From: Oscillospiraceae bacterium
GTDB taxonomy: Bacteria; Bacillota; Clostridia; Oscillospirales; Oscillospiraceae
DNA length: 64,000 bases
Direction: 5' to 3'
NCBI GenBank assembly: GCA_015068455.1
Contig: SVKO01000007.1
Coordinates: 62,001-126,000, forward strand
Shown here: piece after piece, positions 1-64,000 of the stretch
How the letters are laid out: each line of letters begins with the position of its first letter
Numbering within the stretch: the stretch's first letter is position 1
Notes under the pieces: model-generated
What the model was told of the DNA's origin: nothing
Seen by the model: the letters and a program-made list of their open reading frames with translations, nothing else
Database searches by the model: none
Made by a program: the position numbers and the translations under genes

Positions 1-2
1 TC

Positions 3-188
3 GGGAAAAGTCGGAAAACCGCCGAGCTTCTGGCGGCATGTCTGAAGCGGCACACCGGTCGCTTTACTCCAGTATATACCCGCACACAGGACGGACGGCA
101 GATTCTCCGCAAGTGCCGGAAACGGTCCTATCTCTCCCCGCTCGAACAGCCCACGGAGAAAAAATATCGGGTCGCAGGATCCCCATGA
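3..188 (+). CDS. C-terminal end of an unidentified protein (cut by window edge)
   Basis: An open frame enters at the left edge and stops with TGA at 186-188, giving about 61 residues rich in Lys, Arg and Thr and ending in YRVAGSP. A convincing Rho-independent hairpin lies 20 bases after this stop, which argues that a real + strand gene ends here. I do not recognise the family. The other two forward frames are less likely: one stops within 15 codons and the other runs through the terminator. Confidence 0.45.
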   Translation, partial: GKSRKTAELLAACLKRHTGRFTPVYTRTQDGRQILRKCRKRSYLSPLEQPTEKKYRVAGSP

Positions 189-208
189 GCCCGCCATCGT
201 CATTATTC

Positions 209-243
209 GTCCCGGGAGCGCTGCTTCCGGGACTTCTCTCTTT
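209..243 (+). terminator. Rho-independent terminator before rlmD
   Basis: A near-perfect stem (GTCCCGGGA pairing with TTCCGGGAC, 209-233) is followed by the T-rich run TTCTCTCTTT. It ends the partial gene at the left edge and separates it from rlmD. Confidence 0.75.
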
Positions 244-269
244 ACCCCTCCCGCTTTTTGTGCTAAACT
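241..269 (+). promoter_or_regulatory. Possible sigma-A promoter of rlmD
   Basis: TTTACC at 241-246 and TAAACT at 264-269 are spaced by 17 bases. They lie just after a terminator and about 25 bases before the rlmD ATG. The -35 is weak. Confidence 0.45.
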
Positions 270-294
270 GGAAAAAACGCCTTTGGAGGCTCTT

Positions 295-1653
295 ATGCTG
301 AAAAACAACACCGTCTACGAGACGGAGATCACCGACTATACCGCCGACGGCATGGGGATCGCCCATGCCGATGGCTGCGCCGTGTTCATTCCCAACGCCA
401 TCGCCGGGGAACGGGTGCGTATTTCCATCGTCCACGCCGGCAAAAACAAGGCCATCGGGAAAATAGAGGATATCCTGGAGCGCTCGCCCCACCGCATCGT
501 TCGGGACTGCCCCTGGGCCAAGATCTGCGGCGGCTGCGATTTCCGCCACATGGACTACGCCGAGGAGCTGCGGCTCAAGGCGCAGCGGGTGCGCGACGCG
601 CTGGCCCGCCTCGGCGGCTGGGACCCGGGCGAGCTGCCCATTGCGGGGGCGAAGCGCCTGACGGGCTACCGCAACAAAGCCATCTTCCCCATGGGCATGT
701 ATAAAGGAAAGGCGGACGCCGGCTTCTACCGCGCCCGCACCCACGATCTGATCCCCGCGGATCATTGTCTTCTGCAGAACGACGCCGCCAATGCCGCCCG
801 GCAGGCGGTGGTGGACTTTGTCCGCGAAAATCATGTGCGCGTCTACGACGAGGGAACAAACGCCGGGCTCCTGCGTCATATATTTGTACGCACCGCCGAC
901 GCCACGGGCCAGGTGATGGTCTGCCTGATCGCCAACGGGGACCGTCTCCCGAAGGAACAAGAGTTATGTAAACTGCTCCGGGATCGGGTGCCGACTCTGG
1001 CCTCCGTGATCCTGTGCACGAATACGCGGCCCGGCAACGCCATCATGGGCGAAAAATTCCGCACCCTCTGGGGCGCTGACGCCATCGAGGACGAGCTGTG
1101 CGGCCTGCGCTTCCGCCTCTCTCCCCGCTCGTTCTATCAGGTGAACCACGCGCAGGCGGAGGTCCTCTATGAAAAGGCGCGGACCTTTGCCGGTCTGACA
1201 AAAAGCGACACGGTGCTGGATCTCTACTGCGGCACCGGCACCATCACCCTGCATCTGGCACGGGACGCCGGGCAGGCCGTGGGCGTGGAGCTCGTGGACG
1301 CCGCCATCGCCGACGCGAAGCAAAATGCCGTGCGCAACGGGATCGACAACGCCCGCTTCTTCTGCGCCGACGCCGGACAGGCCGCGCAGAAGCTGCTCGA
1401 CGAAGGCCTGCGGCCGGACGTCGTTGTGGTCGATCCGCCCCGCAAGGGCCTGGCCCCGGACGTGGTGGAAACGATCGCCCGCATGAATCCCGATCGGGTG
1501 GTCTACGTCTCCTGCGACCCCGCCACCCTCGCCCGCGACGTGGCCCGCTTCCGCGCATCGGGCTACGCCCCCCAAAGAGCCGAATGCGTGGACCTCTTCC
1601 CCAGATGTGCCCATGTGGAATCAGTCGTGTTGATGTCTCGAGCCGGGTTGTGA
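295..1653 (+). CDS. rlmD: 23S rRNA (uracil-C5)-methyltransferase, RumA/RlmD (RlmCD) family
   Basis: This enzyme transfers a methyl group from SAM to C5 of uracil in 23S rRNA. In Gram-positive bacteria one such enzyme (RlmCD) often modifies both sites handled by RlmC and RlmD in E. coli, so the exact target is open. The 452 residues show an N-terminal TRAM domain (about 1-58) and three clustered Cys at 72, 78 and 81 with a fourth near 158, the usual 4Fe-4S ligands. The SAM-binding core has DLYCGTGT, then VVDPPRKG, and the catalytic Cys is near 407 in VYVSCDPATLARD. I chose ATG 295 over an upstream TTG at 283 because GGAGG at 285-289 sits correctly before 295. The last 15 codons (HVESVVLMSRAGL) are lower in GC than the rest of the gene and are echoed three times downstream, marking this 3' end as an integration site. 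Confidence 0.93.
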   Translation: MLKNNTVYETEITDYTADGMGIAHADGCAVFIPNAIAGERVRISIVHAGKNKAIGKIEDILERSPHRIVRDCPWAKICGGCDFRHMDYAEELRLKAQRVRDALARLGGWDPGELPIAGAKRLTGYRNKAIFPMGMYKGKADAGFYRARTHDLIPADHCLLQNDAANAARQAVVDFVRENHVRVYDEGTNAGLLRHIFVRTADATGQVMVCLIANGDRLPKEQELCKLLRDRVPTLASVILCTNTRPGNAIMGEKFRTLWGADAIEDELCGLRFRLSPRSFYQVNHAQAEVLYEKARTFAGLTKSDTVLDLYCGTGTITLHLARDAGQAVGVELVDAAIADAKQNAVRNGIDNARFFCADAGQAAQKLLDEGLRPDVVVVDPPRKGLAPDVVETIARMNPDRVVYVSCDPATLARDVARFRASGYAPQRAECVDLFPRCAHVESVVLMSRAGL

Positions 1654-1691
1654 CTACAGGATAGATGTTCCTAAATTGAAGAGGAGTCATA

Positions 1692-2111
1692 ATGGAAACA
1701 AAAAACAAATGCTATACATACTTCAAGATTGTCGGTGATTTTGATCCCGATATTGCGACTGCTCGTTTAGGTCTTACGCCAACAAAAAGTTGGAAAATCG
1801 GAGATACTCGGAGAAACGGCACAAAGTTTGATTTCGCTTTGTGGGAATATGGTAGATGTTCGGAATACGATGTTCTTGTTGAAAACCAAATGCGAAAAAC
1901 CATATCCGACCTACTCGACAAAACTGATATTTTGAATCAAATTAGAAGTGAATATGATGTTAGTTTTTGCCTTGAGATTGTTCCGACGATCTATGTGGGA
2001 GATACAAATCCCTGTCTTGCTCCGCCTTTGGATATTATTGATTTTTGTCACGCTACCAGAACAGAAATTGATATAGACATGTATATCTACTCACAAGAAG
2101 ATGAAGACTGA
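1692..2111 (+). CDS. DUF4279 domain protein
   Basis: A 139-residue protein with the DUF4279 signature near its start (YFKIVGDFDPD, then LGLTPTKSWKIGDTRR). No function is established for the family; members are often found singly in accessory regions and some sit with toxin systems, so an immunity-like role is only a guess. RBS GAGGAG lies 7 bases before the ATG. The gene is clearly AT-richer than rlmD just upstream and the GC-rich genes after 4.8 kb, which points to acquisition. It is the first unit of the islet behind rlmD. Confidence 0.8.
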   Translation: METKNKCYTYFKIVGDFDPDIATARLGLTPTKSWKIGDTRRNGTKFDFALWEYGRCSEYDVLVENQMRKTISDLLDKTDILNQIRSEYDVSFCLEIVPTIYVGDTNPCLAPPLDIIDFCHATRTEIDIDMYIYSQEDED

Positions 2112-2157
2112 TAAAATACTCGGATGAAACGAGTGACCAACGGCATATTCTTTACGT

Positions 2158-2260
2158 CGAGGGTCGTGTGGACAGCGTAGATATGTGCCATTTTATTCAC
2201 GCTATTGTCCCAAGGCATGTGGAGACGGTCGTATTGATGACAAGAGAACTGACGGACTGA
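2158..2260 (+). repeat. Decayed copy of an rlmD-type 3' end (copy 2)
   Basis: Read in frame from 2158, this non-genic stretch encodes VDSVDMCHFIHAIVPRHVE then TVVLMTRELTD and a TGA at 2258-2260. This matches the C-terminus of RumA/RlmD enzymes and the resident gene's HVESVVLMSR. At DNA level it shares CATGTGGA, GTCGT and TTGATG with 1612-1644. It contains no start or body of the gene, so it is a tail left by insertion, not a second methyltransferase. Confidence 0.75.
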
Positions 2261-2281
2261 TATTAATGGAGATGATACATA

Positions 2282-2788
2282 ATGAGTTTTTCAATTTACG
2301 CTGATAACTTGACGTGGATCAACGATAATAAAGATGATCCGGAAGACCTCTGCCTTCACGGTCATGCAGTTGTAATTATCGGTAATCATAAGCTTGAATA
2401 TGAAGCAACAGTCAGCGCAACATCACTGTACTTGTTGAAAACACTTACTGAAGATCATATCATATTTGAAGATAATCAAATGTTACCTTGCTGCGGCCAT
2501 TTTATGATTCCAAACGAGGAACTTGATACTGTAACTATTCTTGGTTGTCCGAATGGGATTGACTGGTCTGTTATACATAATAAAGACGATTCAGTAACAT
2601 TGGAATTAGAAGACGGGACAAAAGAGATAGTCACTTTAACTGATTATGAGAAACAGGTTTATCGTTTTGCAGACGTGATAGAAAACTTCTACTTGTCATG
2701 TTCACCTAAAGTAATGCCGAAAGACCCGTTTGAAAAAAACGCGTATATAGCTTTCTGGAATGAATGGCATAGGCGCAGAGGCAAATAA
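2282..2788 (+). CDS. Hypothetical protein of the rlmD islet
   Basis: A 168-residue acidic, soluble protein with no signal peptide or membrane segment. I do not recognise it. The N-terminal half has alternating hydrophobic strands (HAVVIIGNHKLEYEATVSAT), suggesting a small beta-rich fold, and there is a CCGHF motif in the middle. The C-terminus ends in an aromatic and basic stretch (FWNEWHRRRGK). RBS GGAGATG lies 8 bases before the ATG. It is AT-rich like its islet neighbours and is flanked by two rlmD-tail copies. Size and context resemble immunity or antitoxin-like cargo, but nothing in the sequence proves that. Confidence 0.7.
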   Translation: MSFSIYADNLTWINDNKDDPEDLCLHGHAVVIIGNHKLEYEATVSATSLYLLKTLTEDHIIFEDNQMLPCCGHFMIPNEELDTVTILGCPNGIDWSVIHNKDDSVTLELEDGTKEIVTLTDYEKQVYRFADVIENFYLSCSPKVMPKDPFEKNAYIAFWNEWHRRRGK

Positions 2789-2858
2789 GTCCTGGCTCGT
2801 GAAGGTGACGGCTTTATTCTGTTGCCTCGACCCTTATTGATGATGGGAACTAAGCCAC

Positions 2859-2999
2859 GAGGGTGTGCGAGTAGTCAGCATAGATAATGCCCTTTTTATC
2901 CGCGCCATTGTTCCAAGGCATGTGGAGACGGTGACACTTTTATCCCGCAGAAAAGATGAGCCGAGAGTACAGGTGACGATGACTTGCAAGTCTGACTAA
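2859..2999 (+). repeat. Decayed copy of an rlmD-type 3' end (copy 3)
   Basis: In frame from 2859 this reads EGVRVVSIDNALFIRAIVPR, then HVETVTLLSRRKDEPRVQVT and a TAA at 2997-2999. It is homologous to copy 2 along its whole length (AIVPRHVETV is identical). It carries the longer C-terminal form typical of clostridial RumA proteins, so it probably comes from a different donor allele than the resident rlmD end. Confidence 0.75.
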
Positions 3000-3055
3000 T
3001 ACAGTAAAGAAACGTTTTAATAAATTAACAAATCGTATTTATGGGGATGACTCAG

Positions 3056-3706
3056 ATGAACTATAAGGTAATTGACAGAGAAACATATTATAGAAAAGGT
3101 GTGTACCGTCACTTCTCGGAAGATTGTAAATGCTCGACATCCATGACGGCGAGAATAGATGTCACAAATCTCGCTGCATATTCCAAGAAAACAGAAACAA
3201 AGTTTTATATCAACTTTTTATATATTCTTTCAAAGGTTATGAATTCACGCGAAGATTACAGAATGGGATATCTCTGGCAGACAGATGAACTGATTTGCTA
3301 TGACGTGGTCAATCCCACACAGTATGTCTTCCATGAAGACACGGAAACCTGCACCCCTGTGTATACGGAATACTTTGAGGACTATGATAAGTTCTACGCT
3401 GCTGCATTGCGGGATGTTGAAGAGGCGAAGAAGACAAGGGAATACGAGCTGGATATGCAAAATCATCCCAACTGGTTCGATGCCTCGTTTATTTCATGGC
3501 TCTCTTATGATTCACTGAATCTTGAGCTGCCCGATGGAAATCTGTATTTTGCGCCAATTGTCAATTGGGGAAAATACAGGGAAGAAAACGAAAGACTTGT
3601 CATGCCTGTAACTGTTCGGCTGAATCACGCGATTGCTGATGGTTATTTGGTCGCAAATGTATTCCGCCTTCTGGAGCAAGAAATAAAGTTGTTTGTTGGG
3701 CTTTGA
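3056..3706 (+). CDS. Chloramphenicol O-acetyltransferase-like protein (CAT type A fold)
   Basis: A 216-residue member of the trimeric CAT family, which uses acetyl-CoA to acetylate chloramphenicol or similar acceptors. The family's catalytic motif HxxxDG is present as LNHAIADGYL near the C-terminus. The upstream SxxxWxxxxxLNL segment (ASFISWLSYDSLNLEL) and the RMGY segment are also conserved. The length equals the family norm (about 215). I chose ATG 3056 (MNYKVIDRE) because GGGGATG lies just before it; ATGs at 3041 and 3047 are less well placed. The histidine motif differs from classic resistance enzymes (HHAVCDG), so true chloramphenicol activity is uncertain. AT-rich, single-gene unit of the islet. 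Confidence 0.85.
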   Translation: MNYKVIDRETYYRKGVYRHFSEDCKCSTSMTARIDVTNLAAYSKKTETKFYINFLYILSKVMNSREDYRMGYLWQTDELICYDVVNPTQYVFHEDTETCTPVYTEYFEDYDKFYAAALRDVEEAKKTREYELDMQNHPNWFDASFISWLSYDSLNLELPDGNLYFAPIVNWGKYREENERLVMPVTVRLNHAIADGYLVANVFRLLEQEIKLFVGL

Positions 3707-3723
3707 TTGATATATTCAAAACT

Positions 3724-3756
3724 GTCGAGACGGTGGTATTGATGACAAAGAAATAG
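3724..3756 (+). repeat. Decayed copy of an rlmD-type 3' end (copy 4)
   Basis: A short in-frame remnant reading VETVVLMTKK and TAG at 3754-3756. At DNA level GTCGAGACGGT and GTATTGATGACAA match copy 2. The stretch upstream of it is already lost. Confidence 0.65.
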
Positions 3757-3796
3757 ACAAATCGCCATTTGTATGGTTGGCTTTTAAGGAGAACAG

Positions 3797-4681
3797 ATGG
3801 AAAAAGCTGCTAAAAACAGAAAGATACTTATTTTGTACTTGGTTATAACAATCTGCCTGACCTGGCTCTTGCAGTTTATGCCGATGATCATGGGGCTGGA
3901 TATTGAAAACACGTCGATATCTTCATTCGATCCTGCCTCCCTGTTCTTCGGAGTCGGAGGCGTAATGCCGACCCTGACTGCTTTTATTTTTGTGTTCGTT
4001 TTCTATACGAAGGACGGGATAAAGGATTTTCTGAAAAGATGCTTTGTTCCCAATAAGGAATGTATTGCCGCAATTCTGATTTCGCTTGGACTGATTTGTG
4101 CAGAAGTATTTGTGACACAGATGATTTCGAAAGGCCTTGGCGCAGAGAAGCTTGGCTTTGAGGGAGTAAAGCTGATCGCGAAGAACCCGTTGTATTTCTT
4201 TTATTTTCTGTTTTGGGGAATCATCTCCGGGCCTTTTTCTGAAGAATTTGGATGGAGAGGCTTCCTGACGGATCGATTGTTTCAAAAAAGCAAGCTGCTT
4301 CAAGCATCACTGTGTATCGGTTTTATCTGGGGTATCTGGCATCTGCCGTTATACTTTTATCCGGCACAGATTCAGCACGATTGGTTTATGATCAATCCGT
4401 TATTGGGTTTGCTCTTTATCGTGAGCTGCATGTCGGCAGCACTTGTATACACGACGATCTATGTGATTGCAAAAAGAAAGGTGTTTCCGATTTTCTTTCT
4501 GCACATGTTTAAGAATATCATTTTGACCGGCGCAATGATCTATCCGTTTTCGGATACCTACAGTAAAGTTGTTGTTTTCGTTGAGATCGTACTGGATCTA
4601 TTGTTCTATGTTGTATTTACAAGAACGGCTTTCTACCGAACCGCCTTAGAACAAACATCGGAATTTGACTATCTTAAGTAG
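3797..4681 (+). CDS. CPBP-family intramembrane glutamic protease
   Basis: A 294-residue polytopic membrane protein of the CAAX-protease/bacteriocin-processing (CPBP, Rce1-like) family. The motif 1 glutamates are in SEEFGWRGFL, motif 2 is WGIWHLPLYF and a third conserved His is in LHMFKN. About seven hydrophobic segments are visible. Such proteins are linked to self-immunity against peptide bacteriocins or to peptide processing, but no bacteriocin gene is seen here. RBS AAGGAG precedes the ATG. It is the last AT-rich unit of the islet; base composition returns to GC-rich after about 4.75 kb. No clear rlmD-tail copy follows it. Confidence 0.85.
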   Translation: MEKAAKNRKILILYLVITICLTWLLQFMPMIMGLDIENTSISSFDPASLFFGVGGVMPTLTAFIFVFVFYTKDGIKDFLKRCFVPNKECIAAILISLGLICAEVFVTQMISKGLGAEKLGFEGVKLIAKNPLYFFYFLFWGIISGPFSEEFGWRGFLTDRLFQKSKLLQASLCIGFIWGIWHLPLYFYPAQIQHDWFMINPLLGLLFIVSCMSAALVYTTIYVIAKRKVFPIFFLHMFKNIILTGAMIYPFSDTYSKVVVFVEIVLDLLFYVVFTRTAFYRTALEQTSEFDYLK

Positions 4682-4880
4682 GCGGGATTGCTATATCAGC
4701 ATTTTGAGGGGACTTATCATAACGCGGCGCATATCAAGGACAGAAACTGACAAATTCAAGTTTGCATAGATGCTCCCCTGCGCGTGAGAAACCGTATCCC
4801 TGTTCTTTTCGCAGATTGGATGCGCGTGCCCGATGTATGATGATGTGGAAACACGCCCCGTGCCATATGGAGGCTGTAAA

Positions 4881-5486
4881 TTGAACGAATCAGAACTCTA
4901 TCGCGCCCTCGGGGCGCTGACGAAGGACCGAAGCCAATGGGAAGCGCAGATCCCTTACGTATCGTCGCTGCTCGCCCACGAATCCGTAAAAATACAGGCA
5001 AAGGCGCTCTGGCTGCTTGGGGAGATGGGACTTGCATATCCCCCGGCCGTGAAGGATGCCGTCCCGCAAATCGCCGCCTTCCGCGGCAGCCCGATTGCGC
5101 TTTTGCGGGAACGGGCCGTCAACGCCCTCGGCAGGATCGGGCGGGGCGACTATTCTTTGATCGCGCCGTATTGGGCGGATCTTTGCCGCTTTGCCTCGGA
5201 CGAAGCGCCGGGCGTCAGACTGAGCTTCATTTGGGCGTCGGAAAACATCGCCACGAACACGCCCGACATTTATGAAGATCATATGCCGGTATTTGAGGCG
5301 CTCCTGCACGATGCCGACGATAAGGTGCGGATGGAAGCGCCGGAGATCTTCCGCGTTCTCGGCAAACGCAGGCCGGAATTCGTCCGCCCCTATGCGGCGA
5401 AGCTGAAAGAGCTGTCGGAAACCGACGCGAACCGTGTCGTTCGGATCCACTGTCTGGGCGCGCTCAAGGCGGTCGGAGCAAAATGA
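4881..5486 (+). CDS. HEAT-repeat protein
   Basis: About 201 residues forming helical HEAT-type repeats, for example KIQAKALWLLGEMG, LRERAVNALGRIG, KVRMEAPEIFRVLG and RIHCLGALKAVG. These make a solenoid used for protein contacts; no catalytic site is visible and the partner is unknown. I placed the start at TTG 4881 because GGAGG at 4869-4873 fits it; an in-frame ATG at 4833 would add 16 poorly conserved residues. GC content is back to the genome norm, so this gene probably marks the right edge of the islet. Confidence 0.75.
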   Translation: MNESELYRALGALTKDRSQWEAQIPYVSSLLAHESVKIQAKALWLLGEMGLAYPPAVKDAVPQIAAFRGSPIALLRERAVNALGRIGRGDYSLIAPYWADLCRFASDEAPGVRLSFIWASENIATNTPDIYEDHMPVFEALLHDADDKVRMEAPEIFRVLGKRRPEFVRPYAAKLKELSETDANRVVRIHCLGALKAVGAK

Positions 5487-5511
5487 AATCGGCACATTGC
5501 TTTTGAAAGCG

Positions 5512-5550
5512 AAAGAACGCCGCAGCTTTCAGGCGGCCGGATCGTTCTTT
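5512..5550 (+). terminator. Terminator after the HEAT-repeat gene
   Basis: AAAGAACG (5512-5519) pairs with CGTTCTTT (5543-5550), with an inner CCGC/GCGG pairing, followed by ATTATTT. Confidence 0.6.
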
Positions 5551-5579
5551 ATTATTTGAGTGTGAGAGAAAACGTATTT

Positions 5580-6359
5580 ATGAACAATCAAGAAGCAACG
5601 AAAGACCGTACAATCATAAAAACCGTTCTGGCCACGCTGACACTGCTCGTCTTCTTCTTTCTTCAAGGCGAAGTCGTCGCTGTAAATGGGATCGAAGGCG
5701 CCGCCTCCGCCCTGATCCGCGGCGGGATCATCGGATCGGCCGCCGTCGCCGCGATCGTCTTTTCGCTGATCAAGCACAAAAATCTCACGGCCATCGGCTT
5801 CCGCAAACCGGAACCGGGCGCTTCGAGGAAACTGCTGTACTACATCCCCCTGCTGATCATCGCTCTCAGCGCACTGGCCGCGGGCATTGATTATCAAAAG
5901 GGCGCCGGATTCGCGCTGGCGAATCTGTTCCTGGCGCTTTGTGTGGGAATCGCCGAGGAGATCTATTTCAGAGGCGTCGTCTGCAGCATATGGCTTGAAA
6001 AAGGCGCAGTCAAGGCGATGGTCATATCCTCGATTCTTTTTGGCCTGTGCCATCTGATGAACGTGTTGGGCGGGGCGGGTCTGACGGAAACCATCCTGCA
6101 AATCTTCTTTGCCCTTGCATACGGCGTCGCCTTTGCCCTGATTTTTATCGTCAGCGGAAGCATCTGGCCGTGCATCCTGCTCCACGCGTTTCACGACGGA
6201 TGCTCATTTCTGAGCGCCGATGGATCCTTGCGGACAAACATCCTGGTCGGCATTTTTCAGTTTGCCGTGATGATCACATACATCGCCGCGGTGGTAAAAC
6301 GAAACAAGACGGTTCTCTCCCGGCCCGCGGCGCCGGAGGAACAAAATGCAGTCCGTTGA
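5580..6359 (+). CDS. CPBP-family intramembrane protease
   Basis: A second CPBP protease of about 259 residues, unrelated in detail to the one at 3.8 kb. The motif glutamates lie in AEEIYFRGVV, followed by FGLCHLMN and LHAFHDG, with seven to eight hydrophobic segments. I prefer ATG 5580 (MNNQEATK) with GAGAGAA upstream; TTG 5556 and GTG 5562 are in frame but overlap the preceding terminator. GC-rich, so likely resident. Substrate unknown; the family includes peptide-processing and bacteriocin-immunity proteins. The next gene begins 19 bases later, so the two may be co-transcribed. Confidence 0.85.
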   Translation: MNNQEATKDRTIIKTVLATLTLLVFFFLQGEVVAVNGIEGAASALIRGGIIGSAAVAAIVFSLIKHKNLTAIGFRKPEPGASRKLLYYIPLLIIALSALAAGIDYQKGAGFALANLFLALCVGIAEEIYFRGVVCSIWLEKGAVKAMVISSILFGLCHLMNVLGGAGLTETILQIFFALAYGVAFALIFIVSGSIWPCILLHAFHDGCSFLSADGSLRTNILVGIFQFAVMITYIAAVVKRNKTVLSRPAAPEEQNAVR

Positions 6360-6378
6360 CTCGTGAGGAAACAGTGTT

Positions 6379-7017
6379 ATGAAAAACGGTAAAACACCCG
6401 ACCCCAATGTGATCCATCCGATCCCCGGATACGACGGAGAAATCTACGTCAGGCCGACGGTCACAAATCCGAATATCGTCATCGGCGACTTTACCTATAT
6501 CGCCGACTCGGAATTTGAAAGCCATGTGACCCATCTCTACGAATGGAACGGCGACAAGCTGATCATCGGCAAGTTCTGTCAGATCGCGGCGGGCGTTGAA
6601 TTCGTGATGAACGGCGCAAATCACCAGATGAACGCGGTCACGACCTTCCCGTTCTATACGCTGGAGGGCTGGAGCATGGATCCGCCCGCGCCCGCAGATC
6701 TCCCGCTGAAAGGGGATACGGTGATCGGGAACGACGTCTGGATCGGCCAGAATGCGGTCATCCTTCCCGGCGTGCACATCGGCGACGGGGCCATCATCGG
6801 TGCAAACAGCGTAGTGGGCAGCGACATAGCGCCCTATACCGTTGTGGCCGGCAATCCGGCAAAGCCGCTTCGCAAACGCTTCGACAATGAGCTGATCGGC
6901 CTGCTTCTGGAATTTCGCTGGTGGAACAGATCCATTGAGGAAATCGACGCGCTGATCCCGCTGCTGACCTGCGGCAATTTGGAAAAAGTGAAGACTGAAT
7001 TGAGGAAAATGCTATGA
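6379..7017 (+). CDS. Xenobiotic O-acetyltransferase, Vat/CatB left-handed beta-helix family
   Basis: A 212-residue hexapeptide-repeat acetyltransferase. It carries the family catalytic His in NGANHQMN and the repeat block KGDTVIGNDVWIGQNAVILP then GVHIGDGAIIGANSVV. The C-terminal signature is NPAKPLRKRF followed by a WW-containing tail. These features are shared by streptogramin A acetyltransferases (Vat) and type B chloramphenicol acetyltransferases (CatB), which use acetyl-CoA to modify antibiotics. Chromosomal homologues of unknown substrate are common, so resistance is not proven. The stop overlaps the next start by ATGA, showing translational coupling to the kinase/GNAT fusion. Confidence 0.85.
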   Translation: MKNGKTPDPNVIHPIPGYDGEIYVRPTVTNPNIVIGDFTYIADSEFESHVTHLYEWNGDKLIIGKFCQIAAGVEFVMNGANHQMNAVTTFPFYTLEGWSMDPPAPADLPLKGDTVIGNDVWIGQNAVILPGVHIGDGAIIGANSVVGSDIAPYTVVAGNPAKPLRKRFDNELIGLLLEFRWWNRSIEEIDALIPLLTCGNLEKVKTELRKML

Positions 7018-8495
7018 TCCTGTTGATCACGGGTGCGTCTCACACCGGAAAAACCCTTCTGGCGCAGCGGATGCTTGAGCAATACCACTATCCGTATCTA
7101 TCCATCGATCATCTGAAAATGGGACTGATCCGCAGCCGAAACACCGATCTCACTCCGCTGGACGACGACGCCCTTACGGACTATCTCTGGCCCATCGTCC
7201 GCGAGATCGTGAAGACCGCCGCCGAGAACCGGCAGAACCTGATCGTGGAGGGCTGCTATATTCCCCCGGATTGGCGGCGGGGTTTTGACGAAGCCTATCT
7301 GCCGGCGATCCGGTTCGTCTGCCTCGCCATGACTGACCGTTATATCGACGCGCATTTCCATGAAATCTTAAGTCATGGCTCGGACATCGAGGCCAGGCTG
7401 GACGATACAGATTGCACCCCCGAAGCGCTGAAGGCCGACAACCGGAAATATATTTCCGCCTTCGAAGCCCACGGCGAGCGGGTCGCGTTGATCGACGCGG
7501 ACTGTGAACAAACGATGCGGTTGATTTTGGATGCATTTGATTCCGTCCCGGAAAAACTGTCCGATCCCGCAGAATCTCCGGAAAAGAAAAAAACCTCTGA
7601 TTTTATTGCAGACGGCGTGTTGGCCTACGGTGTGGAGGTGGGCAGGCTTTTGTTCCGGCAGGCAAAGAAGGTGGTCTATGCCCTCTCCGATCTGCCGCAC
7701 GTCGGCCCCTCTGACGTGACCATGCTTTATCAGATCTCCAAAAAAGATTACGCCCGGCTGTTGGCGATGTCGCTGCCCCATGCGATCCCGGATCCTCCTG
7801 TGCCGGCGGAGGTCACAGACGCCTGCCGCAGGGGCTTTCTCTGCGGTGAATCGGCATACTGCCATCGGACGAGCTGCTCCCTGGCCGATGCGGACCCGTC
7901 CTTGACCGGAACATGGGATGCAGAGACAGCGCCTTCCGAATGCGGAGAAGCCCCCGTGAAGGGGTCCCATATCATTCTGTCCGCATTGGAATCGGCGGAC
8001 CGGGAGCAGTTTATTCTGGACAACCAGGCGGCATTCCGGTATGGCGCCACGGAGGAGTTCGGCCTCCGGGCCGACCATTTTGAAGAGGACGGGGAGATCA
8101 TCTCCCGGGAAACCATTGCGCGCGCCATCGACGGCGGCGAGGCATACCGGATCGAGCTGGACGGCGAGAAGGTCGGCGGTCTGGTGCTGCGGACCGAGGG
8201 CGACCGGGGGGAACTGGATCTCCTGTTCGTATCGCCAAAAGTTCACAGCAAGGGTATCGGCTACGCCGCATGGTGTGCTGTCGAACAGATGCACCCGGAG
8301 GTCGCTGTCTGGGAGACCGTCACTCCATACTTTGAAAAAAGAAATATTCATTTTTACGTGAACCGATGCGGCTTTCATATCGTCGAATATTATAACAGCC
8401 ACCATCCCGACCCCAACGAGACAAATGATGCGGTCGAGGAGGGCGGCGAAATGTTCCGCTTCCAAAAGGTCCTGCGAAAGGAGAATGAATCATGA
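7014..8495 (+). CDS. P-loop kinase / GNAT acetyltransferase fusion
   Basis: A 493-residue multidomain protein. Residues 1-about 180 form a small P-loop kinase: Walker A GASHTGKT at 7-14, then a DHLKMGL segment and VEGCYIPP, as in nucleoside, antibiotic or zeta-toxin-type kinases. Residues about 200-300 form a region I do not recognise, with Cys in CRRGFLCGESAYCHRTSC. Residues about 320-480 are a GNAT acetyltransferase with the acetyl-CoA loop LFVSPKVHSKGIGYAAW and YVNRCGFHIV. The gene overlaps the acetyltransferase before it and YhfC after it by 4 bases each, so all three are one operon. Phosphorylation plus acetylation in one chain suggests a small-molecule-modifying enzyme; the substrate is unknown. 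Confidence 0.75.
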   Translation: MILLITGASHTGKTLLAQRMLEQYHYPYLSIDHLKMGLIRSRNTDLTPLDDDALTDYLWPIVREIVKTAAENRQNLIVEGCYIPPDWRRGFDEAYLPAIRFVCLAMTDRYIDAHFHEILSHGSDIEARLDDTDCTPEALKADNRKYISAFEAHGERVALIDADCEQTMRLILDAFDSVPEKLSDPAESPEKKKTSDFIADGVLAYGVEVGRLLFRQAKKVVYALSDLPHVGPSDVTMLYQISKKDYARLLAMSLPHAIPDPPVPAEVTDACRRGFLCGESAYCHRTSCSLADADPSLTGTWDAETAPSECGEAPVKGSHIILSALESADREQFILDNQAAFRYGATEEFGLRADHFEEDGEIISRETIARAIDGGEAYRIELDGEKVGGLVLRTEGDRGELDLLFVSPKVHSKGIGYAAWCAVEQMHPEVAVWETVTPYFEKRNIHFYVNRCGFHIVEYYNSHHPDPNETNDAVEEGGEMFRFQKVLRKENES

Positions 8496-9310
8496 CCGGT
8501 ACCGTACCCACCCTGTCCATGGTATTTATGGCCGTTTCCATCCTGATCGGCTTCGGCCTGCCTTTGGCAATGTTTTTGTATTTCCGGCTGAAGAAAAAGG
8601 CGGATATCCTCCCCTTCTTCGTCGGCTGCGCTGTCATGCTGCTGTTCGCCCTGGTTCTCGAGGCCATGGTCCACCGCGTCATTCTTGGCTCGAGCGTGGG
8701 CGGCAAGATCCAGAATAACGTCTGGCTTTACGCCGTTTACGGCGGCCTGATGGCCGGCCTGTTTGAAGAGACGGGCCGCTTCCTGGCCTTCAAAACCGTG
8801 CTGAAAAAGCATCAGCACCGGGACGTCAACGCCCTGATGTACGGCGCCGGCCACGGCGGCATTGAGGCCGTGGTGCTGCTGGGCATTACCATGATCAACA
8901 ATCTGACCTATTCCGTGATCATCAACGCCGGCAGCACGGAAGCCCTGCTGGCGCCCCTGACCGGCGATCTCAAGGCCCAGGTGCAAAGCGCCATCCAGGC
9001 GCTCTGCACCACCCCCGCCCATCACTTCCTGCTGGGCGGGGTGGAGCGGATCTTCGCCGTAGCCCTGCAGATCTCCCTGTCGGTGCTGGTCTGGTTCGCG
9101 GCCAAACGACCCGGCAAGCGCTGGCTCTTCCCCGCCGCCATCGGTCTGCATGCCCTGGTGGACGCCGCCACCGTGATCCTGTCCGGAAAATGCGGGAACC
9201 TGATCCTGGTGGAGGTGGGCGTGGGCGTGTTTGCCCTTCTGTACGTTCTGATCGCCAAGCTGGTCTGGAAGGCCAATGCGCAGAAGGAGGCCCCCGCCGA
9301 TGCGAATTGA
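8492..9310 (+). CDS. YhfC-family intramembrane metalloprotease-like protein
   Basis: A 272-residue membrane protein with about seven hydrophobic segments. The conserved motifs of the YhfC (DUF2324) family are present: LFEETGRFLAF and GAGHGGIEAVVL, plus a late LHALVDA histidine. The family is distantly related to glutamic intramembrane proteases; its substrate is unknown. It starts inside the stop of the preceding kinase/GNAT gene and its 3' end holds the RBS of the next gene, so it is part of one transcript. Confidence 0.85.
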   Translation: MTGTVPTLSMVFMAVSILIGFGLPLAMFLYFRLKKKADILPFFVGCAVMLLFALVLEAMVHRVILGSSVGGKIQNNVWLYAVYGGLMAGLFEETGRFLAFKTVLKKHQHRDVNALMYGAGHGGIEAVVLLGITMINNLTYSVIINAGSTEALLAPLTGDLKAQVQSAIQALCTTPAHHFLLGGVERIFAVALQISLSVLVWFAAKRPGKRWLFPAAIGLHALVDAATVILSGKCGNLILVEVGVGVFALLYVLIAKLVWKANAQKEAPADAN

Positions 9311-9665
9311 GCACGCCGCCCTCTATGTGACCGATCCGGAATCGGCAAAGGACTTTTTCGTCCGCTATCTCGGCGCCGCGTCAAACGAGGGCTATCACAA
9401 TCCGAAAACGCACTTCCGCTCTTATTTCCTGCGCTTTGACGGCGGAGCGCGGCTGGAGCTGATGCAGGCTCCCGGCGCGCTCCCCTGCCCCGGTTACGGC
9501 CATATCGCCTTCTCCCTGGGCAGCCGGGCGGCGGTGGACGAGCTGACCGCACGGCTGCAAAGCGACGGATATCCCGTCGTCAGCGGCCCGCGGATCACCG
9601 GCGACGGCTATTACGAGAGCTGCATCGAAGTGTTTGACGGCCATCGCATCGAACTGACCATATGA
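9300..9665 (+). CDS. VOC-family (glyoxalase-like) protein
   Basis: A 121-residue single-domain protein of the vicinal oxygen chelate fold. The four expected metal ligands are in place: His in IEHAALYV, Glu in RLELMQ, His in YGHIAFS and Glu in HRIELTI. This fold includes lactoylglutathione lyase, dioxygenases and antibiotic-binding proteins; the specific reaction cannot be read. ATG 9300 is preferred to an upstream in-frame start at 9276 because AAGGAGG lies 9 bases before it. It overlaps the end of YhfC. Confidence 0.85.
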   Translation: MRIEHAALYVTDPESAKDFFVRYLGAASNEGYHNPKTHFRSYFLRFDGGARLELMQAPGALPCPGYGHIAFSLGSRAAVDELTARLQSDGYPVVSGPRITGDGYYESCIEVFDGHRIELTI

Positions 9666-9673
9666 GGTAAAAC

Positions 9674-10075
9674 ATGATAGAATACAAGCAAATCCACGAA
9701 TTTGACCGCGACGTGCTGCAGGATCTGTTCCTGTCCGTAGCGTGGTCCTCGGGCCATTATCCCGACCGGCTGCAAAAGGCCATGGCGGGCTTTGAGACCG
9801 TCATTTCCGCCTGGGACGGGGAAAAACTCATCGGCATGATCTGCGCCATGGACGACGGGATCATGACCGCCTATGTGCATTATCTTCTGGTGCGCCCGGA
9901 ATACCAGGGCACGGGCGTGGGCAAGGCCCTGGTGGAGCGCATGAAGGCGCGCTACCGCGACTTCCTGCGCATCGTGGTGGTGGCCTACGACGAGGAGATC
10001 GGTTTTTATGAAAACTGCGGCTTCGAAAAGGCCGCCCACGCCAGTCCGATGTTTATCACCGAGCTTTGGACATAA
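9674..10075 (+). CDS. GNAT-family N-acetyltransferase
   Basis: A 133-residue stand-alone GNAT enzyme. The acetyl-CoA binding motif A is clear in VRPEYQGTGVGKALVERM, and the C-terminal FYENCGFEKA is the usual closing motif. The acceptor (amine, protein N-terminus or drug) cannot be told. It follows the VOC gene after 8 bases and belongs to the same run of small modifying enzymes. Confidence 0.88.
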   Translation: MIEYKQIHEFDRDVLQDLFLSVAWSSGHYPDRLQKAMAGFETVISAWDGEKLIGMICAMDDGIMTAYVHYLLVRPEYQGTGVGKALVERMKARYRDFLRIVVVAYDEEIGFYENCGFEKAAHASPMFITELWT

Positions 10076-10099
10076 GCGAGGGATTATGAGGTGGACCAA

Positions 10100-10966
10100 A
10101 TGAAAAAGCTCATCTGCATACTTTTGATCCTGTGCCTGCTGTGCGCCTGCGCGAAAAAAGCGCCGGAGCCCGCCCCGCTGCCGGAAAGCGCGGGCGAACC
10201 GGCGGCCTCCGCAGAGGCCGCGCCGGAACCGAAGCCCGCGCCGGAATCCGCGCAGGATGCCGCCGAGCCCCCCGCGCCGGATTATGAGCACGAGCCGGGC
10301 TGGGACCCCGCGGCCCCGTCGCCCGATCCCGCGTCCGGGCAGGAATACGAACCCGTGGAGATGCTCTCGACCCTTTCCGACGCTCAGCGCACGGAGCTCA
10401 ATGTCTTTCTGAGCAATTTCTCCGAGCTGAACTTCCCGAATTTCAAGCGCGGCAGCTTCGATACGGTCACCCTGGTGAACTTTGCCTACATGCACAACAA
10501 GATCAATCCCTTCGGCCGGGACAGGATCGACGTGCGCCAATACGGCGGCGAAAGCTGCTACAGCATTTCCGCGGCGGACGTGGACGCCTGCCTGGAGCGC
10601 TTCCTGGGCGTACAGATCGACCACGCGGCATTTGAGATGGACGGCCATCCGGTGGGCTATGACGGTGAGCGCTACTACTTCCTCGCCGCCGACGGCGAGG
10701 CCTTCAACACCTTCTCCGTGGCCACCGCCATGAACCGCACCGCCGACGGTACCTGCCATGTCGCCTTTGATATCTACGACCTGGACTATGAAGCCTACTG
10801 GGACACGGGCCTTACCGACGAATACTATGCCATGACCCCGGCCCAGGCCGAGGCCAGCCCCGTGCTGACCCGCCGCGGCAGCGGCGAGGCCGAACTTGAA
10901 GATTATGTAAACAACGGCGGCGCCACCTGGCGCTTGACCAGCTATTATCTGACGCCCGAGCCCTGA
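10100..10966 (+). CDS. Surface lipoprotein of unknown function
   Basis: A 288-residue lipoprotein. The signal peptide MKKLICILLILCLLCAC ends in a lipobox (LCAC), so the mature protein would be lipid-anchored on the outer face of the membrane. Residues 20-90 are a Pro/Glu/Ala-rich spacer. The remaining 200 residues form a globular domain (AQRTELNVFLSNFSELN onward) seen in other clostridial lipoproteins but of no known role. I chose ATG 10100 over GTG 10091 because the signal peptide begins there. A strong terminator follows. Confidence 0.8.
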   Translation: MKKLICILLILCLLCACAKKAPEPAPLPESAGEPAASAEAAPEPKPAPESAQDAAEPPAPDYEHEPGWDPAAPSPDPASGQEYEPVEMLSTLSDAQRTELNVFLSNFSELNFPNFKRGSFDTVTLVNFAYMHNKINPFGRDRIDVRQYGGESCYSISAADVDACLERFLGVQIDHAAFEMDGHPVGYDGERYYFLAADGEAFNTFSVATAMNRTADGTCHVAFDIYDLDYEAYWDTGLTDEYYAMTPAQAEASPVLTRRGSGEAELEDYVNNGGATWRLTSYYLTPEP

Positions 10967-10973
10967 CGATAAA

Positions 10974-11008
10974 GCGACCTCCCGCAGCCGGGAGGTCGCT
11001 GCATATTT
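10974..11008 (+). terminator. Terminator after the lipoprotein gene
   Basis: Perfect 11-bp stem GCGACCTCCCG / CGGGAGGTCGC (10974-10999), followed by a short T-containing tail (TGCATATTT). Confidence 0.75.
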
Positions 11009-11022
11009 GGAAGGCGCCGCCA

Positions 11023-11051
11023 TTGCCGCCGCGAAGAAAGTATGCTATGAT
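11023..11051 (+). promoter_or_regulatory. Promoter of the SLH protein gene
   Basis: TTGCCG (11023-11028) and TATGAT (11046-11051) are spaced by 17 bases and lie 23 bases upstream of the ATG, with AGGAGGG between. Confidence 0.65.
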
Positions 11052-11073
11052 GAATAAAAAAGGAGGGATCTTC

Positions 11074-12120
11074 ATGAAGCGAACAAGACTGATCGCCGCC
11101 CTGCTGGCGCTTTTGATGGTTTTCTCGTTGATGACCACTCTGGCAATGGCTGCCGCGCCGACGGAATCGGAGGCCTACAGCGCCATGATCGCATTAAAGC
11201 CGAAGTACCCCGAGGGCATGCCCTGGACCAATGACAACGGCTACGCATGGAAGGGCGGCATCTTCTCCGTGGGCTACGGCTGCGCGGGCTTCGCCTTCAT
11301 TCTCAGCGACGCCGCCTTCGGGGAGCAGCCGGCGCGGATGGTTACGGACTTCACCTACGCCGACGTCCGCGTGGGCGACATCCTGCGCATCAACAACGAT
11401 ACCCACAGCGTCATCGTGCTGGAGAAGCACTCCGATCACGTGGTGATCGCCGAGGGCAACTACAACAGCTCCATCCACTGGGGCCGCAAGCTGGACAGAA
11501 CCGCCGTGGAGCAGGCCGACTACATCCTCACCCGCTATCCGGAAAACACCACGCCCGAGCCGCCCAAGCCCGTGGAGAGCGTCAAACCCTTCACCGATGT
11601 GCCCGTGACGGCCTACTATGCCGACGCGGTGAAATGGGCCGTGGACGAGGACGTCACCCGCGGCACCTCCGCCACCACCTTCTCCCCTGCCGCCGGCTGC
11701 ACCCGGGGCCAGGTGGTCACCTTCCTGTGGCGGGCGGCAGGCAGTCCGGAGGCATCCTCCGGCTACAACCCCTTCAGCGACGTCGCCCCCGGCAGCTACT
11801 GCTATGACGCGGTGCTCTGGGCTGTGGAAAACGGCATCACCGACGGCACCTCCCCCACCACCTTCTCCCCGGACCGGGTCTGCACGAGAGCCCAGATCGT
11901 CACCTTCCTGTGGCGGGCCGACGGCGCCGTGGGCTGGTACATTGAGGAAGGCGGCTTCTTCACGGATGTGCCGAGGGACGCCTATTACTACTCCGCCGTG
12001 GTCTGGGCCCTGGTCTATGATATCACCACGGGCACCACTCCCACCACCTTCTCCCCGAACAACACCTGCACCCGCGGCCAGGTGGTCACCTTCCTGTACC
12101 GCTTTCTGTCGCCCCAGTAG
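11074..12120 (+). CDS. Secreted amidase-like protein with three SLH domains
   Basis: A 348-residue exported protein. A signal peptide (about 1-27, cut near AMAAA) is followed by a papain-like CHAP/NlpC-type domain. The probable catalytic Cys is in GYGCAGFAF and the His in NNDTHSVIVLEKH, after GDILRI. The C-terminal half has three S-layer homology repeats, each with an FxDVP start, AVxWAVxxxVTxGT, TFSPxxxCTRGQVVTFLWR. SLH domains hold proteins on the cell wall through secondary polymers. It may cut peptidoglycan or another amide; the active site is inferred from pattern only. ATG 11074 follows AGGAGGG; upstream in-frame codons belong to the promoter. Confidence 0.85.
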   Translation: MKRTRLIAALLALLMVFSLMTTLAMAAAPTESEAYSAMIALKPKYPEGMPWTNDNGYAWKGGIFSVGYGCAGFAFILSDAAFGEQPARMVTDFTYADVRVGDILRINNDTHSVIVLEKHSDHVVIAEGNYNSSIHWGRKLDRTAVEQADYILTRYPENTTPEPPKPVESVKPFTDVPVTAYYADAVKWAVDEDVTRGTSATTFSPAAGCTRGQVVTFLWRAAGSPEASSGYNPFSDVAPGSYCYDAVLWAVENGITDGTSPTTFSPDRVCTRAQIVTFLWRADGAVGWYIEEGGFFTDVPRDAYYYSAVVWALVYDITTGTTPTTFSPNNTCTRGQVVTFLYRFLSPQ

Positions 12121-12167
12121 CCGTGAACCGTCGCTGTGCACAGCGTCCATGAACGATCCGGAATAAA

Positions 12168-12210
12168 ACAAAAAACCGGCCTCCCCTGATGCGGGAGGCC
12201 GGATTTTTTA
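12168..12210. terminator. Bidirectional terminator between the SLH gene and the pilus operon
   Basis: A 10-bp stem CCGGCCTCCC / GGGAGGCCGG (12176-12202) has an A-run on its left (12168-12175) and a T-run on its right (12203-12208). It can stop transcripts from both converging sides. Confidence 0.85.
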
Positions 12211-12837
12211 TGATTCGTTTTCAGAAATACAGCAGACCGCGAAGCGCAGACTTCCGTCGGCGGTGCAGGTGAACAGGGTCAGATCCCATTCGCTTTCGGT
12301 CATCTCCCGGACCTGATCCGGCGAGAGGGTATGGATCTCCGCCGCAACGAAGCGGAAGCGGCTTCCGTCCATATCCGTGACGATCACGGCGTCCCCGGGG
12401 CGCATGGACCACAGAGGGGCGAAGTGCGTGGTGTAGTTGTGCCCCGCGATCACCAGATTGTTCAGATAGAGGGAGCCGCTGTACCGGCAGGGGGCGATGC
12501 GCAGACCATCGTAGCTCCAGTGGGAAAGGACCGGCAGCTCCAGCTCCAGCGACGGGATCTCAAGCATGGCCACGTAGGTCTCGCCGTCGATCTCCCGCTC
12601 GGGCATCTCCCGGTTGGGGTCCAGGATATAATCCGGGATCAGCATCTCTCCGGCCGGCGCATCATCCGGCGTCGCCGCGGGCTCCGGAAGGACCGCCTGC
12701 AGCTGCTGCGCCGCTTCCGCGGACACACGGCCGGCGCGGCGGCTGTCGAGGCGGTTGTAGGCCGTCAGGCCCAGGGCCGCCAGGAGCAGCAGCGTCCCGA
12801 GGACGATGCAGACGCTTCCCTTACGATTGCGCTTCAT
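12208..12837 (-). CDS. Sortase (second sortase of the pilus locus)
   Basis: A 209-residue membrane-anchored transpeptidase: N-terminal membrane segment at about 8-27, then the sortase fold. The catalytic His is in VIAGHNYTTHF, the Cys in LTLFTCTADG and the Arg in SLRFAV. It is smaller than the class C enzyme of this locus and has no C-terminal membrane helix, so it may act as the housekeeping-type enzyme that links the finished pilus to the cell wall; class assignment (D or B-like) is uncertain. It overlaps the minor pilin gene by 17 bases. Confidence 0.85.
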   Translation of the reverse strand: MKRNRKGSVCIVLGTLLLLAALGLTAYNRLDSRRAGRVSAEAAQQLQAVLPEPAATPDDAPAGEMLIPDYILDPNREMPEREIDGETYVAMLEIPSLELELPVLSHWSYDGLRIAPCRYSGSLYLNNLVIAGHNYTTHFAPLWSMRPGDAVIVTDMDGSRFRFVAAEIHTLSPDQVREMTESEWDLTLFTCTADGSLRFAVCCISENES

Positions 12838-13756
12838 CGCTTCTGCGGCGTCTTCTCAGACCGACGATCAGCAGGATCAGGCCCACCGCCGCCAGCAGCG
12901 GCACGGGCCACCAGAGCTGACCGGTCCGGGGCAGACGATCCTTCGGGCCGCCGGGCTTCTCCGGATCCTTGGGCGGATTGTCCGACGGCACCCGGGTGTT
13001 GGTCAGGGTGAAGGTGACGCCGTTCTTTTCCACCTTGACGGTGTAGCCCGGGAATTCCTTCTCCACGACCTCCCAGCGATAGCCGGCGTCCAGAGCATCC
13101 CAGACGCAGCGCCAGTTGTTTTCTTTATTCAGGACGGCTGTATCCTGGATCTCGCCGTCGCGCAGGAGCTGGACCGTGATCTCGGCGGGACGCTCGTCCT
13201 CATAGCCGGCGTCCTCCCAGATCTTGAGCGCCCGGCGCGACACGGTCTCGGGGCCCACCGGGGGATTGACCTCGCTCTTGACGTCGGCGTCCACATCGAA
13301 GATCCATTTGCTCCCGCTGCCGGTCGGCACGCTGAGAATGCACTCGGAGGGCAGCACGTTGGCGCCCTTGACCTCGATCCGGTCGCCCAGAACGAGATAG
13401 AGGCCGGCGGGCAGATCCGCCAGCTTCAGCATACCGTTTGCATCCGTGACGCCTTCGGCGCTGGGGGTGAGCCGGTCGCGGCGGGTATAGCCGGCGAAGG
13501 TCTCCGCCAGGGATTGCCAGTCCTGGCCAGCGGAGGCCAGATCGATGGGATAGGCAGCATATGTATCTGTCATTGCGTATGAGCCGTTTTCCAGCCGCTC
13601 CGCCACCTGATAGGCGCGGAAGGGCACCCCGCTCATGGGGCCGTCCTGCCCGGAAAAATGCAGGGTGATCGTACCGGTCTGTCCGGCGGCCTGGACGCAG
13701 ACGCCCAGCACCAACAGGCAGATGAGAGTCAGCAGGAATCGTTTCGCGATGCGCAT
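12821..13756 (-). CDS. Minor (base) pilin with CnaB domain and LPRTG sorting signal
   Basis: A 311-residue secreted protein. Signal peptide 1-24 (cut near VQAAG) is followed by a SpaA-like prealbumin domain (ITLHFSGQDGPMSGVPFRAY) and a second CnaB domain (RRALKIWEDAGYEDERP then ITVQLLRDG). A Pro-rich linker leads to the sorting signal LPRTG, a membrane helix and a basic tail. It should be covalently joined to the pilus or cell wall by a sortase. Small size, single copy and position between the two sortases suggest the basal subunit. Confidence 0.85.
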   Translation of the reverse strand: MRIAKRFLLTLICLLVLGVCVQAAGQTGTITLHFSGQDGPMSGVPFRAYQVAERLENGSYAMTDTYAAYPIDLASAGQDWQSLAETFAGYTRRDRLTPSAEGVTDANGMLKLADLPAGLYLVLGDRIEVKGANVLPSECILSVPTGSGSKWIFDVDADVKSEVNPPVGPETVSRRALKIWEDAGYEDERPAEITVQLLRDGEIQDTAVLNKENNWRCVWDALDAGYRWEVVEKEFPGYTVKVEKNGVTFTLTNTRVPSDNPPKDPEKPGGPKDRLPRTGQLWWPVPLLAAVGLILLIVGLRRRRRSDEAQS

Positions 13757-13768
13757 GAATAGTCTCCT

Positions 13769-14620
13769 TTATTTCTTGGGGCGTTGCTTGTGTTTTTTCC
13801 GCTCCGCCCGCCAGTTGTCCTCATTGAGGAACCAGATGAGCAGAACGATCAGCAGCGGTACCGCCACAACGGGCGCCACCAGCAGCGGGTCGACCTGCAC
13901 AGCGTCAGACGTGACGCGGACGTATTTAGCCTGCTCCGGGTTTTCGATGCGGTGACCGCGCACCAGGAGCCGGTGGGTATTGACGCCGTAGGGCGTGCAT
14001 GTGACGAGGGTGCACAGGTCCTCGTCGGGATCGATTTCCAGCCCCTGGGTCTCATAGGGCAGGACGATGCGGATCCGGTCCACCTCGTAGGTGAGGACCT
14101 CCTTCATGGTGCACAGGCTGAAAATATCACCCTCCGCAATCTTGTCAAGATCCGTGAACAGTCTGGCGGAGGGCAGGCCCCGGTGGCCGGACAGGACGCA
14201 GTGCGTTCCTTTCCCGCCCACGGGCAGAGAACTGCCCTCGATATGTCCCACGGCGATCTGCAGCACCTCTTCATCCGTGGAGTGATAGACAGGCAGGCTG
14301 ATGCCGAGGGAGGGGATCTCCACGGAGCACATGATGCCCGTGCCCGTCACATCCAGGGTCTGAAGATAGCGGGCGTGCTCCTCCGGCGTCGGGTTCCAGC
14401 GGTCGGAAAACCCGCGCAGATCTTCGTTGAACTGCTGCGCCTCCTGCCACAGCGTCTCGTATCGCTCGGCATCCATGTCGGCGACCGTTTCCATATAGGA
14501 GGCAACCGCCGCGCTCTGATGGAAGGAGTTCCAGTAGTCGCTGACGGTGGGATACAGCAGCAGAGACAGGCCAAGGATCAATATCAAAAAAAGGAGAATC
14601 GTCGTCGCATGCTTTTTCAT
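13769..14620 (-). CDS. Class C (pilin-polymerising) sortase
   Basis: A 283-residue sortase with the class C layout: an N-terminal membrane helix, a lid-containing segment, the catalytic His in LSGHRGLPSARLF, Cys in TLVTCTPYGVNTHR with the Arg in HRLLVRG, and a C-terminal membrane helix followed by a basic tail. Class C sortases cross-link pilin subunits through a pilin lysine and the LPxTG threonine. I chose ATG 14620 (MKKHATT) since GGAGAGG lies just before it. It lies between the major and minor pilin genes. Confidence 0.93.
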   Translation of the reverse strand: MKKHATTILLFLILILGLSLLLYPTVSDYWNSFHQSAAVASYMETVADMDAERYETLWQEAQQFNEDLRGFSDRWNPTPEEHARYLQTLDVTGTGIMCSVEIPSLGISLPVYHSTDEEVLQIAVGHIEGSSLPVGGKGTHCVLSGHRGLPSARLFTDLDKIAEGDIFSLCTMKEVLTYEVDRIRIVLPYETQGLEIDPDEDLCTLVTCTPYGVNTHRLLVRGHRIENPEQAKYVRVTSDAVQVDPLLVAPVVAVPLLIVLLIWFLNEDNWRAERKKHKQRPKK

Positions 14621-14650
14621 TTGGCCTCTCCGCACTGCTGTATACATCTA

Positions 14651-14697
14651 AAAAATCGATTCTCCGGGGGAGGCGGGACCGAACCCGTCTCCCCCGG
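14651..14697 (-). terminator. Terminator-like hairpin between major pilin and sortase
   Basis: On the - strand, CCGGGGGAG-CGGG pairs with CCCG-CTCCCCCGG (14664-14697), followed by a T-run (14651-14656 as A on +). It would let most transcripts stop after the major pilin so that pilin is made in excess of sortase and minor pilin. Confidence 0.7.
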
Positions 14698-14741
14698 CTT
14701 GCCGTCAGAATTACGACAGCTTCAAATCAAATCGGCTTTGC

Positions 14742-16220
14742 TCAGTCGCGGGCGCCCATGCGCTTCTTGGTGATGAGCAGGATGGCCGCGAAGGCAACCA
14801 GCAGACCGCCGAGCACATAGAAGATGGTGGTGCCGATGCCGCCGGTGGAGGGCAGGGTGTTGCCCTGCTTGTTCTCGATGTCGCTGGAGACAACGCCGGT
14901 ATCGATATCGCCTTCAAAGATGTCGCCGCCAGTCAGGGCAGTCAGAGCGGGGTCATCCGATTCCTCGTCGTGTTCGGCGCTGACGGTGAATTCGATGTCG
15001 TCGACGCTGTTGTAGCCGTCGGGTGTTTTGGTCTCATGCAGCTTGTATTCGCCGTCGTCAATGCCTTCCCAGGCAAAGGAGGTCAGATTGTCTTCGGCAA
15101 CCTCGCCCAGGGAAACCCACTCGCCGTCCACCTTCTTGAACAGCTCGAAGGCGGCGCCTTCCAGGGGGTCACCTTTCTCATCGACCTTGTTGACATTCAC
15201 TTTGTAGGTAAAGACGATGACCTTATCCGGGGGAGTCTTGCCGGTGGTATCTTCGATGCCGTCGACGTCGGCGTTGGGGTTGTTGGAATACTCGACGTAC
15301 ATTTCGTTGGGGTTGCCGGCAGCGCCGATGGCAGCTTCATCATTCAGCTTGGAGGTGTATTCCACGGTGATGACGGAGCCGTTGCCAACGCCGTCGATTT
15401 CCGTCAGGTCGTCAAACACGACCTCAAAGGTGCAGTCGTCGTCGGGATTTTCCACAACGGTGAAACCGGTGATTTCCTCGCCGTCGGCATATGCCTTGAA
15501 GGAGTCAGCGTTCAGAGTCAGGCCGTCGCACTGCGTATCGTGGAAGACCAGCTTATAGGTTTCATACTTGTCAAAGTCGTTGGCAATGGTGGCCGTGAGC
15601 TGGAAGGGAACGTCATCGCCGATGTCGTAGTCGGCGCTGTCCTGCCAATCGCTGGTTTCGCCGGTGGTGTCGTTGGTGTCCTTGACCTTCTTCTGGGAGG
15701 AAACGATGTCGTCCTTTGCGTTGACCTCCACGTCGGAAACGACCTCAAGGATGAAGTCGGAATAGGTCTCGCCGTCGGGCATATCCGCGGTATTGGTGGT
15801 GTCGAGGATCAGATAGTAGCCGGCGTCCAGGCCCTCGATGGCGCCCTCGCCGGAGGCGGCGGCGGTGGTCTTGTTGGCTGCGATGATCTTGGCGAGGGCG
15901 GCAATCTCCTTGCTGTTGTTGTTGAAGCCTGCCAGAACGTCGGCAACGTCGGCGGCGTCTTCGCATTCGGCAAACGCGTCGCCGTAGGTGGCGTCGGCCT
16001 TCAGGGCCGCCAGAAGGGCGGGGCCGTCGACGCCTTCGCCCCACACAACATTGGACAGAATTTTCGATCCGTCTACTTCGGTCAGATCGCCGGAGAAGAC
16101 CTGGTACGCGGTGTAAGTATGGCCCTCGGTGGTGGCCATGGTGACGTCATATGCGGCGGCGCTGATGCCCAGACTGAAGAGCATAACGGCAGCCAGCAGG
16201 AGAGAGATAATCTTTTTCAT
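14742..16220 (-). CDS. Major pilin subunit (SpaA/EbpC-like) with LPSTG sorting signal
   Basis: A 492-residue exported protein. Signal peptide 1-22 (MKKIISLLLAAVMLFSLG, cut at AAAYD). An N-terminal pilin domain contains SSQKKVKDTND, where a Lys could serve as the isopeptide acceptor. The central domain is of the isopeptide-forming type, and a C-terminal CnaB domain runs KVNVNKVDEKGDPLEGAAFE to DGEYKLHETKTPDGY. The sorting signal LPSTGG is followed by a membrane helix and KKRMGARD. The canonical pilin motif with YPK is not evident. ATG 16220 has GGAAAG upstream. It is the most Asp/Glu-rich protein of the locus. Confidence 0.92.
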   Translation of the reverse strand: MKKIISLLLAAVMLFSLGISAAAYDVTMATTEGHTYTAYQVFSGDLTEVDGSKILSNVVWGEGVDGPALLAALKADATYGDAFAECEDAADVADVLAGFNNNSKEIAALAKIIAANKTTAAASGEGAIEGLDAGYYLILDTTNTADMPDGETYSDFILEVVSDVEVNAKDDIVSSQKKVKDTNDTTGETSDWQDSADYDIGDDVPFQLTATIANDFDKYETYKLVFHDTQCDGLTLNADSFKAYADGEEITGFTVVENPDDDCTFEVVFDDLTEIDGVGNGSVITVEYTSKLNDEAAIGAAGNPNEMYVEYSNNPNADVDGIEDTTGKTPPDKVIVFTYKVNVNKVDEKGDPLEGAAFELFKKVDGEWVSLGEVAEDNLTSFAWEGIDDGEYKLHETKTPDGYNSVDDIEFTVSAEHDEESDDPALTALTGGDIFEGDIDTGVVSSDIENKQGNTLPSTGGIGTTIFYVLGGLLVAFAAILLITKKRMGARD

Positions 16221-16299
16221 TGCTGTTCTTTCCTTTCTATCATCTGATTGTCTCATATTTCTCATGTTTTTTCGGTGCGGGAAGGTTCTCTTTGGGGTG

Positions 16300-19200
16300 C
16301 TACCCGGCCGGTCCCCCTTCCCCGCTCCGCGGCTTTCGTCGCCGGAGCTTGTTGTATGCGAGCACGCAGGCCGCCAGCAGCAGCGCCAGTCCGGCGAGCG
16401 TGTAGCGCGAGGTTCCTATACCGCCGGTCACCGGCAGTACGAAGCTTGTGGGCTTGGTCTGGTTGATTGCAGTGACCTCGTCCGTGCCCTCCCCGTCGTA
16501 TCCGACGAGGTTGTAGCCGTCGCCTTCACTGTCAAGCTCCACGACGTAATAGGTATATTCTATATAGCCCTGCCGTTTCGGCAGATCGGAAATGGTTTTG
16601 GTCCATCCGTCGGCACGGCTGACGGTGAACTCGTCCCCGTAAGGCTCCGCGCCGCTTTCCGTCAGGAAGTCCTGCAGCGCCTCCGGCGTCATCTCCACCG
16701 GGTAATCCACGCTGCGCGAAGCGGCGGCGGGGGCGCGCTGCGGCGGATCTTCGATCTCCGGTGCGGCAAGATCCGCCGACTGGATCTGCATGACGGACTT
16801 CCGTGCTGCGCTCGCGGTCCTGCGGCCTCCCACTTCGATGAATTCGTAATTCGCGACTGCATTCGGACCGCCGTCCAGCTGGACATACACCTGGATGTCT
16901 CCCGTCACGGCAAAGGGCTCGGAAGTATGGACAAGATGCATCGGATTGCTTCCGACCTCTTCGGTCGTAACCGCGATCTCCGTTCCGTTGACCGTCAGTC
17001 CAGTAACGCCGACGAACTGCCAATCCTGCATCGTAAGCACAAGCCGATACGTTCGGTTGTTCGTGACCTCGCCTGTTTTCGTTATCTGATAACCCCAATC
17101 CTGGGGCGCCGCGAGGATGACCGTCGCCGTTGCCGTTGTCACCGGTGGATTGTCCGGATCCTCGGCGCCGCAGCGGGTACAGATCCCGTTCACATAGTCG
17201 TGACCCAGGGCAGGTACCGTCGAATCGGTGTAGGTATCGCCGCAGCGGCTGCAGGTGTGGGTCGTATATCCGGCCTCGGTACAGGTGGGCTCCGTCACAG
17301 TATCGTGATAGTCATGGCCCAGGGCGGGGATCGTCTCGCTGTCCACCACCACGCCGCAGCCGGTGCAGTACCGCTCCCTCTGTCCGGTCTCGGTACAGGT
17401 GGGCTCCTGTACGGTCGTCCATTCACCCGGGGTGTGGGTGTGGACGGGGATGATCTCCGTCTCGGTGTAGCCGCAGCGTGTGCAGACGCGCTGCTTGAGG
17501 CCCGTTTCGGTGGTGGTGGGTTCCTTGACGACCTCCCAGGGGCCCATGTCATGGCCCAGGGCCGGGATCGTCTCGGTTTCCAGGAGCTCGCCGCAGATCG
17601 TGCAGTGGCGGACTCTGGTTCCCGGTTCGGTGCAGGTGGGCTCCTGCGTCACCTCCCAGTCGCCGGCCGTTTCCTCATGCTCGACGATCCGTTCGGTCCG
17701 GTAGATCCGGAAGCGCAGGCTGTCCACGCCGTCCGGCGCGCTCTCGGTCGGCTCGCCGAGCTTGTTGATCCAACGCTTGGTGACGACCAGATAGGTGTCG
17801 GAGCTGTTGGTCACGGTGGCTTCGCCGTCCTGGGTGCTGAGGTCGACGGCGTCGTCCGGTGCATCCTCCGGCCGCTGCCCGAAGTAGAAGTAATACTTCT
17901 GGGGCTCCGGCGGGAGGAAATAACCGTCCGGCGGTGTGACCTCGGTGATATAGTAGAGCACGCCGGTCTGGTAGACGGTGCTGTCGTCGGCGCCGACATC
18001 GGAGCGGCGCACCCGGAACCGGCCGTCGGGGCCGGATTCATAGGTGGTAAGCTGCTGCCCGGTATCGGCGCGGAACACGCCGAAGACCGCGCCCTCCAGG
18101 GGTTGATCCGTTCGGCTGTCCACCTTGGTAAAGTCATAGCTGTGGGTGGAGTAGTTGTTGGTGAACAGTACGGTCGAGGTCTGATCTTCGACCAGGGTGA
18201 CCTGCGCGCCGTCGGCGCTGTAGTCCGTGATCGTCTGTTCCTCGTCCTCATCCACAGCGTAGGTGGTGACGACGTGGTAGTCCGTGCCCTCGGCGGCGTA
18301 TGCCGCGCCGGTTTCGTACACGGTGTACTCGCCGGGGCCCAAATCATCGAAGGTGTAGGCACCTCCGGAATCGAAATCTCGGTAGCTGACCGTGCGCTCA
18401 AATCCGTCCGGTCCGGTGACGCGGAAGCTGATCCGTTCCTTCTGCTCGTCGGTCAGGGTTTCATTGCCGGCGAAGCGCTTGACGATGGTCAGCTGCGTCT
18501 GGTTGGTGACGGGCCTGTTGCGCACGCCCATTGTGTCGCCGATGTAGTACCTCGGGATGCCCTCCGGCGGTTCAAAGTCCGGATCGTCGGAAATGACGAA
18601 CGGAAGCGGGTTGTATTCCCGGGCGTACCCGTCCGGAGGCTCGATCTCCTCGAGATAGTAGACGGTGTTCTTGTGCAGGGTCATCCCGTCCAGGTTCTGC
18701 CGGAGCCAGACCAGGATGGGTTCATCCTCAGTGGTCTCGTAGATGACCGCCTCATCCCCCAGCATGACCGGCTCAAGATCGGTATCGAGGAGCCGGAATC
18801 GGGCGCCTGCCAGGGTGCCCTGCTCCATATGTCCTTCGGGATACTTCATCAGGTAGATCGCCACGATCTCGGCGCTGCCGCCGCCCCCGGAGGACATCTC
18901 CATGGTTTCGTCGGCATAATCGGAGAACCTTCCGTCGAGGACCACGTCGTTTCGGAACTGGACCAGGCCATCGCCGATTACCTTGGCGTCATACTCGATG
19001 ATCACCGCCGTCTCGTCCGGGATCTGGAACACGCCGGTCCGGTCAAAGAAGTCGTAGGTGACCTCGTCGTGGCGCGACGCCGGGTCCGTTGTGACCGTGA
19101 TGGAATCATAGTCGATCGACAGCGACGGCGAAGAGGTATCGGTCATTTCCATCGGATTGCCTTCGTTCAGCTGCAGCTTATCCGGGTTGATATTGATCGT

Positions 19201-22200
19201 AAAATGCTGGATGCGGTTGGTCTCTTCGCCGTTTTCGTCGATGCCGTTCTCCGCTTCCTTGCTGATCACTTTATAATTGTATTCCACCTCCGCGGTGTCG
19301 GTGGAGTCCTTGAATGAGGCGGTGTTCTGGAAGGTGGTGCTGCCGCCGTTGAACATGGCCTGCTGCTTGAGCGCGTCCTCATCCTTCAGGACGAGGTAGC
19401 AGGTCATACTGTAGAAGCCGTAATAGGCTGTTTGTTCGCCTGTACGGGGATCCACCAGTTTCGGCAAGTCTGTCATGGTAAACATGACGCCGTCCGGCCG
19501 GTCTGTCACCTGGGCGAACACTTCGCTGGGCATGCCTCCCCAAGGACCCTCTTTGGGTGTAATGCGCTGGGGCGTCAGCGCCGGCGTGTTGAACATCGGC
19601 AGGTTATAGAAGTTTTCGTCCTCTGCCAGGTCTTCCATCTCCAGGATATCAAACATGGAGGTGTCGAAGGTATCGAATATCTCCACCGGCTCCTTCTGCA
19701 CGCCCTCGATCGTAATCTGGAAGGGATAGGCCATGTATTCGCCGCCGTCCTTCAGCTTGACAGGCAGGGGATCCAGCAGCGGTTCGGTCTTGGTCGTCTT
19801 GGTGATCTTGGCCTTCAGCGGCGTGGCGGAAGCGATGGCTCTGCCGTTCTTTCCATCTGCCGAAACATCGACCTGGTTCTGATGGGTCTTCGCATATTCG
19901 TTTCCGGATTCCTGTCCGTAGGTCATCCAGTCGGGGTTGTTCCTCGTCCTGACTCTGATGATAATCTCCCGGTCTTTGTTTGTGGCCTTCAGCCCCGTCT
20001 GGTCCCGAGGGCCTTTGAAGAAGACAAGCTTTTCCGTCGTGATTCCGTGCCATTCATCATCGTTGATGAAATCGTTGCCGACCCAGTAGCCTGCGTTTGT
20101 CTCGGTGCATTCCCATCTCTCTCCCGGCTCCAGGCCCTCGACCAGGAAACCGTTCCTCCCGTAGGTCCGGTCAATGGGATCTGTCATATTGTCATGACCG
20201 AGATTGGGCAGCTGCTCGAGAACTGTAAAATCATCAAATCCTTCTGCAGGAACCGGGATCCGGATCGTCCATATAACGTATTCGTCTGTGACAGTGGTAG
20301 CCGTTTTGAAGACTTCAAGTTGTTCCTCGGGCTCGTCTCCGCTTCCGCTGCTGCCCTCACCCGGGACAAACTGACCTTCTACGGTTCTGTTATGGGCGTC
20401 GCTGACAGTGTTGGTCACCTCGATGGTGTCGCTTTCGACCCGGACCCTTGTAGTGTACGTGATCTCATATTGTGCGTTGCCGTCTGAACTCGGTGGTGTA
20501 TAGGACCAGCTCTTTCCGTCAGAGGACAGGGACAGCCCGTTTGTTCCCCAGGCTATCGTCCGTTCCTCCACACGGCCACCGGGGCCGGGGCCACCGGGAC
20601 CGCCGGGGCCGGGATTGTTGCGGGGTATCGTTGCCCTGACACTGATGCCTGTTCCCGTGAATTCCATCCTGCTGCGGGAATTGGCGTCGATGCTGTCCGT
20701 GATGGTTCCCACATTGGTCAGCATCTGGGAGTTTGCAAGGATGGTCCAGGTTATGTCGCGATACTTCTGTCCATTCTCCGTATAGACCTCACCGGGCATT
20801 CCTGCCCGCTTTGTCAGATCGGAAGACTCAATGTCAAAAAGATAATTGGTGCTGGAGTTGTTACCGGGATTATCGTCCTCTCTTGAAGAAATACGTGCGG
20901 TATTGCCCGTCTCAGAATAGCTGGTATGACCGCTGTGTCCCAGTTGGTCAAGATTAACACTGGCAGTATATTCTATAATGTATTGATCGCCGTCATTCAT
21001 GTCCGGCAGATCCATTGAGAAGCCCTTATCCGTATAACTCCAGTTGCCCCATTCCGGTCTCGGCACGGGTCTGCCGTTTTTACTGACCCTAAAGCCTCTC
21101 TCTCCGTCAAATGTCAGTGCAGAGCCCGTGATAGTATCGGTAACACGGACGTTTTCCGAGGTGCCCTGGGAGTTGACCACGAGCGTGTAGTGGATCTTAT
21201 TCTCCCTCTCATCATATCTGCCTGATTTCTGTATGCCTGTATCATGGGGGTTCGCCAGATTGACGGTTTTATCCAGGCCCGCGCCAAAGTGGAGATTGTT
21301 GACGTCGCTGTTGAGGGAGAAGTCCATGTTGAACACGACAGTGGCGCTGTCCGCCGCCTGAAGGACTTCAAATTTTTCCGCATCCGAGGTATTCCACCTG
21401 AAGCGGAGCTTACCGTTGCGGATCTCGTAGTCGTTGTTTTTCAGCGTGCCGAAGTAGCCGAGGTTCTGATCGAATTTGCCGCTGACGTTCATGACCTGCA
21501 GCTCGGGGGGCAGATCGTATTCCATCCAGCCGTCGTCGTCGGCGAACTGATGGCTCTGGTTCTCGCGGAAGGTCAGGGCCAGCCGATAGGTCTTGCCCTT
21601 GACCAGGTTCCCCCAGTCGGATCCGGTGATCTGCCGGCCGTCCACGGTGATGTTTGCGGCGGTGATCAGATCGTTGACATTGCCGCCGATTCTGGGAGAT
21701 GCACGAAGCGGCGGCGCGCCCATGAGGCGAACCGTGGTGCTGCGGAGCACGCTCTCTTCCAGCCCGGCCGGCTTCTGCTCGTCCTTCCCGGATCGCTCCG
21801 TGTCCGTTTCGTCCCCGGAAGCGGGGATGGCGCAGTAGCCGTCGATGCGCGGATCGCTCAGTTCATAGCTCACGCGGCTGACGCTGGCGGAATAGTTGCC
21901 CTCGATGGTGCCGAGGGTCTTGGTCTGGGCGTCGTAGCTCTCCACAATGCCGATATGGTCGGGCGTCAGCGTATCCTCGGCGATGCGGAGGAAGACGATG
22001 TCGCCGGGAACCGGCTCATAGAACCCGTCCGGTCCCTTGGGCGCGATGTACTGTCCGCGCTCGTCCAGCATGGCTGCCCAGCGGTCGCACGCGGCGCTGT
22101 GGGGGATCTCCGACTCCGGAACGCCGGCATAGTGCAGGCAGAAGGATACGAACATGGCGCACCAGGGCTCGTAGGGCATTCCGTACCAGGCGCCGTAGCG

Positions 22201-22848
22201 GGTGTAGCCGTGGCGCGCGCCGTCGGCGTCCTCCAGGAAATTGCGGTCGCTCTGACGGTAGCCCACCTGGCTCTTTGCCACGGTGAGCACGTCCTGCCGA
22301 CGGTTGCCGGTCAGGTTCAGGCCGGCGATCATCTGTGCCCAATCGCCCTCTCCCTCCACGTCCGCGGTGGTGTCGGCTTTCGACTGGAAGCAGCCGTCGG
22401 TGTGGGTGTGCTCCGGAATCTCGCAGACCAGCACCTGCTCGGTCTCGTAGCATTCGTCCGTGTGGACGTGGGGCTCGCACTCCTCCTGTTCGCAGACCAG
22501 CACCTGCTCCGTTTCGTAGCATTCCTCGGTGTGGACGTGATCCTCGTCCTCCTCCAGCGGGCAGATGAGACGTTCGGTGGTCTCATAGCACTCGTCGGTG
22601 TGGACATGGCCCTCCGTCTCGGCCAGCGTGCAGGTCAGGCGCTCCTGCTGCTCATAGCACGCCTCGGTGTGGGTGTGCTCCTCCATGCCGCAGCAGGGGG
22701 TCTTCTCCAGCGTGATCGCCGGCAGCACCAGGGCGTAGGTGGTGCAGAAGACGGTGATCACGCACAATATGCTGACGATCCTGCGCCAGGTTTGTATTCT
22801 CTTTTTGCGGGCTCTGCGCCCGTTCGCCTGACGCGGATACGTACTCAT
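16300..22848 (-). CDS. Giant pilus-tip adhesin: His/Cys repeats, CHAP domain, Cna domains, LPVTG
   Basis: A 2182-residue surface protein. A basic N-terminus and long signal/anchor helix (about 22-45) lead to five about 22-residue repeats (57-153) of the form HxHTxECYE...LxC. Next is a CHAP-type amidase domain (about 184-342) with the catalytic Cys near 230 (EPWCAMFVSFC) and His near 297 (DHIGIVE). About 380-1400 are adhesin-like beta domains with a Gly/Pro tract (PGPGGPGGPGPGG, near 750), and several CnaB domains follow. A late CnaB domain is interrupted by CxxC/LGHD repeats (about 1720-1900). The sorting signal is LPVTGG, then a membrane helix and a basic tail. It lies just upstream of the major pilin and so is probably the tip subunit. 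Confidence 0.88.
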   Translation of the reverse strand: MSTYPRQANGRRARKKRIQTWRRIVSILCVITVFCTTYALVLPAITLEKTPCCGMEEHTHTEACYEQQERLTCTLAETEGHVHTDECYETTERLICPLEEDEDHVHTEECYETEQVLVCEQEECEPHVHTDECYETEQVLVCEIPEHTHTDGCFQSKADTTADVEGEGDWAQMIAGLNLTGNRRQDVLTVAKSQVGYRQSDRNFLEDADGARHGYTRYGAWYGMPYEPWCAMFVSFCLHYAGVPESEIPHSAACDRWAAMLDERGQYIAPKGPDGFYEPVPGDIVFLRIAEDTLTPDHIGIVESYDAQTKTLGTIEGNYSASVSRVSYELSDPRIDGYCAIPASGDETDTERSGKDEQKPAGLEESVLRSTTVRLMGAPPLRASPRIGGNVNDLITAANITVDGRQITGSDWGNLVKGKTYRLALTFRENQSHQFADDDGWMEYDLPPELQVMNVSGKFDQNLGYFGTLKNNDYEIRNGKLRFRWNTSDAEKFEVLQAADSATVVFNMDFSLNSDVNNLHFGAGLDKTVNLANPHDTGIQKSGRYDERENKIHYTLVVNSQGTSENVRVTDTITGSALTFDGERGFRVSKNGRPVPRPEWGNWSYTDKGFSMDLPDMNDGDQYIIEYTASVNLDQLGHSGHTSYSETGNTARISSREDDNPGNNSSTNYLFDIESSDLTKRAGMPGEVYTENGQKYRDITWTILANSQMLTNVGTITDSIDANSRSRMEFTGTGISVRATIPRNNPGPGGPGGPGPGGRVEERTIAWGTNGLSLSSDGKSWSYTPPSSDGNAQYEITYTTRVRVESDTIEVTNTVSDAHNRTVEGQFVPGEGSSGSGDEPEEQLEVFKTATTVTDEYVIWTIRIPVPAEGFDDFTVLEQLPNLGHDNMTDPIDRTYGRNGFLVEGLEPGERWECTETNAGYWVGNDFINDDEWHGITTEKLVFFKGPRDQTGLKATNKDREIIIRVRTRNNPDWMTYGQESGNEYAKTHQNQVDVSADGKNGRAIASATPLKAKITKTTKTEPLLDPLPVKLKDGGEYMAYPFQITIEGVQKEPVEIFDTFDTSMFDILEMEDLAEDENFYNLPMFNTPALTPQRITPKEGPWGGMPSEVFAQVTDRPDGVMFTMTDLPKLVDPRTGEQTAYYGFYSMTCYLVLKDEDALKQQAMFNGGSTTFQNTASFKDSTDTAEVEYNYKVISKEAENGIDENGEETNRIQHFTININPDKLQLNEGNPMEMTDTSSPSLSIDYDSITVTTDPASRHDEVTYDFFDRTGVFQIPDETAVIIEYDAKVIGDGLVQFRNDVVLDGRFSDYADETMEMSSGGGGSAEIVAIYLMKYPEGHMEQGTLAGARFRLLDTDLEPVMLGDEAVIYETTEDEPILVWLRQNLDGMTLHKNTVYYLEEIEPPDGYAREYNPLPFVISDDPDFEPPEGIPRYYIGDTMGVRNRPVTNQTQLTIVKRFAGNETLTDEQKERISFRVTGPDGFERTVSYRDFDSGGAYTFDDLGPGEYTVYETGAAYAAEGTDYHVVTTYAVDEDEEQTITDYSADGAQVTLVEDQTSTVLFTNNYSTHSYDFTKVDSRTDQPLEGAVFGVFRADTGQQLTTYESGPDGRFRVRRSDVGADDSTVYQTGVLYYITEVTPPDGYFLPPEPQKYYFYFGQRPEDAPDDAVDLSTQDGEATVTNSSDTYLVVTKRWINKLGEPTESAPDGVDSLRFRIYRTERIVEHEETAGDWEVTQEPTCTEPGTRVRHCTICGELLETETIPALGHDMGPWEVVKEPTTTETGLKQRVCTRCGYTETEIIPVHTHTPGEWTTVQEPTCTETGQRERYCTGCGVVVDSETIPALGHDYHDTVTEPTCTEAGYTTHTCSRCGDTYTDSTVPALGHDYVNGICTRCGAEDPDNPPVTTATATVILAAPQDWGYQITKTGEVTNNRTYRLVLTMQDWQFVGVTGLTVNGTEIAVTTEEVGSNPMHLVHTSEPFAVTGDIQVYVQLDGGPNAVANYEFIEVGGRRTASAARKSVMQIQSADLAAPEIEDPPQRAPAAASRSVDYPVEMTPEALQDFLTESGAEPYGDEFTVSRADGWTKTISDLPKRQGYIEYTYYVVELDSEGDGYNLVGYDGEGTDEVTAINQTKPTSFVLPVTGGIGTSRYTLAGLALLLAACVLAYNKLRRRKPRSGEGGPAG

Positions 22849-22880
22849 AACGAATTACATCTCTTTTTCTTAATGTATTG

Positions 22881-23462
22881 TTATCCGACCCGGCCGAATT
22901 CCGATAACGGCCAGACCCGGAAAATGATCCTGCCGACGATTTGCTCTTTGGAAGCGCAGCCGACGGTGGAATTGCGGCTGTCCACCGAGGTGGACCGGTG
23001 ATCGCCCATCAGGAACCATCGCTCGTCCGGCACCTGATAGGGCAGCTCGATATCGCACTCGCCAAAGGCTTTTTCTGTCAGATAGGGTTCGTCCAGAGGA
23101 ACGTCGTTGACGCTGACGTTCCCCGCTTCGTCGATGTCCACCCAGTCGCCGGGGCCGGCGATGCACCGCTTGACCAGCAGCTTGTTGCCCAGGTAGAAGG
23201 CCAGCAGGTCGCCGGTCTCAAACTGGCTGCTCTTGACGGACACCACAAACTGTCCCTCGTCGAGGGTTGGCGTCATGGAGCTGCCGTAAATCTGCAGCAC
23301 CGGCATCCAGAGCGTTGCCACCAGGACGGCAATGGCCGCCACCACCACCAGCGAAAAGAAGGTGCTCCTGAGCACTCTGCGGTAGTTCTCGCGGTGTCGG
23401 GTCCGGCCCAGCTCCGCCTCCAGGGCTTCAACGCTGGGAATCTGTTTCTTCTGCTTTTTCAA
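22881..23462 (-). CDS. Signal peptidase I of the pilus locus
   Basis: A 193-residue type I signal peptidase with one N-terminal membrane helix (about 33-53). The catalytic Ser is in YGSSMTPTL, the Lys in LLVKRCIAGPGD, and the conserved box is GDHRSTSVDSR. Dedicated peptidases of this kind accompany Gram-positive pilus loci and process pilin precursors. The start is a TTG at 23462 with GGAGG 6 bases before it. It overlaps the preceding coiled-coil gene by 35 bases, so the two are translationally coupled. Confidence 0.93.
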   Translation of the reverse strand: MKKQKKQIPSVEALEAELGRTRHRENYRRVLRSTFFSLVVVAAIAVLVATLWMPVLQIYGSSMTPTLDEGQFVVSVKSSQFETGDLLAFYLGNKLLVKRCIAGPGDWVDIDEAGNVSVNDVPLDEPYLTEKAFGECDIELPYQVPDERWFLMGDHRSTSVDSRNSTVGCASKEQIVGRIIFRVWPLSEFGRVG

Positions 23463-23736
23463 CGTCTTCCTCCGTTGTCTCCAGGGTCTGCATCAGCGCC
23501 ATCACGTCGAACAGCAGCGTCCGGGCGTTTTTGCGGGCCGTATCGCGCATATCCTCCGAAAAGGCGTCGGACGCCATGGGGCGGCGGACCGGATCATCGG
23601 CGTCCCGTTCGGCCAAAGCGCGGCAGGCACAGTCGAGCTCCCGCTCCAGCTGCTCGATCCTGCGGCCCTGCTCGATCAGCAGCTCCAGCAGCTCGCTGCG
23701 CTTGTATTTTTTCAGATCAATGTCCTTCTTTGCCAC
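23428..23736 (-). CDS. Small coiled-coil protein heading the pilus operon
   Basis: About 102 residues, cytoplasmic. It begins VAKKDIDLKKYKRSELLELL and continues with a heptad-rich helix (EQGRRIEQLERELDCACRAL), then a second amphipathic helix (ARTLLFDVMALMQTLETTEED). Similar short proteins precede signal peptidase in clostridial pilus operons, but the role is not known. I chose GTG 23736 with GGAGG upstream; a longer in-frame reading from 23820 would run through the leader. Confidence 0.7.
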   Translation of the reverse strand: MAKKDIDLKKYKRSELLELLIEQGRRIEQLERELDCACRALAERDADDPVRRPMASDAFSEDMRDTARKNARTLLFDVMALMQTLETTEEDVEKAEETDSQR

Positions 23737-23824
23737 AGCCGGCCTCCGTTCCCGTTCCGAATTCTCGGGATGCTTGTATGTCAGGATGTATAATGCTGCA
23801 TATTTTTGACAAATCGTCATACGG

Positions 23825-23841
23825 ATCCTATTTTATAGGAT
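23825..23841. promoter_or_regulatory. Palindrome at the pilus transcription start (candidate operator)
   Basis: ATCCTAT and ATAGGAT form perfect 7-bp arms around TTT. The expected transcription start of the pilus promoter falls at its edge, so a bound protein would block initiation. The cognate regulator is not known. Confidence 0.5.
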
Positions 23842-23848
23842 TCAATAA

Positions 23849-23877
23849 ATTATATCACGTCATACCATTTAAAGCAA
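23849..23877 (-). promoter_or_regulatory. Strong promoter of the pilus operon
   Basis: On the - strand, TTGCTT (23877-23872) and a perfect TATAAT (23854-23849) are spaced by 17 bases. The flank upstream is very A-rich on this strand, as in UP elements. It is the only good promoter seen ahead of the whole pilus locus. Confidence 0.8.
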
Positions 23878-24270
23878 GATTTACATCGCTTTTTTTCGTG
23901 GATTTTTCTCCGCGGCATCTCGCTTTGATTTATCTGAATTCTACAAAAATGTATTATTATCTTGGTCACATACCTGTTTTCCAGAATAAATCCGGGGAAT
24001 CATTTCCTGATTTCATTTGGATATTTTTGGATTTTTTTATCTTTTTCGTATCTTTTTGTTGAATAAAGCGAAAAAGGCGCTCCGTTTTCTTTCCGCTTTT
24101 GCCGGCGGATCGCCGCAAAAGCGCTCCGTCATTCCGCTTTAATTATTCTTGTGTCTTTTCGTGATGTTCGTGCAATTCGCCGGATCGTGTTCATTTGGCG
24201 CTTTTATATATTTATCCGAAAACCGCGGTTTTCAGATATCCGTTCTTTCGCCCCGCAGGGCCCGGCGTCC
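23878..24270. other. AT-rich intergenic region with hairpin and direct repeat
   Basis: This stretch separates the pilus operon from the gene at 24377. 23880-24060 is T-rich low-complexity sequence (runs such as GGATATTTTTGGATTTTTTT) without an open frame. At 24071-24140 two copies of a GCGCTCCG-containing block ending in CCGCTTT flank the palindrome GGCGGATCGCC. The outer arms GAATAAAGCG (24061) and CGCTTTAATTATTC (24135) can pair. I see no gene. Confidence 0.6.
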
Positions 24271-24299
24271 TTGCCTTCCCCTGCCGATTATGGTATGAT
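24271..24299 (+). promoter_or_regulatory. Promoter of the gene at 24377
   Basis: TTGCCT (24271-24276) and TATGAT (24294-24299), 17-base spacing, 78 bases before the ATG. GAGAGGAGG lies just ahead of the start. Confidence 0.65.
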
Positions 24300-24376
24300 G
24301 AACCCAGCCACACGCCGAAAAAACGCGCGGCTGACCACCGCGCGCTGCCGCCTGCCGCCGAGAGGAGGATTTTCAA

Positions 24377-25558
24377 ATGTCAAAACGGAAAATCATCGTC
24401 AACATTGTAACTGCATGCCTGCTGACGGCCATCGCCATCGGCGCATTCGTGATGGCAAACCGCAGCCGCCCCAACCCACAGGATTTACCGCCTGCGCTGC
24501 CGGAGGGGATGGAATACAGCATCGGAAATACCGTCGCCATCGGCCATTTTGAGAACATGGACGATATGGAGTTCATCGTCGATGACTGGGACGGCGAATA
24601 TGACCTGCAATTCGCCCACGGGCCGGACGCCCAGCTTGTCTGGTATCAGCAGGTCCTGGACTATACGGCCTATCGTGAATTCTGCAGCAACTGCCGAACA
24701 TGCGGCGTGACGCAGACCTATGACGATCCGTCTGCGCGATATATCGTCTACGGCGTGACCAATTCGATCGCCACCGACTATCAGGCCAGGCTGGCCGCGG
24801 TGGAATACGACGGAGATACGGCCCATCTGTATCTCTGGAGCAATATCAACTTTGACCCCGAGCAAACGCAGGGCGCATCATACCTGATCGTCGTTCCCAC
24901 AAACAAGGACGTAGATAAAATTGTGGCCCATCCGCTTCAAACATTGGATGATTACCAATGGTATGCGGAAAACGACGAACCCGAACCCGAACCGGAAAAA
25001 CCCATCATCTATCTCTACCCCGAACAGGAAACAGACGTGACTGTGGCCCTGGGCCACCCTGAGTGCATCACCCATTCCTATCCGGAGTACGACGGCCCAT
25101 GGCGCGTCAAAGCCCGGCCGGACGGCACCCTGACGGATCTGGAAACAGGCCGCGAGCTGTACAGCCTCTATTATGAGAACGCCAGCCCCATTCCCCTGCC
25201 GCAGACCGACGAGGGCTTCGTCGTCCGGGGCGGGGACACGGCGGCCTTCCTGGAGGAAAAGCTGGCGATCCTCGGCTTGACTCCCCGGGAGGCGGAGGAG
25301 TTCATCGTCTACTGGCTGCCCCGGCTGGAGGAAAACAAGTGGAACTACATCCGCTTCGCCGACTGGACGGAGATCGACGCCGAAATGCCCCTGGATATTT
25401 CGCCGCAGCCGGACAGTCTCATCCGCGTGCTGATGCTCTGGAAGCCCCTGGACGCGCCCATCGAGGTCCGGGAACAGACGCTGACCGCCCCGGCGCGCAC
25501 CGGCTTCACCGCCGTGGAATGGGGCGGCGCGGAGCTGAACGACGCCGCTGCTTCATAA
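24377..25558 (+). CDS. Membrane-anchored protein of unknown function (KPIIYLYP family)
   Basis: A 393-residue protein with one N-terminal membrane helix (about 7-27) and an extracytoplasmic body. The second half carries the motif KPIIYLYPEQETDVTVALG followed by HSYPEYDGPWRVKARPDGTL, a conserved clostridial domain of unknown role. An acidic PEPEPE linker separates the halves. No catalytic motif is visible. It has its own promoter and a strong terminator, so it is a single-gene transcript. Confidence 0.75.
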   Translation: MSKRKIIVNIVTACLLTAIAIGAFVMANRSRPNPQDLPPALPEGMEYSIGNTVAIGHFENMDDMEFIVDDWDGEYDLQFAHGPDAQLVWYQQVLDYTAYREFCSNCRTCGVTQTYDDPSARYIVYGVTNSIATDYQARLAAVEYDGDTAHLYLWSNINFDPEQTQGASYLIVVPTNKDVDKIVAHPLQTLDDYQWYAENDEPEPEPEKPIIYLYPEQETDVTVALGHPECITHSYPEYDGPWRVKARPDGTLTDLETGRELYSLYYENASPIPLPQTDEGFVVRGGDTAAFLEEKLAILGLTPREAEEFIVYWLPRLEENKWNYIRFADWTEIDAEMPLDISPQPDSLIRVLMLWKPLDAPIEVREQTLTAPARTGFTAVEWGGAELNDAAAS

Positions 25559-25575
25559 AGCCAAGCGCAAAATCA

Positions 25576-25612
25576 CCCCCGGCCGCCTGCAGGCGGCCGG
25601 GGGTTCCTTTAT
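25576..25612. terminator. Terminator after the KPIIYLYP-family gene
   Basis: A 12-bp GC-rich stem CCCCCGGCCGCC / GGCGGCCGGGGG with loop TGCA (25576-25603), followed by TTCCTTTATAT. Confidence 0.8.
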
Positions 25613-25636
25613 ATATTACTATATTGTTCGGAGCGC

Positions 25637-26182
25637 TCAGCCGTAATCCTCGCCGAACAGCTGCTCCACGGCGCTTTTGGCTTGATTGAGATCGCAGAAG
25701 GACACGTAAAAACGGTAGCGCTCCTGTCCGGGCCCGGCGGCCAGGGCAAAGCCGGCGCCGAGGCGTCCCTTGCGCAGGAACGGGATCTCGTTCTGCCGCA
25801 GCACGTCCGAGAGCATTTCGCCCCAGATCTGCTCTTTTTCCGCCAGGAAGCACAGATCGTCCGCCCTGGCGGGACGGCTTTTTTTGCTGCCGCAGACCGG
25901 GCAGCGATCGCCCTCGAAGGCGGCCTTGCATGGTTCGCAGTAGCGATAGCCGCCGATACCCCGGGGGGCGGGCTCCGGCGCCGGTTCCGGCGCCTCGCCG
26001 AACAGATCGTCCAGGGTTTTGCCCAGAACGGCGCAGATCGACCGGCACAGGCGGAGGGTGGGGTTGCAGTCCCCCTGCTCGATGGCATTCACGGTCTGGC
26101 GGGTGGCGCCCACCGCGTCGGCCAGATCCTTCTGGGTCATGTCCTTCTCCGCCCGGGCGGCCTTGAGTTTGGTATTGCGCAT
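25637..26182 (-). CDS. XRE-family regulator with zinc ribbon
   Basis: A 181-residue protein. Residues 4-60 are a helix-turn-helix of the Cro/CI type (MTQKDLADAVGATRQTVNAI), continuing LRLCRSICAVLGKTLDDLF. After a Pro/Glu linker, YCEPC and CPVCG form a CxxC pair typical of a zinc ribbon. The C-terminal part (FLRKGRLGAGFALAAG, YRFYVSFCDLNQAKSAVEQL) looks like a small alpha/beta sensor or DUF2007-like domain. A perfect palindrome overlaps the -35 of its own promoter, which suggests self-repression. Confidence 0.82.
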   Translation of the reverse strand: MRNTKLKAARAEKDMTQKDLADAVGATRQTVNAIEQGDCNPTLRLCRSICAVLGKTLDDLFGEAPEPAPEPAPRGIGGYRYCEPCKAAFEGDRCPVCGSKKSRPARADDLCFLAEKEQIWGEMLSDVLRQNEIPFLRKGRLGAGFALAAGPGQERYRFYVSFCDLNQAKSAVEQLFGEDYG

Positions 26183-26204
26183 TTCTCCGCCTCCTTTCAG
26201 GATC

Positions 26205-26233
26205 AGATTAAACCATTCTTTTCATTTTGTCAA
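26205..26233 (-). promoter_or_regulatory. Promoter of the XRE regulator gene
   Basis: On the - strand, TTGACA (26233-26228) and TAATCT (26210-26205) with 17-base spacing. Confidence 0.7.
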
Positions 26234-26245
26234 GTATATTTGACA
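26228..26245. promoter_or_regulatory. Operator-like palindrome TGTCAA-N6-TTGACA
   Basis: Perfect 6-bp arms with a 6-base spacer. The left arm is the -35 of the XRE gene promoter itself, and the tetR promoter begins 22 bases to its right. This is well placed for autoregulation by the XRE protein. Confidence 0.55.
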
Positions 26246-26266
26246 CATCGTGCAAAAACGGCGGCG

Positions 26267-26295
26267 TTGACAACGGTACGGGGAAACGGTATCAT
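26267..26295 (+). promoter_or_regulatory. Promoter of the tetR-like gene
   Basis: Consensus TTGACA (26267-26272) and TATCAT (26290-26295), 17-base spacing, 25 bases before the ATG. Confidence 0.75.
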
Positions 26296-26320
26296 AATAA
26301 AAAAGGAATGGGGTGGTCGC

Positions 26321-26908
26321 ATGGCACGCAAGACCGGACGCAACACGAAGGGCCGGATCGTTTCGGCGGCATGGAAGCTGTTCTATGAGCAGGGCTACGA
26401 CGAGACCACGGTGGAGGACATCATCCTGGAATCCGCCACCTCCAAGGGCTCCTTCTATCACTATTTCGAGGGCAAGGACGCCCTTCTGGGGAGCCTGTCC
26501 ATCGTCTTCGACGAAAAATACGAGGAGCTCAAGGCGCAGATGCCTCCGGAGCTGAACGCCGTCGACAAACTCATCTATATGAACCGGGAGCTGTTCACCC
26601 TGATCGACAACAGCGTTTCCGTGGAGCTGCTGGCGCGCCTGTTCTCCACCCAGCTCACCACCAAGGGCGAAAAGCACCTGCTCGACCGCAGCCGGGCCTA
26701 CTTCCGGGTGGTGCAGCAGGTGGTGCGGGAGGGCCAGGAGCGCGGCGAACTGCGCACGGACCTCACCGCCAACGAGATCATGAACGCCTACGCCATGTTC
26801 GAGCGGGGCATGATGTACGACTGGTGCCTCAACGGAGGCGACTACGCCCTGGCCCGCTATGCCGAGCAGATGATGCCCATGTTCCTGGAGAGCTGCCGCG
26901 CAAAATAA
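26321..26908 (+). CDS. TetR/AcrR-family regulator
   Basis: A 195-residue repressor-type protein. The N-terminal helix-turn-helix (KGRIVSAAWKLFYEQGYDET, then TVEDIILESATSKGSFYHYF) is typical of TetR proteins. The remainder is the all-helical ligand-binding and dimerisation domain, with a Met-rich end (FERGMMYDWCLNGG). I start it at ATG 26321, 25 bases after a consensus promoter; the long open frame upstream is non-coding. It sits directly before putP, with a 34-base perfect palindrome between them, so putP is the natural candidate target. Confidence 0.9.
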   Translation: MARKTGRNTKGRIVSAAWKLFYEQGYDETTVEDIILESATSKGSFYHYFEGKDALLGSLSIVFDEKYEELKAQMPPELNAVDKLIYMNRELFTLIDNSVSVELLARLFSTQLTTKGEKHLLDRSRAYFRVVQQVVREGQERGELRTDLTANEIMNAYAMFERGMMYDWCLNGGDYALARYAEQMMPMFLESCRAK

Positions 26909-26928
26909 AGATCCATCGCAAAATACCA

Positions 26929-26962
26929 GAACGGAGTACAGACTAAAGTCTGTACTCCGTTC
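26929..26962. promoter_or_regulatory. 34-base perfect palindrome between tetR and putP
   Basis: GAACGGAGTACAGACT pairs with AGTCTGTACTCCGTTC around AA. It ends 4 bases before the -35 of the putP promoter. No T-run follows in either direction, so it is more likely a regulator binding site (for the neighbouring TetR protein) than a terminator, although its hairpin could also help end the tetR transcript. Confidence 0.6.
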
Positions 26963-26966
26963 TGTA

Positions 26967-26995
26967 TTGACGTCCTGCATGAATAGTGCTATAAT
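26967..26995 (+). promoter_or_regulatory. Promoter of putP
   Basis: TTGACG (26967-26972) and perfect TATAAT (26990-26995), 17-base spacing, 62 bases before the ATG. Confidence 0.8.
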
Positions 26996-27057
26996 CACCG
27001 CGTAAACTTGAAAATCTGCGTTTTTGCGGCGCAGAAAGAGATTGGAGAGAGAAATTT

Positions 27058-28518
27058 ATGGTCAACAATTTGACTGAAAGTATCGTATTCGTCATATATC
27101 TGGTCTTTATGATCTGCATCGGCGTCTACTTCTTCATCAAGACCCGGCAGGGCGGCGAGAAGACCTACTTCCTCGGCGGCCGTCAGATGGGTCCCTGGGT
27201 CACGGCCCTGTCCGCCGGCGCCAGCGACATGAGCGCCTGGGTGCTCATGGGCCTGCCCGCCAGCGTCTATGCCCTGGGCATCGGCCAGGTGTGGATCGCC
27301 GTCGGCCTCGCCATCGGCTACGCCCTGAGCTGGATCTTTGAAGCCGGCCGTCTGCGCCGCTTCTCCATCGTCGCCAACGACTCCATCACCATCCCCCAGT
27401 ATCTGACCAACCGCTTCCTGTCGAAGTCCAAGGCCCTGCAGATCATCTGCGCGGTGATCTTCCTGTTCGCCTATACGATCTATGCCGCCTCCAGCATCAA
27501 GGCCTGCGGCACCCTGTTCAACACCGTCATCGGCATCGACGCCACCGTCGCCATGTATGTGGCCGCGGCCATCATCATCAGCTACACCTTCCTGGGCGGC
27601 TTCTCCGCCGTGTGCTGGACCGACTTCTTCCAGGGCATGCTCATGCTGGGCGCCCTGATGCTGGCCCCGATCTTCGCCCTGTTCGCCCTCAAGGGCATCA
27701 CCCCCGAGGCCGTGAATGTTCCCAACTACTGGAACGCCTTCAACTCCTGGCAGGACATCGTCTCCGGCCTGGCCTGGGGCATCGGCTACTTCGGCATGCC
27801 CCACATCATCATCCGTTTCATGTCCTTGGAATCCAACAAGGCCGTGAAGAAGTCCGCGAAGCTCGGCATCACCTGGACCACCCTGATCCTCATCTTCGCC
27901 GTGATCGTGGGCCTGATCGGCCGGCGCTTCCTGGGCTACGACGAGAACATCGACCAGAACTCCCTGGTGTTCATCACCATGGTTCGCAAGCTGTTCCCGG
28001 CGGTCATCTCCGGCATCCTGCTGTCGGCCGTTCTGGCCGCGGCCATGTCCACCGCCGACTCCCAGCTCCTGGCTGCGGCCTCGGCCTTTGCCAGCGACGT
28101 ATATAAGCCCGTCATCCGCAAGGACCAGGCCACCGACAAGGAGATGCTCTGGGCGGGCCGCTGGGTGGTGCTGGTCATCGCCGTCATCGCCATGCTCATC
28201 GCCGCCAACCCCGGCGCCGGCAGCATCATGAGCTTGGTCTCCAACGCCTGGGGCGTGTTCGGCGCTGCCTTCGGCCCGGTCATCCTGCTGAGCCTGTTCT
28301 GGAAGCGCTTCACCTTCTCCGGCGCCGTCGCCGGCATCGTGGTCGGTGCGGCCGTGGATATTCTCTGGCTGGCCTTCCTGTCCTCCACCGGTATCTATGA
28401 GATCCTGCCCGGCGCTGTCGCCGGCCTGATCGCCGCCGTGCTGGTGTCCCTCGTCAGCCCCGCCCCCGGCAAGGACGTCGAAGAGCTCTTCGATACGGCT
28501 GTTGCCTCCGACGTCTGA
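27058..28518 (+). CDS. putP: Sodium/proline symporter
   Basis: A 486-residue member of the solute:sodium symporter family with about 13 membrane helices. Characteristic segments are KTYFLGGRQMGPWVTALSAG, SDMSAWVLMGLP and LLSAVLAAAMSTADSQLLAA, the last holding conserved Ser/Thr of the sodium site. It imports proline with sodium for nutrition or osmoprotection. It has its own strong promoter next to a tetR gene and a large palindrome, and a terminator directly after it. Confidence 0.93.
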   Translation: MVNNLTESIVFVIYLVFMICIGVYFFIKTRQGGEKTYFLGGRQMGPWVTALSAGASDMSAWVLMGLPASVYALGIGQVWIAVGLAIGYALSWIFEAGRLRRFSIVANDSITIPQYLTNRFLSKSKALQIICAVIFLFAYTIYAASSIKACGTLFNTVIGIDATVAMYVAAAIIISYTFLGGFSAVCWTDFFQGMLMLGALMLAPIFALFALKGITPEAVNVPNYWNAFNSWQDIVSGLAWGIGYFGMPHIIIRFMSLESNKAVKKSAKLGITWTTLILIFAVIVGLIGRRFLGYDENIDQNSLVFITMVRKLFPAVISGILLSAVLAAAMSTADSQLLAAASAFASDVYKPVIRKDQATDKEMLWAGRWVVLVIAVIAMLIAANPGAGSIMSLVSNAWGVFGAAFGPVILLSLFWKRFTFSGAVAGIVVGAAVDILWLAFLSSTGIYEILPGAVAGLIAAVLVSLVSPAPGKDVEELFDTAVASDV

Positions 28519-28557
28519 TCCATTTGCTACTTCCTTTTTCCTTATTTCCATATCTCA

Positions 28558-28589
28558 ATGAAAAAAGCGTCTTCGGGCGCTTTTTTCAT
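28558..28589 (+). terminator. Terminator after putP
   Basis: GAAAAAAGCG pairs with CGCTTTTTTC around a TCTTCGGG loop (28560-28587). T-run on the + side. Confidence 0.8.
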
Positions 28590-28601
28590 GCCCTTTTGGG
28601 G

Positions 28602-28638
28602 AAAAATACACAGCGCCGGTGCGATTGCACCGGCGCTG
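28602..28638 (-). terminator. Terminator for the - strand LURP-like gene
   Basis: A 12-bp stem CAGCGCCGGTGC / GCACCGGCGCTG with loop GATT (28611-28638). On the - strand it is followed by TGTATTTTTC. Confidence 0.7.
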
Positions 28639-28731
28639 CGCGCGTGGGGTCTCTCTTATACGGATATGGATATGGAGCTGGTCGCGGCGTCCGCCCGATT
28701 GGGCAGGGCCGGTATCCTCAATACAGGGCCG

Positions 28732-29202
28732 TCAGCTGCGGGAGCACTTCTCCGCGTCGATGGCCAGCACCACCAGCAGGGCCGGCAGGGCGTTCTCTTC
28801 CCTCGCCACGTCGATCACGTAGGTGTCCGTCCAGTGCAGCAGCTCCTTGGAGACCGCCGCCACGAGGCCCCCGTCGGGGGCGGTGATGGCGTAATCCCAC
28901 TCCATGAAGCTCCCCTCCACGCTCCAGCCGTTGAAATCCAGGGTAAAGCGCGGGCGGAAGAAGGTCAATTCCTTGCGGAGCGAGCCGAAGCTCACGCCCA
29001 TGATCTCGATTTCAAACCGCGGCAGGAAGGTCAGGACCTTTTCGCGCAGGGTGGCCAGATGGCGTCCCTCGGCGTCATAGATCTCCAGCTTGTGGCCCCA
29101 GCTCAGCCGTCCCTCCACCCGGAAGGCGGGATTGCCGGCTTCGTCGTAAATATCATAACTGTCAAACCAGGAAAACATCCTCTGGCGAAACAACAGGCGC
29201 AT
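28732..29202 (-). CDS. LURP-one-related (YxjI-like) protein
   Basis: A 156-residue single-domain protein of the LURP-one-related family, which has a Tubby-like beta barrel. Typical elements are the start MRLLFRQRMFSWFDSYDIYD, AFRVEGRLSWGHKLEIYDAE, and TLDFNGWSVEGSFMEWDYAI. Bacterial members have no settled function; membrane-lipid binding is suspected from Tubby folds. ATG 29202 follows AAGGGGG. It is divergent from the yitT-like gene and stands alone. Confidence 0.8.
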   Translation of the reverse strand: MRLLFRQRMFSWFDSYDIYDEAGNPAFRVEGRLSWGHKLEIYDAEGRHLATLREKVLTFLPRFEIEIMGVSFGSLRKELTFFRPRFTLDFNGWSVEGSFMEWDYAITAPDGGLVAAVSKELLHWTDTYVIDVAREENALPALLVVLAIDAEKCSRS

Positions 29203-29284
29203 TGCTGCACCCCCTTTCCTGACATTAGACGCGCAAAAAGTCAAAACGTTCCCCCTTGTTCAAAGAAAATTTGCAATTTTCTCC

Positions 29285-29313
29285 TTGACTTTTGGGGCGA
29301 AGATGGGTAGACT
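29285..29313 (+). promoter_or_regulatory. Promoter of the YitT-family gene
   Basis: TTGACT (29285-29290) and TAGACT (29308-29313), 17-base spacing. The palindrome GAAAATT-TGC-AATTTTC lies just upstream at about 29266-29282. Confidence 0.6.
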
Positions 29314-29344
29314 CTCTAAGGTTATTCAAAGGAGGCCTTTTTTT

Positions 29345-30229
29345 ATGGCACAGTTATTATCCGGCGGCCGCGGGTTTGAGCTCAAACGCATCGGCCTGGC
29401 GATCGTCGGCACGCTGATCTACGCCGTGGGCATGAATCTGTTCGTGGTCCCGGCCGCCCTGTATTCCGGCGGCGTCATGGGCTTCAGCCAGATCATCCGC
29501 ACCCTTCTGACCCGGGAGCTGGGTCTGAGCTTCCGTGTGGATATCGCGGCAACGCTTTACTATATTTTTAATGTTCCCATCCTGATCCTGGCCTGGCGCA
29601 AGCTGGACCGGTCCTTCGTTCTCAAGACCCTGCTGGCCGTATCCGTCATGACTGTGGCCATGACCCTGATCCCGGTGACGCCGGTGCTCTCCAGCGACAC
29701 CATCACCAGCTGCCTGGTGGGCGGCGTCATCGCCGGCTGCGGCGTGGGCCTGGTGCTGCGCGGCGGCGCCACCCTGGGCGGCTTCGATCTGGTGAGCCTG
29801 ACGATCATCCGTAAGCGCCATGAGCTGAGCGTCGGCCGTCTCGGCCTGTATGTCAACATCGTGGTGTACGGCCTGTGCATGCTGCTCATGAGCGTGCCCA
29901 CCGCCATCTATTCGCTGGTGTTCTCCTTCATCTGCACCACCACCATCGACCGGGTGCATCTGCAGAACAAGGACTCGGAGGTCACGGTCTACACCAAACG
30001 CTCGGCTGAGGCCATGGAGCAGGCGATCCTCTCCGGTCTGCAGCGGGGCGTGACCCTGATGCACGGCACCGGCGCCTACACCGGCGAGGACGTGAATGTG
30101 CTCACCATCACCCTGTCGGAATATGAGCTGCCGATGCTTCGCCAGCTGATCGCCCGCTTCGATCCCCATGCCTTCGTGGTGGTAAAGCCGCGGGTCAAGG
30201 TCTTCGGCAATTATCTGAAAAAGCTGTAA
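29345..30229 (+). CDS. YitT-family membrane protein with DUF2179 domain
   Basis: A 294-residue protein. The N-terminal two-thirds carries five to six membrane helices of the YitT/DUF161 type (GLAIVGTLIYAVGMNLFVVP, then ALYSGGVMGFSQI). The last 90 residues are the cytoplasmic DUF2179 domain (VTVYTKRSAEAMEQAILSGL, then RGVTLMHGTGAYTGEDV). The family is widespread in Firmicutes; the transported substrate is unknown. ATG 29345 is preceded by AAAGGAGG; an upstream in-frame TTG is part of the promoter. Confidence 0.9.
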   Translation: MAQLLSGGRGFELKRIGLAIVGTLIYAVGMNLFVVPAALYSGGVMGFSQIIRTLLTRELGLSFRVDIAATLYYIFNVPILILAWRKLDRSFVLKTLLAVSVMTVAMTLIPVTPVLSSDTITSCLVGGVIAGCGVGLVLRGGATLGGFDLVSLTIIRKRHELSVGRLGLYVNIVVYGLCMLLMSVPTAIYSLVFSFICTTTIDRVHLQNKDSEVTVYTKRSAEAMEQAILSGLQRGVTLMHGTGAYTGEDVNVLTITLSEYELPMLRQLIARFDPHAFVVVKPRVKVFGNYLKKL

Positions 30230-30250
30230 TACGCGCTTGTGCATCCCGTT

Positions 30251-30282
30251 GGCAAGGAGCTTGTCTCCTTGCCGGCTTTTTG
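30251..30282 (+). terminator. Terminator after the YitT-family gene
   Basis: GGCAAGGAG / CTCCTTGCC stem (30251-30273) followed by GGCTTTTTG. Confidence 0.75.
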
Positions 30283-30324
30283 TGCGCTTTGCCGTATTCC
30301 CCGGCGAAAAAACGGTTATTTGTC

Positions 30325-30353
30325 TTGCATGATCACCACAGGTGTGATATAAT
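30325..30353 (+). promoter_or_regulatory. Promoter of typA
   Basis: TTGCAT (30325-30330) and perfect TATAAT (30348-30353), 17-base spacing, about 60 bases before the ATG. Confidence 0.75.
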
Positions 30354-30415
30354 AGACGGAAATTGCATTATCCCGCATTAACTGCGCAGTCCCGCGCACG
30401 GAAGGAGCATCCATC

Positions 30416-32239
30416 ATGGATCATCAGTCGAATATCAGAAATATCGCCATCATCGCCCACGTTGACCACGGCAAAACCACCCTCGTTGATGAAATGCTCA
30501 AGCAGGGCGGCATCTACCGCGAACATCAAACCGTGGTGGAGCGCGTGATGGACTCCGGCGATCTCGAGCGCGAGCGCGGCATCACCATTCTGGCAAAAAA
30601 CACTTCGGTGTACTATAAAGATACCAAGATCAACATCGTCGATACCCCGGGCCACGCCGATTTCGGCGGCGAGGTGGAACGCATCCTCAAGATGGTCAAC
30701 GGCGTACTGCTGCTGGTGGACGCCGCCGAGGGCCCCATGCCCCAGACCCGTTTTGTGCTGCAGAAGGCCCTGGAGCTGGGCCACAAGGTCATCGTGGTCA
30801 TCAACAAGATCGACCGCCTCGACGCCCGCATCGAGCAGGTGATGGAGGAAGTTCTGGAGCTGCTGCTGGACCTCAACGCCACCGACGAGCAGTTCGACTC
30901 CCCCACCATTTTCTGCTCCGCCCGGCAGGGCATCGCCGCCTACGGTCCCACGGACGTGGGCATCGACCTGACGCCCCTGTTCGAGACCATCATCAATTAT
31001 ATCCCCGCGCCCGAGGGCGACGAGAACGCGCCCCTGCAGGTGCTGGTTTCCTCCATCGACTACAATGAATACGTCGGCCGCATCGGCATCGGCCGCGTTG
31101 AGCGGGGCGTGATCCGTCAGAACCAGGAGGTCGCCATCTGCGACTACCACGACCCCGAGCACCTGGAAAAGGGCAAGATCGCCGCGCTGTACTCCTTCGA
31201 GGGCCTGGAGCGCAAGCCCATCACCGAGGCCTTTGCCGGCGAGATCGTCGCCTTTTCCGGCATGGCGGATCTCACCATCGGCCGCACCATCTGCGCCCCG
31301 GACTGCCCGGAGCCCCTGCCCTTCGTGAAGATCTCCGATCCCACCATCGAGATGACCTTCTCCGTCAACGACAGCCCCTTCGCCGGCCAGGAAGGCAAAT
31401 ACGTCACCTCACGCAACCTGCGCGACCGCCTGGAGCGCGAGCTTCTCAAGGACGTGTCCCTGCACGTCACCGAGCAGGGCACCGACGCCTTCAACGTCGC
31501 CGGCCGCGGCGAGATGCATCTGTCGATCCTCATTGAAACCATGCGCCGCGAAGGCTACGAATTCCAGGTCTCCACGCCCCGCGTGCTCACCAAGACCATC
31601 GACGGCAAGCTCTGCGAGCCCGTGGAGCGGATGCTGGCGGACGTGCCGGAGTGCTACATGGGCGCGGTCATCGAGAAGATCGGCCAGCGCAAGGGCGACC
31701 TGCTCTCCATGACTCCCGTGGGCGGCCGCTACCGGCTGGAATTCCTGGTTCCCTCCCGGGGCCTGTTCGGCTACCGCAACGAATTCCTCACCGATACCCG
31801 CGGCGAGGGCATCATGTCCTCGGTGCTGGATTCCTACGCCCCCATGAAGGGTGAGATCGCCCGGCGCAAGTGCGGCTCGCTGATCGCCTTTGAATCCGGC
31901 GAGACCACCGCCTACGGGCTGGGCGGCGTGCAGGACCGCGGCACCCTGTTCCTGGCGCCCGGCGTCCGGGTGTACGCGGGCATGATCGTAGGCGCCTGCA
32001 ACCGCAATGAAGACATGGCCGTAAACATCTGCAAGAAAAAGCAGCTGACCAACATGCGCGCCGCCGGCTCCGACGAGGCCATCCGCCTCTCTCCCCCGCG
32101 GGTGCTGTCGCTGGAGCAGTGCCTGGAGTACCTGTCCGACGACGAACTCCTGGAGGTCACCCCCCAGAGCCTGCGCATGCGCAAGCGCATTCTCGACCAT
32201 TCCCTGCGCATGCGGGAGGTCATGAAAAACAAAAACTGA
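30416..32239 (+). CDS. typA: Ribosome-associated GTPase TypA/BipA
   Basis: A 607-residue translational GTPase related to EF-G and LepA. The N-terminal G domain shows G1 AHVDHGKTT, the switch region ERERGITI, G3 DTPGHADFGGEV and G4 NKIDR. Domains similar to EF-G II, III and V follow, and the family-specific C-terminal domain contains TPVGGRYRLEFLVPSRGLFG. It binds the ribosome and supports 50S assembly and stress growth in bacteria studied. Length equals the family norm. Monocistronic: its own promoter and terminator. Confidence 0.96.
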   Translation: MDHQSNIRNIAIIAHVDHGKTTLVDEMLKQGGIYREHQTVVERVMDSGDLERERGITILAKNTSVYYKDTKINIVDTPGHADFGGEVERILKMVNGVLLLVDAAEGPMPQTRFVLQKALELGHKVIVVINKIDRLDARIEQVMEEVLELLLDLNATDEQFDSPTIFCSARQGIAAYGPTDVGIDLTPLFETIINYIPAPEGDENAPLQVLVSSIDYNEYVGRIGIGRVERGVIRQNQEVAICDYHDPEHLEKGKIAALYSFEGLERKPITEAFAGEIVAFSGMADLTIGRTICAPDCPEPLPFVKISDPTIEMTFSVNDSPFAGQEGKYVTSRNLRDRLERELLKDVSLHVTEQGTDAFNVAGRGEMHLSILIETMRREGYEFQVSTPRVLTKTIDGKLCEPVERMLADVPECYMGAVIEKIGQRKGDLLSMTPVGGRYRLEFLVPSRGLFGYRNEFLTDTRGEGIMSSVLDSYAPMKGEIARRKCGSLIAFESGETTAYGLGGVQDRGTLFLAPGVRVYAGMIVGACNRNEDMAVNICKKKQLTNMRAAGSDEAIRLSPPRVLSLEQCLEYLSDDELLEVTPQSLRMRKRILDHSLRMREVMKNKN

Positions 32240-32247
32240 TCATTTTG

Positions 32248-32282
32248 CCCGGCGCGGAAGCAATTCCGCGCCGGGTTCTTTC
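32248..32282 (+). terminator. Terminator after typA
   Basis: CCCGGCGCGGAA / TTCCGCGCCGGG stem (32248-32275) followed by TTCTTTCTG. Confidence 0.8.
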
Positions 32283-32320
32283 TGTTTCTGCCAAAAAGGT
32301 TCAAAATTCGCCGGGAGGCA

Positions 32321-32349
32321 TTGACAATCCCCCGCTTTCTTGTTAAAAT
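32321..32349 (+). promoter_or_regulatory. Strong promoter of the potABCD leader
   Basis: Consensus TTGACA (32321-32326) and TAAAAT (32344-32349), 17-base spacing. It lies about 350 bases before potA, and nothing promoter-like is seen closer to potA. Confidence 0.8.
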
Positions 32350-32355
32350 AAGTCG

Positions 32356-32679
32356 TCTCAATTGAGCGGCGGCCCATCGTGCCGCTCGAAGCCAGATATA
32401 CGACCGCCGGCTCCGCCGGCCAAGGCCAGACGGACAGCCGGGTCGAATGCCGATTGCCGCGGGTGCGGCGGCAGCGCAAGCTGCCATTATTGATTGAGCT
32501 CTGTGCTCAAATTTTATAAGTTGGTCACTATAAACCAATGCTGCTCCGCGGCAAACTTGTGAAATGGTCAATAAGAGTCGCTATATCTGTGCTCATGCTC
32601 TTCAACCGCCAGGATCATAGGGGGAAAATCGCCCTCTGTAGTTGCAAGTGATACGCGCGCAGCGTATCACTATTTTTTT
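32356..32679 (+). ncRNA. Structured leader RNA upstream of potA (candidate riboswitch or attenuator)
   Basis: About 324 nt between a consensus promoter and an intrinsic terminator, without a convincing reading frame. Visible local hairpins are GAGCGGC/GCCGCTC near the 5' end, GCCGGC-TCC-GCCGGC, GGCAGC-GCAA-GCTGCC (a GNRA-type loop), TTGAGC-TCTGT-GCTCAA (32494-32510), and TTGGT/ACCAA (from 32521). Two related segments start GCCAGA (near 32391) and GGCCAGACGG (near 32424). The final terminator ends 18 bases before the potA start, so potA expression must depend on read-through. I could not match it to TPP, FMN, SAM, purine, lysine, glycine, cobalamin, c-di-GMP, ykkC or ZTP riboswitch signatures, nor to 6S, tmRNA or RNase P RNA. 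Confidence 0.6.
32648..32679 (+). terminator. Intrinsic terminator just ahead of potA (attenuator)
   Basis: Perfect 9-bp stem GTGATACGC / GCGTATCAC with loop GCGCA (32648-32670) and the tail TATTTTTTT. The potA Shine-Dalgarno GGGGG begins only 7 bases after the T-run. Confidence 0.88.
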
Positions 32680-32697
32680 GTCAGTGGGGGTCATGCC

Positions 32698-33815
<1,118 letters not shown>

Positions 33816-33819
<4 letters not shown>

Positions 33820-34706
33820 AAAAAGTGATCGTTCCTCCGCAGCGGGTCCAGCCGCATGAGCGGGTGGCGCCGGTACCGTACATGGTCTGGGCGGTGCTGT
33901 TCACCGTGGTGCCCCTGCTGTTCATTGCCTATTACGCCCTTACCGACAACCAGTTTCACTTCACCTTCGACAATATCACCCGCTTCTTCACCGCCACCTC
34001 CACCATGGAGGCCGCGGACGGGACCCAGAAGGTGATCCACACCTATCTGCTGATCTTCTGGCGCAGCTTCAAGCTGGCCCTGATCTCCACAGCCGTATGC
34101 CTGCTCATGGGCTATCCCATCGCCTATATCATCGCCCGGGCAAGTCCGAAGGCCCAGTCCACCATGATCACCCTCATCATGATCCCCATGTGGATGAACT
34201 TCCTGATCCGGACCTACGCCTGGATGACCATCCTGCAGGACACCGGCATCCTCAACGGCATCCTCTCCGCCCTGCACCTGGGCACGGTGAAAATCATCGG
34301 CACCGAGGGGGCCGTGGTGGTGGGCATGGTCTATGACTTCCTGCCCTATATGATCCTGCCCATCTACTCCGTCATGGCCAAGATGGACACCCGCCTTCTG
34401 GAGGCCGCCCGGGATCTGGGCTGCAACTCCCTGGGCGTGCTGCGGCGGGTCATCTTCCCCCTGAGCCTGCCCGGCGTGTTCTCCGGCATCACCATGGTGC
34501 TGGTGCCCTCCATCAGCACCTTCTATATCTCGCAAAAACTCGGCAACGGCAAGTTCTATCTCATCGGCGACGCCATCGAGGGCCAGTACGTGGCGAACAA
34601 TCTCCATTTCGCCGCCGCCATCGCCTTTATCCTGATGGTCGCCCTGCTGCTGTCCATGGCCGTCTTCCAGCGGCTGGCCAACCGCCGCAGCTACGGAGGT
34701 GCCTGA
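33816..34706 (+). CDS. potB: Polyamine ABC transporter permease PotB
   Basis: A 296-residue inner-membrane permease with six helices of the binding-protein-dependent transport family. The EAA loop that contacts PotA is visible as [20 protein letters not shown]. It pairs with the PotC part of the next gene to form the channel. It begins inside the potA stop (ATGA) and ends directly before the next start. Confidence 0.94.
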
Positions 34707-34707
34707 G

Positions 34708-36681
34708 ATGAAGAAAATGTCGAAAATCTATACCGCGCTGATCTTCGCCTTTCTGTTCGCGCCCATCGTCATCCTGCTGGTGTTCTCCTTCAATGCCAGC
34801 AAGAGCCTTTCGGTGTTCTCCGGCTTCTCCTTCAAGTGGTACCGGGAGCTGCTGCGCGACGGCGAGACCCTCATCAGCCTGAAAAACACCCTGATCCTGG
34901 CCTTCAGCGCCTCGATCATCTCCACCGTCATGGGCACCGCCGCCGCCGTGGGCATGCACAAGCTGCGCAATCGCTACCTGCGCGCCGCCATGGATTCCGT
35001 GACCAACATCCCCATGATCAATCCGGACATCATCACCGGTATCTCCCTGATGCTGATGTTCGTGTTCGTGGGCTCCCGTCTGGGCCGGGCCACCAGCCTG
35101 GGCTTCGGCACCATGCTGATCGCCCACATCACCTTCTGCCTGCCCTACGTGATCCTGCAGGTGCTGCCCAAGCTGCAGCAGATGGACAAATCCCTGCCCG
35201 AGGCCGCCATGGATCTGGGCTGCACCCCCATGCGGGCCTTCCTGCGCGCCGAGCTGCCGGAGATCCTGCCCGGCATCATCACCGGCATGATCATGGCCTT
35301 CACCCTGTCGCTGGACGACTTCGTCATCAGCTACTTCACCCAGGGCAACAATTTCCAGACCCTGCCCATCCGCATCTACTCCATGACGAAGAAGACCGTC
35401 ACGCCGAAGATGTACGCCCTGGCCACCTTGATCTTCTTCACGATCCTGGCCCTGCTGCTGGCCTCCAACTTCATCGGCGACGAGGACACGCGCCGCCTGC
35501 GTGAGGAGCGCCAGAAGCGCCGCGGCAAGGCGGCCCAGCCGAAGAAGCGCCGCCGCGAGCTCAGCGAGAAAACCAAGCGCCGCATCGTTTACAGCGCGCT
35601 GGGCGTGGCCGCCGCGGGCGCCCTGCTCTTCGCCCTGATCCCGCCCCAGCCCCAGGTGCTGAACGTCTATAACTGGGGCGAGTATATCTCCGACGGCTCC
35701 GAGGACAGCCTGGATACCATCGCCGCCTTTGAGGACTGGTACCAGGAGACCTACGGCCAGCGCATCCAGGTCAACTACGCCACCTTCACCAGCAATGAGG
35801 ACATGTACGCCAAGCTCAAGTCCGGCGCTGTCAGCTACGACGTGATCATCCCCTCGGACTATATGATCGCCCGTATGCGCGAGGAAAACATGCTCCTGCC
35901 GCTGGACTACGGCAACATCCCCAACTACGAAAACATCCCCGACAATTTCCGTAATCTCTACTACGACGAGAACAACGAATACACCGTGCCCTATACCTAC
36001 GGCGTGGTGGGCGTCATCTACAACGCCAACGCCGTGGACGAGGCCGACGCGGAGGGCTGGGATCTGCTCTGGAACAAGAAATATGCCGGCCAGATCCTGC
36101 AGTTCAACAACAACCGTGACGCCTTCGGCACCGCCATGTATAAGCTGGGCATCGACGTCAACACTGCGGACAAGGCTGACTGGGACCGCGCCCTGGCCGA
36201 GCTTAAGGATCAGAACCCCCTGGTCAAGAGCTATGTCATGGACGAGATCTACAACATGATGGAGTCCGGCGAGGCCGCCGCGGCCGCCTATTATGCCGGC
36301 GACTACTTCACCATGCTCGACGCCCAGGCGGACAATGTGGATCTGCAGTTCTACTATCCCGAACGCACCAACTATTTCGTCGACGCCATGTGCATCCCCT
36401 CCTGCTGCCAGAGCAAGGAGCTGGCGGAGATCTTCATCAACTATATGCTCTCCGAGGAGCCCGCCGTGGCCAACGCCGAATATATCTACTACGCCTCCCC
36501 CAACCGGCTGGTGTATGAGAATGAGGACTATATCGACGAAATGGGTGAGGAAGCCATGGACATCCTCTACCAGGGACAGGACAAATTCCAGGAGAACTAC
36601 AACGCCTACGCCTACCGCAGTCTCGATCCGGAAACATTGGATTATGTCAACTCCCTGTGGGAGAATCTCAAGATCAACTGA
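34708..36681 (+). CDS. potCD: Fused permease PotC and polyamine-binding protein PotD
   Basis: A 657-residue fusion. Residues 1-about 257 are the PotC permease with six helices and an EAA loop (LPEAAMDLGCTPMRAFLRAE). A very basic linker (about 258-290) leads to an extra membrane helix (about 291-313). Residues about 316-657 are the PotD solute-binding domain (LNVYNWGEYISDGSEDSLDT to the YRSLDPE end). The added helix would place PotD outside the cell while keeping it tied to the channel, replacing the usual lipoprotein anchor. ATG 34708 follows GGAGG; the in-frame GTG 34699 lies on that RBS. Confidence 0.94.
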   Translation: MKKMSKIYTALIFAFLFAPIVILLVFSFNASKSLSVFSGFSFKWYRELLRDGETLISLKNTLILAFSASIISTVMGTAAAVGMHKLRNRYLRAAMDSVTNIPMINPDIITGISLMLMFVFVGSRLGRATSLGFGTMLIAHITFCLPYVILQVLPKLQQMDKSLPEAAMDLGCTPMRAFLRAELPEILPGIITGMIMAFTLSLDDFVISYFTQGNNFQTLPIRIYSMTKKTVTPKMYALATLIFFTILALLLASNFIGDEDTRRLREERQKRRGKAAQPKKRRRELSEKTKRRIVYSALGVAAAGALLFALIPPQPQVLNVYNWGEYISDGSEDSLDTIAAFEDWYQETYGQRIQVNYATFTSNEDMYAKLKSGAVSYDVIIPSDYMIARMREENMLLPLDYGNIPNYENIPDNFRNLYYDENNEYTVPYTYGVVGVIYNANAVDEADAEGWDLLWNKKYAGQILQFNNNRDAFGTAMYKLGIDVNTADKADWDRALAELKDQNPLVKSYVMDEIYNMMESGEAAAAAYYAGDYFTMLDAQADNVDLQFYYPERTNYFVDAMCIPSCCQSKELAEIFINYMLSEEPAVANAEYIYYASPNRLVYENEDYIDEMGEEAMDILYQGQDKFQENYNAYAYRSLDPETLDYVNSLWENLKIN

Positions 36682-36685
36682 CAGA

Positions 36686-36722
36686 AAATCCCGACGCTCA
36701 CCAAGAGCGCCGGGATTTTTTT
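36686..36722 (+). terminator. Terminator of the pot operon
   Basis: AAATCCCG-CGCTC pairs with GAGCG-CGGGATTT (36686-36718), followed by a run of T. Confidence 0.85.
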
Positions 36723-36828
36723 GCGCCGCGGACAGGATGAAACAGGAAAGGCAAAACAAGACGCGTCCGCATGCCTGTCCCCGGAGCGCATACACAGCCT
36801 CCGCCCCGCCGACGATCCATTTTTCCTC

Positions 36829-36857
36829 TTGACATTTTCCTGTCAATATGGTATTCT
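36829..36857 (+). promoter_or_regulatory. Promoter without an obvious gene
   Basis: Consensus TTGACA (36829-36834) and TATTCT (36852-36857), 17-base spacing. The -35 is also the left arm of the inverted repeat TTGACA-TTTTCC-TGTCAA. Confidence 0.65.
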
Positions 36858-36859
36858 TT

Positions 36860-36877
36860 GGTTAGCCATGACTAACC
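36860..36877. promoter_or_regulatory. Palindrome GGTTAG-N6-CTAACC (metal-regulator-box-like)
   Basis: Perfect 6-bp arms around CCATGA, positioned at the expected transcription start. The TTAG...CTAA core resembles operators of DtxR/MntR-type iron or manganese repressors; this is a resemblance only. Confidence 0.45.
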
Positions 36878-37036
36878 TCTGGCGAGAGCTTTCGGCGCCG
36901 GGTGTTTACTGCACTCTTCTTTCTCCTCCCGGCGCCGATCTCCCACGCTGATACCGCGCCCCGCACAGGCGGCCGTGCGTACCTCCATAAAAAACAGTCG
37001 AGCGCTCCCCCGCGGGAACGCTCGATTGTTTTTATT
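36864..37036 (+). ncRNA. Candidate small transcript between potCD and the PH-like gene
   Basis: A transcript from the promoter at 36829-36857 would run about 170 nt to the bidirectional terminator. It holds a GC-rich inverted repeat (CGGCGCCGGG near 36893 with CCCGGCGCCG near 36927) and no frame with a good RBS. It is either a metal-responsive small RNA or the surviving control region of a deleted gene. Confidence 0.35.
36988..37036. terminator. Bidirectional terminator
   Basis: CAGTCGAGCG-TCCC pairs with GGGA-CGCTCGATTG (36995-37028), with A-run on the left (36989-36994) and T-run on the right (37029-37033). It overlaps the stop codon of the - strand gene. Confidence 0.8.
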
Positions 37037-37667
37037 CCGGGCCGTCCTCCGCGCCGCTTTGCGCCGCGCGGCACTCCATTCTTCTTGCCCGCCACAGTTT
37101 TTCTACGGTCCTGTCCGGCCGAAAAACCCCGTTATTGTAATACGAACGCTCGGAAACAGCAAAGATAAACGGGACGCTTTTGAATTCTTCGGCGCTCATG
37201 GTCCCCGCGGCCAGTTTTGCCGCCAGCTCATCGAGGCTGTTCTCTGCGATCCTTCCCGCGTCCGACAGGCGATGCTTCCGGAATATCGAGATCGACTTGC
37301 CGCCAAAGGATGCCGCGCGCTGCAGGATCAGCAGCGCGTAGACGATTTTCGTTGCACTCACATCGGGCGTCACATATCTGAAATCCTTCACGTCATTCCA
37401 GTCGATCGATGCAAGCTCCCCTCCCTCTTTGGAAAGAACATGAATCCCATCCGCCCGGAACTCCGTCCGGACGGGCGGCTGACGGAGGCAGGACAAAAAA
37501 TAAAGCAAACCAATTACTGAAACACAGAGCATGGCCAGCAGCATGGCTTTGACGCCGGCGTCACAGTCATTCCATCGGGTGAATGCTACAACTGCTCCGT
37601 AAACCGTCAGTAATGAGAACATAACGCCCAAGCAAATATAAACTTCTTTCATCCCGCGGTATTTCAT
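37032..37667 (-). CDS. Two-helix membrane protein with PH-like domain
   Basis: About 211 residues from ATG 37667 (MKYRGMKEVY). Two membrane helices (about 9-28 and 38-60) are followed by a beta-rich cytoplasmic domain (RTEFRADGIHVLSKEGGELA, then IDWNDVKDFRYV) resembling YcxB-like PH domains, then a helical tail. No function is known. No strong RBS is seen before 37667, so the start is uncertain; the long open frame further upstream is GC-artefact sequence crossing the DUF2812 gene. Confidence 0.6.
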   Translation of the reverse strand: MKYRGMKEVYICLGVMFSLLTVYGAVVAFTRWNDCDAGVKAMLLAMLCVSVIGLLYFLSCLRQPPVRTEFRADGIHVLSKEGGELASIDWNDVKDFRYVTPDVSATKIVYALLILQRAASFGGKSISIFRKHRLSDAGRIAENSLDELAAKLAAGTMSAEEFKSVPFIFAVSERSYYNNGVFRPDRTVEKLWRARRMECRAAQSGAEDGPE

Positions 37668-37743
37668 TTCCTGGTCTATCTCCTTCAGATAAAGATATAA
37701 GATATGTTCGGGCTGACGCGGACATCGGCATCGCGCTGAAACC

Positions 37744-37762
37744 CCGGGCCGCCGGAGGCAGG
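37744..37762. repeat. Dispersed intergenic repeat, copy 1
   Basis: CCGGGCCGCCGGAGGCAGG occurs here and again at 38539-38557, each time in a gap after - strand genes and preceded by GAAAC. Probably an extragenic repeat family of this genome. Confidence 0.55.
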
Positions 37763-37798
37763 CAGACGCATACTTTGAAATCCGCGAGCCGGAAACAC

Positions 37799-38377
37799 TC
37801 AGTACCGAATCCGCTTCCGGCGCAGGGCGCACAGACCGGTAATGTGGTAGCCGGTCAGAAAGAGGCTCAGGATTGCTAAAAACAGGACAACAATGCCGGA
37901 GACAGAAACGGGAAAACCATGCGCTGCCAATGACCAGCCAACAAGCAAACCGCAAGCCGCAAGCGCAAACAGCCAGAAGCACAGACTTTTTCGAGCCTGC
38001 CTCCGCAGATAGAGATTGCGCGCCAGCCGCAGCTCCAGCAGATCGCCCTCCCCGATCGGCGCGAGAACCCGATAGGCGTTCTCCCATGCAAAAAATCCGG
38101 GGAGAAGTACAGGCATTTTTATTTCGTCTGCATTTTGGTTGCGTTTCAGCCAGCCCTCCGCATCAAACATATGCTCCGCTTTTTCTCCGAAGGTCATAAA
38201 CCATTGGGCATGCTTCGGCTCCGCCGCTTGAAAGATCAATCGCCGAAAATGGGTGCTGCTCACCAGCCGCCAGCCGGACACCTCCTGCTCGGACAGCCAG
38301 GCATCCAGCGCATCCGTTTGCCAGTAAGGACGAAGCCAGTACTTTTTCATTGTTCCGGTAATGTCGGTTCCTCTCAT
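37799..38377 (-). CDS. DUF2812 membrane protein
   Basis: A 192-residue protein with the DUF2812 N-terminal domain (TMKKYWLRPYWQTDALDAWL, then SEQEVSGWRLVS) and two C-terminal membrane helices. DUF2812 proteins are usually encoded next to a PadR regulator and are thought to act as its membrane partner; no PadR gene is seen here. It lies upstream of the PH-like gene on the same strand, with a 131-base gap. Confidence 0.78.
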   Translation of the reverse strand: MRGTDITGTMKKYWLRPYWQTDALDAWLSEQEVSGWRLVSSTHFRRLIFQAAEPKHAQWFMTFGEKAEHMFDAEGWLKRNQNADEIKMPVLLPGFFAWENAYRVLAPIGEGDLLELRLARNLYLRRQARKSLCFWLFALAACGLLVGWSLAAHGFPVSVSGIVVLFLAILSLFLTGYHITGLCALRRKRIRY

Positions 38378-38433
38378 GCGAAATGCCTCGTTCCAAGATT
38401 ATTCATTGTTACGGAGTGCACTGTGTGGGGATT

Positions 38434-38541
38434 CTCAAGGGGATTTCCCCTTGAGCCGTTTCAAATAGGGGTCCGGGGGAAGAAATCGGAATCTTCCCCC
38501 GGCCGTTTCTTTCCCCGGTTTCTTGACGGGACAAGAAACCG
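38434..38541. repeat. Cluster of three perfect extragenic hairpins
   Basis: Three consecutive inverted repeats: CTCAAGGGG/CCCCTTGAG (38434-38455), CCGGGGGAAG/CTTCCCCCGG (38473-38502) and CGGTTTCTTG/CAAGAAACCG (38516-38541). They run straight into the dispersed repeat at 38539. None has a T-run on both sides; the arrangement resembles REP/BIME-type elements. Confidence 0.65.
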
Positions 38542-38557
38542 GGCCGCCGGAGGCAGG
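38539..38557. repeat. Dispersed intergenic repeat, copy 2
   Basis: Second copy of CCGGGCCGCCGGAGGCAGG (first at 37744-37762), here fused to the hairpin cluster. Confidence 0.55.
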
Positions 38558-38658
38558 ACAGACCGTCAATCCTCCGCCAGGCCAAATCCTTCCTCTCAAG
38601 GGGAAGGCTTTCTCCCTCAACCGGCAGGGAGCCGTCGACGGCAGGCAGCCGCATGCTG

Positions 38659-39339
38659 TTACATGATCGGGCCGGGATATGGCTTGCCGAAGACGATTTT
38701 ATATCGTTCCCGATTGATCCCGTCACGGGCGCGCCACCAGTTGACCGGATAGAGAAGCTCGCTGTCCGTCTCCGGATTTCTCACATAGATATTGCAGAAC
38801 CGGTCCGCATAGCACGGCGCTCTGGGCGAGGACAGCACGCCGCAGATCCCCAAAGCATTCAGAAGGTCGTCGATCTCATAGGCGTTGGATTTTAAGATCT
38901 TGCTTCGGGTGATCACCTTTTGCAGAGCGCGTCCTCTCTGATTCGGTGCAAGTGCATATACGCATTGCAGGACTTTTTGAAGCAGCAATTCGTCGTTTTC
39001 CGTATGCTGCACCGACGGCAGCGTCAGAAAATGCTCCAGCACCAGCAGGCACTGGCGTGGATTCGTATCAACCAGCCCGTAATCCGGTTTCAGATCCCAA
39101 TCTCTGTGCCAATTGCAAATTGCGCAGCACCAGGTGTCCGTCGGTGCATGGTCGGGAATGGCGACGGCATACCAGTAACTGCCCAGCACGGCTCGGTATT
39201 CCAGCGCCCGCGTGGAAAGACTGTATAGAAACGCGTTGGCAGCCATCTCAGGTGTCATTTGCTTCCATACAGACCGCAGTGTCTGCAATATGGCCTCATG
39301 CTCCGCATGGGGACCGATGGGCGTGATCTTACTGCTCAT
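38659..39339 (-). CDS. Hypothetical protein
   Basis: A 226-residue soluble protein that I do not recognise. It begins with a helical region (HEAILQTLRSVWKQMTPEMA), has a Trp/Cys-rich middle (DTWCCAICNWHRDW), and ends in PVNWWRARDGINRERYKIVF. It has no signal peptide or membrane helix. Its start overlaps the end of the aldo/keto reductase gene by 11 bases, so it is probably translated from the same message. Confidence 0.7.
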   Translation of the reverse strand: MSSKITPIGPHAEHEAILQTLRSVWKQMTPEMAANAFLYSLSTRALEYRAVLGSYWYAVAIPDHAPTDTWCCAICNWHRDWDLKPDYGLVDTNPRQCLLVLEHFLTLPSVQHTENDELLLQKVLQCVYALAPNQRGRALQKVITRSKILKSNAYEIDDLLNALGICGVLSSPRAPCYADRFCNIYVRNPETDSELLYPVNWWRARDGINRERYKIVFGKPYPGPIM

Positions 39340-40360
39340 TGTTCTCTCGGCTGGGGCCGTAGGTGCGCCAGTCGGCGAGATTGCGGGCCATGAGCTCCGG
39401 CGGGTTGAGGCCGTAGGGGCAGCGGGAGGCGCACAGGCCGCAGCCGAGGCAGTCCTCGATCCGCTCCATCTTCTCGGTCCATTCCGGCGTATAGTACTGC
39501 TGCCAGGGGCTGCGGCGCAGGAGCATGTCCATGCGGGCGCAGTTGCGGATCTCGATGCCCATGGGGCAGGGCATGCAGTAGCCGCAGCTGCGGCAGAAGG
39601 TGCCGCTCAGGGCGGCCCGGTCGGCTTCAATGACGGCGCGAAGCTTGTCGTCCATGACCGGATTCTCCTCGGCCACGGCCAGCCATTCGGCCAGCTCCTC
39701 GGGGCGCTGGATGCCCCAGATGGGCACCACGTTGTCATACTGGCCCATGAACGCGTGGCAGGCCGCCGCGTTGGTCAGAAGCCCGCCCGCCAGGCCCTTC
39801 ATGGCGATGAAGCCCATGTCGGCCTGCTTGCAGGCCTCCGCCAGGGCCAGATCCTCCGGCGCGGAGATATAGCTGAAGGGGAACTGCAGGGTCTCGTACA
39901 GGCCGGATTCGATGGCCTGCTTCGCCACGCTCAGGCGGTGGGCGGTGATGCCGACGTGGTTCGTCCAGCCCCGGCGTTTGGCCTCCAGGGCGCCCTGATA
40001 GGCCCCCTTCGGGTCGTCGGGATCGGGGAACTCGTCGGGATTGTGGAGCTGCAGCAGATCCACATGGTCCGTTTTCAGCATTTTCAGGCTGTTCTCCACA
40101 TGGCGCAGCACCCCGTCATAGTCCGAAGCGCCGGACTTGGTGGCGATGACGATGTCGCCGCGCACATCCGCCAGGGCCAGGCCGAGCTTCTTCTCGCTGT
40201 CGGTATAGGCGTTGGCGGTGTCGAAGAAGCGGATGCCGCCGTCGTAGGCCGCGCGCAGCAGGTCCACCGCCTCGTCCACCGTGCACCGCTGCAGGGGCAG
40301 ACAGCCCATGGAGGGCTTCGTGACGGTCAGTTCCGTTTTGCCGAGTCTGAGATATTCCAT
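39329..40360 (-). CDS. Aldo/keto reductase with C-terminal 4Fe-4S domain
   Basis: A 343-residue NAD(P)H-dependent oxidoreductase. The AKR barrel shows GIRFFDTANAYTDSEKKLG (catalytic Asp and Tyr), the Lys in IATKSG and the His in LLQLHNPDEF. The C-terminus adds CRSCGYCMPCPMGIEI and CLGCGLCASRCPYGL, ferredoxin-type cysteine sets, as in a clostridial AKR subgroup. The iron-sulfur part suggests electron transfer linked to an unknown carbonyl substrate. A hairpin-rich gap lies upstream. Confidence 0.92.
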   Translation of the reverse strand: MEYLRLGKTELTVTKPSMGCLPLQRCTVDEAVDLLRAAYDGGIRFFDTANAYTDSEKKLGLALADVRGDIVIATKSGASDYDGVLRHVENSLKMLKTDHVDLLQLHNPDEFPDPDDPKGAYQGALEAKRRGWTNHVGITAHRLSVAKQAIESGLYETLQFPFSYISAPEDLALAEACKQADMGFIAMKGLAGGLLTNAAACHAFMGQYDNVVPIWGIQRPEELAEWLAVAEENPVMDDKLRAVIEADRAALSGTFCRSCGYCMPCPMGIEIRNCARMDMLLRRSPWQQYYTPEWTEKMERIEDCLGCGLCASRCPYGLNPPELMARNLADWRTYGPSRENNEQ

Positions 40361-40425
40361 GGGATCGCTTCCTTTCGTTTTCTTTGCTCCAGTATATCAC
40401 GGCCGCGAAACCGGCGCAATAAGGA

Positions 40426-40557
40426 AACCGCCCGTTCCCGGGCGGTTCAGCGTGTCAAAAAAGTATTTTTGCCCCGCTGCGTGCGTTTTCCAAGCTTTTG
40501 GAAAAGTTTGGAAAACGGTTTGATTGGACGCGAAAGGAAACCCTGACGGTTTCCTTT
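40426..40557. repeat. Second extragenic hairpin cluster
   Basis: Three inverted repeats in the 262-base gap after the aminotransferase gene: AACCGCCCG/CGGGCGGTT (40426-40447), TTTTCCAA/TTGGAAAA (40486-40505) and AAAGGAAACC/GGTTTCCTTT (40533-40557). The first may serve as terminator of the aro operon on the - strand, though its T-run is weak. Confidence 0.55.
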
Positions 40558-40622
40558 CACACTTTCCTTCCCTCCGATTCTTGAAGCCTTCCAAGTTTTT
40601 TGACAGTCTCGGTTTTCATCGC

Positions 40623-41807
40623 TTATTTCCCGTTGATGAGCTCCTCAAAGACCGGCAGGCTGCGGCGGATCATATCGTTGGACACGCAGTAGCAGATGCG
40701 GAAGTACTCCCGGCAGCCGAAGCTGGTGCCCGGCACGACCAGCAGATTCTTCTGCTTCGCCTTCTCCGAGAAGGCCTCGCTGTCGCCGTCCGGGGCCTGG
40801 ATGAACAGGTAGAACGCCCCGTCGGGCTTGGCCATGTGATAGCCCATGCGGCTGAGCTCGCGGTACAGCAGGGTGCGGTTCTCGTCATAGGCGGCCAGAT
40901 CGGGCATCTGCGTCACGCAGCGGGCCACGACGCGCTGCAGCAGCGACGGCGGGCACACATGGCCGCAGATCCGGGCCGCGCCGGCCACGGCGCAGTAGAG
41001 GGCCTCGGCGTCGGCGCAGGCATCCGGCACCAGCACGTAGCCGATGCGCTCGCCGGGCAGGCTCAGGGACTTGGACCAGGAGTAGCACACCACGGTGTTC
41101 TCATAGATCGCGGGCACCCAGGGGGCCTGTACGCCGCCGTAGACCAGCTCGCGGTAGGGCTCGTCGGCGATCAGATAGACGGGATGGCCGAATTCCTCCC
41201 CCTTGGCGCGCAGGATCGCGGCCAGGCGCTCCAGCGTCTCCCGGGTATAGACCACGCCGGAGGGGTTGTTGGGGGAATTGATGATGACGCCCTGGGTATT
41301 GGCATTGACGGCGGCCTCCAGGGCTTCGAAGTTGATCTGGAAATGCTCCATATCCGGGGGCACCACGGTGAATTTCCCGCCGTTGGCCTCGGTGAAGGGG
41401 CGGTACTCCGGGAAGAAGGGGGCCACGGTGAGGATCTCGGCCTCCGGGCCGGTGATCAGCGCCTTGAGCACCGACACCAGCGCCGGAGCCGCGCCGCAGG
41501 TGAAGAACAGGTTCTCCGGCCGGACGCCGGCTTGAAAGCGCGCGTTGAGGTCGTCTGCCACGGCCTTTCTGACCCCATCGTAGCCCGCGGCGGAGGTGTA
41601 GCCGTGGACCTGCAGGGTGTTTTCATTCTCCACAATGTCCCGGATGGACTCGTTCACAAGGGCCGGAGCCGGGATGGAGGGGTTGCCCAGGGAATAGTCG
41701 AACACGTTCTCCTTCCCCACCGCCTTTGCCTGGCGCAGGCCGTACTCAAACAGCTCGCGGATGCACGAGCGCATGGCGCCCAGTTCATACATCGTATTGT
41801 TCAGCAT
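40623..41807 (-). CDS. Class I PLP-dependent aminotransferase ending the aro operon
   Basis: A 394-residue fold-type I aminotransferase (aspartate/aromatic group). The PLP lysine is in CYSWSKSLSLPGERIGY, with NSPNNPSGVVY and ADEPYREL contacting the cofactor and Arg in FRICYCVSN binding the substrate carboxylate. As the last gene of the operon that makes prephenate-derived keto acids it is well placed to convert phenylpyruvate and hydroxyphenylpyruvate to Phe and Tyr; aspartate activity is equally possible from sequence. It overlaps aroQ by 7 bases. Confidence 0.88.
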   Translation of the reverse strand: MLNNTMYELGAMRSCIRELFEYGLRQAKAVGKENVFDYSLGNPSIPAPALVNESIRDIVENENTLQVHGYTSAAGYDGVRKAVADDLNARFQAGVRPENLFFTCGAAPALVSVLKALITGPEAEILTVAPFFPEYRPFTEANGGKFTVVPPDMEHFQINFEALEAAVNANTQGVIINSPNNPSGVVYTRETLERLAAILRAKGEEFGHPVYLIADEPYRELVYGGVQAPWVPAIYENTVVCYSWSKSLSLPGERIGYVLVPDACADAEALYCAVAGAARICGHVCPPSLLQRVVARCVTQMPDLAAYDENRTLLYRELSRMGYHMAKPDGAFYLFIQAPDGDSEAFSEKAKQKNLLVVPGTSFGCREYFRICYCVSNDMIRRSLPVFEELINGK

Positions 41808-42259
41808 GTTTCTTCTCCTTCTCTATGTGCATTCAGATATTCGACCAGGAAATCAATGGCTTCGCGGTAGCTGTCGAAGCCCCTGCCCTTGCAGGTGGTG
41901 AGGCACGCGAGCCCTGCGTAGGACACCGCCCGGAAGGGTTCCCGCGCGTCCACGTCGGACAGATGCACCTCCGCCGCGGGGAGCGACACCGCCTTGAGGG
42001 CGTCCAGAATGGCGACGCTGGTGTGGGTATAGGCGGCGGGATTCAGCACGATGGCGTCGAATTTTCCCAGTGCCTCCTGGATCCAGTCCACCAGCACGCC
42101 CTCATGGTTCGACTGGCGGATCTCGCACCCGACGCCCAATTGACGGCAATGGTTCTCGAGGAACCGCACGAGATCGGCATAGGTGCGTTTTCCATAAATG
42201 TCCGGCTCGCGCACGCCCAGAAGGTTCAGGTTCGGGCCGTTTAGAATGAGGATTTTCAT
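41801..42259 (-). CDS. aroQ: Type II 3-dehydroquinate dehydratase
   Basis: A 152-residue dodecameric-type dehydratase converting 3-dehydroquinate to 3-dehydroshikimate. It starts MKILILNGPNLNLLGVREPD, with the active-site Tyr in DIYGKRTYADL, NPAAYTHTSVAI and the His in EVHLSDVDAREPFR. The length is the family norm. ATG 42259 overlaps the aroE-aroK stop by 4 bases; the longer open frame upstream is inside that gene. Confidence 0.95.
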   Translation of the reverse strand: MKILILNGPNLNLLGVREPDIYGKRTYADLVRFLENHCRQLGVGCEIRQSNHEGVLVDWIQEALGKFDAIVLNPAAYTHTSVAILDALKAVSLPAAEVHLSDVDAREPFRAVSYAGLACLTTCKGRGFDSYREAIDFLVEYLNAHREGEETC

Positions 42260-43461
42260 CCGATCGCCTCCCATATCTTTCGCACGGTATCCGTCACCGT
42301 GCCGGTATTTTCGATGGCTGCCTCCGCCCAGGCCCGGTACAGGGGCTCGCGCTCGGCATAGAGGGCCCGGGGAGACCGACGCTGGGACAGGGGCCGGCCG
42401 GCCGTGGGCAGGTCCTCCAGAGGCCTGCGCAGCCAAATCAGACGTCCGTTCTGCCGCAGATGGTACCAGTTTTCCGGTCTCGTCACGCAGCCGCCGCCGG
42501 TGGCGATCACGCAGCCGGTTCTCTTTCCCAGCTCCGAGAGCACCTGCGTCTCCATTTCCCGGAAGGCATCCTCGCCCTGCGCGGCGAAGATCGCCGGGAT
42601 CTCGCCGAAGCGCTCGGTCACGATGGCGTCGGCGTCAAGGAAGGGCCGGCCCATGGCCTCGGCCAGGGCGGCGCCCACGGCGCTCTTGCCGCAGCCGGGC
42701 ATGCCGATGAGGACGAGATTCTCCATCCCGGCGCGCAGATTACGGTAAACCTGCCCCGCTTTTTCATCCGGGATCGACGTGCATGTAAACAGCTCCGCCG
42801 CCCGCTGGGCCTGCACCGTCAGCATCCAAAGGCCGTCGGCGTTCGGAATGCCGCGGCGCTCCGCGTCCTGCAGAAGCCGGGTGCGCAGGGGGTTGTAGAT
42901 GAGGTCGACCACGCCCCTGCAGGCGGGGAACTCGGAAAGCTCCACGGGGCTGCGCCCGGTTTCGGGCCACATGCCCACGGGGGTGGCGTTGACGATCAGC
43001 TCCGCGTCCCGGTCCATGTTCTCATAGTTGACGGGTCCGGTGCGCGAGACGATCTGTGCGTCCGCCCCGAGATCCCGCAGGGCCTGCAGCGCCATGGTCC
43101 CCGCGCCGCCGCTGCCCAGCACCAGGGCGCGCCTGCCCGCGGGGGCAAAGGGCGCGATCAGCGCGCAGAAGCCGGCGTAGTCCGTGTTGTCGCCGTACCA
43201 GCCGTCATGCCTGCGCACCATCGTATTGACGCTGCCCAGCCGCCGGGCGGCTTCGGAGAGCTCTGTGCAATACTCCATGACCGCCTTTTTATAGGGAATC
43301 GTCACGTTCAGCCCGCGGCAGGGCGTTTCCTTCAAAAATGCTTCCAGATCCTCCGGCTCCACGGGGAACAGATCGTAGTCATAACCCGCCAGCGCCCGGT
43401 GGAGCTCCGGCGAACGGCTGTGGCCCAGTTTCCGGCCCAGCAGGCCATACTGCGCCGTCAT
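42256..43461 (-). CDS. aroE/aroK: Bifunctional shikimate dehydrogenase / shikimate kinase
   Basis: A 401-residue fusion. Residues 1-about 240 are AroE: GRKLGHSRSPELH (shikimate site), NVTIPYK with the catalytic Lys, DNTDYAGF, and the NADP loop LGSGGAGTMAL. Residues about 245-401 are AroK: Walker A IGMPGCGKSAVG, DADAIVTERFG, and GGGCVTR. It reduces dehydroshikimate and then phosphorylates shikimate, two consecutive or near-consecutive steps, so fusion could channel the product. It overlaps aroQ and pheA by 4 bases each. Confidence 0.95.
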   Translation of the reverse strand: MTAQYGLLGRKLGHSRSPELHRALAGYDYDLFPVEPEDLEAFLKETPCRGLNVTIPYKKAVMEYCTELSEAARRLGSVNTMVRRHDGWYGDNTDYAGFCALIAPFAPAGRRALVLGSGGAGTMALQALRDLGADAQIVSRTGPVNYENMDRDAELIVNATPVGMWPETGRSPVELSEFPACRGVVDLIYNPLRTRLLQDAERRGIPNADGLWMLTVQAQRAAELFTCTSIPDEKAGQVYRNLRAGMENLVLIGMPGCGKSAVGAALAEAMGRPFLDADAIVTERFGEIPAIFAAQGEDAFREMETQVLSELGKRTGCVIATGGGCVTRPENWYHLRQNGRLIWLRRPLEDLPTAGRPLSQRRSPRALYAEREPLYRAWAEAAIENTGTVTDTVRKIWEAIG

Positions 43462-44603
43462 ACGATCTCCAGGTAGCTGCCGAGGTAGTGCACCTCTTCG
43501 CAGACCTCCTCAAGCTCCGAAATCATGCGTTCAAAGTCCGTGGAATAGATGGACGACTCAATGTCGAAATAGAACAGGAATTCAAAATCCCGGTTGGGAA
43601 TGGGTCGGCTCTCCAGCTTCTGGACGTTCAGCCCCAGGCAGTACAGCCGCGCCAGCACCTTGTACAGGGCGCCGGGCCGGTGGGGCACCGTGAGCATCAG
43701 CGTCGTCTTGTTGGTGCCGGGGTAGATCTCCGGCCGGGGGGCGATGCAGATGAACCGGGTGTGGTTGTTGTCGTTGTCCTGCATGTCCGGGATCAGGCAG
43801 CGCAGGCCATAGAGCTCGGCGCAGTGATAGGAGGCCAGAGCGGCCACATCCGTGCGGCCCATCTCCGCCACCATCTGGGCGGCGGCAGCGGTGTTGGAGC
43901 AGGCGTGCAGCATTGCGTTCGGCAGCTGCTCCAGATGGCTCTGGCACTGGCTCAGGGCCTGCTCGTGGGAGTAGATCTCCCGGATGGAATCCACGGTGGC
44001 GCCGGGGCAGGCCAGCAGGGCGTGGTTGATTTTGATGCGCGCGGCGCGCACGATGTAGCAGTTGTTGGCGATCAGCAGATCGTACACCTGCTTGACAGAG
44101 CCCGCGGTGCTGTTCTCGATGGGCAGCACGCCGTAGTCGCACAGCCCGGAAGAGATGGCGGAAAATACGCCCTCAAAGCTCTTGAGATAGGTGATCTCCG
44201 GGGCGCGGAAAAGCTTCTCGCAGGCCGCCGTGGAGTAGGCCCCCTCCACGCCCTGGCAGGCCACATGGGCCCGCTCCGGGAAGAGCTGGGGCGTCTCGGC
44301 GATGGCCTTGCGGATCATCTGCAGCTGCTGGGATTCCGGCTGCAGCAGGGTGTTCTGCTCGGCGCGGCTGAGCTCAAACAGCAGGGAGTAGACCACGCGC
44401 AGGGGCTGGGCCATGTCCTCCCGGGCGGCGCTCGTCAGGGCGGCGAGCTTCTCCCGCTCCCGACGGGTATCCAGGGCGGGGCGGCCGTTTTCCTTCTTCC
44501 ACACGGCGATCCGTTTGGAGATGTCCATGCGCTCGGTCAGCAGGGCGGCGAGCTGGGCGTCCACCGCGTCGATTTCTTTTCTCAGGTCGGTGATATCCAT
44601 CAT
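43458..44603 (-). CDS. pheA: Chorismate mutase / prephenate dehydratase (P-protein)
   Basis: A 381-residue bifunctional enzyme leading to phenylpyruvate. Residues 1-about 90 are an AroQ-type chorismate mutase (DLRKEIDAVDAQLAALLTER). Residues about 105-280 are prephenate dehydratase (GVEGAYSTAA, LPIENSTAGSV and the catalytic Thr in NNHTRFICIAP). The C-terminus is an ACT domain (RPGALYKVLARLYCLGLNVQ, then ESRPIPN), which in this family binds Phe for feedback inhibition. It overlaps aroC and aroE-aroK by 4 bases each. Confidence 0.96.
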   Translation of the reverse strand: MMDITDLRKEIDAVDAQLAALLTERMDISKRIAVWKKENGRPALDTRREREKLAALTSAAREDMAQPLRVVYSLLFELSRAEQNTLLQPESQQLQMIRKAIAETPQLFPERAHVACQGVEGAYSTAACEKLFRAPEITYLKSFEGVFSAISSGLCDYGVLPIENSTAGSVKQVYDLLIANNCYIVRAARIKINHALLACPGATVDSIREIYSHEQALSQCQSHLEQLPNAMLHACSNTAAAAQMVAEMGRTDVAALASYHCAELYGLRCLIPDMQDNDNNHTRFICIAPRPEIYPGTNKTTLMLTVPHRPGALYKVLARLYCLGLNVQKLESRPIPNRDFEFLFYFDIESSIYSTDFERMISELEEVCEEVHYLGSYLEIV

Positions 44604-45595
44604 TGTTCCTCCAGGATAGCGTCGTAAATGGCGGCGGCAGCGGCGGCTTCCACGCAGGGCACCGCCCGCAGGGCGATGCAGGGATCGTGCCGTCCGCGCA
44701 CGGAAAGGGTCGTTTCGGTCATGGTGCGCAGGTCCACGCTGTCCTGCGGTTTGGCGATCGAGGGCGTGGGCTTCAGGGCGGCCCGGAAGACGATGGGCAT
44801 GCCGGAGCTCAGGCCACCCAGGATGCCGCCGGCATTGTTTGTGCGGGTGCGCACAGCTCCATTCTCGATGCAGTAGGGGTCGTTATTCTCCGAGCCGCGG
44901 CGGTGCGCGCCTGCAAAGCCGCTGCCGAACTCGATGCCCTTCACTCCGGGGATACCGAAGATCGCCCGGGCGATGCGGTTTTCCATGCCGTCGAACATGG
45001 GCCCGCCGAGGCCGGCGGGGCAGCCGGTGACCGTGCATTCAATGACGCCGCCCACGCTGTCGCCCTCGGCCCGCGCAGCTTCCACGCAGTTTAGGAATTT
45101 GTCGGGGTCGGTTTCTTCGCCCACGGAGACAAGCCGCGCGCTGACCGAAATCCCCAGGCCCTCCAGCTGCTGAAGGCAGATCCCCCCGGCGATGCACAGG
45201 GGAGCCGTCAGCCGGCCGGAGAACTGGCCGCCGCCGGCATGGTCGCGGGCCTCGCCGAACTTCACCCAGGCGGTGTAGTCCGCGTGGCCGGGGCGGGGGA
45301 TGTATCTGAGCTCGTCGTAGTCGCCGGAACGGGTGTTTTCATTGCGGATGATGGCCGTTACCGGCGCGCCGCAGGTCACGCCGTCCACAAGACCGGCGAT
45401 GAATTCCGGCCGGTCCGCCTCTTTGCGGGGTGTGGTCCCCTTTTGCCCGGGGGCGCGGCGGTCCAGGAACCGCTGCAATTTCTCAAAATCGATCCGGATC
45501 CCGGCGGGCAGCCCCTCCATGGTCACGCCGATGGCGCTCGCGTGGGACTGGCCGAAGATGGTAAATCGAAAAACGTTTCCGCAGGTGTTGCTCAT
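44600..45595 (-). CDS. aroC: Chorismate synthase
   Basis: A 331-residue FMN-dependent enzyme that converts EPSP to chorismate. Diagnostic segments are FGQSHASAIGVTMEG at the start, RPGHADY, GGQFSGRLTAP and GGLSSGMPI. It is slightly shorter than many homologues (350-390). I start it at ATG 45595 because GGAGGAGG lies just before it, although ATG 45610 is in frame. It overlaps the aroA stop by 4 bases. Confidence 0.95.
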   Translation of the reverse strand: MSNTCGNVFRFTIFGQSHASAIGVTMEGLPAGIRIDFEKLQRFLDRRAPGQKGTTPRKEADRPEFIAGLVDGVTCGAPVTAIIRNENTRSGDYDELRYIPRPGHADYTAWVKFGEARDHAGGGQFSGRLTAPLCIAGGICLQQLEGLGISVSARLVSVGEETDPDKFLNCVEAARAEGDSVGGVIECTVTGCPAGLGGPMFDGMENRIARAIFGIPGVKGIEFGSGFAGAHRRGSENNDPYCIENGAVRTRTNNAGGILGGLSSGMPIVFRAALKPTPSIAKPQDSVDLRTMTETTLSVRGRHDPCIALRAVPCVEAAAAAAIYDAILEEQ

Positions 45596-46806
45596 GGCTC
45601 CTCCTCCCATGTCAGGCAGCCGCCGAGGTTAACATAATCTTTCCAAAATCCGGCGTAGGATTTTTCCGTTGCCTCCGCGCCGCGGATCGTGACGGGGCCT
45701 TCGCAGCCGGGGGCGCAGATGGCCGCGGCCATGGCGATGCGGTGATCGCCGCAGGCGTCCACCGTGCCGCCGGGAAGGCATCTCTGCCCTTCCACCCACA
45801 GGCCGTCGGGCAAAGCGCCCGCTTCAGCGCCGAGACTTTTCAGCATCTGTACGACGGATTCGATCCGGTCGCTCTCCTTGAGCCGCAGCCTGGCCGCGCC
45901 GGCGAACACGGTCCTGCCGGGGCAGAAAGCCGCCAGCGACGCCAGGGGCGGCACCAGATCCGGGATCTGGCCGCAGTCGATGACGGCATTCCCGGCGCAG
46001 ATGGCGTCGATGCATGCCGGCGCCGCCCGGTCGCCCTGCCGGGATGCGGGATCCAGACCGGTGACGGTCAATCGGCTGCCGCCGATGCGGTCGGCACACA
46101 GCCAGAAGGCGGCGTTGGACCAGTCCCCTTCCACGGCCAATTCGCCGGGACTTTGCAAAGAACCGGACGCAAGCCGAATGAGGGTTTCTTCTTTTATGAG
46201 CTCCGCGCCAAAGCGTTCCAGCGCGTCGCAGGTCATATCAAAATAGGGCGCGGACTCCATGGCCGTCTCCAGATGCAGGCTGCCCCCGCCCATGACGCAC
46301 AGGGCGAAGAGGATGCCGCTGAGAAACTGGGAGGACACATTGGCTGCCAGGGAAAAATCCTTCCCCGCAAGCTTCCCGCCGGCGCGGATGGTGTTTTCCC
46401 CGCGCTCCAAAACGGCGCCGTGGCGCCGAAGCTCCGACCACAGGGGCTCCAGGGGCCGCCGGGCCAGCCTGCCGTGCATCACAAACTCGGTATTCACGCC
46501 CAGGGCGCAGGCCACGGGCAGCAGGAACCGCAGGGTGGACCCGCTCTCCCCCACGTCCGGCACGGCGTCCTGCGCCGGTACAGTAATGGGGGCGACGGTG
46601 TAAGCCGTCCCGTCGTATTCGATCTCCGCGCCCAGGGCGCGCAGACAGCGGACGGTGGCCTCCACGTCCTGCCCGGTCTGACCGCACACGATGCGGGTTT
46701 TCCCCTTCGCCAGGGCGGCGCAGATCAGCGCCCGGTGGGCCTGGGATTTGGACGGCAGGGCCGCGATTTCCCCCCGCAGGGGCCGCGGCGTCAGACGGGC
46801 GATCAT
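45592..46806 (-). CDS. aroA: 3-phosphoshikimate 1-carboxyvinyltransferase (EPSP synthase)
   Basis: A 404-residue enzyme joining phosphoenolpyruvate to shikimate-3-phosphate. The substrate Lys is in LPSKSQAHRAL, the catalytic Asp in QIPDLVPPLA, and RLRLKESDRI and DACGDHRIAMA are typical. The loop that is GNAGTAxR in glyphosate-sensitive class I enzymes reads GESGSTLRFL here, a variation seen in other clostridial enzymes. It lies between aroB and aroC with 4-base overlaps. Confidence 0.95.
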   Translation of the reverse strand: MIARLTPRPLRGEIAALPSKSQAHRALICAALAKGKTRIVCGQTGQDVEATVRCLRALGAEIEYDGTAYTVAPITVPAQDAVPDVGESGSTLRFLLPVACALGVNTEFVMHGRLARRPLEPLWSELRRHGAVLERGENTIRAGGKLAGKDFSLAANVSSQFLSGILFALCVMGGGSLHLETAMESAPYFDMTCDALERFGAELIKEETLIRLASGSLQSPGELAVEGDWSNAAFWLCADRIGGSRLTVTGLDPASRQGDRAAPACIDAICAGNAVIDCGQIPDLVPPLASLAAFCPGRTVFAGAARLRLKESDRIESVVQMLKSLGAEAGALPDGLWVEGQRCLPGGTVDACGDHRIAMAAAICAPGCEGPVTIRGAEATEKSYAGFWKDYVNLGGCLTWEEEP

Positions 46807-47858
46807 TTGAGACCCGCCTTTATGAAATCACCGAGTTCGTCGGCTGCCAGTTCATACAGGACGCACTCCCCCACGTCCCGGGGCACCACCAGTGTGATGG
46901 CGTCGCCGTGGCGCTTTTTGTCCGCGGTCATGGCCGCGGCCAGGGCGTCGGCGCCGTAGGGGCAGGCGACGGGCAGGCCGAAGCGGATGAGGATATCATC
47001 CAGGGCGCGGGAACAGTCGGGGCTGCACAGATCGTTTTCCGCGCATGCCCGGGCAATGACGGACATGCCGATGGCCACCGCCTGGCCATGCAGGACCGTG
47101 AAGCCGCTGAGCTTCTCCACGGCGTGGCCCACGGTGTGCCCCAGGTTCAGGAGCTGGCGGCAGCCGCGGTCAAATTCGTCGGCTGTCACGATTTCCCGCT
47201 TGAATTCCACGCAGCGGGCGATGACGCTCTCCGGCCGGAAGGCGGGGCCGCTGACCATGAGATCGCTGAACATCTCGGCGTCGAACAGCATGGCATATTT
47301 GATGACCTCGGCGCACCCGGCCCGGAACTGCTTATCCGGCAGAGTGGCGAGGGTATCGGTATCGCAGAGCACCAGGTCGGGCTGGTAAAAGGCCCCGGCC
47401 AGGTTCTTGCCCGCGGGCAGATCGATGGCCGTCTTGCCGCCCACGGAGGAATCCACCGCGGCCAGCAGGGTGGTGGGGATCTGGACAAAGCCCACGCCCC
47501 GAAGATATGTGGCCGCCGCAAAGCCGGCCAGATCCCCCGGCACACCGCCGCCCAGGGCGACGACGCAGTCGGCGCGGGTCAGTCCGCTTTCGGCCAAAAA
47601 GTTCAGAAGAGACAGGTAGTTTTCCGCATTTTTCCCCTGCTCACCGTGGGAAAATACAAACTTTACAACGCGCAGATCCGCTGATGCAAGGCTTTGCTCC
47701 AGGCGGTCGGCATACAGCCCGTCCACGATATCGTCGGTGACGACAGCGCAGAGGCCGCCCGGGCAAAAGGGCCTGATTTTTTCTCCGGCCTCCGGCAGCA
47801 GTCCGGCGCCGATGTGGATCTCATAAGATCGGGAGGCGTTTACTTGAATGGTTCTCAT
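46803..47858 (-). CDS. aroB: 3-dehydroquinate synthase
   Basis: A 351-residue NAD- and metal-dependent enzyme converting DAHP to 3-dehydroquinate. Family marks are FSHGEQGKNAENYL, ALGGGVPGDLAGFAA, the Lys/Asn segment in VGGKTAIDLPAGKN, AEVIKYAML, and the metal ligands in NLGHTVGHAVE and LHGQAVAIGM. Overlaps both neighbours by 4 bases. Confidence 0.96.
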   Translation of the reverse strand: MRTIQVNASRSYEIHIGAGLLPEAGEKIRPFCPGGLCAVVTDDIVDGLYADRLEQSLASADLRVVKFVFSHGEQGKNAENYLSLLNFLAESGLTRADCVVALGGGVPGDLAGFAAATYLRGVGFVQIPTTLLAAVDSSVGGKTAIDLPAGKNLAGAFYQPDLVLCDTDTLATLPDKQFRAGCAEVIKYAMLFDAEMFSDLMVSGPAFRPESVIARCVEFKREIVTADEFDRGCRQLLNLGHTVGHAVEKLSGFTVLHGQAVAIGMSVIARACAENDLCSPDCSRALDDILIRFGLPVACPYGADALAAAMTADKKRHGDAITLVVPRDVGECVLYELAADELGDFIKAGLK

Positions 47859-48691
47859 GGGGTTCCGATCTCCTTTTTCCTCTGACTGCCGTCCTCCAGC
47901 AGGGCGTTCAGGGCGTCTGTGTCACTTCGTTCCAGGGCGTCTCGGTACTGTCCCAGGGATTCAAGCAGATCATCCAGCTCGTGAAGCAGGTTTTCCCGGT
48001 TCTCCAGGAACAGCTCGGTCCACATGCGCGGGTTCAGCTCCGCCACTCTGGTCATATCCCGGAAGCTCCCGGCGGAGAACCCCGCGTGCAGCGCCGCGCT
48101 GGGGCTGCGCACCAGGGCGTTGGAAATGAGATGGGGCAGCTGGGAGGTAAAGCCGATGCGCCGGTCGTGCTCTTCGGCTGTGGTGACGGGGAAATGGGCA
48201 AAGCCCAGGGGGCGCAGGACGGAGCGAAGCCGCTGCAGCAGCAGGATATCATCCGGGTCCTGCGGCACCAGCACCATGGAGGCCCCTTCGAACAGATCCG
48301 CCCGGGCGTACTTGATGCCGGAGCGCTCGCTGCCCGCCATGGGATGACCGCCCACGAAGGTAAAGCCGTATTCATTTGCCAGTCGGAAGCCCAGGGCGCA
48401 GATGCGCTCCTTGGTGCCCAGGCAGTCGATCACCAGGGCGTTTTTGCCGATGCGCGGGGCATTCTCCTCCAGCCAGGCCTTGCTCGCCGCCGGATAGGCC
48501 GCCAGGATCACAAGCTCGCAATCGCCGACGGTTTTTTCGTTCAGTTCGCCGTGCACCATGTCGGAAAGCCTTGCAAAGCCCTCCACAGAGGCGTTGGCGT
48601 CGCAGCCCAATACGGTGTGGTCCGTGCGCTCCCGGAATGCCTTGACCAGAGAGCCGCCGATGAGACCCAGTCCCAGGATGCCGACTTTCAT
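47855..48691 (-). CDS. tyrA: Prephenate dehydrogenase
   Basis: A 278-residue NAD(P)-dependent enzyme making 4-hydroxyphenylpyruvate for tyrosine. The dinucleotide loop is GILGLGLIGGSLVKAF, and GGHPMAGSERSGIKYA contains the catalytic His. The helical C-terminal dimerisation domain follows. There is no ACT domain, so direct Tyr feedback through such a domain is not expected. ATG 48691 (MKVGILG) overlaps the aroF stop by 4 bases. Confidence 0.94.
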   Translation of the reverse strand: MKVGILGLGLIGGSLVKAFRERTDHTVLGCDANASVEGFARLSDMVHGELNEKTVGDCELVILAAYPAASKAWLEENAPRIGKNALVIDCLGTKERICALGFRLANEYGFTFVGGHPMAGSERSGIKYARADLFEGASMVLVPQDPDDILLLQRLRSVLRPLGFAHFPVTTAEEHDRRIGFTSQLPHLISNALVRSPSAALHAGFSAGSFRDMTRVAELNPRMWTELFLENRENLLHELDDLLESLGQYRDALERSDTDALNALLEDGSQRKKEIGTP

Positions 48692-49689
48692 GCCAGGGCC
48701 TCCCGCACCGCGCGCACCCGGCGGGCCAGGTCGTCGAACTGGGCCGGCGTCAGGGACTGGGCGCCGTCGCACTTGGCGTGGGCCGGGTCGTTGTGCACCT
48801 CGATCATCAGGCCGTCGGCGCCGCAGGCCGCGGCGGCCAGGGCCATGGAGGGCACCAGCTTCGCCTCGCCCGTGGCGTGGCTCGGGTCCACCACCACCGG
48901 CAGGTGGGTCAGCTCCTGGAGCTTGGGCACCGCGGACAGATCCAGCGTGTTTCTTGTATAGGTTTCAAAGGTACGGATGCCCCGCTCGCAGAGGATGACC
49001 TGCTCGTTGCCGCCGGCCATGATGTACTCGGCGCTCATGAGCAGCTCCTTGAGTGTGTTGGCAAGGCCGCGCTTCAAAAGCACCGGCTTATGGATGCGGC
49101 CCAGCTCCTGCAGAAGGTCAAAATTCTGCATATTGCGCGCCCCGACCTGAATGATATCCACATCCTCGAACAGGGGCAGATGGTTGACGTTCATGATTTC
49201 GGACACGATGGGCAGTCCCGTGGCCCGCTTGGCCTCGGACAGGAGCTTGAGGCCCTCGAAGCGCAGACCCTGGAACGCATAGGGGGACGTGCGGGGCTTG
49301 AAGGCGCCGCCGCGCAGGATCGTGGCGCCGGAGGCCTGGATGGCGCGGGCCACCTCCAGGATCTGATCCTCGCTCTCCACGGAGCAGGGGCCGGCGATCA
49401 TGCAGAAGTTGCCGCCGCCCAGCTTGACGCCGCCCACTTCGATCACGGTATCGGCGGGATGGAACATGCGGTTGCACTGCTTGAAGGGCTCGCCCACGCG
49501 GCGCACCGCCATGACCATCTCCAGGCTCTCTAAAAGCTCCACATCGATGCCTGCGGTGTTGCCCACCAGGCCGATGATGGTATAATCCGTGCCCACGGAC
49601 AGATGGATATCCACGCCCTGGCTCTTGAGCCAGGCGATCAGATGGTCCCGCTTTTCTTCGGTGGTCTGGGGTTTGAGTACAACGATCAT
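48688..49689 (-). CDS. aroF: 3-deoxy-7-phosphoheptulonate (DAHP) synthase, type I beta
   Basis: A 333-residue entry enzyme of the shikimate pathway, condensing PEP and erythrose-4-phosphate. An N-terminal ferredoxin-like regulatory domain (about 1-70) precedes the KDSA-like barrel with IAGPCSVESEDQI, LRGGAFKPRTSPYAFQG and VDPSHATGEAKLV. This is the first gene of the operon, preceded by an attenuator terminator that ends 17 bases ahead of ATG 49689; GGAGGG lies in between. Confidence 0.95.
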   Translation of the reverse strand: MIVVLKPQTTEEKRDHLIAWLKSQGVDIHLSVGTDYTIIGLVGNTAGIDVELLESLEMVMAVRRVGEPFKQCNRMFHPADTVIEVGGVKLGGGNFCMIAGPCSVESEDQILEVARAIQASGATILRGGAFKPRTSPYAFQGLRFEGLKLLSEAKRATGLPIVSEIMNVNHLPLFEDVDIIQVGARNMQNFDLLQELGRIHKPVLLKRGLANTLKELLMSAEYIMAGGNEQVILCERGIRTFETYTRNTLDLSAVPKLQELTHLPVVVDPSHATGEAKLVPSMALAAAACGADGLMIEVHNDPAHAKCDGAQSLTPAQFDDLARRVRAVREALA

Positions 49690-49705
49690 TTTTTTGCCCT
49701 CCTGC

Positions 49706-49740
49706 ATAAAAATCAGCCGCACAGCGTATCCTGTGCGGCT
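49706..49740 (-). terminator. Attenuator terminator of the aromatic operon
   Basis: On the - strand, AGCCGCACAG and CTGTGCGGCT form a perfect 10-bp stem with loop GATACG (49740-49715), followed by GATTTTTAT. It lies between the leader peptide and aroF, so only read-through transcripts reach the operon. Confidence 0.9.
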
Positions 49741-49780
49741 GGTGGTAGTTCTTTTGAACCGGAGCGATTGCCCGACCCGT

Positions 49781-49864
49781 TTAAGCGCAGCACAAAATAC
49801 TATTACTTCTCTTGGAAAAGTAATAGTAATAAAAGGATACGAACATAACGGACATACGGCTCAT
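49781..49864 (-). CDS. Phe/Tyr-rich leader peptide of the aromatic operon
   Basis: A 27-codon frame on the - strand starts at ATG 49864 with CAGGAG 8-9 bases upstream and stops with TAA at 49781. The peptide begins MSRMSVMFVS and continues with the run FYYYYF, giving four Tyr and three Phe codons in nine positions. The Tyr codons pair with downstream codons in a stable hairpin (ACTATTACTT with AAGTAATAGT), as in the 1:2 pause hairpin of classic attenuators. A terminator follows 41 bases after the stop. This is the layout of ribosome-mediated attenuation responding to charged tRNA-Tyr and tRNA-Phe. Confidence 0.85.
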   Translation of the reverse strand: MSRMSVMFVSFYYYYFSKRSNSILCCA

Positions 49865-49893
49865 ATTTATACGCTCCTGTCTGGATTGGGTTC

Positions 49894-49922
49894 ATCGTAG
49901 CACATCCGGGGCCCTTTGTCAA
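49894..49922 (-). promoter_or_regulatory. Promoter of the aromatic operon
   Basis: On the - strand, TTGACA (49922-49917) and TACGAT (49899-49894), 17-base spacing, 30 bases ahead of the leader peptide. Confidence 0.8.
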
Positions 49923-50000
49923 CACCCGCCGGGCGCCTCAAAAAACTTTGGAGTTTTCTCCGAAAAGCGGCGAAGGACCCCGGGAATTCTTGCACTTTCC

Positions 50001-51299
50001 TTACAAATCCAACGCGGTCAGATCGGCGAATGTTTCACGGCGTACTGCCTCAAAGGCCCCGCCGTCACGCAGCATCACCACCGGCGGACGGGGGATGCGG
50101 TTGTAATTTGAGGCCATGGAATAGTTGTACGCGCCCGTGGTGCACACGCACACCAGGTCGCCCCGGGCCGTGGAGGCGGGCAGGCAGATCTTCGGCTGGA
50201 TGATGTCGCCGCTCTCACAGCAGCGCCCCACCAGGTCGCACAGGAAGTCCGCGGGTTCGTTTGCCTTATCGCCGTGGAGGACGGTATACTTCGAGCCGTA
50301 CAGGGCGTAGCGGGGATTGTCGGTCATGCCGCCGTCCACGCTGACGTAGTTCTTATAGCCCGGGATGCGCTTGACCGCGCCCACCCGGTAGACCGTCAGG
50401 CCCGCGTCGGCCACGATGCTGCGGCCCGGCTCCATGACGAAGAAGGGCAGCTCCATCGAGAGCGATTCGCATAGCGCCTTCATATGCGCCGCCACCTCGC
50501 CGATGCGGGCGCGGATATCCACCGTGCCGTCGGACTGCACATAGGGTACGCCGTAGCCGCCGCCGAAATTCAGGATCTTCGCGGTAAACCCGAATTCATC
50601 GCGCATCTGCGCCAGGAAGGGCAGCATGATATCCGCCGTGCGCTGGTACACATCCTCGTCAAACACCTGGGATCCCACATGGCAGTGGACACCCTCCAGG
50701 GACACGCCGTCCAGCGTCAGGGTCAGCTTCACCAGCTCCCGGGCCTGGCCCGTCTCGATGGCGACGCCGAATTTGGAGTCCACCATGCCGGTATTGACCG
50801 CCTCATAGGTGTGGGGATCGATGCCGGGGGTCACGCGCAGCAGGATCTTCTGCACCGCGCCCCGGGCGGACGCCAGTTCGCTCAGGCGCACGAGCTCGTC
50901 CTCGCCGTCCACCACGAAATAGCCCACGCCCGCGTCCATGGCGTAAAGGATGTCCGCGTCGGTCTTGTTGTTGCTGTGGAAGAAGGCCCGCTCCATCGGG
51001 AATCCGGCCTTCACCGCCGTGAAGATCTCGCCGGAAGAAACCACATCGATGCACATTTCCTCCTCCCGCATGACCCGGTACATATGCACAAAGCTGGCCG
51101 CCTTGCTGGCATATGCGGGCGCCGCCTTCTCGCCGAAGCTTTCGGCAAAGGCCGTCTTGTACAGGCGGCAGTTTTCCCGGATGCGATCCTCATCGAGCAG
51201 GTACAAGGGCGTACCGAAACGCTCCGCCAGATCGCATACATCCTGGCCCGCAAAGCACAGATGGCCGGCTTCATTGACGGAAATGTTTTTTGAAATCAT
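50001..51299 (-). CDS. lysA: Diaminopimelate decarboxylase
   Basis: A 432-residue PLP enzyme forming L-lysine from meso-diaminopimelate. The PLP lysine is in PAYASKAASF, with HCHVGSQV, LNFGGGYGVPY, EPGRSIVADAG and the active-site Cys region GRCCESGDII. Length equals the family norm. It is the last gene of a run with GH25 lysozyme and an SLH peptidase-like gene, overlapping the latter by 4 bases, which ties lysine/cell-wall precursor supply to wall proteins. Confidence 0.96.
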   Translation of the reverse strand: MISKNISVNEAGHLCFAGQDVCDLAERFGTPLYLLDEDRIRENCRLYKTAFAESFGEKAAPAYASKAASFVHMYRVMREEEMCIDVVSSGEIFTAVKAGFPMERAFFHSNNKTDADILYAMDAGVGYFVVDGEDELVRLSELASARGAVQKILLRVTPGIDPHTYEAVNTGMVDSKFGVAIETGQARELVKLTLTLDGVSLEGVHCHVGSQVFDEDVYQRTADIMLPFLAQMRDEFGFTAKILNFGGGYGVPYVQSDGTVDIRARIGEVAAHMKALCESLSMELPFFVMEPGRSIVADAGLTVYRVGAVKRIPGYKNYVSVDGGMTDNPRYALYGSKYTVLHGDKANEPADFLCDLVGRCCESGDIIQPKICLPASTARGDLVCVCTTGAYNYSMASNYNRIPRPPVVMLRDGGAFEAVRRETFADLTALDL

Positions 51300-53371
51300 T
51301 GGGTCTCCTCCTTGGTCGCGGTTGAAAGGTATCGCTGCATAATTGTCACGAATTGGGCACGGGTCGCCTGCCCCGTGGGCTGTAAATAAAGGCGTCCATC
51401 CACGCGGGTGCCCTTGATCAGTTCCTGTTCCACGGCCCAGGCCAGGGGCGCTTCCGCCCAGCCGGGGACGGCTGCGCGGTCCGGGAACGGATCAAGCGAC
51501 GACGGGTCTGCGCCGCCGGCGCCGGCAAAGCGGCAGAACAGAGCAGCCAGCTGGGCGCGGGAGACGGGCGCGTCGGGATGGAACCGGCCGTCGTTATAGC
51601 CCAGGACGATCCCGTTCTCCGTCGCCCAGGCCAGGGCCTGCTCGTAGAAGCAGCCGGAGGGCACATCCGGGAAATCGGCCCTCCCCTGCGCCGCAGGGCT
51701 TCCCGCGGCGCGGTGGAGGATGGTCACCACCTCGCTGCGGCGGATGGATGCGTCGGGACGGAAGGTCCCGTCGTTATAGCCCTTGATCAGTCCCATGGCG
51801 ACGCTGTCGCGCACGTCCTGATAATACCAGGTGCCGAAGGCCATGTCGCTGAACATGGCTGAAGGATCATAGGGATCGTACTCGCCATCGGGCACCTGGG
51901 TGGTATACCAGGTCTTCCCATCCTCCGGGTAGGAATACACGCCGAAGAGGGTGGCGGAGCTGTCGCCGAAGCTCAGCGGGTCCGGGTCGCTGTAACCGAA
52001 GCGGAAGGTTTCGCCGGGGCGGAACAGCGTGACGGGAATCTGCAGCGCGTCCGGGAAGGGCTCCAGCGACCAGCCGGCAAAGCTGAAGCTGTGCTCCTGG
52101 CTGCGGGGCTTTCCCGCGGGGGTGGGCAGCCGCCCGGAATAAAACACAAACCCGCGGATATCCGGACATTTGACGCCGTCCGGCAGCTCAAAATGCAGAA
52201 TAAAATCCTGCCGCGGGAGCCGCCAGTCGCTGCGCACCGTCTGCACCGCGTCGGGGTCGGCCGGAAAAGGATCCTCTGCCGAAACGACCACAGGAAACGC
52301 TTCCCCGCGTCTTTTGGCATCCGCTGCGGTATGGCTGATCAGGCCGGAGGACCAGTTGTTATATGCGCAGATCTGCGGCGAACAGTCCCACGCGCCCCAT
52401 GCGCGCTTCATTTCCGATGCGGCCCGGGCGACGGTGCCGCCCTTGGTCAGCTCATCCATGAAGGTGACCATCCAGCAGCTGTCGCCGCCGAAGGTCACGT
52501 CCTTGGAGTAGCCGTAAACCGCGCCGGCGCCTTTGTCCAGCAGCGGCGCGCAAAGGCCGTCGGTGGCCATGCCGTAGCAGGTGCCGCTCCAGAACAGGCC
52601 GCCCGCGGCGGGCTTGTCCATATGGTCGGCGATCACCGTACCGTCCACCTCAAAGAAATACATTTCGTCGCTGTATCTGACATAATATGTATGGCTCGCG
52701 CCGGTCTCGGGGTCCACCGCGTAATCCCGGGCCGTGAGTCCCCTGCCGCTTTGCAGGCAGATAAAGGAGCTGACGCCCTCGGGATCACGGTCGCCGTGGC
52801 TGTCGATCAGCACCACGGCGCAGGATTCCACCGCATCGGCGATGGCATCGATGGTGGCCTCCGACCGCTCATACCGGTGATATTGTCCGCCGGTAAAATG
52901 GGCCAGCGTTTCGCCCCAGGAATCATAGATGCCCCCGGGGCCCTCAAAGGCATCGTCCAGGCCGTAATAAGGCGCAAACAGGCAGACGTCCAGCGCCTCG
53001 GGAACGGCGCTTTTCCGCGCGGGCTCCTCCGCAGGCGCCGGGCTCATCCCGGAAGCGAGGGAATCAAGATAGGAGCTGAATCTGCACGCGACGCCGTCCT
53101 GCGTCCTCCAGGTCAGATCGTTGCCGATCCGGCGCACGCTGCCGGGCTCGACGCCGTCGGCCCACGCAAGCACCTGCTCCACGCTGTCGGCCCGGGCCGT
53201 CTCGTCCGAGGCCGCCTTGCGTCCGTTCAGCCTGCCATAGATCCGGTCAAAGATCTCATCGGCACAGGCATAGTCCGGCTGTGTCGGGCTTTGTGCTGCG
53301 GCAGCAGGCGGGATCATTCCCGCCAGCAATGCCAGGAGCAGCGGCAAAAGAAGCAGTTTGAGAGATCTCAT
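51296..53371 (-). CDS. SLH-anchored clan CD (gingipain/caspase-like) peptidase-like protein
   Basis: A 691-residue exported protein. Signal peptide 1-26. The region about 120-370 resembles clan CD cysteine peptidases: a strand ending in VVLIDSHGDRD (His-Gly) and later GLFWSGTCYGMATDG (Cys after a small residue), then GAGAVYGYSKDVT. The middle is a beta-rich region. The C-terminal 190 residues are three SLH repeats (AVAMGLIKGYNDGTFRPDAS-type) for wall attachment. The dyad is inferred from motif order only; a non-peptidase role is possible. It is between GH25 and lysA, with a 4-base overlap to lysA. Confidence 0.75.
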   Translation of the reverse strand: MRSLKLLLLPLLLALLAGMIPPAAAAQSPTQPDYACADEIFDRIYGRLNGRKAASDETARADSVEQVLAWADGVEPGSVRRIGNDLTWRTQDGVACRFSSYLDSLASGMSPAPAEEPARKSAVPEALDVCLFAPYYGLDDAFEGPGGIYDSWGETLAHFTGGQYHRYERSEATIDAIADAVESCAVVLIDSHGDRDPEGVSSFICLQSGRGLTARDYAVDPETGASHTYYVRYSDEMYFFEVDGTVIADHMDKPAAGGLFWSGTCYGMATDGLCAPLLDKGAGAVYGYSKDVTFGGDSCWMVTFMDELTKGGTVARAASEMKRAWGAWDCSPQICAYNNWSSGLISHTAADAKRRGEAFPVVVSAEDPFPADPDAVQTVRSDWRLPRQDFILHFELPDGVKCPDIRGFVFYSGRLPTPAGKPRSQEHSFSFAGWSLEPFPDALQIPVTLFRPGETFRFGYSDPDPLSFGDSSATLFGVYSYPEDGKTWYTTQVPDGEYDPYDPSAMFSDMAFGTWYYQDVRDSVAMGLIKGYNDGTFRPDASIRRSEVVTILHRAAGSPAAQGRADFPDVPSGCFYEQALAWATENGIVLGYNDGRFHPDAPVSRAQLAALFCRFAGAGGADPSSLDPFPDRAAVPGWAEAPLAWAVEQELIKGTRVDGRLYLQPTGQATRAQFVTIMQRYLSTATKEETQ

Positions 53372-53392
53372 TCCGGCGCCTCCTGAAAAACG

Positions 53393-54277
53393 TCAGTTCT
53401 TGTAGTCTCGGTAGCAGAGATTCAGATCCACGGCGGTCCCGATGCCGGGCACAGCGCCCTGGTTGGTATATTGCCAGAGCTGCACCTCATAGGCAAAGCT
53501 CTGGGCGTCGGCATATTCGGCCAGCCACAGGTCATACGAGCGGAGCGCACGCAGGTCATAGCTGTTGTAGCCGTCGCTCTGGTTGAAATAGACGCCCGCA
53601 TCGTAGCCCGCGTTTTCGATCTCGGCGCAGAAGGCCCGGGCAAATTCGGTCATCTCCGGCCCTGTCACCTCGTCGGTGCGGGCTTCGGTGGTGATGCTCT
53701 CCCAATCGAACATGACCGGATAGGTAATGGAATAGCCGTCGATGGCATCCAGGACGAACCACGCCTCCTCCTTCGCCTCCTGCACGCTGGTGGCCTGGGA
53801 GAAGAAATAGACGCCCACATCCAGCCCGGCAGCCAGCGCGCCGCGGATGTTTTCCTCGGCCGTGGTATCGGGAAAAATGTCACCGTCGGTAAAGCCTCGG
53901 TAGCCCACCCGCACGATGGCGAATTCCACGCCGGCATCCGCCACCTGCTGCCAGTCGATCCCCTGCTGGTGGGACGAGACGTCCACGCCCGTGCGGGAAA
54001 CCTCGCTTGCGGCACACTGTATATAATCGCCGTTTTTGTAGTAATCTGTCTGGCTGTATGGGTTCACCGGGATGGACTGATCCGCCGGAGACAGCAGATT
54101 GACCACATACTGTCCTCCCAGCCGCGTCGTCTGGAGCAGCGCGGTGAAGAAATCCGCCTCGGTATGGCGCATGTACACCCGCGCGGCGATCAGATCCGCA
54201 AGCAGGAGCGCGCTGAGCAGCAGAAGTACCACGGTGAGAAGGATCGGCTTCTTTTTTCTTTTTTTGCGTTTCGCCAT
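53393..54277 (-). CDS. GH25 lysozyme-like muramidase
   Basis: A 294-residue membrane-anchored enzyme with a basic N-terminus and one membrane helix (about 11-32). The glycoside hydrolase 25 domain (about 95-294) has the start GVDVSSHQQGIDWQQVADAG, AIVRVGYRGF, VGVYFFSQA and the catalytic acid pair in PVMFDWES (Asp-x-Glu). It cleaves the MurNAc-GlcNAc bond of peptidoglycan. ATG 54277 has GGGAGG upstream; the longer open frame crosses the promoter. First gene of the run with the SLH peptidase and lysA. Confidence 0.92.
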   Translation of the reverse strand: MAKRKKRKKKPILLTVVLLLLSALLLADLIAARVYMRHTEADFFTALLQTTRLGGQYVVNLLSPADQSIPVNPYSQTDYYKNGDYIQCAASEVSRTGVDVSSHQQGIDWQQVADAGVEFAIVRVGYRGFTDGDIFPDTTAEENIRGALAAGLDVGVYFFSQATSVQEAKEEAWFVLDAIDGYSITYPVMFDWESITTEARTDEVTGPEMTEFARAFCAEIENAGYDAGVYFNQSDGYNSYDLRALRSYDLWLAEYADAQSFAYEVQLWQYTNQGAVPGIGTAVDLNLCYRDYKN

Positions 54278-54310
54278 TTTGCCTCCCGTTCGGGTCGAGT
54301 AGTAGTTGTA

Positions 54311-54339
54311 AGTATAGCACATTCGGCCTGGTTCTACAA
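54311..54339 (-). promoter_or_regulatory. Promoter of the GH25-peptidase-lysA run
   Basis: On the - strand, TTGTAG (54339-54334) and TATACT (54316-54311), 17-base spacing, 34 bases before the GH25 ATG. Confidence 0.65.
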
Positions 54340-54382
54340 GAATTTGTTTTTTGCGCGGCGGAAAAGCCGCAAGCAAAAGGGA

Positions 54383-54411
54383 TTGATTTTTTCTCGATTT
54401 CATGTCACAAT
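54383..54411 (+). promoter_or_regulatory. Possible promoter of the CapA-like gene
   Basis: TTGATT (54383-54388) and CACAAT (54406-54411), 17-base spacing, 30 bases before the ATG; AAGGAG lies between. The -10 is weak. Confidence 0.45.
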
Positions 54412-54440
54412 AGAGGCACATTGCTTATAAGGAGTAACAC

Positions 54441-55778
54441 ATGGAACAAGAACTCCATCAAAATTTAGAAGAAGACCGTTTGGAAAAGGTGCAGCAGCAG
54501 CGCCGGCTGCGCAAGCGTCGGCGGCGGATCTCCGTATTGATTACCGTGCTGGCCATCGCTCTGCTGATCGGCGCGATCATCCTGATCCTGGACAACGGCG
54601 GCGCCATTCTCTCGGGATTGCTGGACAAGCGTCCCGTCGCATCGGAGGAGGCCCCGGTGATCAGCACATCGAAGGAGCAGTATTCCTCCGTCACCATTGC
54701 CGCCACGGGCAGCATTTTTATCAGCGACCATCTGCTCTCCGACGCCCGCCAGAGCGACGGATATGATTTCTCCCCCTGCTTCTTCGGCACGGCAAAGGAG
54801 CTCAGCAGCGCCGACCTGACCGTGGGGAACCTGGTGTGCAATTTTGCCGGCTCTCCCTATGGCTCGGCCACCTCCAGCTCCCCCGCCGTTCTGGCCAGCA
54901 CCCTCGCCGGACAGGGCTTTGATCTGCTGCAGACAGCCAACTGCGCCTCCATCTCCAACGGCATGACGGGTCTGGAATCCACCATCGACACGATCTGCGC
55001 CGCCGGGATGCAGAACGTGGGCACCTTCCCTTCGGCGCAGGCGCGGAGCGACTGCGGCGGCGTGACGATGGTCGAGGCCAACGGCATGCGCCTGGCGTTT
55101 ATCGCCTTCACCAAGGGTCTGGGCAACCTGAGTCTGCCGGAAGACGCCGCAGGGACCGTCAATCTGCTCTATTCCGACTATGACACAAACTATTCCGAGC
55201 TGGATACCGACGGGATCATCGAGGTCATGGACGCGGCAAAGAAGCAGAATCCCGACGTCATCATCGTGCTGGTGCACTGGGGCAGCGAATACAGCCAGGA
55301 AGTCAGCAGTACCCAGCGGATGCTGGAGGATCTGCTGTACGAAAACGGCGCCGACGCCATCATCGGCACCCATTCACACATTGTGGGCCCCATCGAGGAA
55401 AAAAGCGTCACCCTGGCCGACGGCACCGAAAAGAAAGTGGTCACCGCCTATGACCTTGGCGACTTCTATACCGATTCCACCAAGCCCGACACCCAGACCA
55501 GCGCCATTTTGAAGCTCACCTTTACCCGCAACAACCGTTCCGGCCGATCCAAGCTCACGGAATACAGCTATACGCCGGTCTATTGCGCCGATTTCGGCCC
55601 CCAGGAGCCGAACCGCTATCAGGTGCTGAGCATTCAGAATGCCATGGAACTGTATGAAAACAACTACGTCTATCATGTGCCCGATGCGATCTATGCCCAG
55701 CTGAGCGACGAGCTCGCCGCCTTCGAGGCGCATATTGCCCCGCTCCCGCCGGAGGAGCCGGAGGAAGAAGAGGAATAA
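54441..55778 (+). CDS. CapA-family metallophosphoesterase-like membrane protein
   Basis: A 445-residue protein with a basic coiled N-terminus, one membrane helix (about 31-50) and an external CapA (PGA_cap) domain. Family landmarks are recognisable: LVHWGSEYS, Q in SSTQRMLEDL, GADAIIGTHSHIVGPIE and AYDLGDFY. Several metal-ligand motifs are altered: the usual GDI near the start is TGSIFI, NLE is NLVCN, and the ANNH motif is ANCAS. It may therefore be catalytically weak or inactive and serve a structural role at the wall. The end is a Pro/Glu-rich tail. Confidence 0.82.
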   Translation: MEQELHQNLEEDRLEKVQQQRRLRKRRRRISVLITVLAIALLIGAIILILDNGGAILSGLLDKRPVASEEAPVISTSKEQYSSVTIAATGSIFISDHLLSDARQSDGYDFSPCFFGTAKELSSADLTVGNLVCNFAGSPYGSATSSSPAVLASTLAGQGFDLLQTANCASISNGMTGLESTIDTICAAGMQNVGTFPSAQARSDCGGVTMVEANGMRLAFIAFTKGLGNLSLPEDAAGTVNLLYSDYDTNYSELDTDGIIEVMDAAKKQNPDVIIVLVHWGSEYSQEVSSTQRMLEDLLYENGADAIIGTHSHIVGPIEEKSVTLADGTEKKVVTAYDLGDFYTDSTKPDTQTSAILKLTFTRNNRSGRSKLTEYSYTPVYCADFGPQEPNRYQVLSIQNAMELYENNYVYHVPDAIYAQLSDELAAFEAHIAPLPPEEPEEEEE

Positions 55779-55801
55779 ACCGAACCGGGAGGCGTACTTT
55801 C

Positions 55802-56287
55802 ATGAAAACCATCGTCATCTGCTATTCTCTGACCGGCAACACCGCCTGGACTGCCCGGCGTCTTGCCGAAGCCCTGGGCGCGGATCTGCTGGAGCTCAAA
55901 TCCCGCAAAGCCTACCCCGACCGCGGCTTCCGGAAATTCCTCCGGGGCGGCAAAAGCGCCATGGCGGCCGAGTGTCCCCCGCTGGAGCCATATGATTTCC
56001 ACGCCGGGCAGTATGACCGCGTCATTTTCGCCACGCCCCTGTGGGCAGGACGCATCGCACCGCCGCTGCGCACCTTTCTGACCGAGCAGCGCGCCGCGCT
56101 CAGCGGAAAGCGGTTCGCCGCGGTCATCTGCTGCGGCGGAGGAAAGGACGACAAAGCCCTCGCCCAGATCCGTGAACTGCTGGGAGCCGAATTGGACGCC
56201 GCCGTGCGTCTGGTCGATCCGAAGGACCGCCCCGCGCCGGACAACGACCGCCGGCTTGAAGAATTCTGCCGCGCCATGGAGGCATAA
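55802..56287 (+). CDS. Flavodoxin-like protein
   Basis: A 161-residue single-domain protein. The FMN phosphate loop is YSLTGNTAWTARRLA at the N-terminus and the isoalloxazine region is FATPLWAGRIAPPLRTFL, as in small flavodoxins of anaerobes. It would carry electrons or act in a quinone/protective reductase role. It follows the CapA-like gene after 23 bases and precedes a lipoprotein after 12, so the three are likely co-transcribed. Confidence 0.88.
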   Translation: MKTIVICYSLTGNTAWTARRLAEALGADLLELKSRKAYPDRGFRKFLRGGKSAMAAECPPLEPYDFHAGQYDRVIFATPLWAGRIAPPLRTFLTEQRAALSGKRFAAVICCGGGKDDKALAQIRELLGAELDAAVRLVDPKDRPAPDNDRRLEEFCRAMEA

Positions 56288-56299
56288 GGAGGAAACGCC

Positions 56300-56803
56300 A
56301 TGAAACGAATCGCAGCCATGCTTTTGGTCCTGGCGCTGCTCGGATCGCTGAGCGCCTGCAGGACAAAGTCCGAGCCTGCCCCCGAGGCAGCGCCCGCGCC
56401 GGAGAATACCGCCCCTCCGGCGGATGAGAGCGCCCCTCCGTCCGAGGAGGAAACCGAAGCCGCTCCGTTTCCCGACGACATCGTCGGCTCCTGGATCCTG
56501 GTGGACAGCAACGACACAGAGCTGACAGAAGAGCTTTTCCCCAGGGCAAAGGAACTGGGCGGGACCATGGAGATCGGCGCGGACGGCCTGCTGTTCTGGA
56601 CCGTCGGCGCGTCCAGCGGTTCCGGCCGCATCCTTACCGCCGAAGGGGACGATGTATCCGCCGAACTCAGCCGCGGCCAAAACGGCGAGCTGGTGCCGGC
56701 GGCCGGCCTGCTCGAGCGCAGCAACGAAGCCCTCGCGCTCTATTTGAACTTTGGCGGCGTGGATCTCATCTGGGTCCATGTGCCGCCGAAAACACAGTCA
56801 TAA
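56300..56803 (+). CDS. Small lipoprotein of unknown function
   Basis: A 167-residue lipoprotein. The signal peptide ends in the lipobox LSAC (Cys 20). A Pro/Glu/Ala-rich spacer (about 24-58) is followed by a compact beta-rich domain (DDIVGSWILVDSNDTELTEE), a lipocalin-like pattern seen in many Firmicute lipoproteins. AAGGAGG precedes the start. Role unknown. A strong bidirectional terminator follows. Confidence 0.8.
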   Translation: MKRIAAMLLVLALLGSLSACRTKSEPAPEAAPAPENTAPPADESAPPSEEETEAAPFPDDIVGSWILVDSNDTELTEELFPRAKELGGTMEIGADGLLFWTVGASSGSGRILTAEGDDVSAELSRGQNGELVPAAGLLERSNEALALYLNFGGVDLIWVHVPPKTQS

Positions 56804-56840
56804 AAAAATCCCCGAAGCGGAAGCTTCGGGGATTTTTACA
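56804..56840. terminator. Bidirectional terminator between lipoprotein and phosphatidyltransferase genes
   Basis: Stem AAATCCCCGAAGC / GCTTCGGGGATTT (56806-56835) with A-run before and T-run after. Confidence 0.88.
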
Positions 56841-56848
56841 TAGTAAAC

Positions 56849-57406
56849 TCAATTCTGCGCCGGCGTTTCCCGCAGGTGCATGATCAGTTCCTCCGCAGAG
56901 GAGAAGGCTGCAACGATGGCAAGCGCAATGCAGTAGGGCGTCAGGGCTGACGTCAGCAGCATGGGTCCCACGCCGAAAACCATGGCGCCGGTGGCCTTGT
57001 TTGCCAGGGTGTGCACCGCAGCGAAGCGGTGGAGCCGGATCGCCGCCACCAGATAGGCGGCAAGCCGCAGCGCCAGAACAAAGGCCACCACATACCAGAT
57101 CCAGCCGGGCAGACGCTTGCGCAGGCAGGGCAGCATTCGAATCATCGCCACGATATAGAACGTGAGATCCGCCACGCTGTCGAGCTTGGCGCCGAAGGCG
57201 CTGGCCGTCTTCAGTCTGCGGGCCAGGAATCCGTCCAGAAGATCCGTCAGGCCGCAGACGACATAGACGATATAAAACGCCATGCTCGGCAGCGGCAGAA
57301 AGATCAGGGCAATCCCGCCGATCAGACGCAGGGCTGTCAGTGAATTGGGGATCCACGCCCGGTTCGCGTATGCTTGCTGCACTTTTCCTCGTAACGTCAT
57401 ATCCAT
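56849..57406 (-). CDS. CDP-alcohol phosphatidyltransferase family protein
   Basis: A 185-residue integral membrane enzyme with about five to six helices. The catalytic signature D-x2-DG-x2-AR-x8-G-x3-D-x3-D is complete in TDLLDGFLARR followed by SAFGAKLDSVAD. It transfers a phosphatidyl group from CDP-diacylglycerol to an alcohol; glycerol phosphate (PgsA-type) is most common, but the acceptor cannot be read. It has its own consensus promoter and a terminator in common with the converging lipoprotein gene. Confidence 0.88.
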   Translation of the reverse strand: MDMTLRGKVQQAYANRAWIPNSLTALRLIGGIALIFLPLPSMAFYIVYVVCGLTDLLDGFLARRLKTASAFGAKLDSVADLTFYIVAMIRMLPCLRKRLPGWIWYVVAFVLALRLAAYLVAAIRLHRFAAVHTLANKATGAMVFGVGPMLLTSALTPYCIALAIVAAFSSAEELIMHLRETPAQN

Positions 57407-57448
57407 GCTCCCGTCGGCCGGCAGTCCGGCCTAAAAGTTGTAGAGATT

Positions 57449-57477
57449 ATTATAACCATATGCGGCGGATTTGTCAA
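57449..57477 (-). promoter_or_regulatory. Promoter of the CDP-alcohol phosphatidyltransferase gene
   Basis: On the - strand, consensus TTGACA (57477-57472) and TATAAT (57454-57449), 17-base spacing, 42 bases before the ATG. Confidence 0.8.
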
Positions 57478-57478
57478 A

Positions 57479-58693
57479 TCAGCGCTTTTTCTTTGCCAGC
57501 GGCTCCGATTTTTCCTGGGCAAGCATGAGCTCAGCCAGGATCTTGTTGGAAATCAGCATGCCCTTGGGGGTCAGATGGTAGTGCGTATCGTCCTGCCGGA
57601 CGAAGCCCATCTCGCGGAACCGGTCCAGGAGCTTGCCGATGGGCCGGAAGGGCAGCAGGAAACGGCGGGTATACTCCTCGGAGTCGATGCCCTGCACCGT
57701 GCGCAGGCGCAGCATCAGGTACTCCCCCGCCCGATCCCGGGAGGGGATATCCTCGCACTCGGACAAAACGGCGCCGCCCTTGAGCACGCCTTCGATATAG
57801 TCCATCAGATCGGCACGCACCGTGAACCGCTTGCCGGCGAAGTCACTGGCGGCCGAAGGGCCAAAGCCCAGGTATTCCTCTCCCAGCCAGTATTTGAGAT
57901 TATGGCGGGACTCAAACCCCGGTTTGGCAAAATTGGAGATCTCATACTGCCGGAAGCCGGCCTCGGCCAGGCGGTCGCAGGCATAGAGATACATATCCGC
58001 CTGGTCGTCCTCATCGGGGAGATTGCAGCAGTCGCGGTACTCCCACAGGGGGGTCCCCTCCTCCACCTTCAGCCCGTAGCAGCTCATATGCTCCGGTTCC
58101 AGCTCCAGCACATGGTCAAGGGTCGCCTTCCACTGCTCGAAGGTCTGACCGGGCAGACCGTAGATGAGGTCCAGGGAGATGTTGTCGAAGCCCGCCTTGC
58201 GGGCGTTTTTCACGCTCTGCACGGCCTGCTCATAGTTGTGGGGACGGCCGAGCTTTTTCAGCAGCTCGTCATTGTCGTTCTGCACGCCGAGGCTCATGCG
58301 GTTGAAGCCCTCGGAATGGAGCTTCTGCAGCAGCACCGGCGAAGCGCTGTCGGGATTGGCCTCAAAGGTCACCTCCGCGTCGGTCTGCACATCGAAGCGG
58401 CGCTGCAGTTCGTTGAAAATACGCACCAGGGCATCCGCGCCGAAGAACGAGGGGGTGCCGCCGCCGAAATACACGGTATCCACGGCGTACTCCGTGGCTC
58501 TGGCGCCGAACTCGCGGATGTGGGCGGGCAGGGCGTGCAGATACAGATCCGACAGCTCCTTCTGGCTGCCGCCCAGGGAATAGAAGTCGCAGTACTGGCA
58601 TTTGCTGCGGCAGAAAGGGATGTGGACGTAAATGCCCAGTTTTTTCTTGTCCGAGATGCGCTTTTGCAGCCGGAACAGTCTGGGAACGGGCAT
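57479..58693 (-). CDS. hemW: Radical SAM protein HemW (coproporphyrinogen oxidase-like)
   Basis: A 404-residue radical SAM protein. The cluster motif is PFCRSKCQYCDFYS (CxxxCxYC), followed by YFGGGTPS, SLGVQNDND and DLIYGLPGQ. The HemW-specific C-terminal domain (FGPSAASDF to the winged end) is present. HemW proteins are heme chaperones; they lack coproporphyrinogen oxidase activity despite frequent naming. ATG 58693 follows AAAGGAG. It lies 97 bases after lepA on the same strand, a common neighbour pair in Firmicutes. Confidence 0.93.
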   Translation of the reverse strand: MPVPRLFRLQKRISDKKKLGIYVHIPFCRSKCQYCDFYSLGGSQKELSDLYLHALPAHIREFGARATEYAVDTVYFGGGTPSFFGADALVRIFNELQRRFDVQTDAEVTFEANPDSASPVLLQKLHSEGFNRMSLGVQNDNDELLKKLGRPHNYEQAVQSVKNARKAGFDNISLDLIYGLPGQTFEQWKATLDHVLELEPEHMSCYGLKVEEGTPLWEYRDCCNLPDEDDQADMYLYACDRLAEAGFRQYEISNFAKPGFESRHNLKYWLGEEYLGFGPSAASDFAGKRFTVRADLMDYIEGVLKGGAVLSECEDIPSRDRAGEYLMLRLRTVQGIDSEEYTRRFLLPFRPIGKLLDRFREMGFVRQDDTHYHLTPKGMLISNKILAELMLAQEKSEPLAKKKR

Positions 58694-58790
58694 AATAAAA
58701 CTCCTTTCGTCATATACCGGGCTTCAGGATGGATGAACTGGCGTATCAAAAGTCATCCCCCTGCCCGGAATCGGACTGAAACTCCTTTTA

Positions 58791-60605
<1,815 letters not shown>

Positions 60606-60640
60606 CTCCTGCCTGGCGGTTAATCACGGTGAATACTACT

Positions 60641-60668
60641 ATTATACAGATTTTTCTTAGAAAGTAAA
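60641..60668 (-). promoter_or_regulatory. Promoter of lepA
   Basis: On the - strand, TTTACT (60668-60663) and perfect TATAAT (60646-60641), 16-base spacing, 35 bases before the ATG. Confidence 0.65.
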
Positions 60669-60682
60669 GGAAAACCGACGCA

Positions 60683-60715
60683 AACGGGGCTGCCTTCCGG
60701 GAAGGCAGCCCCGTT
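60683..60715 (-). terminator. Terminator after the VanW-family gene
   Basis: Long GC-rich stem AACGGGGCTGCCTTCC / GGAAGGCAGCCCCGTT (60683-60715). On the - strand it is followed by TGCGTCGGTTTTCC, a modest T-run. Confidence 0.7.
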
Positions 60716-60719
60716 GGGG

Positions 60720-62993
60720 TCAGGGTACTTCAATTTCCACGTTGGGATCCGGCTGCGGCTCGGGTTCCGGCTCGGGCTGCGGCTCGGGTTCCGGCTGCGG
60801 CTCGGGTTCCGGCTCGGGCTGCGGCTCGGGCTGCGGCTCGGGCTGCGGCTCAGGCTGGGGCTCAGGCTGGGGCTCGGGCTCGGGCGGCTTCTCCTCGGGA
60901 TTGTCCTCGTCGGGCTTCTTTTCTTCCTCGGGCTTCTCCTCCTCCTTGGGCTTGTGCGTGTGGTAATAGCTCGAGGCTTCACGCTCCACGGAGATTTCGT
61001 TGCCGTCGGCGTCGATCTTATGCTTGTAACTGATGACGCTGGTGCCGTCGGCGGTACGGGAGGTGACGTCATAGGTCATCTTGATGGTGTAATTCTTGGT
61101 CTCGGTGCCCCAAAGCGCGATGTGGACATAGCCGTCAGACACGCTGGCGTCGATACGGATCGGATAGCCGGTGTTGTTGCGGAACTGGAAGTCCAGCGCG
61201 CCCCAGTAGATGGTGGCGTCCATACCCAGCGGCACATAGGAGACCTCAAAGTAATGGCAGGAACGCTCCACGATCTCCAGATCGGCCAGCAGGGCACAGA
61301 GGTAGATGGTGGAAGCCACCTGGCAGCAGCCGCCGCCGAGCTCGTCGACGGTATCGCCGCTGACGTAGACCTGGGCCTCTCTGAAGCCGCGGGCCGCCGT
61401 ACGCTCGCCCACCACACGGTTGAAGGAGAAGACCTCGCCGTCGTTGATGATGGTGCCGTCGATCTGCTCGCAGGCCAGCTCCAGGTTGACGGTGCGGTTG
61501 TAGATGGCGGTATGGGGGGAATCATAGGAAGCGAGCTCGTCCTTGAACAGGTATTCCTGCAGGTCGTTCACAGTGACCTCGGGCTCCAGCTCCACGAAAG
61601 CGATCTCCAGCTGTTCGCCTTCCTTCGCCGCGTCGAACTGCTTCTGCACTTCCTCCACGTCAAAGCCGTAGCCGGGGATCTCCTTTTCGAGGGTGGACGT
61701 CTCCTGGTTGTAGGCGGCGTTGACGGGCTTCTTGCAGTTTTCATCGAAAACCTTCTGGAAATCCGGCAGATCCGGCTGGGCCTCGGTGAATTGGAACTCA
61801 ATGGGGTTGAAGTCCGCGGCGACCAATGCGCGGGACACTTCGGCGGAAAGCGCGTCGGAATCCAGACTGCGGGAGTGTTCGCCCTTGGAGATGAGCATGA
61901 ATCTGCGATGAGGAACGGTCTCGGACGCCTCTTCGCCCTCCTCGTCCTCGTCCTCGGTCTCTTCCTCCTCCGGGGTCTGCGTGCCGTCCGCGTCCTTTTC
62001 GATCCGCTCTTCAAAGCGGATCTGCGTCTGCTTGAGCTCCGCGAACACCTCGTCGGCCTTCCGGTCGATCAGGTCGCGCACCGCGTCCTGATTATAGGTG
62101 AAGCACTCAGACAGGTCGATCTCCACCGGCTCCTCGGGAACCTTGGTGATGCCGGGCACCTTCACAAGGCCCATGACGCGGCCGTAATTCCACGCCTCGT
62201 CCACGGCGCGCTCCACGTCCAGATGCACATTGCTGACGTCGGGCGGGATGACCAGGGTGTCATCGGGCAGCTGGACAGTCAGGTCGCTGGACTGATAAAC
62301 GTCGTTGGTGGCGGCGTTGACCTTCTCCACGGCGGCAGCCTTGGTCAGGCCTCCCACCGGGACGCCGGCGACGTAGAGATTGTCCACAATGATGCCGCCG
62401 TCGAGCACGAACAGTCCCGCCGCCGCGATGGCCAGCACCAGGATCACCGCCAGCACCGCGTACAGGGCGGTCATGGCGCGCTTTTTCTTTTTCTTCTTTG
62501 CCATTTCATCCACCGGCTCCGGGCCGTTTTTCGTCTGCTGGGCCTTGGCGCTCTGAAGCTCCGCCGCAGGGATCGCCGGGAGCGGGCCGGTTTCCTGCTC
62601 GCCCTTTTTCATCTTGGCTTTTTTGCCCTTCGGCTTTTTGGCCTCTTCCTTTTTCTCCGCGCCCTTGTCCGCCTGCTTTCCGGCGCTCTTTTCGGCCTTT
62701 TTCTCCGCCTTCTTCTCGGCTTTCTTCTCGGCCTTTTTCTCCGCCGTCTGCACGGGCGCTTCGGCCGGGACTGCCGGGGCTGCAGGCACCGCCGCCGCCG
62801 TCTGACCGAACTTCACTTCCGGCGCTTCGACCGGGGCTTCGGACGCCGCGGCGTCGGCATTGATGCGGGCAAGCTCTTCGTCCATGATGGCGTCGAACAG
62901 GGCGTCCTTCCGGGCTTTCTCCTGGGCGGCCAGATCGTCGCCTGTCTGCGGCTGTCCGGTCAGCTCCTCCGTAAAGCGTTCGAGGGCCTCCAT
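60720..62993 (-). CDS. VanW-family surface protein with Pro-Glu repeat tail
   Basis: At least 757 residues. The N-terminus is cytoplasmic, Lys/Ala/Glu-rich with EKKA repeats (about 85-105), followed by a membrane helix (about 172-196). Two peptidoglycan-binding-type domains (GGLTKAAAVEKVNAATNDVY, then EIPGYGFDVEEVQKQFDAA) are followed by the VanW domain (about 505-640) with FSFNRVVGERTAARGF, GGGCCQVASTIYLCALLADL and NNTGYPIRI, and a G5-like segment. The tail is a (PEPQ)n-type repeat. Role in wall binding is likely; VanW function is unsettled. The true start may lie 25-27 codons upstream at a non-ATG codon, since coding-like sequence and GGGAGGGG precede the annotated ATG. Confidence 0.85.
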   Translation of the reverse strand: MEALERFTEELTGQPQTGDDLAAQEKARKDALFDAIMDEELARINADAAASEAPVEAPEVKFGQTAAAVPAAPAVPAEAPVQTAEKKAEKKAEKKAEKKAEKSAGKQADKGAEKKEEAKKPKGKKAKMKKGEQETGPLPAIPAAELQSAKAQQTKNGPEPVDEMAKKKKKKRAMTALYAVLAVILVLAIAAAGLFVLDGGIIVDNLYVAGVPVGGLTKAAAVEKVNAATNDVYQSSDLTVQLPDDTLVIPPDVSNVHLDVERAVDEAWNYGRVMGLVKVPGITKVPEEPVEIDLSECFTYNQDAVRDLIDRKADEVFAELKQTQIRFEERIEKDADGTQTPEEEETEDEDEEGEEASETVPHRRFMLISKGEHSRSLDSDALSAEVSRALVAADFNPIEFQFTEAQPDLPDFQKVFDENCKKPVNAAYNQETSTLEKEIPGYGFDVEEVQKQFDAAKEGEQLEIAFVELEPEVTVNDLQEYLFKDELASYDSPHTAIYNRTVNLELACEQIDGTIINDGEVFSFNRVVGERTAARGFREAQVYVSGDTVDELGGGCCQVASTIYLCALLADLEIVERSCHYFEVSYVPLGMDATIYWGALDFQFRNNTGYPIRIDASVSDGYVHIALWGTETKNYTIKMTYDVTSRTADGTSVISYKHKIDADGNEISVEREASSYYHTHKPKEEEKPEEEKKPDEDNPEEKPPEPEPQPEPQPEPQPEPQPEPQPEPEPEPQPEPEPQPEPEPEPQPDPNVEIEVP

Positions 62994-63169
62994 ATCAAAT
63001 GTATCGTCGTATTCCGGCGCCAGCTCCTGCGGCTCCGGCTCAGCGACACTGCGTTTCTTTCTGCTGATGATAATCCCCTCCCTGCATCGCCGCCGGGCAG
63101 CGGCAAATTACAACCTTGTCTTTTATTTAGACGGAATAACACGTCATACCGTTGCATGCCTGTCTTATT

Positions 63170-63199
63170 ATTATAACGGAATTCCACCGCAAAATGCAA
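63170..63199 (-). promoter_or_regulatory. Promoter of the VanW-family gene
   Basis: On the - strand, TTGCAT (63199-63194) and perfect TATAAT (63175-63170), 18-base spacing, about 100 bases before the Shine-Dalgarno at 63077-63082. Confidence 0.65.
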
Positions 63200-63264
63200 T
63201 CACAATTCGACACGAATCTTATGATTCTTTTGTTTTTCTTTTGTATCTATTGTTGCTTCGGCTG

Positions 63265-64000
63265 TCATTTTTCTGTTCCCGCCGCAAACAGCTCCACAAC
63301 GCCCTTGGCAAGCTTCAGGGGGTCCTCCTCCTTCAGCAGGCGAACCGTGAGCACCGGCTTGTCGCCGGAGGCGCTCAAAGCGGCGCGTTTTTTGATCTCC
63401 GGCCGGGCGCAAACCGCCGCCACCGTCTCCGGATCGAATCGTGCCAGGGTGAAGCACACCGCCCGCTGGGACTGACTGACGTCGGTGATGCCCGCGGCGG
63501 TCGCCCGGGTGCGCATCAGCGCCACGTCGATCAGATTCAGCACGCCCTTGGGCGGATCGCCGTAGCGGTCCACGATCTCGTCGAGCAGCTCGTCGGCATC
63601 CTCCCGGGAGCGGATGGCGGCCATGCGGCGGTACAGATCCATGCGCTGTTCCCCGTTTTCCACATATTCCGGATCGATGCTGGCGGTGATGGACAGGTCG
63701 GCGGTGCAGTCGGTCTGATCCGGACGGCGCTCGCCCCGCTCCTCCAGCACGGCGTCCTCCAGCAGCTTGAGATACATGTCATAGCCCACGCTCATCATAT
63801 GGCCGGACTGCTCGGCGCCCAGCAGATTGCCCGCGCCGCGGATCTCCAGGTCGCGCATGGCGATCTTGAAGCCGGAGCCGAATTCGGCAAAGTCGCGGAT
63901 GGCGTTGAGCCGCTTTTCGGCCAGTTCGGAGAGCACCTTGCCCTGCCGGAAGGTGAAATAGGCAAAGGCATGGCGCCCGCTGCGGCCCACGCGCCCCCGG
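63265..64000 (-). CDS. mfd: Transcription-repair coupling factor Mfd, C-terminal part (cut by window edge)
   Basis: The last 245 or so residues of Mfd run in from the right edge. The helicase motif VI is visible (RGRVGRSGRHAFAYF), then the FGSGFKIAMRDLEIRGAGNL segment followed by LGAEQSGHMMSVGYDMYLKL (TRG motif region) and the C-terminal autoinhibitory domain 7 (DLYRRMAAIRSREDADELLD, RYGDPPKGV). Mfd removes stalled RNA polymerase at DNA lesions and recruits UvrA. The start lies outside the window. Confidence 0.95.
   Translation of the reverse strand, partial: RGRVGRSGRHAFAYFTFRQGKVLSELAEKRLNAIRDFAEFGSGFKIAMRDLEIRGAGNLLGAEQSGHMMSVGYDMYLKLLEDAVLEERGERRPDQTDCTADLSITASIDPEYVENGEQRMDLYRRMAAIRSREDADELLDEIVDRYGDPPKGVLNLIDVALMRTRATAAGITDVSQSQRAVCFTLARFDPETVAAVCARPEIKKRAALSASGDKPVLTVRLLKEEDPLKLAKGVVELFAAGTEK

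What the first reader, a model, noticed from the sequence alone, without database searches (positions are those of the whole stretch)
16300..22848. Tip adhesin combining metal-type His/Cys repeats, a CHAP domain and a sortase signal
Five HxHTxECYE...C repeats right after the membrane anchor are followed by a CHAP amidase domain with its Cys and His intact, then a very long adhesin. A pilus tip that can open peptidoglycan or cleave a target, with a possible zinc- or copper-binding region at its N-terminus, is not the textbook tip pilin.
Basis: partly seen in the sequence, partly recalled or inferred. Interest (0 to 1): 0.55.

Follow-up and report, generated by a model that had tools for sequence, protein, structure and literature searches.

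The report
Pilus tip with cell-wall-enzyme head
This gut-type bacterium encodes a surface pilus whose outer end carries a row of Cys/His modules, probably metal-binding, and then a cell-wall-cutting enzyme domain; its active site is intact here, but most relatives found on the same kind of pilus have lost theirs while keeping the rest of the domain.

Summary
The gene is real: 2182 aa, minus strand. It has five HxHTxxC units, a CHAP domain with Cys230, His298 and Asn318 intact, an adhesin/CnaB stalk and LPVTG. It sits in a pilus operon (coiled-coil protein, signal peptidase I, tip, backbone, sortase C, base, second sortase) that recurs across Clostridia; the genome holds a second locus.

The pattern scan suggested near-universal conservation of the CHAP Cys, but one of its patterns spelled that Cys. 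A profile search over 391 and 345 whole genomes (overlapping) found 33 tip CHAPs. Only 4 keep Cys and His, two of them from this genome; 29 lost Cys (to S, D or N) and 27 of these also His. Of 31 repeat-less CHAPs in the same searches, 31 are intact. Disarming needs about five changes on a tree (at least two forced), while a block of the pocket stays 98% identical among disarmed tips.

The repeat unit is C-x4..10-H-x-H-x3-C. His-His-Cys travel together and units without the first Cys exist, which favours metal sites over disulfides; untested chemically.

Best reading: a peptidoglycan-recognising pilus tip, catalytically armed here and mostly kept as a binding pseudoenzyme elsewhere. New variant of a known kind.

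The parts
16300..22848 (-). tip subunit, 2182 aa, N-terminal signal/TM to LPVTG sorting signal
22711..22848 (-). residues 1-46: basic N-region and hydrophobic segment ending VLPAIT (signal peptide or anchor)
   Evidence: sequence
22390..22692 (-). residues 53-153: five C-x4..7-H-x-H-x3-C modules
21823..22311 (-). residues 180-342: CHAP (NlpC/P60-superfamily) domain
   Evidence: PF05257; AF2 pLDDT above 90 over nearly all of it; VIA Z 12.5 to 7cfl
22159..22161 (-). catalytic Cys230 codon
21955..21957 (-). catalytic His298 codon
21895..21897 (-). third polar residue Asn318 codon
20827..21675 (-). residues 392-674: MSCRAMM/CnaA-like adhesin domains (low-confidence model)
17689..18879 (-). residues 1324-1720: SpaA/DUF5979-type stalk domains (DUF5979 match below its cut-off)
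17170..17634 (-). residues 1739-1893: second, unrelated Cys/His repeat family (C-x9-C-x2-C..GH), lying within what looks like a CnaB-like domain
   Evidence: the insertion is my reading
16423..16437 (-). LPVTG sorting motif
23428..23820 (-). small coiled-coil-like protein, first gene of the operon
22881..23462 (-). signal peptidase I (PF10502, 101.9 bits)
14742..16265 (-). major (backbone) pilin, GramPos_pilinBB, LPSTG
13769..14647 (-). class C sortase
   Evidence: 266.7 bits, cut-off 160
12821..13756 (-). base pilin, Cna_B, LPRTG
12208..12837 (-). second sortase (class not settled)

Best explanation
P0001 is the tip subunit of a sortase C-assembled pilus. It leaves the cell by Sec, is probably processed by the operon's own signal peptidase, and is joined by its LPVTG to the backbone pilin, so that its N-terminus points outward. 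That outer end presents five Cys/His modules that most likely each hold a metal ion (probably zinc), then a CHAP domain whose conserved pocket recognises peptidoglycan stem peptide. In this genome both tip proteins keep a complete Cys-His-Asn triad, so the domain can probably also cut peptidoglycan of a contacted cell or of debris. In most relatives the pilus keeps the domain as a non-cutting binder, as mycobacterial RipD does. SHOWN: gene, operon, domain, intact triad, recurrent loss elsewhere, co-conservation of His-His-Cys. INFERRED: tip position, metal, peptidoglycan as ligand, activity.
For: Operon of seven genes in the window, repeated in relatives: 35 of 45 repeat-bearing ORFs with at least 2.5 kb downstream have a backbone pilin or sortase C nearby; 53 of 73 with at least 0.8 kb upstream have the signal peptidase. 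CHAP: Pfam in 50 of 51 aligned sequences; the model matches peptidoglycan hydrolases, Z 12.5 to a C. difficile autolysin, 11.2-11.3 to phage CHAP domains. Triad states: 4 of 33 tip CHAPs intact against 31 of 31 CHAPs without repeats. 15 pocket columns (chosen after seeing the conservation) 0.98 identical among 31 disarmed tips, catalytic columns 0.36, rest 0.37. Loss needs 5 changes, at least 2 forced by well-supported branches, shuffled mean 26. Repeat ligands: 195 CHHC, 27 -HHC, 17 C---, 1 C-HC, 2 CH--, 7 ---- of 249; 15 of 15 two-unit arrays have both units complete. RipD precedent: passages.
Against: No assay. Loss of the triad in most relatives shows that catalysis is dispensable for this kind of pilus. 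No structure coordinates were available, so metal geometry was not measured. Even Cys parity in 53 of 69 arrays also fits disulfides. Tip position rests on gene order and analogy. 10 of the 45 repeat-bearing ORFs have no pilin or sortase C nearby, including short repeat+CHAP proteins (L023, L025, L029, L037).
Confidence: 0.6

Rival explanations
1. Egress tool: the CHAP domain locally opens the cell's own wall so that the growing pilus can get out.
For: Being N-terminal on the first subunit, it would meet the wall first (inference); CHAP folds cut peptidoglycan (matches).
Against: 29 of 33 tip CHAPs have lost the Cys, 25 of 31 disarmed loci still showing a backbone pilin or sortase C; tips without any detected CHAP exist in the same operon type (L112, L114, L116, L117).
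Confidence: 0.12
2. The CHAP acts on a substrate other than peptidoglycan (host, mucin or dietary peptide or amide).
For: The fold also covers glutathionylspermidine amidase and phytochelatin synthase, which appear among weaker structural matches; the neighbouring domains resemble host-matrix adhesins.
Against: The best structural and profile matches are peptidoglycan hydrolases and endolysins.
Confidence: 0.15
3. The repeats are disulfide-bonded spacer modules and carry no metal.
For: Extracellular location; even Cys number in 53 of 69 arrays.
Against: Histidines are practically never lost while C2 is kept (1 C-HC of 249 sites); 32 of 374 units lack C1 but keep His-His-C2; six tandem HTHxxxC units without C1 in L031; no DSBA, Thioredoxin_4 or VKOR match in the genome, with positive controls ringing (other oxidases not tested).
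Confidence: 0.25
4. Not a pilus tip but a monomeric wall-anchored autolysin-adhesin that happens to sit beside pilin genes.
For: 10 of 45 homologues lack pilin neighbours; some are short, without LPXTG.
Against: Conserved operon order and a sorting motif like the backbone's (LPVTGGIGT and LPSTGGIGT against LPRTGQLWW of the base).
Confidence: 0.1

Closest known systems
Sortase-assembled pili of Gram-positive bacteria (tip, backbone, base, sortase C)
   Same: Gene content, CnaB/SpaA domains, LPXTG signals, class C sortase
   Different: Tip carries Cys/His modules plus a CHAP domain; an operon signal peptidase and a small coiled-coil gene accompany it
CHAP endolysins and NlpC/P60 autolysins (LysK, PlyC, C. 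difficile Acd24020)
   Same: Fold and triad
   Different: Placed at the end of a wall-anchored pilus protein; triad lost in most tip relatives
RipD, non-catalytic NlpC/P60 domain of M. tuberculosis (4jxb)
   Same: Hydrolase fold with an altered catalytic site, reported to bind peptidoglycan (PDB title; review passages)
   Different: Secreted mycobacterial protein, not a pilus part; the window copy itself keeps its triad
MSCRAMM collagen and fibrinogen adhesins (Ace, Cna, Sdr)
   Same: Residues 392-674 modelled alike
   Different: Low-confidence model, 8-15% identity; no ligand known
Streptococcal histidine-triad (Pht) zinc proteins (recalled, no call)
   Same: Surface proteins with repeated His motifs
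   Different: Motif HxxHxH without Cys (recalled); no such family among the Pfam matches to P0001

Membership tests
Sortase C pilus operon | class C sortase beside LPXTG pilins | tested here: met
   NF033745 266.7 bits (cut-off 160); GramPos_pilinBB 78.3 bits (cut-off 30.5)
Sortase C pilus operon | P0001 has a C-terminal sorting signal | tested here: met
   LPVTG, hydrophobic stretch, RRRK; Pfam Gram_pos_anchor 15.2 bits, below its cut-off of 20
Sortase C pilus operon | P0001 at the pilus end in a covalent polymer | not testable with these tools
   needs biochemistry or immuno-EM
CHAP domain PF05257 | profile match above the curated cut-off | tested here: met
   30.7 against 26 bits for residues 46-345; 50 of 51 aligned sequences match at E up to 0.1
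CHAP domain PF05257 | Cys-His-(Asn) active site present | tested here: met
   C230, H298, N318
CHAP domain PF05257 | peptidoglycan hydrolysis | not testable with these tools
   no assay
TIGR02594 family | score above the NCBIfam cut-off | tested here: not met
   29.3 against 70.55 bits
MSCRAMM (Cna/Ace type) | two adjacent Ig-like domains of the DEv-IgG kind | tested here: inconclusive
   Model pLDDT 63.9; matches at Z 12-13 but rmsd 12-18 A over two domains; no Pfam hit in that region
Non-catalytic NlpC/P60 (RipD-like) | altered catalytic site | tested here: not met
   not met by the window copy; met by 29 of 33 tip CHAPs
Metal-binding CHHC module | four ligands co-conserved | tested here: inconclusive
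   His-His-C2 inseparable; C1 separable in about 9% of units
Metal-binding CHHC module | bound metal | not testable with these tools
   no coordinates or spectroscopy

The most novel reading that the evidence does not exclude
A lineage of gut Clostridia pili uses a cell-wall hydrolase head as its tip receptor for other bacteria: a metal-loaded Cys/His array presents a CHAP domain that originally cut peptidoglycan and has repeatedly been disarmed into a peptidoglycan-gripping adhesin, giving armed and disarmed pili. In the four genomes with two or more census tips, all tips of one genome share their state (2 armed; 2, 3 and 3 disarmed). The window genome carries two armed loci and could wound neighbours by touch.
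Probability: 0.35. Interest if true: 0.78.

Novelty: new variant of a known kind. Interest (0 to 1): 0.58.

Why it matters
Known tip pilins are mostly discussed as adhesins for host matrix. A pilus whose end is a cell-wall enzyme, armed in some species and disarmed in others, would give a directly testable case of how an enzyme becomes a receptor, and a possible contact weapon or wall-recognition device between gut bacteria. The Cys/His modules are a wide family without a Pfam name here, for which a metal assay is simple.

Tried and rejected
1. 'Near-universal Cys conservation' (68 of 69) was first taken as support, then rejected: the genome-contig scan used the pattern WCAMFVSF among six, so it mostly selects intact Cys. 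The profile search reversed the picture. Profile A2 held 14 rows with the Cys and 12 without; a small bias remains either way.

2. Standalone-domain reading of L010 and L013: their short repeat+CHAP ORFs are followed by a second ORF ending in LPXTG, so they are probably broken or frameshifted tips, not short enzymes; L022 and L054 likewise. No base was put back. L023, L025, L029, L037 do look like short forms.

3. Repeat-number link: median 7 units in 39 armed tips, 2 in 30 disarmed tips, but at most 4 independent pairs on the tree (1 on starred branches), so not claimed as causal.

4. Phage origin: MT835974 (L111) is labelled a phage but carries signal peptidase, tip, backbone pilin, sortase C and base, so I read it as bacterial DNA.

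5. Phase variation: no homopolymer of 7 or more in the window gene or in 452 bases upstream.

6. Rows dropped: from the tree L189 and L190 (same tips as L015, L017), L060-L063 duplicates, L111, hits under 60 bits and spans under 110 aa (L012, whose His/Asn part did not align, is not in the tree). From the armed/disarmed census L208 (E 2.9e-42, disarmed) and L111 are left out as beyond E 1e-50 or not from those searches. From array counts: contig-cut ORFs, L054, L022, L189, L190, L111. L121 has one unit with C2 changed to R, outside the set. In one search part of the '-HHC' and 'C---' rows are other spacings, not true losses.

7. Families absent from the structure lists are not excluded. The repeats were not separately folded. 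An 'LPA[x]T' signal-end motif was found in only 23 of 81 ORFs, so it is not a family mark.

8. Literature: searches (open PMC library, listings only) named no CHAP-bearing pilus tip; one search was for RipD. Passages read in PMC2928729, PMC4140077, PMC6814731, PMC6628586. Subscription papers and preprints were not searched.
Full report
WHAT IS THERE. The ORF window:16300-22848 (minus strand, 2182 aa) exists as described. In order: a basic, hydrophobic N-terminus ending VLPAIT; five HxHTxxC units (residues 58-153); a CHAP domain (180-342) with C230, H298 and N318; about 300 residues modelled as paired Ig-like adhesin domains; SpaA-type domains; a second Cys/His repeat family (1739-1893); and LPVTG with a hydrophobic stretch and RRRK. 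Five HxHxxxC in 114 residues is far above chance: shuffles give 0.08 on average, at most 2 in 20,000.

OPERON. On the same strand lie a small coiled-coil-like gene, a signal peptidase I (PF10502, 101.9 bits), the tip, a backbone pilin, a class C sortase, a Cna_B base pilin and a second sortase. Tip and backbone share LPxTGGIGT, the base has LPRTGQLWW. The same gene set recurs in relatives, sometimes with the tip last (L006, L080): 35 of 45 repeat-bearing ORFs with enough downstream sequence have a backbone pilin or sortase C near, 33 of 38 if only ORFs of 700 aa or more are counted; 53 of 73 have the signal peptidase. The window's genome has a second locus with a 2336-aa tip, backbone pilin, sortase C and signal peptidase.

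THE CHAP DOMAIN. AlphaFold2 on residues 46-345 with 50 relatives gives mean pLDDT 88.7, above 90 over nearly all of the CHAP part. Structural matches are cell-wall hydrolases: C. difficile autolysin Acd24020 (Z 12.5, rmsd 2.7, 121 aligned), LysGH15 and LysK CHAP (Z 11.2-11.3); profile matches are phage endolysins. The first survey, by back-translated patterns, gave Cys in 68, His in 66 and Asn in 63 of 69 aligned CHAPs, but one of its six patterns spells the Cys motif, so it cannot measure loss. A profile made from 14 domains with the Cys and 12 without was then run over 391 genomes of the class and 345 of the order (overlapping sets). At E up to 1e-50 it found 13 and 22 places, 33 distinct, in 27 genomes. 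Four are intact: both window-genome tips, G645 and G508. Twenty-nine have lost the Cys (mostly Ser, else Asp or Asn) and 27 of these also the His. In the 59 loci returned by those searches, 27 domains lie behind HxH repeats (3 intact; the window copy was not returned as a locus), one on a cut contig is disarmed, and the 31 without such repeats are all intact. Fisher test of 4/29 against 31/0: p about 3e-14, though rows are related, and only the best-scoring loci were read.

On a tree of 89 CHAP domains with the three catalytic columns removed, armed and disarmed need 5 changes, at least 2 forced by well-supported branches, against 26 for shuffled labels; many deep branches are weak. Among 31 disarmed tips, 15 pocket-block columns (Q194 to C237, picked after seeing them) are 0.98 identical pairwise, the catalytic columns 0.36 and the remaining columns 0.37; armed tips give 0.95, 0.97 and 0.43. 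The armed set comes mostly from the pattern scan, which inflates its figures near the Cys. The catalytic residues of disarmed tips thus drift like the background while the rest of the cleft region is frozen. This is what a domain kept for binding would show. RipD of M. tuberculosis is a precedent: an NlpC/P60 domain without hydrolase activity, adapted to peptidoglycan binding.

THE REPEATS. The unit is C-x4..10-H-x-H-x3-C: 342 of 374 units have the first Cys, the first unit is complete in 61 of 69 arrays, and all 15 two-unit arrays are complete. A scan that ignored the four ligand positions found 195 CHHC, 27 -HHC, 17 C---, 7 ----, 2 CH-- and 1 C-HC sites of 249; so the histidines stay with the second Cys, and the first Cys can go. 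L031 holds six tandem HTHxxxC units without it. A disulfide-only module would predict the reverse. The genome gave no match to DSBA, Thioredoxin_4 or VKOR although the controls rang; other oxidases were not tested. In L048, L056 and L051 the unrelated C-x9-C-x2-C..GH repeats, which this tip has near its C-terminus, take the same place before the CHAP: two Cys/His families in one position. Tips without a detected CHAP still have the HxH repeats (L112, L114, L116, L117), so the repeats are the more constant part of the tip and the CHAP is frequent but optional.

THE ADHESIN PART. Residues 375-870 were folded with only two relatives: pLDDT 63.9, all beta. Matches are pilin D2 domains and collagen/fibrinogen adhesins. 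This supports an adhesin/stalk without naming a ligand.

READING. The tip presents metal-type modules and a peptidoglycan-recognising CHAP at the far end. In this genome the triad is kept in both copies, whose CHAP domains are 46% identical, which suggests that cutting matters here. Elsewhere the domain is mostly kept without cutting. In the four genomes with more than one census tip (G000, G144, G317, G716), tips of one genome agree in state. Whether the armed tip attacks neighbours, trims debris or helps egress is open; dispensability of the triad speaks against egress.

NOVELTY. A new variant of sortase-assembled pili. No paper in the searched open library described a CHAP-bearing tip (listings), which does not exclude subscription papers or annotation-level knowledge.

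Noticed in passing
window 17170-17634 (minus), and L048, L056, L051: A second Cys/His repeat family (C-x9-C-x2-C..GH) sits near the tip's C-terminus here and takes the place of the HxH repeats before the CHAP in three other loci.
   Followed up: partly
window 2001-4000: GC falls to 0.41 against about 0.6; the stretch holds a chloramphenicol acetyltransferase-family gene (3041-3706, PF00302, 160 bits) and is followed by an Rce1-like membrane protease gene (3797-4681), probably acquired DNA.
   Followed up: partly
window 23428-23820 (minus): Small coiled-coil-like gene heads the pilus operon here and in several relatives; it has no Pfam match.
   Followed up: partly
L010, L013, L022, L054: Tip genes broken into two overlapping or adjacent ORFs; assembly error or real decay not distinguished.
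   Followed up: partly
L111 (MT835974.1): Record labelled Bacteriophage sp. holds a bacterial pilus operon with a tip whose CHAP has lost its Cys.
   Followed up: yes
window 24377-25558 (plus): 393-aa predicted membrane or secreted protein next to the operon, without a Pfam match.
   Followed up: no
G000, G144, G317, G716: In genomes with several census tip proteins, all tips of one genome are in the same state (armed or disarmed).
   Followed up: no

Follow-up and report, generated by a model that had tools for sequence, protein, structure and literature searches.

Riboswitches that respond to polyamines have long been expected. A class with biochemical proof is the spermidine riboswitch that Salvail et al. 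described in 2023, a SAM-I variant with a four-stem aptamer that has 13 known examples, none of them before potABCD, and its authors state that further classes surely remain (PMC10853860). Structured RNAs beside polyamine-related genes, the odc1 and potE motifs, have also been described (Brewer et al., 2021; PMC8632094). A further RNA is known from Streptococcus pneumoniae, where F59, the founder of the Rfam family RF02440, was reported as an sRNA region between SP0915 and SP0916 (PMC3395615), and where tiling arrays identified SN20, a transcript of ∼318 nt at SP0915-SP0916 with a promoter and a predicted terminator (PMC2887815). SP_0916 is a polyamine-pathway decarboxylase, and pneumococcal polyamine genes affect the capsule (PMC7531197). 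In the literature searched, with most subscription journals outside its coverage, there was nothing under SpF59, 'ldcC RNA', RF02440 or 'ldcC motif', no function had been assigned to the RNA, and the source of the Rfam alias 'ldcC RNA' was not found; ldcC and potA go unmentioned in Stav 2019, Brewer 2021 and Narunsky 2024. The alias itself shows that the RNA has received someone's attention before.

The locus considered here lies in a stretch of 64,000 nucleotides from an Oscillospiraceae bacterium (positions 62,001 to 126,000 of contig SVKO01000007.1), referred to as the window, and all features described are on its + strand. A sigma-A-type promoter at 32321-32349 (TTGACA-17-TAAAAT, with an extended -10 (TG)) matches the consensus at 11 of 12 positions, as against 0.4 promoter-like sites expected in shuffled sequence, and predicts a transcription start near 32356. 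Between this promoter and a terminator ahead of potA runs a structured non-coding leader of ∼290 nt; the minimum free energy of 32356-32697 is -147.4 kcal/mol, which corresponds to z = -5.4 relative to dinucleotide shuffles. The minimum free energy fold places a variable hairpin, P0, near the predicted 5' end (32364-32387), and its sequence is not conserved. The intrinsic terminator (32647-32679) consists of a 10-bp stem, AGTGATACGC-GCGCA-GCGTATCACT (32647-32671), and a U-run (32673-32679), and the GGGGG Shine-Dalgarno sequence of potA (32686-32690) begins 6 bases past the latter, with the potA ATG at 32698. A promoter scan gave no promoter-like site on the + strand between terminator and potA. 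The first-pass annotation had described just this arrangement, that is, a consensus promoter, ∼300 nt of hairpin-rich leader and a terminator immediately before the potA Shine-Dalgarno sequence with no promoter in between, and its description is borne out. The upstream gene, typA, is closed by a strong terminator of 13 pairs at 32247-32276, so that transcription of typA is unlikely to run on into the leader.

Downstream of the leader, potA (32698-33819) encodes a spermidine/putrescine ABC transporter ATP-binding protein that scores above cut-off with NCBIfam models NF043075 and TIGR01187. It is followed by a potB permease gene (33816-34706), for which PotB is the best NCBIfam match, under its curated cut-off, and by a potC-potD fusion (34699-36681) in which the PotC and PotD models, also under their curated cut-offs, match different halves of a single ORF (PotC permease domain, 4-263; PotD substrate-binding domain, 317-603). 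The window's genome contains one copy of the RNA and one potA, and a search of this 99.7% complete genome with two families, SpeD (PF02675) and SpeE (PF01564), gave no match. These observations fit a dependence on uptake, and the source bacterium probably relies on imported polyamines.

Comparison of the leader with Rfam identified RF02440 (SpF59 sRNA / ldcC RNA) at 32401-32453, covering model positions 1-54 with 64.8 bits against a gathering cut-off of 37.2 and E = 2e-9 for the whole window. The leader had been called an orphan and said to match none of the common riboswitch signatures. With this match the latter statement no longer stands, and 'orphan' has to be given up for the sequence of 32401-32453 and retained for the function. 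The family is no housekeeping RNA; its first sighting was ahead of SP_0916 in the pneumococcus. In a search of 32200-32760 that went up to E = 1, the only further families were anti-hemB and isrD, at chance level and below their cut-offs, and over the homologous RNAs no family besides RF02440 was reported. A T-box leader was rejected because that search gave no match to the family, as was a SAM-I aptamer, from which the covarying fold also differs. A leader-peptide attenuator was likewise rejected, there being no conserved translated ORF (a Shine-Dalgarno sequence, a start and at least 6 codons are found in only 40 of 169 leaders).

The Rfam match covers only part of what is conserved. Homologues were gathered from relatives, from the class, from the phylum and from named genomes, and in all 177 judgeable loci (52 + 117 + 8, one locus, L182, being left out) a second conserved domain lies directly 3' of the Rfam match, the loci not being mutually independent and the named-genome set having been drawn with an exact 30-base pattern. 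The conserved letters of this 3' domain are UUAUUGAUUGAG..CUC..UUUUAUAAGUUGG..ACUUGUGAAAcggUCAAUAA. A covariance model built for the complete core (R1; 197 positions) scores 142.3 bits over 32399-32601 of the window and raises scores strongly elsewhere, for instance from 38.5 bits with RF02440 to 169.9 bits in one genome (G044). It also picks up a genome (G053) that RF02440 misses, together with the full-length homologues L198 and L223-L225. The last three, from one family of Bacilli with small genomes, go unreported by Rfam's own model even at E 0.01; their gene order and protein suggest that the hosts are Streptococcus. Judged from these comparisons, the 54-nt model of Rfam 15 is a fragment, and the whole RNA is a structure of ∼200 nt in which both domains are enclosed by a closing helix, P1.

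The 5' strand of P1, CCAGAUAUA (32392-32400), pairs with its 3' strand, UAUAUCUG (32582-32589). In 74 of 82 relatives this upstream/downstream pairing is better than that of shuffles (p = 2e-13), and a reversed-strand control was null. Within P1, the 5' domain (32401-32453), equivalent to RF02440, comprises P2 (CGACC/GGUCG), P3 and P4 (GGC/GCC), all three of which covary. P4 is the conserved hairpin GGCCAGACGGACAGCC (32424-32439), and separate lineages have it flipped, with GCC/GGC in place of GGC/GCC. The two related GCCAGA segments noted at first pass prove to be unlike things, one being the P1 5' strand and the other P4. The spacer between GCCGA and TTATTGA has a median length of 34 nt in potA-type leaders and of 17-18 nt in the speD, ldc and cansdh types, and an extra hairpin in it, P5a (32456-32469), is accordingly typical of the potA type. 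The extra inter-domain hairpin (32454-32469 in the window) is also seen in a few Ruminococcus speD leaders. The next hairpin, P5 (GGCAGC/GCUGCC, 32470-32485), shows both-side changes at all six of its pairs in alignment A2, a set of 76 diverse sequences. The 3' domain (32487-32574), which is absent from Rfam and is defined by the R1 model, by its presence in homologues and by pair counts, is closed by P6, in which UUAUUGAUU (32487-32495) pairs with GGUCAAUAA (32566-32574). Inside it are P7 (32496-32508), P9, P10 (32539-32553) and P8, the last formed by AUAAGUU (32516-32522) and AACUUGU (32554-32560).

Scoring of the structure from P2 to P11 in A2 (45 pairs, with P10 omitted because MAFFT misaligned it) showed that 96.0% of cells are paired, as against 26-47% when the partners are slid by 1-3 columns. 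Both-side changes occur at 23 pairs, where shuffles give 8.8, and covariation scores 0.184, with slid versions reaching at most 0.062. The covariation that the first-pass annotation had asked about is thus present. P8 and P6 are highly conserved and so vary mostly on one side, and a loop-to-strand pairing of ACGG with CCGA is invariant. P11 (GAGU/ACUC, beside P6) and P1 both want the same GACUCU strand, and both score well.

The genes behind the RNA point to a single area of metabolism. Polyamine genes lie directly downstream in 162 of the 163 homologous loci with a called downstream gene, the first gene being a carboxynorspermidine-synthase family member in 56, speD in 46, potA in 44, an Orn/Lys/Arg decarboxylase in 16 and another gene in one. 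In loci that begin with speD, a decarboxylase gene usually comes next, and behind it speE, speB and the gene for carboxynorspermidine synthase. Moreover, when R1 was searched blind to neighbours, the same polyamine genes adjoined 42 of 43 loci, some of them missed by Rfam's model. The contexts are those of the polyamine importer and of two routes by which spermidine-type polyamines can alternatively be made. In relatives, too, the leader stands before potA, a point that the first-pass annotation had asked to be checked. The homologues from named genomes are from Paenibacillus, Bacillus, Neobacillus, Ruminococcus and other Clostridia. The sole copy without a known polyamine gene behind it (L008/L197, in genome G023) precedes a peptidase-like lipoprotein gene, and two copies (L068 and L081) are on contigs labelled Spirochaetes and Synergistaceae MAG, each a single MAG, which may reflect transfer or misbinning.

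Two strands of the leader have alternative partners. The first, strand B (32548-32559), comprises the P10 3' arm and ACUUG (32555-32559), and it can pair either inside the fold, in P8 and P10, or with the terminator 5' arm. The second, strand C (32645-32658), comprises CAAGU (32645-32649) and the following bases, and is both the antiterminator partner and the terminator 5' arm. Since strand B is held by P8/P10 and strand C is the terminator arm, the three pairings are mutually exclusive, as is usual for an OFF switch. A terminator below -10 kcal/mol lies downstream in 164 of the 168 leaders with a detected hairpin, and the complement of the invariant ACUUG occurs in the 5' arm of 126 of these 164 terminators, where 8.4% would be expected from shuffled arms; the simple complement is absent in 34-38 of the 164, and some of these pair in another register. 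The species-variable bases past the ACUUG core pair as well, with a gain of 3.8 kcal/mol over shuffled flanks. This pairing is better than that of shuffled flanks in 59 of 64 cases (p = 4e-11; reversed-flank control not significant). The result also holds for each leader type by itself, in 26 of 28 (potA), 18 of 19 (speD), 13 of 14 (ldc) and 20 of 24 (cansdh). An earlier cross-pairing test of strand B against other species' arms was discarded: the cognate arm was better in 77 of 98 cases, but the control with the 3' arm shifted just as far, an effect of base composition, and the composition-preserving flank shuffle replaced it. Taken across relatives, these pairings indicate that the conserved fold and the antiterminator compete for one strand.

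The first-pass annotation had drawn a weak antiterminator from ACTTG and CAAGT. The two segments are where it put them; the word 'weak' does not hold, as the pairing is conserved in relatives and that of the window is of middling rank and ordinary strength among them. Equilibrium folding of the window sequence favours the terminator state (-145.0 kcal/mol vs -133.6 kcal/mol with the antiterminator enforced). Read-through would therefore need kinetic control, through co-transcriptional folding, or some effect that the folding model leaves out.

In the mechanism proposed here, transcription would begin at the 32321-32349 promoter and the first ∼240 nt would fold into one closed structure, with P1 around both domains. 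This closed fold would keep the strand ..GCGGCAAACUUG (32548-32559) within the 3' domain by means of P8 and P10, the CAAGU strand would then be free, and the terminator would form and stop transcription ahead of potA. If the fold were not stabilised, the ACUUG strand would instead pair with the terminator 5' arm as an antiterminator, and the polymerase would continue into potABCD. Comparison between relatives establishes the conserved covarying fold, the conserved terminator and antiterminator and the association with polyamine genes, and these together support the hypothesis, already raised at first pass, that the leader responds to polyamines and controls potABCD through termination. The leader also has the hallmarks of a riboswitch, namely a covarying, aptamer-like fold in front of genes of one pathway and, by comparative pairing, a mutually exclusive terminator and antiterminator, the latter feature being weaker in the window. 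From sequence, then, we consider it likely that the leader acts in cis and switches polyamine uptake OFF at the level of transcription. The stabilising signal, which would be bound directly by the RNA, would most likely be a polyamine; spermidine is placed first because both pathways (SpeD/SpeE and carboxyspermidine/carboxynorspermidine) end in it and because PotABCD takes it as a substrate.

The switch could be real and yet respond to a neighbour in the pathway, such as agmatine, arginine, lysine, S-adenosylmethionine, methylthioadenosine or aspartate semialdehyde. The decarboxylase-first, agmatinase and SpeD contexts are one step from such compounds, and precursors are often sensed by variant riboswitches; however, the widest common denominator of the contexts, which include potABCD without SpeD/SpeE matches and the carboxynorspermidine route, is the polyamine product rather than any single precursor, and a neighbour ligand is accordingly unlikely. 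We consider it quite unlikely that a protein or some other factor acting in trans, either an RNA-binding antiterminator or the ribosome, reads the leader, with no small molecule bound directly. The RNA is large, and protein-controlled leaders also use terminator/antiterminator pairs, but the long stretches of conserved loop and junction sequence, retained in a closed fold across several classes, favour an aptamer. In addition, the few possible leader peptides are at scattered places and are not conserved, and neither the T-box nor any other protein-bound leader family matches. There is a small chance that a switch built in this way works in the ON direction, the ligand favouring the antiterminator and expression rising. 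The alternative pairings do not by themselves fix the direction, but the antiterminator strand is held within the conserved fold (P8/P10), so that stabilising the fold frees the terminator. OFF is also the direction of feedback logic for genes of synthesis and uptake, and that of the spermidine riboswitch already published (PMC10853860). Finally, a trans-acting sRNA whose position beside polyamine genes is incidental, as implied by the Rfam type 'Gene; sRNA' and by the pneumococcal reports in which F59/SN20 is a separate sRNA that has a promoter of its own and a predicted terminator, is hardly credible, given that the terminated leader of an OFF switch would look identical, that polyamine genes follow the RNA, in line with it, in four gene contexts, and that fold and terminator arm co-evolve.

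Returning to the reading of the leader as a polyamine-responsive OFF switch, we incline, at slightly better than an even chance, towards the view that RF02440 and the uncatalogued 3' domain together make up a second spermidine (polyamine) riboswitch class, ∼200 nt in length, unrelated in structure to the SAM-I variant, common in Bacillota and controlling both potABCD uptake and two routes of spermidine synthesis. Its reach extends to Paenibacillus, Neobacillus and Ruminococcus, with the founding example in Streptococcus pneumoniae. What Rfam lists as an sRNA would in this way become a testable switch, for which a full-length model and the exact strands to mutate are supplied here.

With respect to the RNAs described previously, a 53-nt segment in the 5' part of the window RNA matches RF02440 over the model's full length, whereas the model itself has 54 positions, leaves P4 unpaired, is typed 'Gene; sRNA' and includes neither P1 nor the 3' domain, and neither terminator nor antiterminator. 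The pneumococcal transcript known as SN20, F59 or srn235 has, at ∼318 nt, the length expected for the whole leader (PMC2887815, PMC3395615), but has been described only as an sRNA, with an FMN-like function guessed in one paper. The odc1 and potE motifs accompany genes other than those of the window RNA and are set apart by their description, Rfam giving no further family over the leader. The Salvail riboswitch and the window RNA are alike in preceding polyamine-synthesis genes, which in the former include ldcC, speB, speD and speE, and the former is a proven transcriptional OFF switch that acts by an intrinsic terminator (PMC10853860), the mode of action proposed from sequence for the window RNA. 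In contrast to that biochemically proven class, which is rare, the RNA described here has a different fold, is far more widespread and almost exclusively polyamine-linked, and has potABCD and carboxynorspermidine synthase as its main contexts.

Follow-up and report, generated by a model that had tools for sequence, protein, structure and literature searches.

The minus strand of the 64,000-nucleotide stretch of DNA analysed here (the window) carries, just in front of a nine-gene aromatic operon, a leader that we read, with a probability of about 0.94, as a predicted ribosome-mediated transcription attenuator sensing charged tRNA-Phe and tRNA-Tyr. This Phe/Tyr-rich peptide switch very probably turns the aromatic genes on only when the cell is short of Phe or Tyr. 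The leader contains a translatable ORF with a start codon and a ribosome-binding site behind a promoter, a conserved run of codons for the product amino acids, an intrinsic terminator between the ORF and aroF, and an antiterminator that excludes the terminator and is predicted to be free upon stalling.

All elements lie on the minus strand between positions 49922 and 49690. The sigma-70-like promoter (49894–49922) consists of TTGACA, 17 nt and TACGAT with a TG before the −10 element; the pattern was found once, compared with 0.3 expected in shuffled sequences. The leader ORF of 27 codons (49781–49864, MSRMSVMFVSFYYYYFSKRSNSILCCA) was identified by ORF reading and by comparison, and its ribosome-binding site AGGAG is seen 9 nt upstream (49874–49878). 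The sensor codons TTT TAT TAC TAT TAC TTT (49817–49834), which were likewise supported by comparison, encode FYYYYF. Their Tyr codons form the 5′ arm of hairpin 1:2 (49798–49828, TACTATTACTTTTCCAAGAGAAGTAATAGTA), which was defined by folding and by pairing over relatives and is a probable pause hairpin and helper. The intrinsic terminator 3:4 with its T-run (49708–49741, CAGCCGCACAG-GATACG-CTGTGCGGCTG-ATTTTT) has a perfect 11-bp stem. An earlier, sequence-only reading had listed the promoter, the ribosome-binding site, the 27-codon ORF with FYYYYF, the Tyr-codon hairpin and the terminator before aroF, and we found each of them where it had been placed. In addition, an antiterminator was defined by pairing and covariation between strand 2 (GTATTTTGTGCTGC, 49787–49800) and strand 3 (GCCGCACAGGATAC, 49726–49739), the latter comprising the terminator 5′ arm and loop. 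Strand 2 GUAUUUUGUGCUGC (49800–49787) and strand 3 GCCGCACAGGAUAC (49739–49726) form 13 bp with one mismatch at −15.6 kcal/mol, and antiterminator 2:3 and terminator 3:4 are rivals for the same strand 3. Hairpin 1:2 shares only few bases with antiterminator 2:3. Compared with dinucleotide shuffles, the fold of the window leader has a z-score of −5.6.

The operon starts with aroF, encoding DAHP synthase (48688–49689, ATG at 49689, ribosome-binding site GGAGG). Then follow, all on the minus strand, tyrA (prephenate dehydrogenase, 47855–48694, start approximate), aroB (46803–47858), aroA (45592–46806), aroC (44600–45595, start approximate), pheA (chorismate mutase-prephenate dehydratase, 43458–44603), an aroE-aroK fusion with shikimate dehydrogenase and shikimate kinase in a single ORF (42256–43461), aroQ (type II dehydroquinase, 41801–42265, start approximate) and, as the last gene, a PLP-dependent aminotransferase (40623–41807). 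All nine ORFs are tightly spaced or overlapping, in good agreement with the earlier claim that a whole aromatic operon of nine genes lies behind the attenuator. The operon includes the Tyr branch (tyrA) as well as the Phe branch (pheA) and is without a trp gene.

In the pheA and trp leaders of E. coli and Salmonella, the leader peptide holds codons for the product amino acid, a 1:2 hairpin lies over the sensor codons, 2:3 is the antiterminator and 3:4 the terminator. The window leader has the same layout of ORF, 1:2, 2:3 and 3:4. Unlike these leaders it belongs to another phylum, gives no Rfam leader match and has Phe and Tyr codons in front of a nine-gene operon, and relatives place its RNA core, equipped with different codons, in front of different genes. 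From these parts we infer how starvation, stalling and folding would follow each other. Transcription would begin some 20 nt upstream of the leader ORF. Under a shortage of Phe or Tyr, the leading ribosome would stall in the FYYYYF codons and cover strand 1, leaving strand 2 free to pair with the emerging strand 3. With 2:3 paired, the polymerase would continue into aroF and the other eight genes of the operon. Given an ample supply of both amino acids, the ribosome would reach the stop codon and pass over or cover strand 2, so that the 3:4 terminator could fold and transcription would end before aroF. It would be the translating ribosome, and not hairpin 1:2, that blocks strand 2.

The conservation of the leader was assessed in 103 non-redundant aroF upstreams drawn from family-level genomes and the GTDB contig collection, using as criterion for an F/Y-rich leader the presence of 5 or more F/Y within 8 codons of a short ORF. 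Such an ORF was seen in 87% of them, compared with 2.5% of dinucleotide shuffles and 3% of antisense strands. Runs of Trp, His and Ile in the same upstreams were at background level only. Leu runs showed a lesser excess (18% vs 2.3%), which we take to be a shifted reading of the same T-rich run. About 13% of the upstreams had no recognisable F/Y leader, and this share was larger among distant relatives. Both Phe and Tyr were present in all 92 leaders examined. The core codons were mixed (n = 750; TTT 250, TTC 45, TAC 184, TAT 144), and therefore synonymous codons exchange and F and Y exchange as well. The start codon, the ribosome-binding site and the frame of the ORF are also kept. The sequence-only reading had proposed to look in relatives for the persistence of the Tyr/Phe run; in this comparison both frame and run persist, with exchange among synonymous and Tyr/Phe codons. 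Among cultured relatives, Sporobacter termitidis also carries a leader of this kind before its aroF. A promoter scoring at least 10/12 was found upstream of 78% of the relatives' leaders and 3% of shuffles. The sole same-genus relative sampled has the run FYYF, and its peptide is ended by a TGA in the place of the window's TGC; the strand-2 motif is kept.

In the relatives the antiterminator motif starts 23 nt (interquartile range 20–25) after the last F/Y codon, which is far enough for it to stay clear of a ribosome stalled in the run. It falls into each of the three leader frames (12/14/32), so that what is conserved here is the RNA and not the peptide. Judging from these comparisons, the F/Y run is conserved as codons and the strand behind it as RNA. 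The two explanations that deny the codons a sensing role can be weighed against this. If the F/Y codons were a by-product of a U-rich 5′ arm selected for hairpin 1:2, the ORF would be no sensor. The Tyr codons do build this arm and the 1:2 pairing is conserved, yet the F/Y runs of relatives often reach past the hairpin, the start codon, ribosome-binding site and frame are conserved, and on one and the same RNA core the codons track the gene, with Trp before trpB2, Phe before pheA and Tyr before aroF-tyrA. We regard such a by-product as extremely unlikely. The other explanation is nascent-peptide arrest, in which the peptide, inside the ribosome tunnel, would itself bind free Phe or Tyr and cause the stall, in the manner of TnaC and Trp. 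Peptides of the split-operon paralogues described below are rather similar between genera (FGWARFMGAGFFGM; YGYGYYRCYF), as arrest would have it. In the main family, however, the residues flanking the run vary freely, F and Y differ in how many there are and in what order, and the C-terminal part may be cut off or read in different frames. An arrest of the TnaC type would moreover turn genes on at high amino acid levels, which makes no sense for biosynthetic genes, and we find it very unlikely here.

Support for a reading of both Phe and Tyr comes from operons that are split. Six genera have two copies of aroF. In 6/6, a Tyr-rich leader precedes the copy that is joined to tyrA and a Phe-rich leader the copy in aroB-aroA-aroC-pheA operons, with F:Y ratios of 11:32 before aroF-tyrA and 32:8 before aroF-aroBAC-pheA. 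Examples are MLKRTGYGYGYYRCYFASGVSACP (Tyr-rich, aroF-tyrA) and MTRRSLTTASFLFSFGWARFMGTGFFGMGK (Phe-rich, aroF-aroB-aroA-aroC-pheA). As the six genera probably share one duplication, the split may have been a single event; the difference between the leaders has been retained in all six. Leaders of operons that include tyrA as well as pheA, such as that of the window, have both Phe and Tyr. These split operons serve as a natural experiment and support the claim, made from the window alone in the earlier reading, that the leader would read both Phe and Tyr.

The RNA part of the switch was examined for pairing and covariation. An intrinsic terminator follows 91 of the 92 leaders. Over 31 aligned relatives, 97.5% of the terminator cells are paired, with 24 double changes compared with 4.6 in shuffles; for hairpin 1:2 the paired share is 87.7%, compared with 84.4% in shuffles. 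An in-register pair count on the MAFFT alignment gave 91% pairing for 2:3 without covariation, because the core columns show almost no variation and the loop is wrongly aligned. In its place we used permutation tests that are free of register and that, like the Fisher test given below, ignore shared ancestry. Strand 2 pairs with its own terminator at −14.8 kcal/mol and with those of others at −11.5 kcal/mol, a difference reached in 0 of 10,000 such ancestry-blind permutations. Likewise, across 49 loci the match between the bases of the loop, which the terminator leaves unpaired, and the bases 5′ of the strand-2 motif was equalled in 0 of 20,000 permutations, again with ancestry ignored. The matches change locus by locus (e.g., GUAU:AUAC, GUAA:UUAC, GCGA:UCGC, GUGA:UCAC). 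The covariation that argues for the predicted 2:3 pairing comes from the terminator-loop side and not from the core columns, and several different sequence types support this pairing, the ancestry-blind permutations notwithstanding.

Folding was then considered with the ribosome imitated by masking. Masking of the run plus 12 nt led to 2:3 pairing in 95% of leaders, a share that fell to 42% with strand 2 shuffled. When strand 1 of the window leader is masked, the terminator is still the minimum-energy fold at full length, and the antiterminator must therefore win kinetically. In unmasked truncated folds, 85% retain at least 6 of the 2:3 pairs. Hairpin 1:2 thus leaves most of 2:3 possible, and the off state must depend on a ribosome at strand 2 or the stop codon. 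We had considered the idea that 1:2 excludes 2:3 and dropped it, as free-energy masking showed that 1:2 alone is not enough to block 2:3. The earlier description of this leader as the full trp/phe-type logic is supported in its parts, to which a covarying antiterminator is now added. As a small correction, hairpin 1:2 has only a partial overlap with the antiterminator and could not decide the outcome alone.

A further explanation is that a T-box or a protein-dependent (TRAP-like) terminator controls the operon and that the small ORF is incidental. T-boxes are in use in the window's genome, where trpE, trpB2, tyrS and pheS are under their control. An Rfam search of the leader, however, gave no family at the gathering cut-off, Phe_leader and the T-box RF00230 included, and at E-values up to 1 there was no match on the leader strand and one chance match on the other strand. 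The same genome yielded 16 T-boxes elsewhere, which served as positive control, and the search of 40 further aroF-upstream loci gave no match. A T-box in this leader had been named beforehand as the find that would speak against peptide attenuation; none was found by the Rfam search. For TRAP, about 11 GAG/UAG triplets at a spacing of 2–3 nt were taken as the pattern, and the window leader has 5 scattered triplets, none of them at this spacing, and hence no triplet series. We assign next to no probability to control by either system. NCBIfam has no model for F/Y leader peptides.

A covariance model, R1, was built from the aroF leaders. It matched once in the window's genome and gave 94 matches in 81 of 201 family genomes. 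Forty matches that did not adjoin a known aroF, one of them from the class search, were assigned to genes named by NCBIfam: aroF (14), trpB2 (6), a TrpX-like ABC transporter (5), a sodium/solute symporter (4), pheA, paaK and aroB (3 each), with 2 unassigned. The core GAUUUGYGAUGC or GCGAUUUGUGCUGC together with a matching terminator is found as the same DNA element in most gene-assigned leaders, and the codons differ with the gene. Trp codons are present in 6/6 trpB2 leaders (e.g., MRKFSGIAFWWFWFRFTDSSVRSICDA) and in 4/32 others (Fisher p = 8e-5, a test that ignores shared ancestry). Among the assigned matches, F:Y is 38:8 in pheA and paaK leaders and 55:52 in aroF leaders. As trpB2 is under a T-box in the window's genome and behind a Trp leader in relatives, its control has changed between relatives, which makes this gene a direct example of exchange between a T-box and a leader peptide.

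We consider it likely that in Oscillospiraceae and related Clostridia one RNA chassis, made of the hairpin, a UUUGUGCUGC-type antiterminator strand and the terminator, has been placed before many aromatic genes with its codons exchanged (Phe and Tyr, Phe, Tyr or Trp). Such an evolution would resemble that of T-box specifiers, would include swaps with T-boxes at trpB2, and would help to assign transporters and the direction of PaaK. Since sensor codons show the purpose of the gene product, the family predicts transporter specificity and operon function. The leader before paaK, the gene for phenylacetate-CoA ligase, is Phe-rich, which suggests that PaaK may serve Phe synthesis from phenylacetate and not its breakdown. 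Tyr-rich or mixed aromatic leaders were seen before the sodium/solute symporter and the TrpX-like ABC transporter, both of which are predicted to be aromatic amino acid importers. The leaders of the TrpX relatives hold Tyr and Phe and no Trp, and for this reason “tryptophan transporter” may be a misnomer here.

Beyond the family, F/Y leaders were found in 81% (order) and 54% (class) of 48 aroF upstreams each, compared with 4–5% of shuffles, and a strong terminator stood behind the leader in 97% and 85%, respectively; over all groups of wider relatives that have a leader, the share with a terminator ranged from 85% to 100%. The peptide attenuator had been called unusual in the sequence-only reading. 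This emphasis does not hold, as it is the rule for aroF in the sampled family-level relatives and present at about half to four fifths of the aroF upstreams sampled in the order and class. The R2 model matched in 22/291 class-level genomes only; with this small reach, the F/Y leaders of more distant families are not accounted for by the R1/R2 core and may have diverged RNA or a separate origin. In some class-level relatives the F/Y leaders before aroF are longer and encode a peptide that is conserved in part (GFYFSxGYLFCKK-like); these are outside R2 and possibly represent a second RNA type.

Teaching presents leader-peptide attenuation as belonging to proteobacteria and assigns its task in Firmicutes to T-boxes and TRAP. 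In the large group of gut bacteria considered here, it emerges as the common way of controlling aromatic biosynthesis. For Firmicutes, the literature searched describes only isolated His leader peptides and a single candidate, in front of aroF in Acholeplasma. The latter, uORFC-13-1, is a candidate uORF attenuator with a U run coding for Phe and an adjacent terminator; it comprises 24 examples with at least one Phe codon, from Acholeplasma and environmental sequences only (PMC8632094). Like it, the window leader has a Phe-coding uORF and a terminator before aroF. Compared by description only, the two differ in that the accessible part of the uORFC-13-1 account mentions no Tyr or antiterminator (PMC8632094). 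The His leader peptides of Firmicutes replace T-boxes, have a terminator and an antiterminator, and are known from few species each in the Bacillus cereus group, some Eubacteriales and Erysipelotrichales; they read histidine only, unlike the window leader with Phe and Tyr (PMC2965389; PMC9413887). Phe, Tyr and Trp T-boxes act on aromatic genes of Bacillus and Clostridium and share with the window leader the aromatic tRNA charging signal, the gene class and the choice between termination and read-through (PMC2494555). Unlike the window leader, a T-box works by direct binding of tRNA and independently of translation, and it is absent at aroF here. Attenuation of the trp/phe type is a known mechanism; what appears undescribed is the leader family, together with its spread and its codon-swapped reuse. 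We found no description of the F/Y leader family in the literature searched, to which subscription papers mostly did not belong, and an earlier report is possible.

The Rfam search also gave a match to SpF59_sRNA elsewhere in the window (32401–32453, plus strand; 64.8 bits, cut-off 37.2). This RNA is the ldcC RNA described from Streptococcus (Rfam). The match lies about 250 nt before the gene for a PotA-like ABC transporter ATPase (32698–33819).
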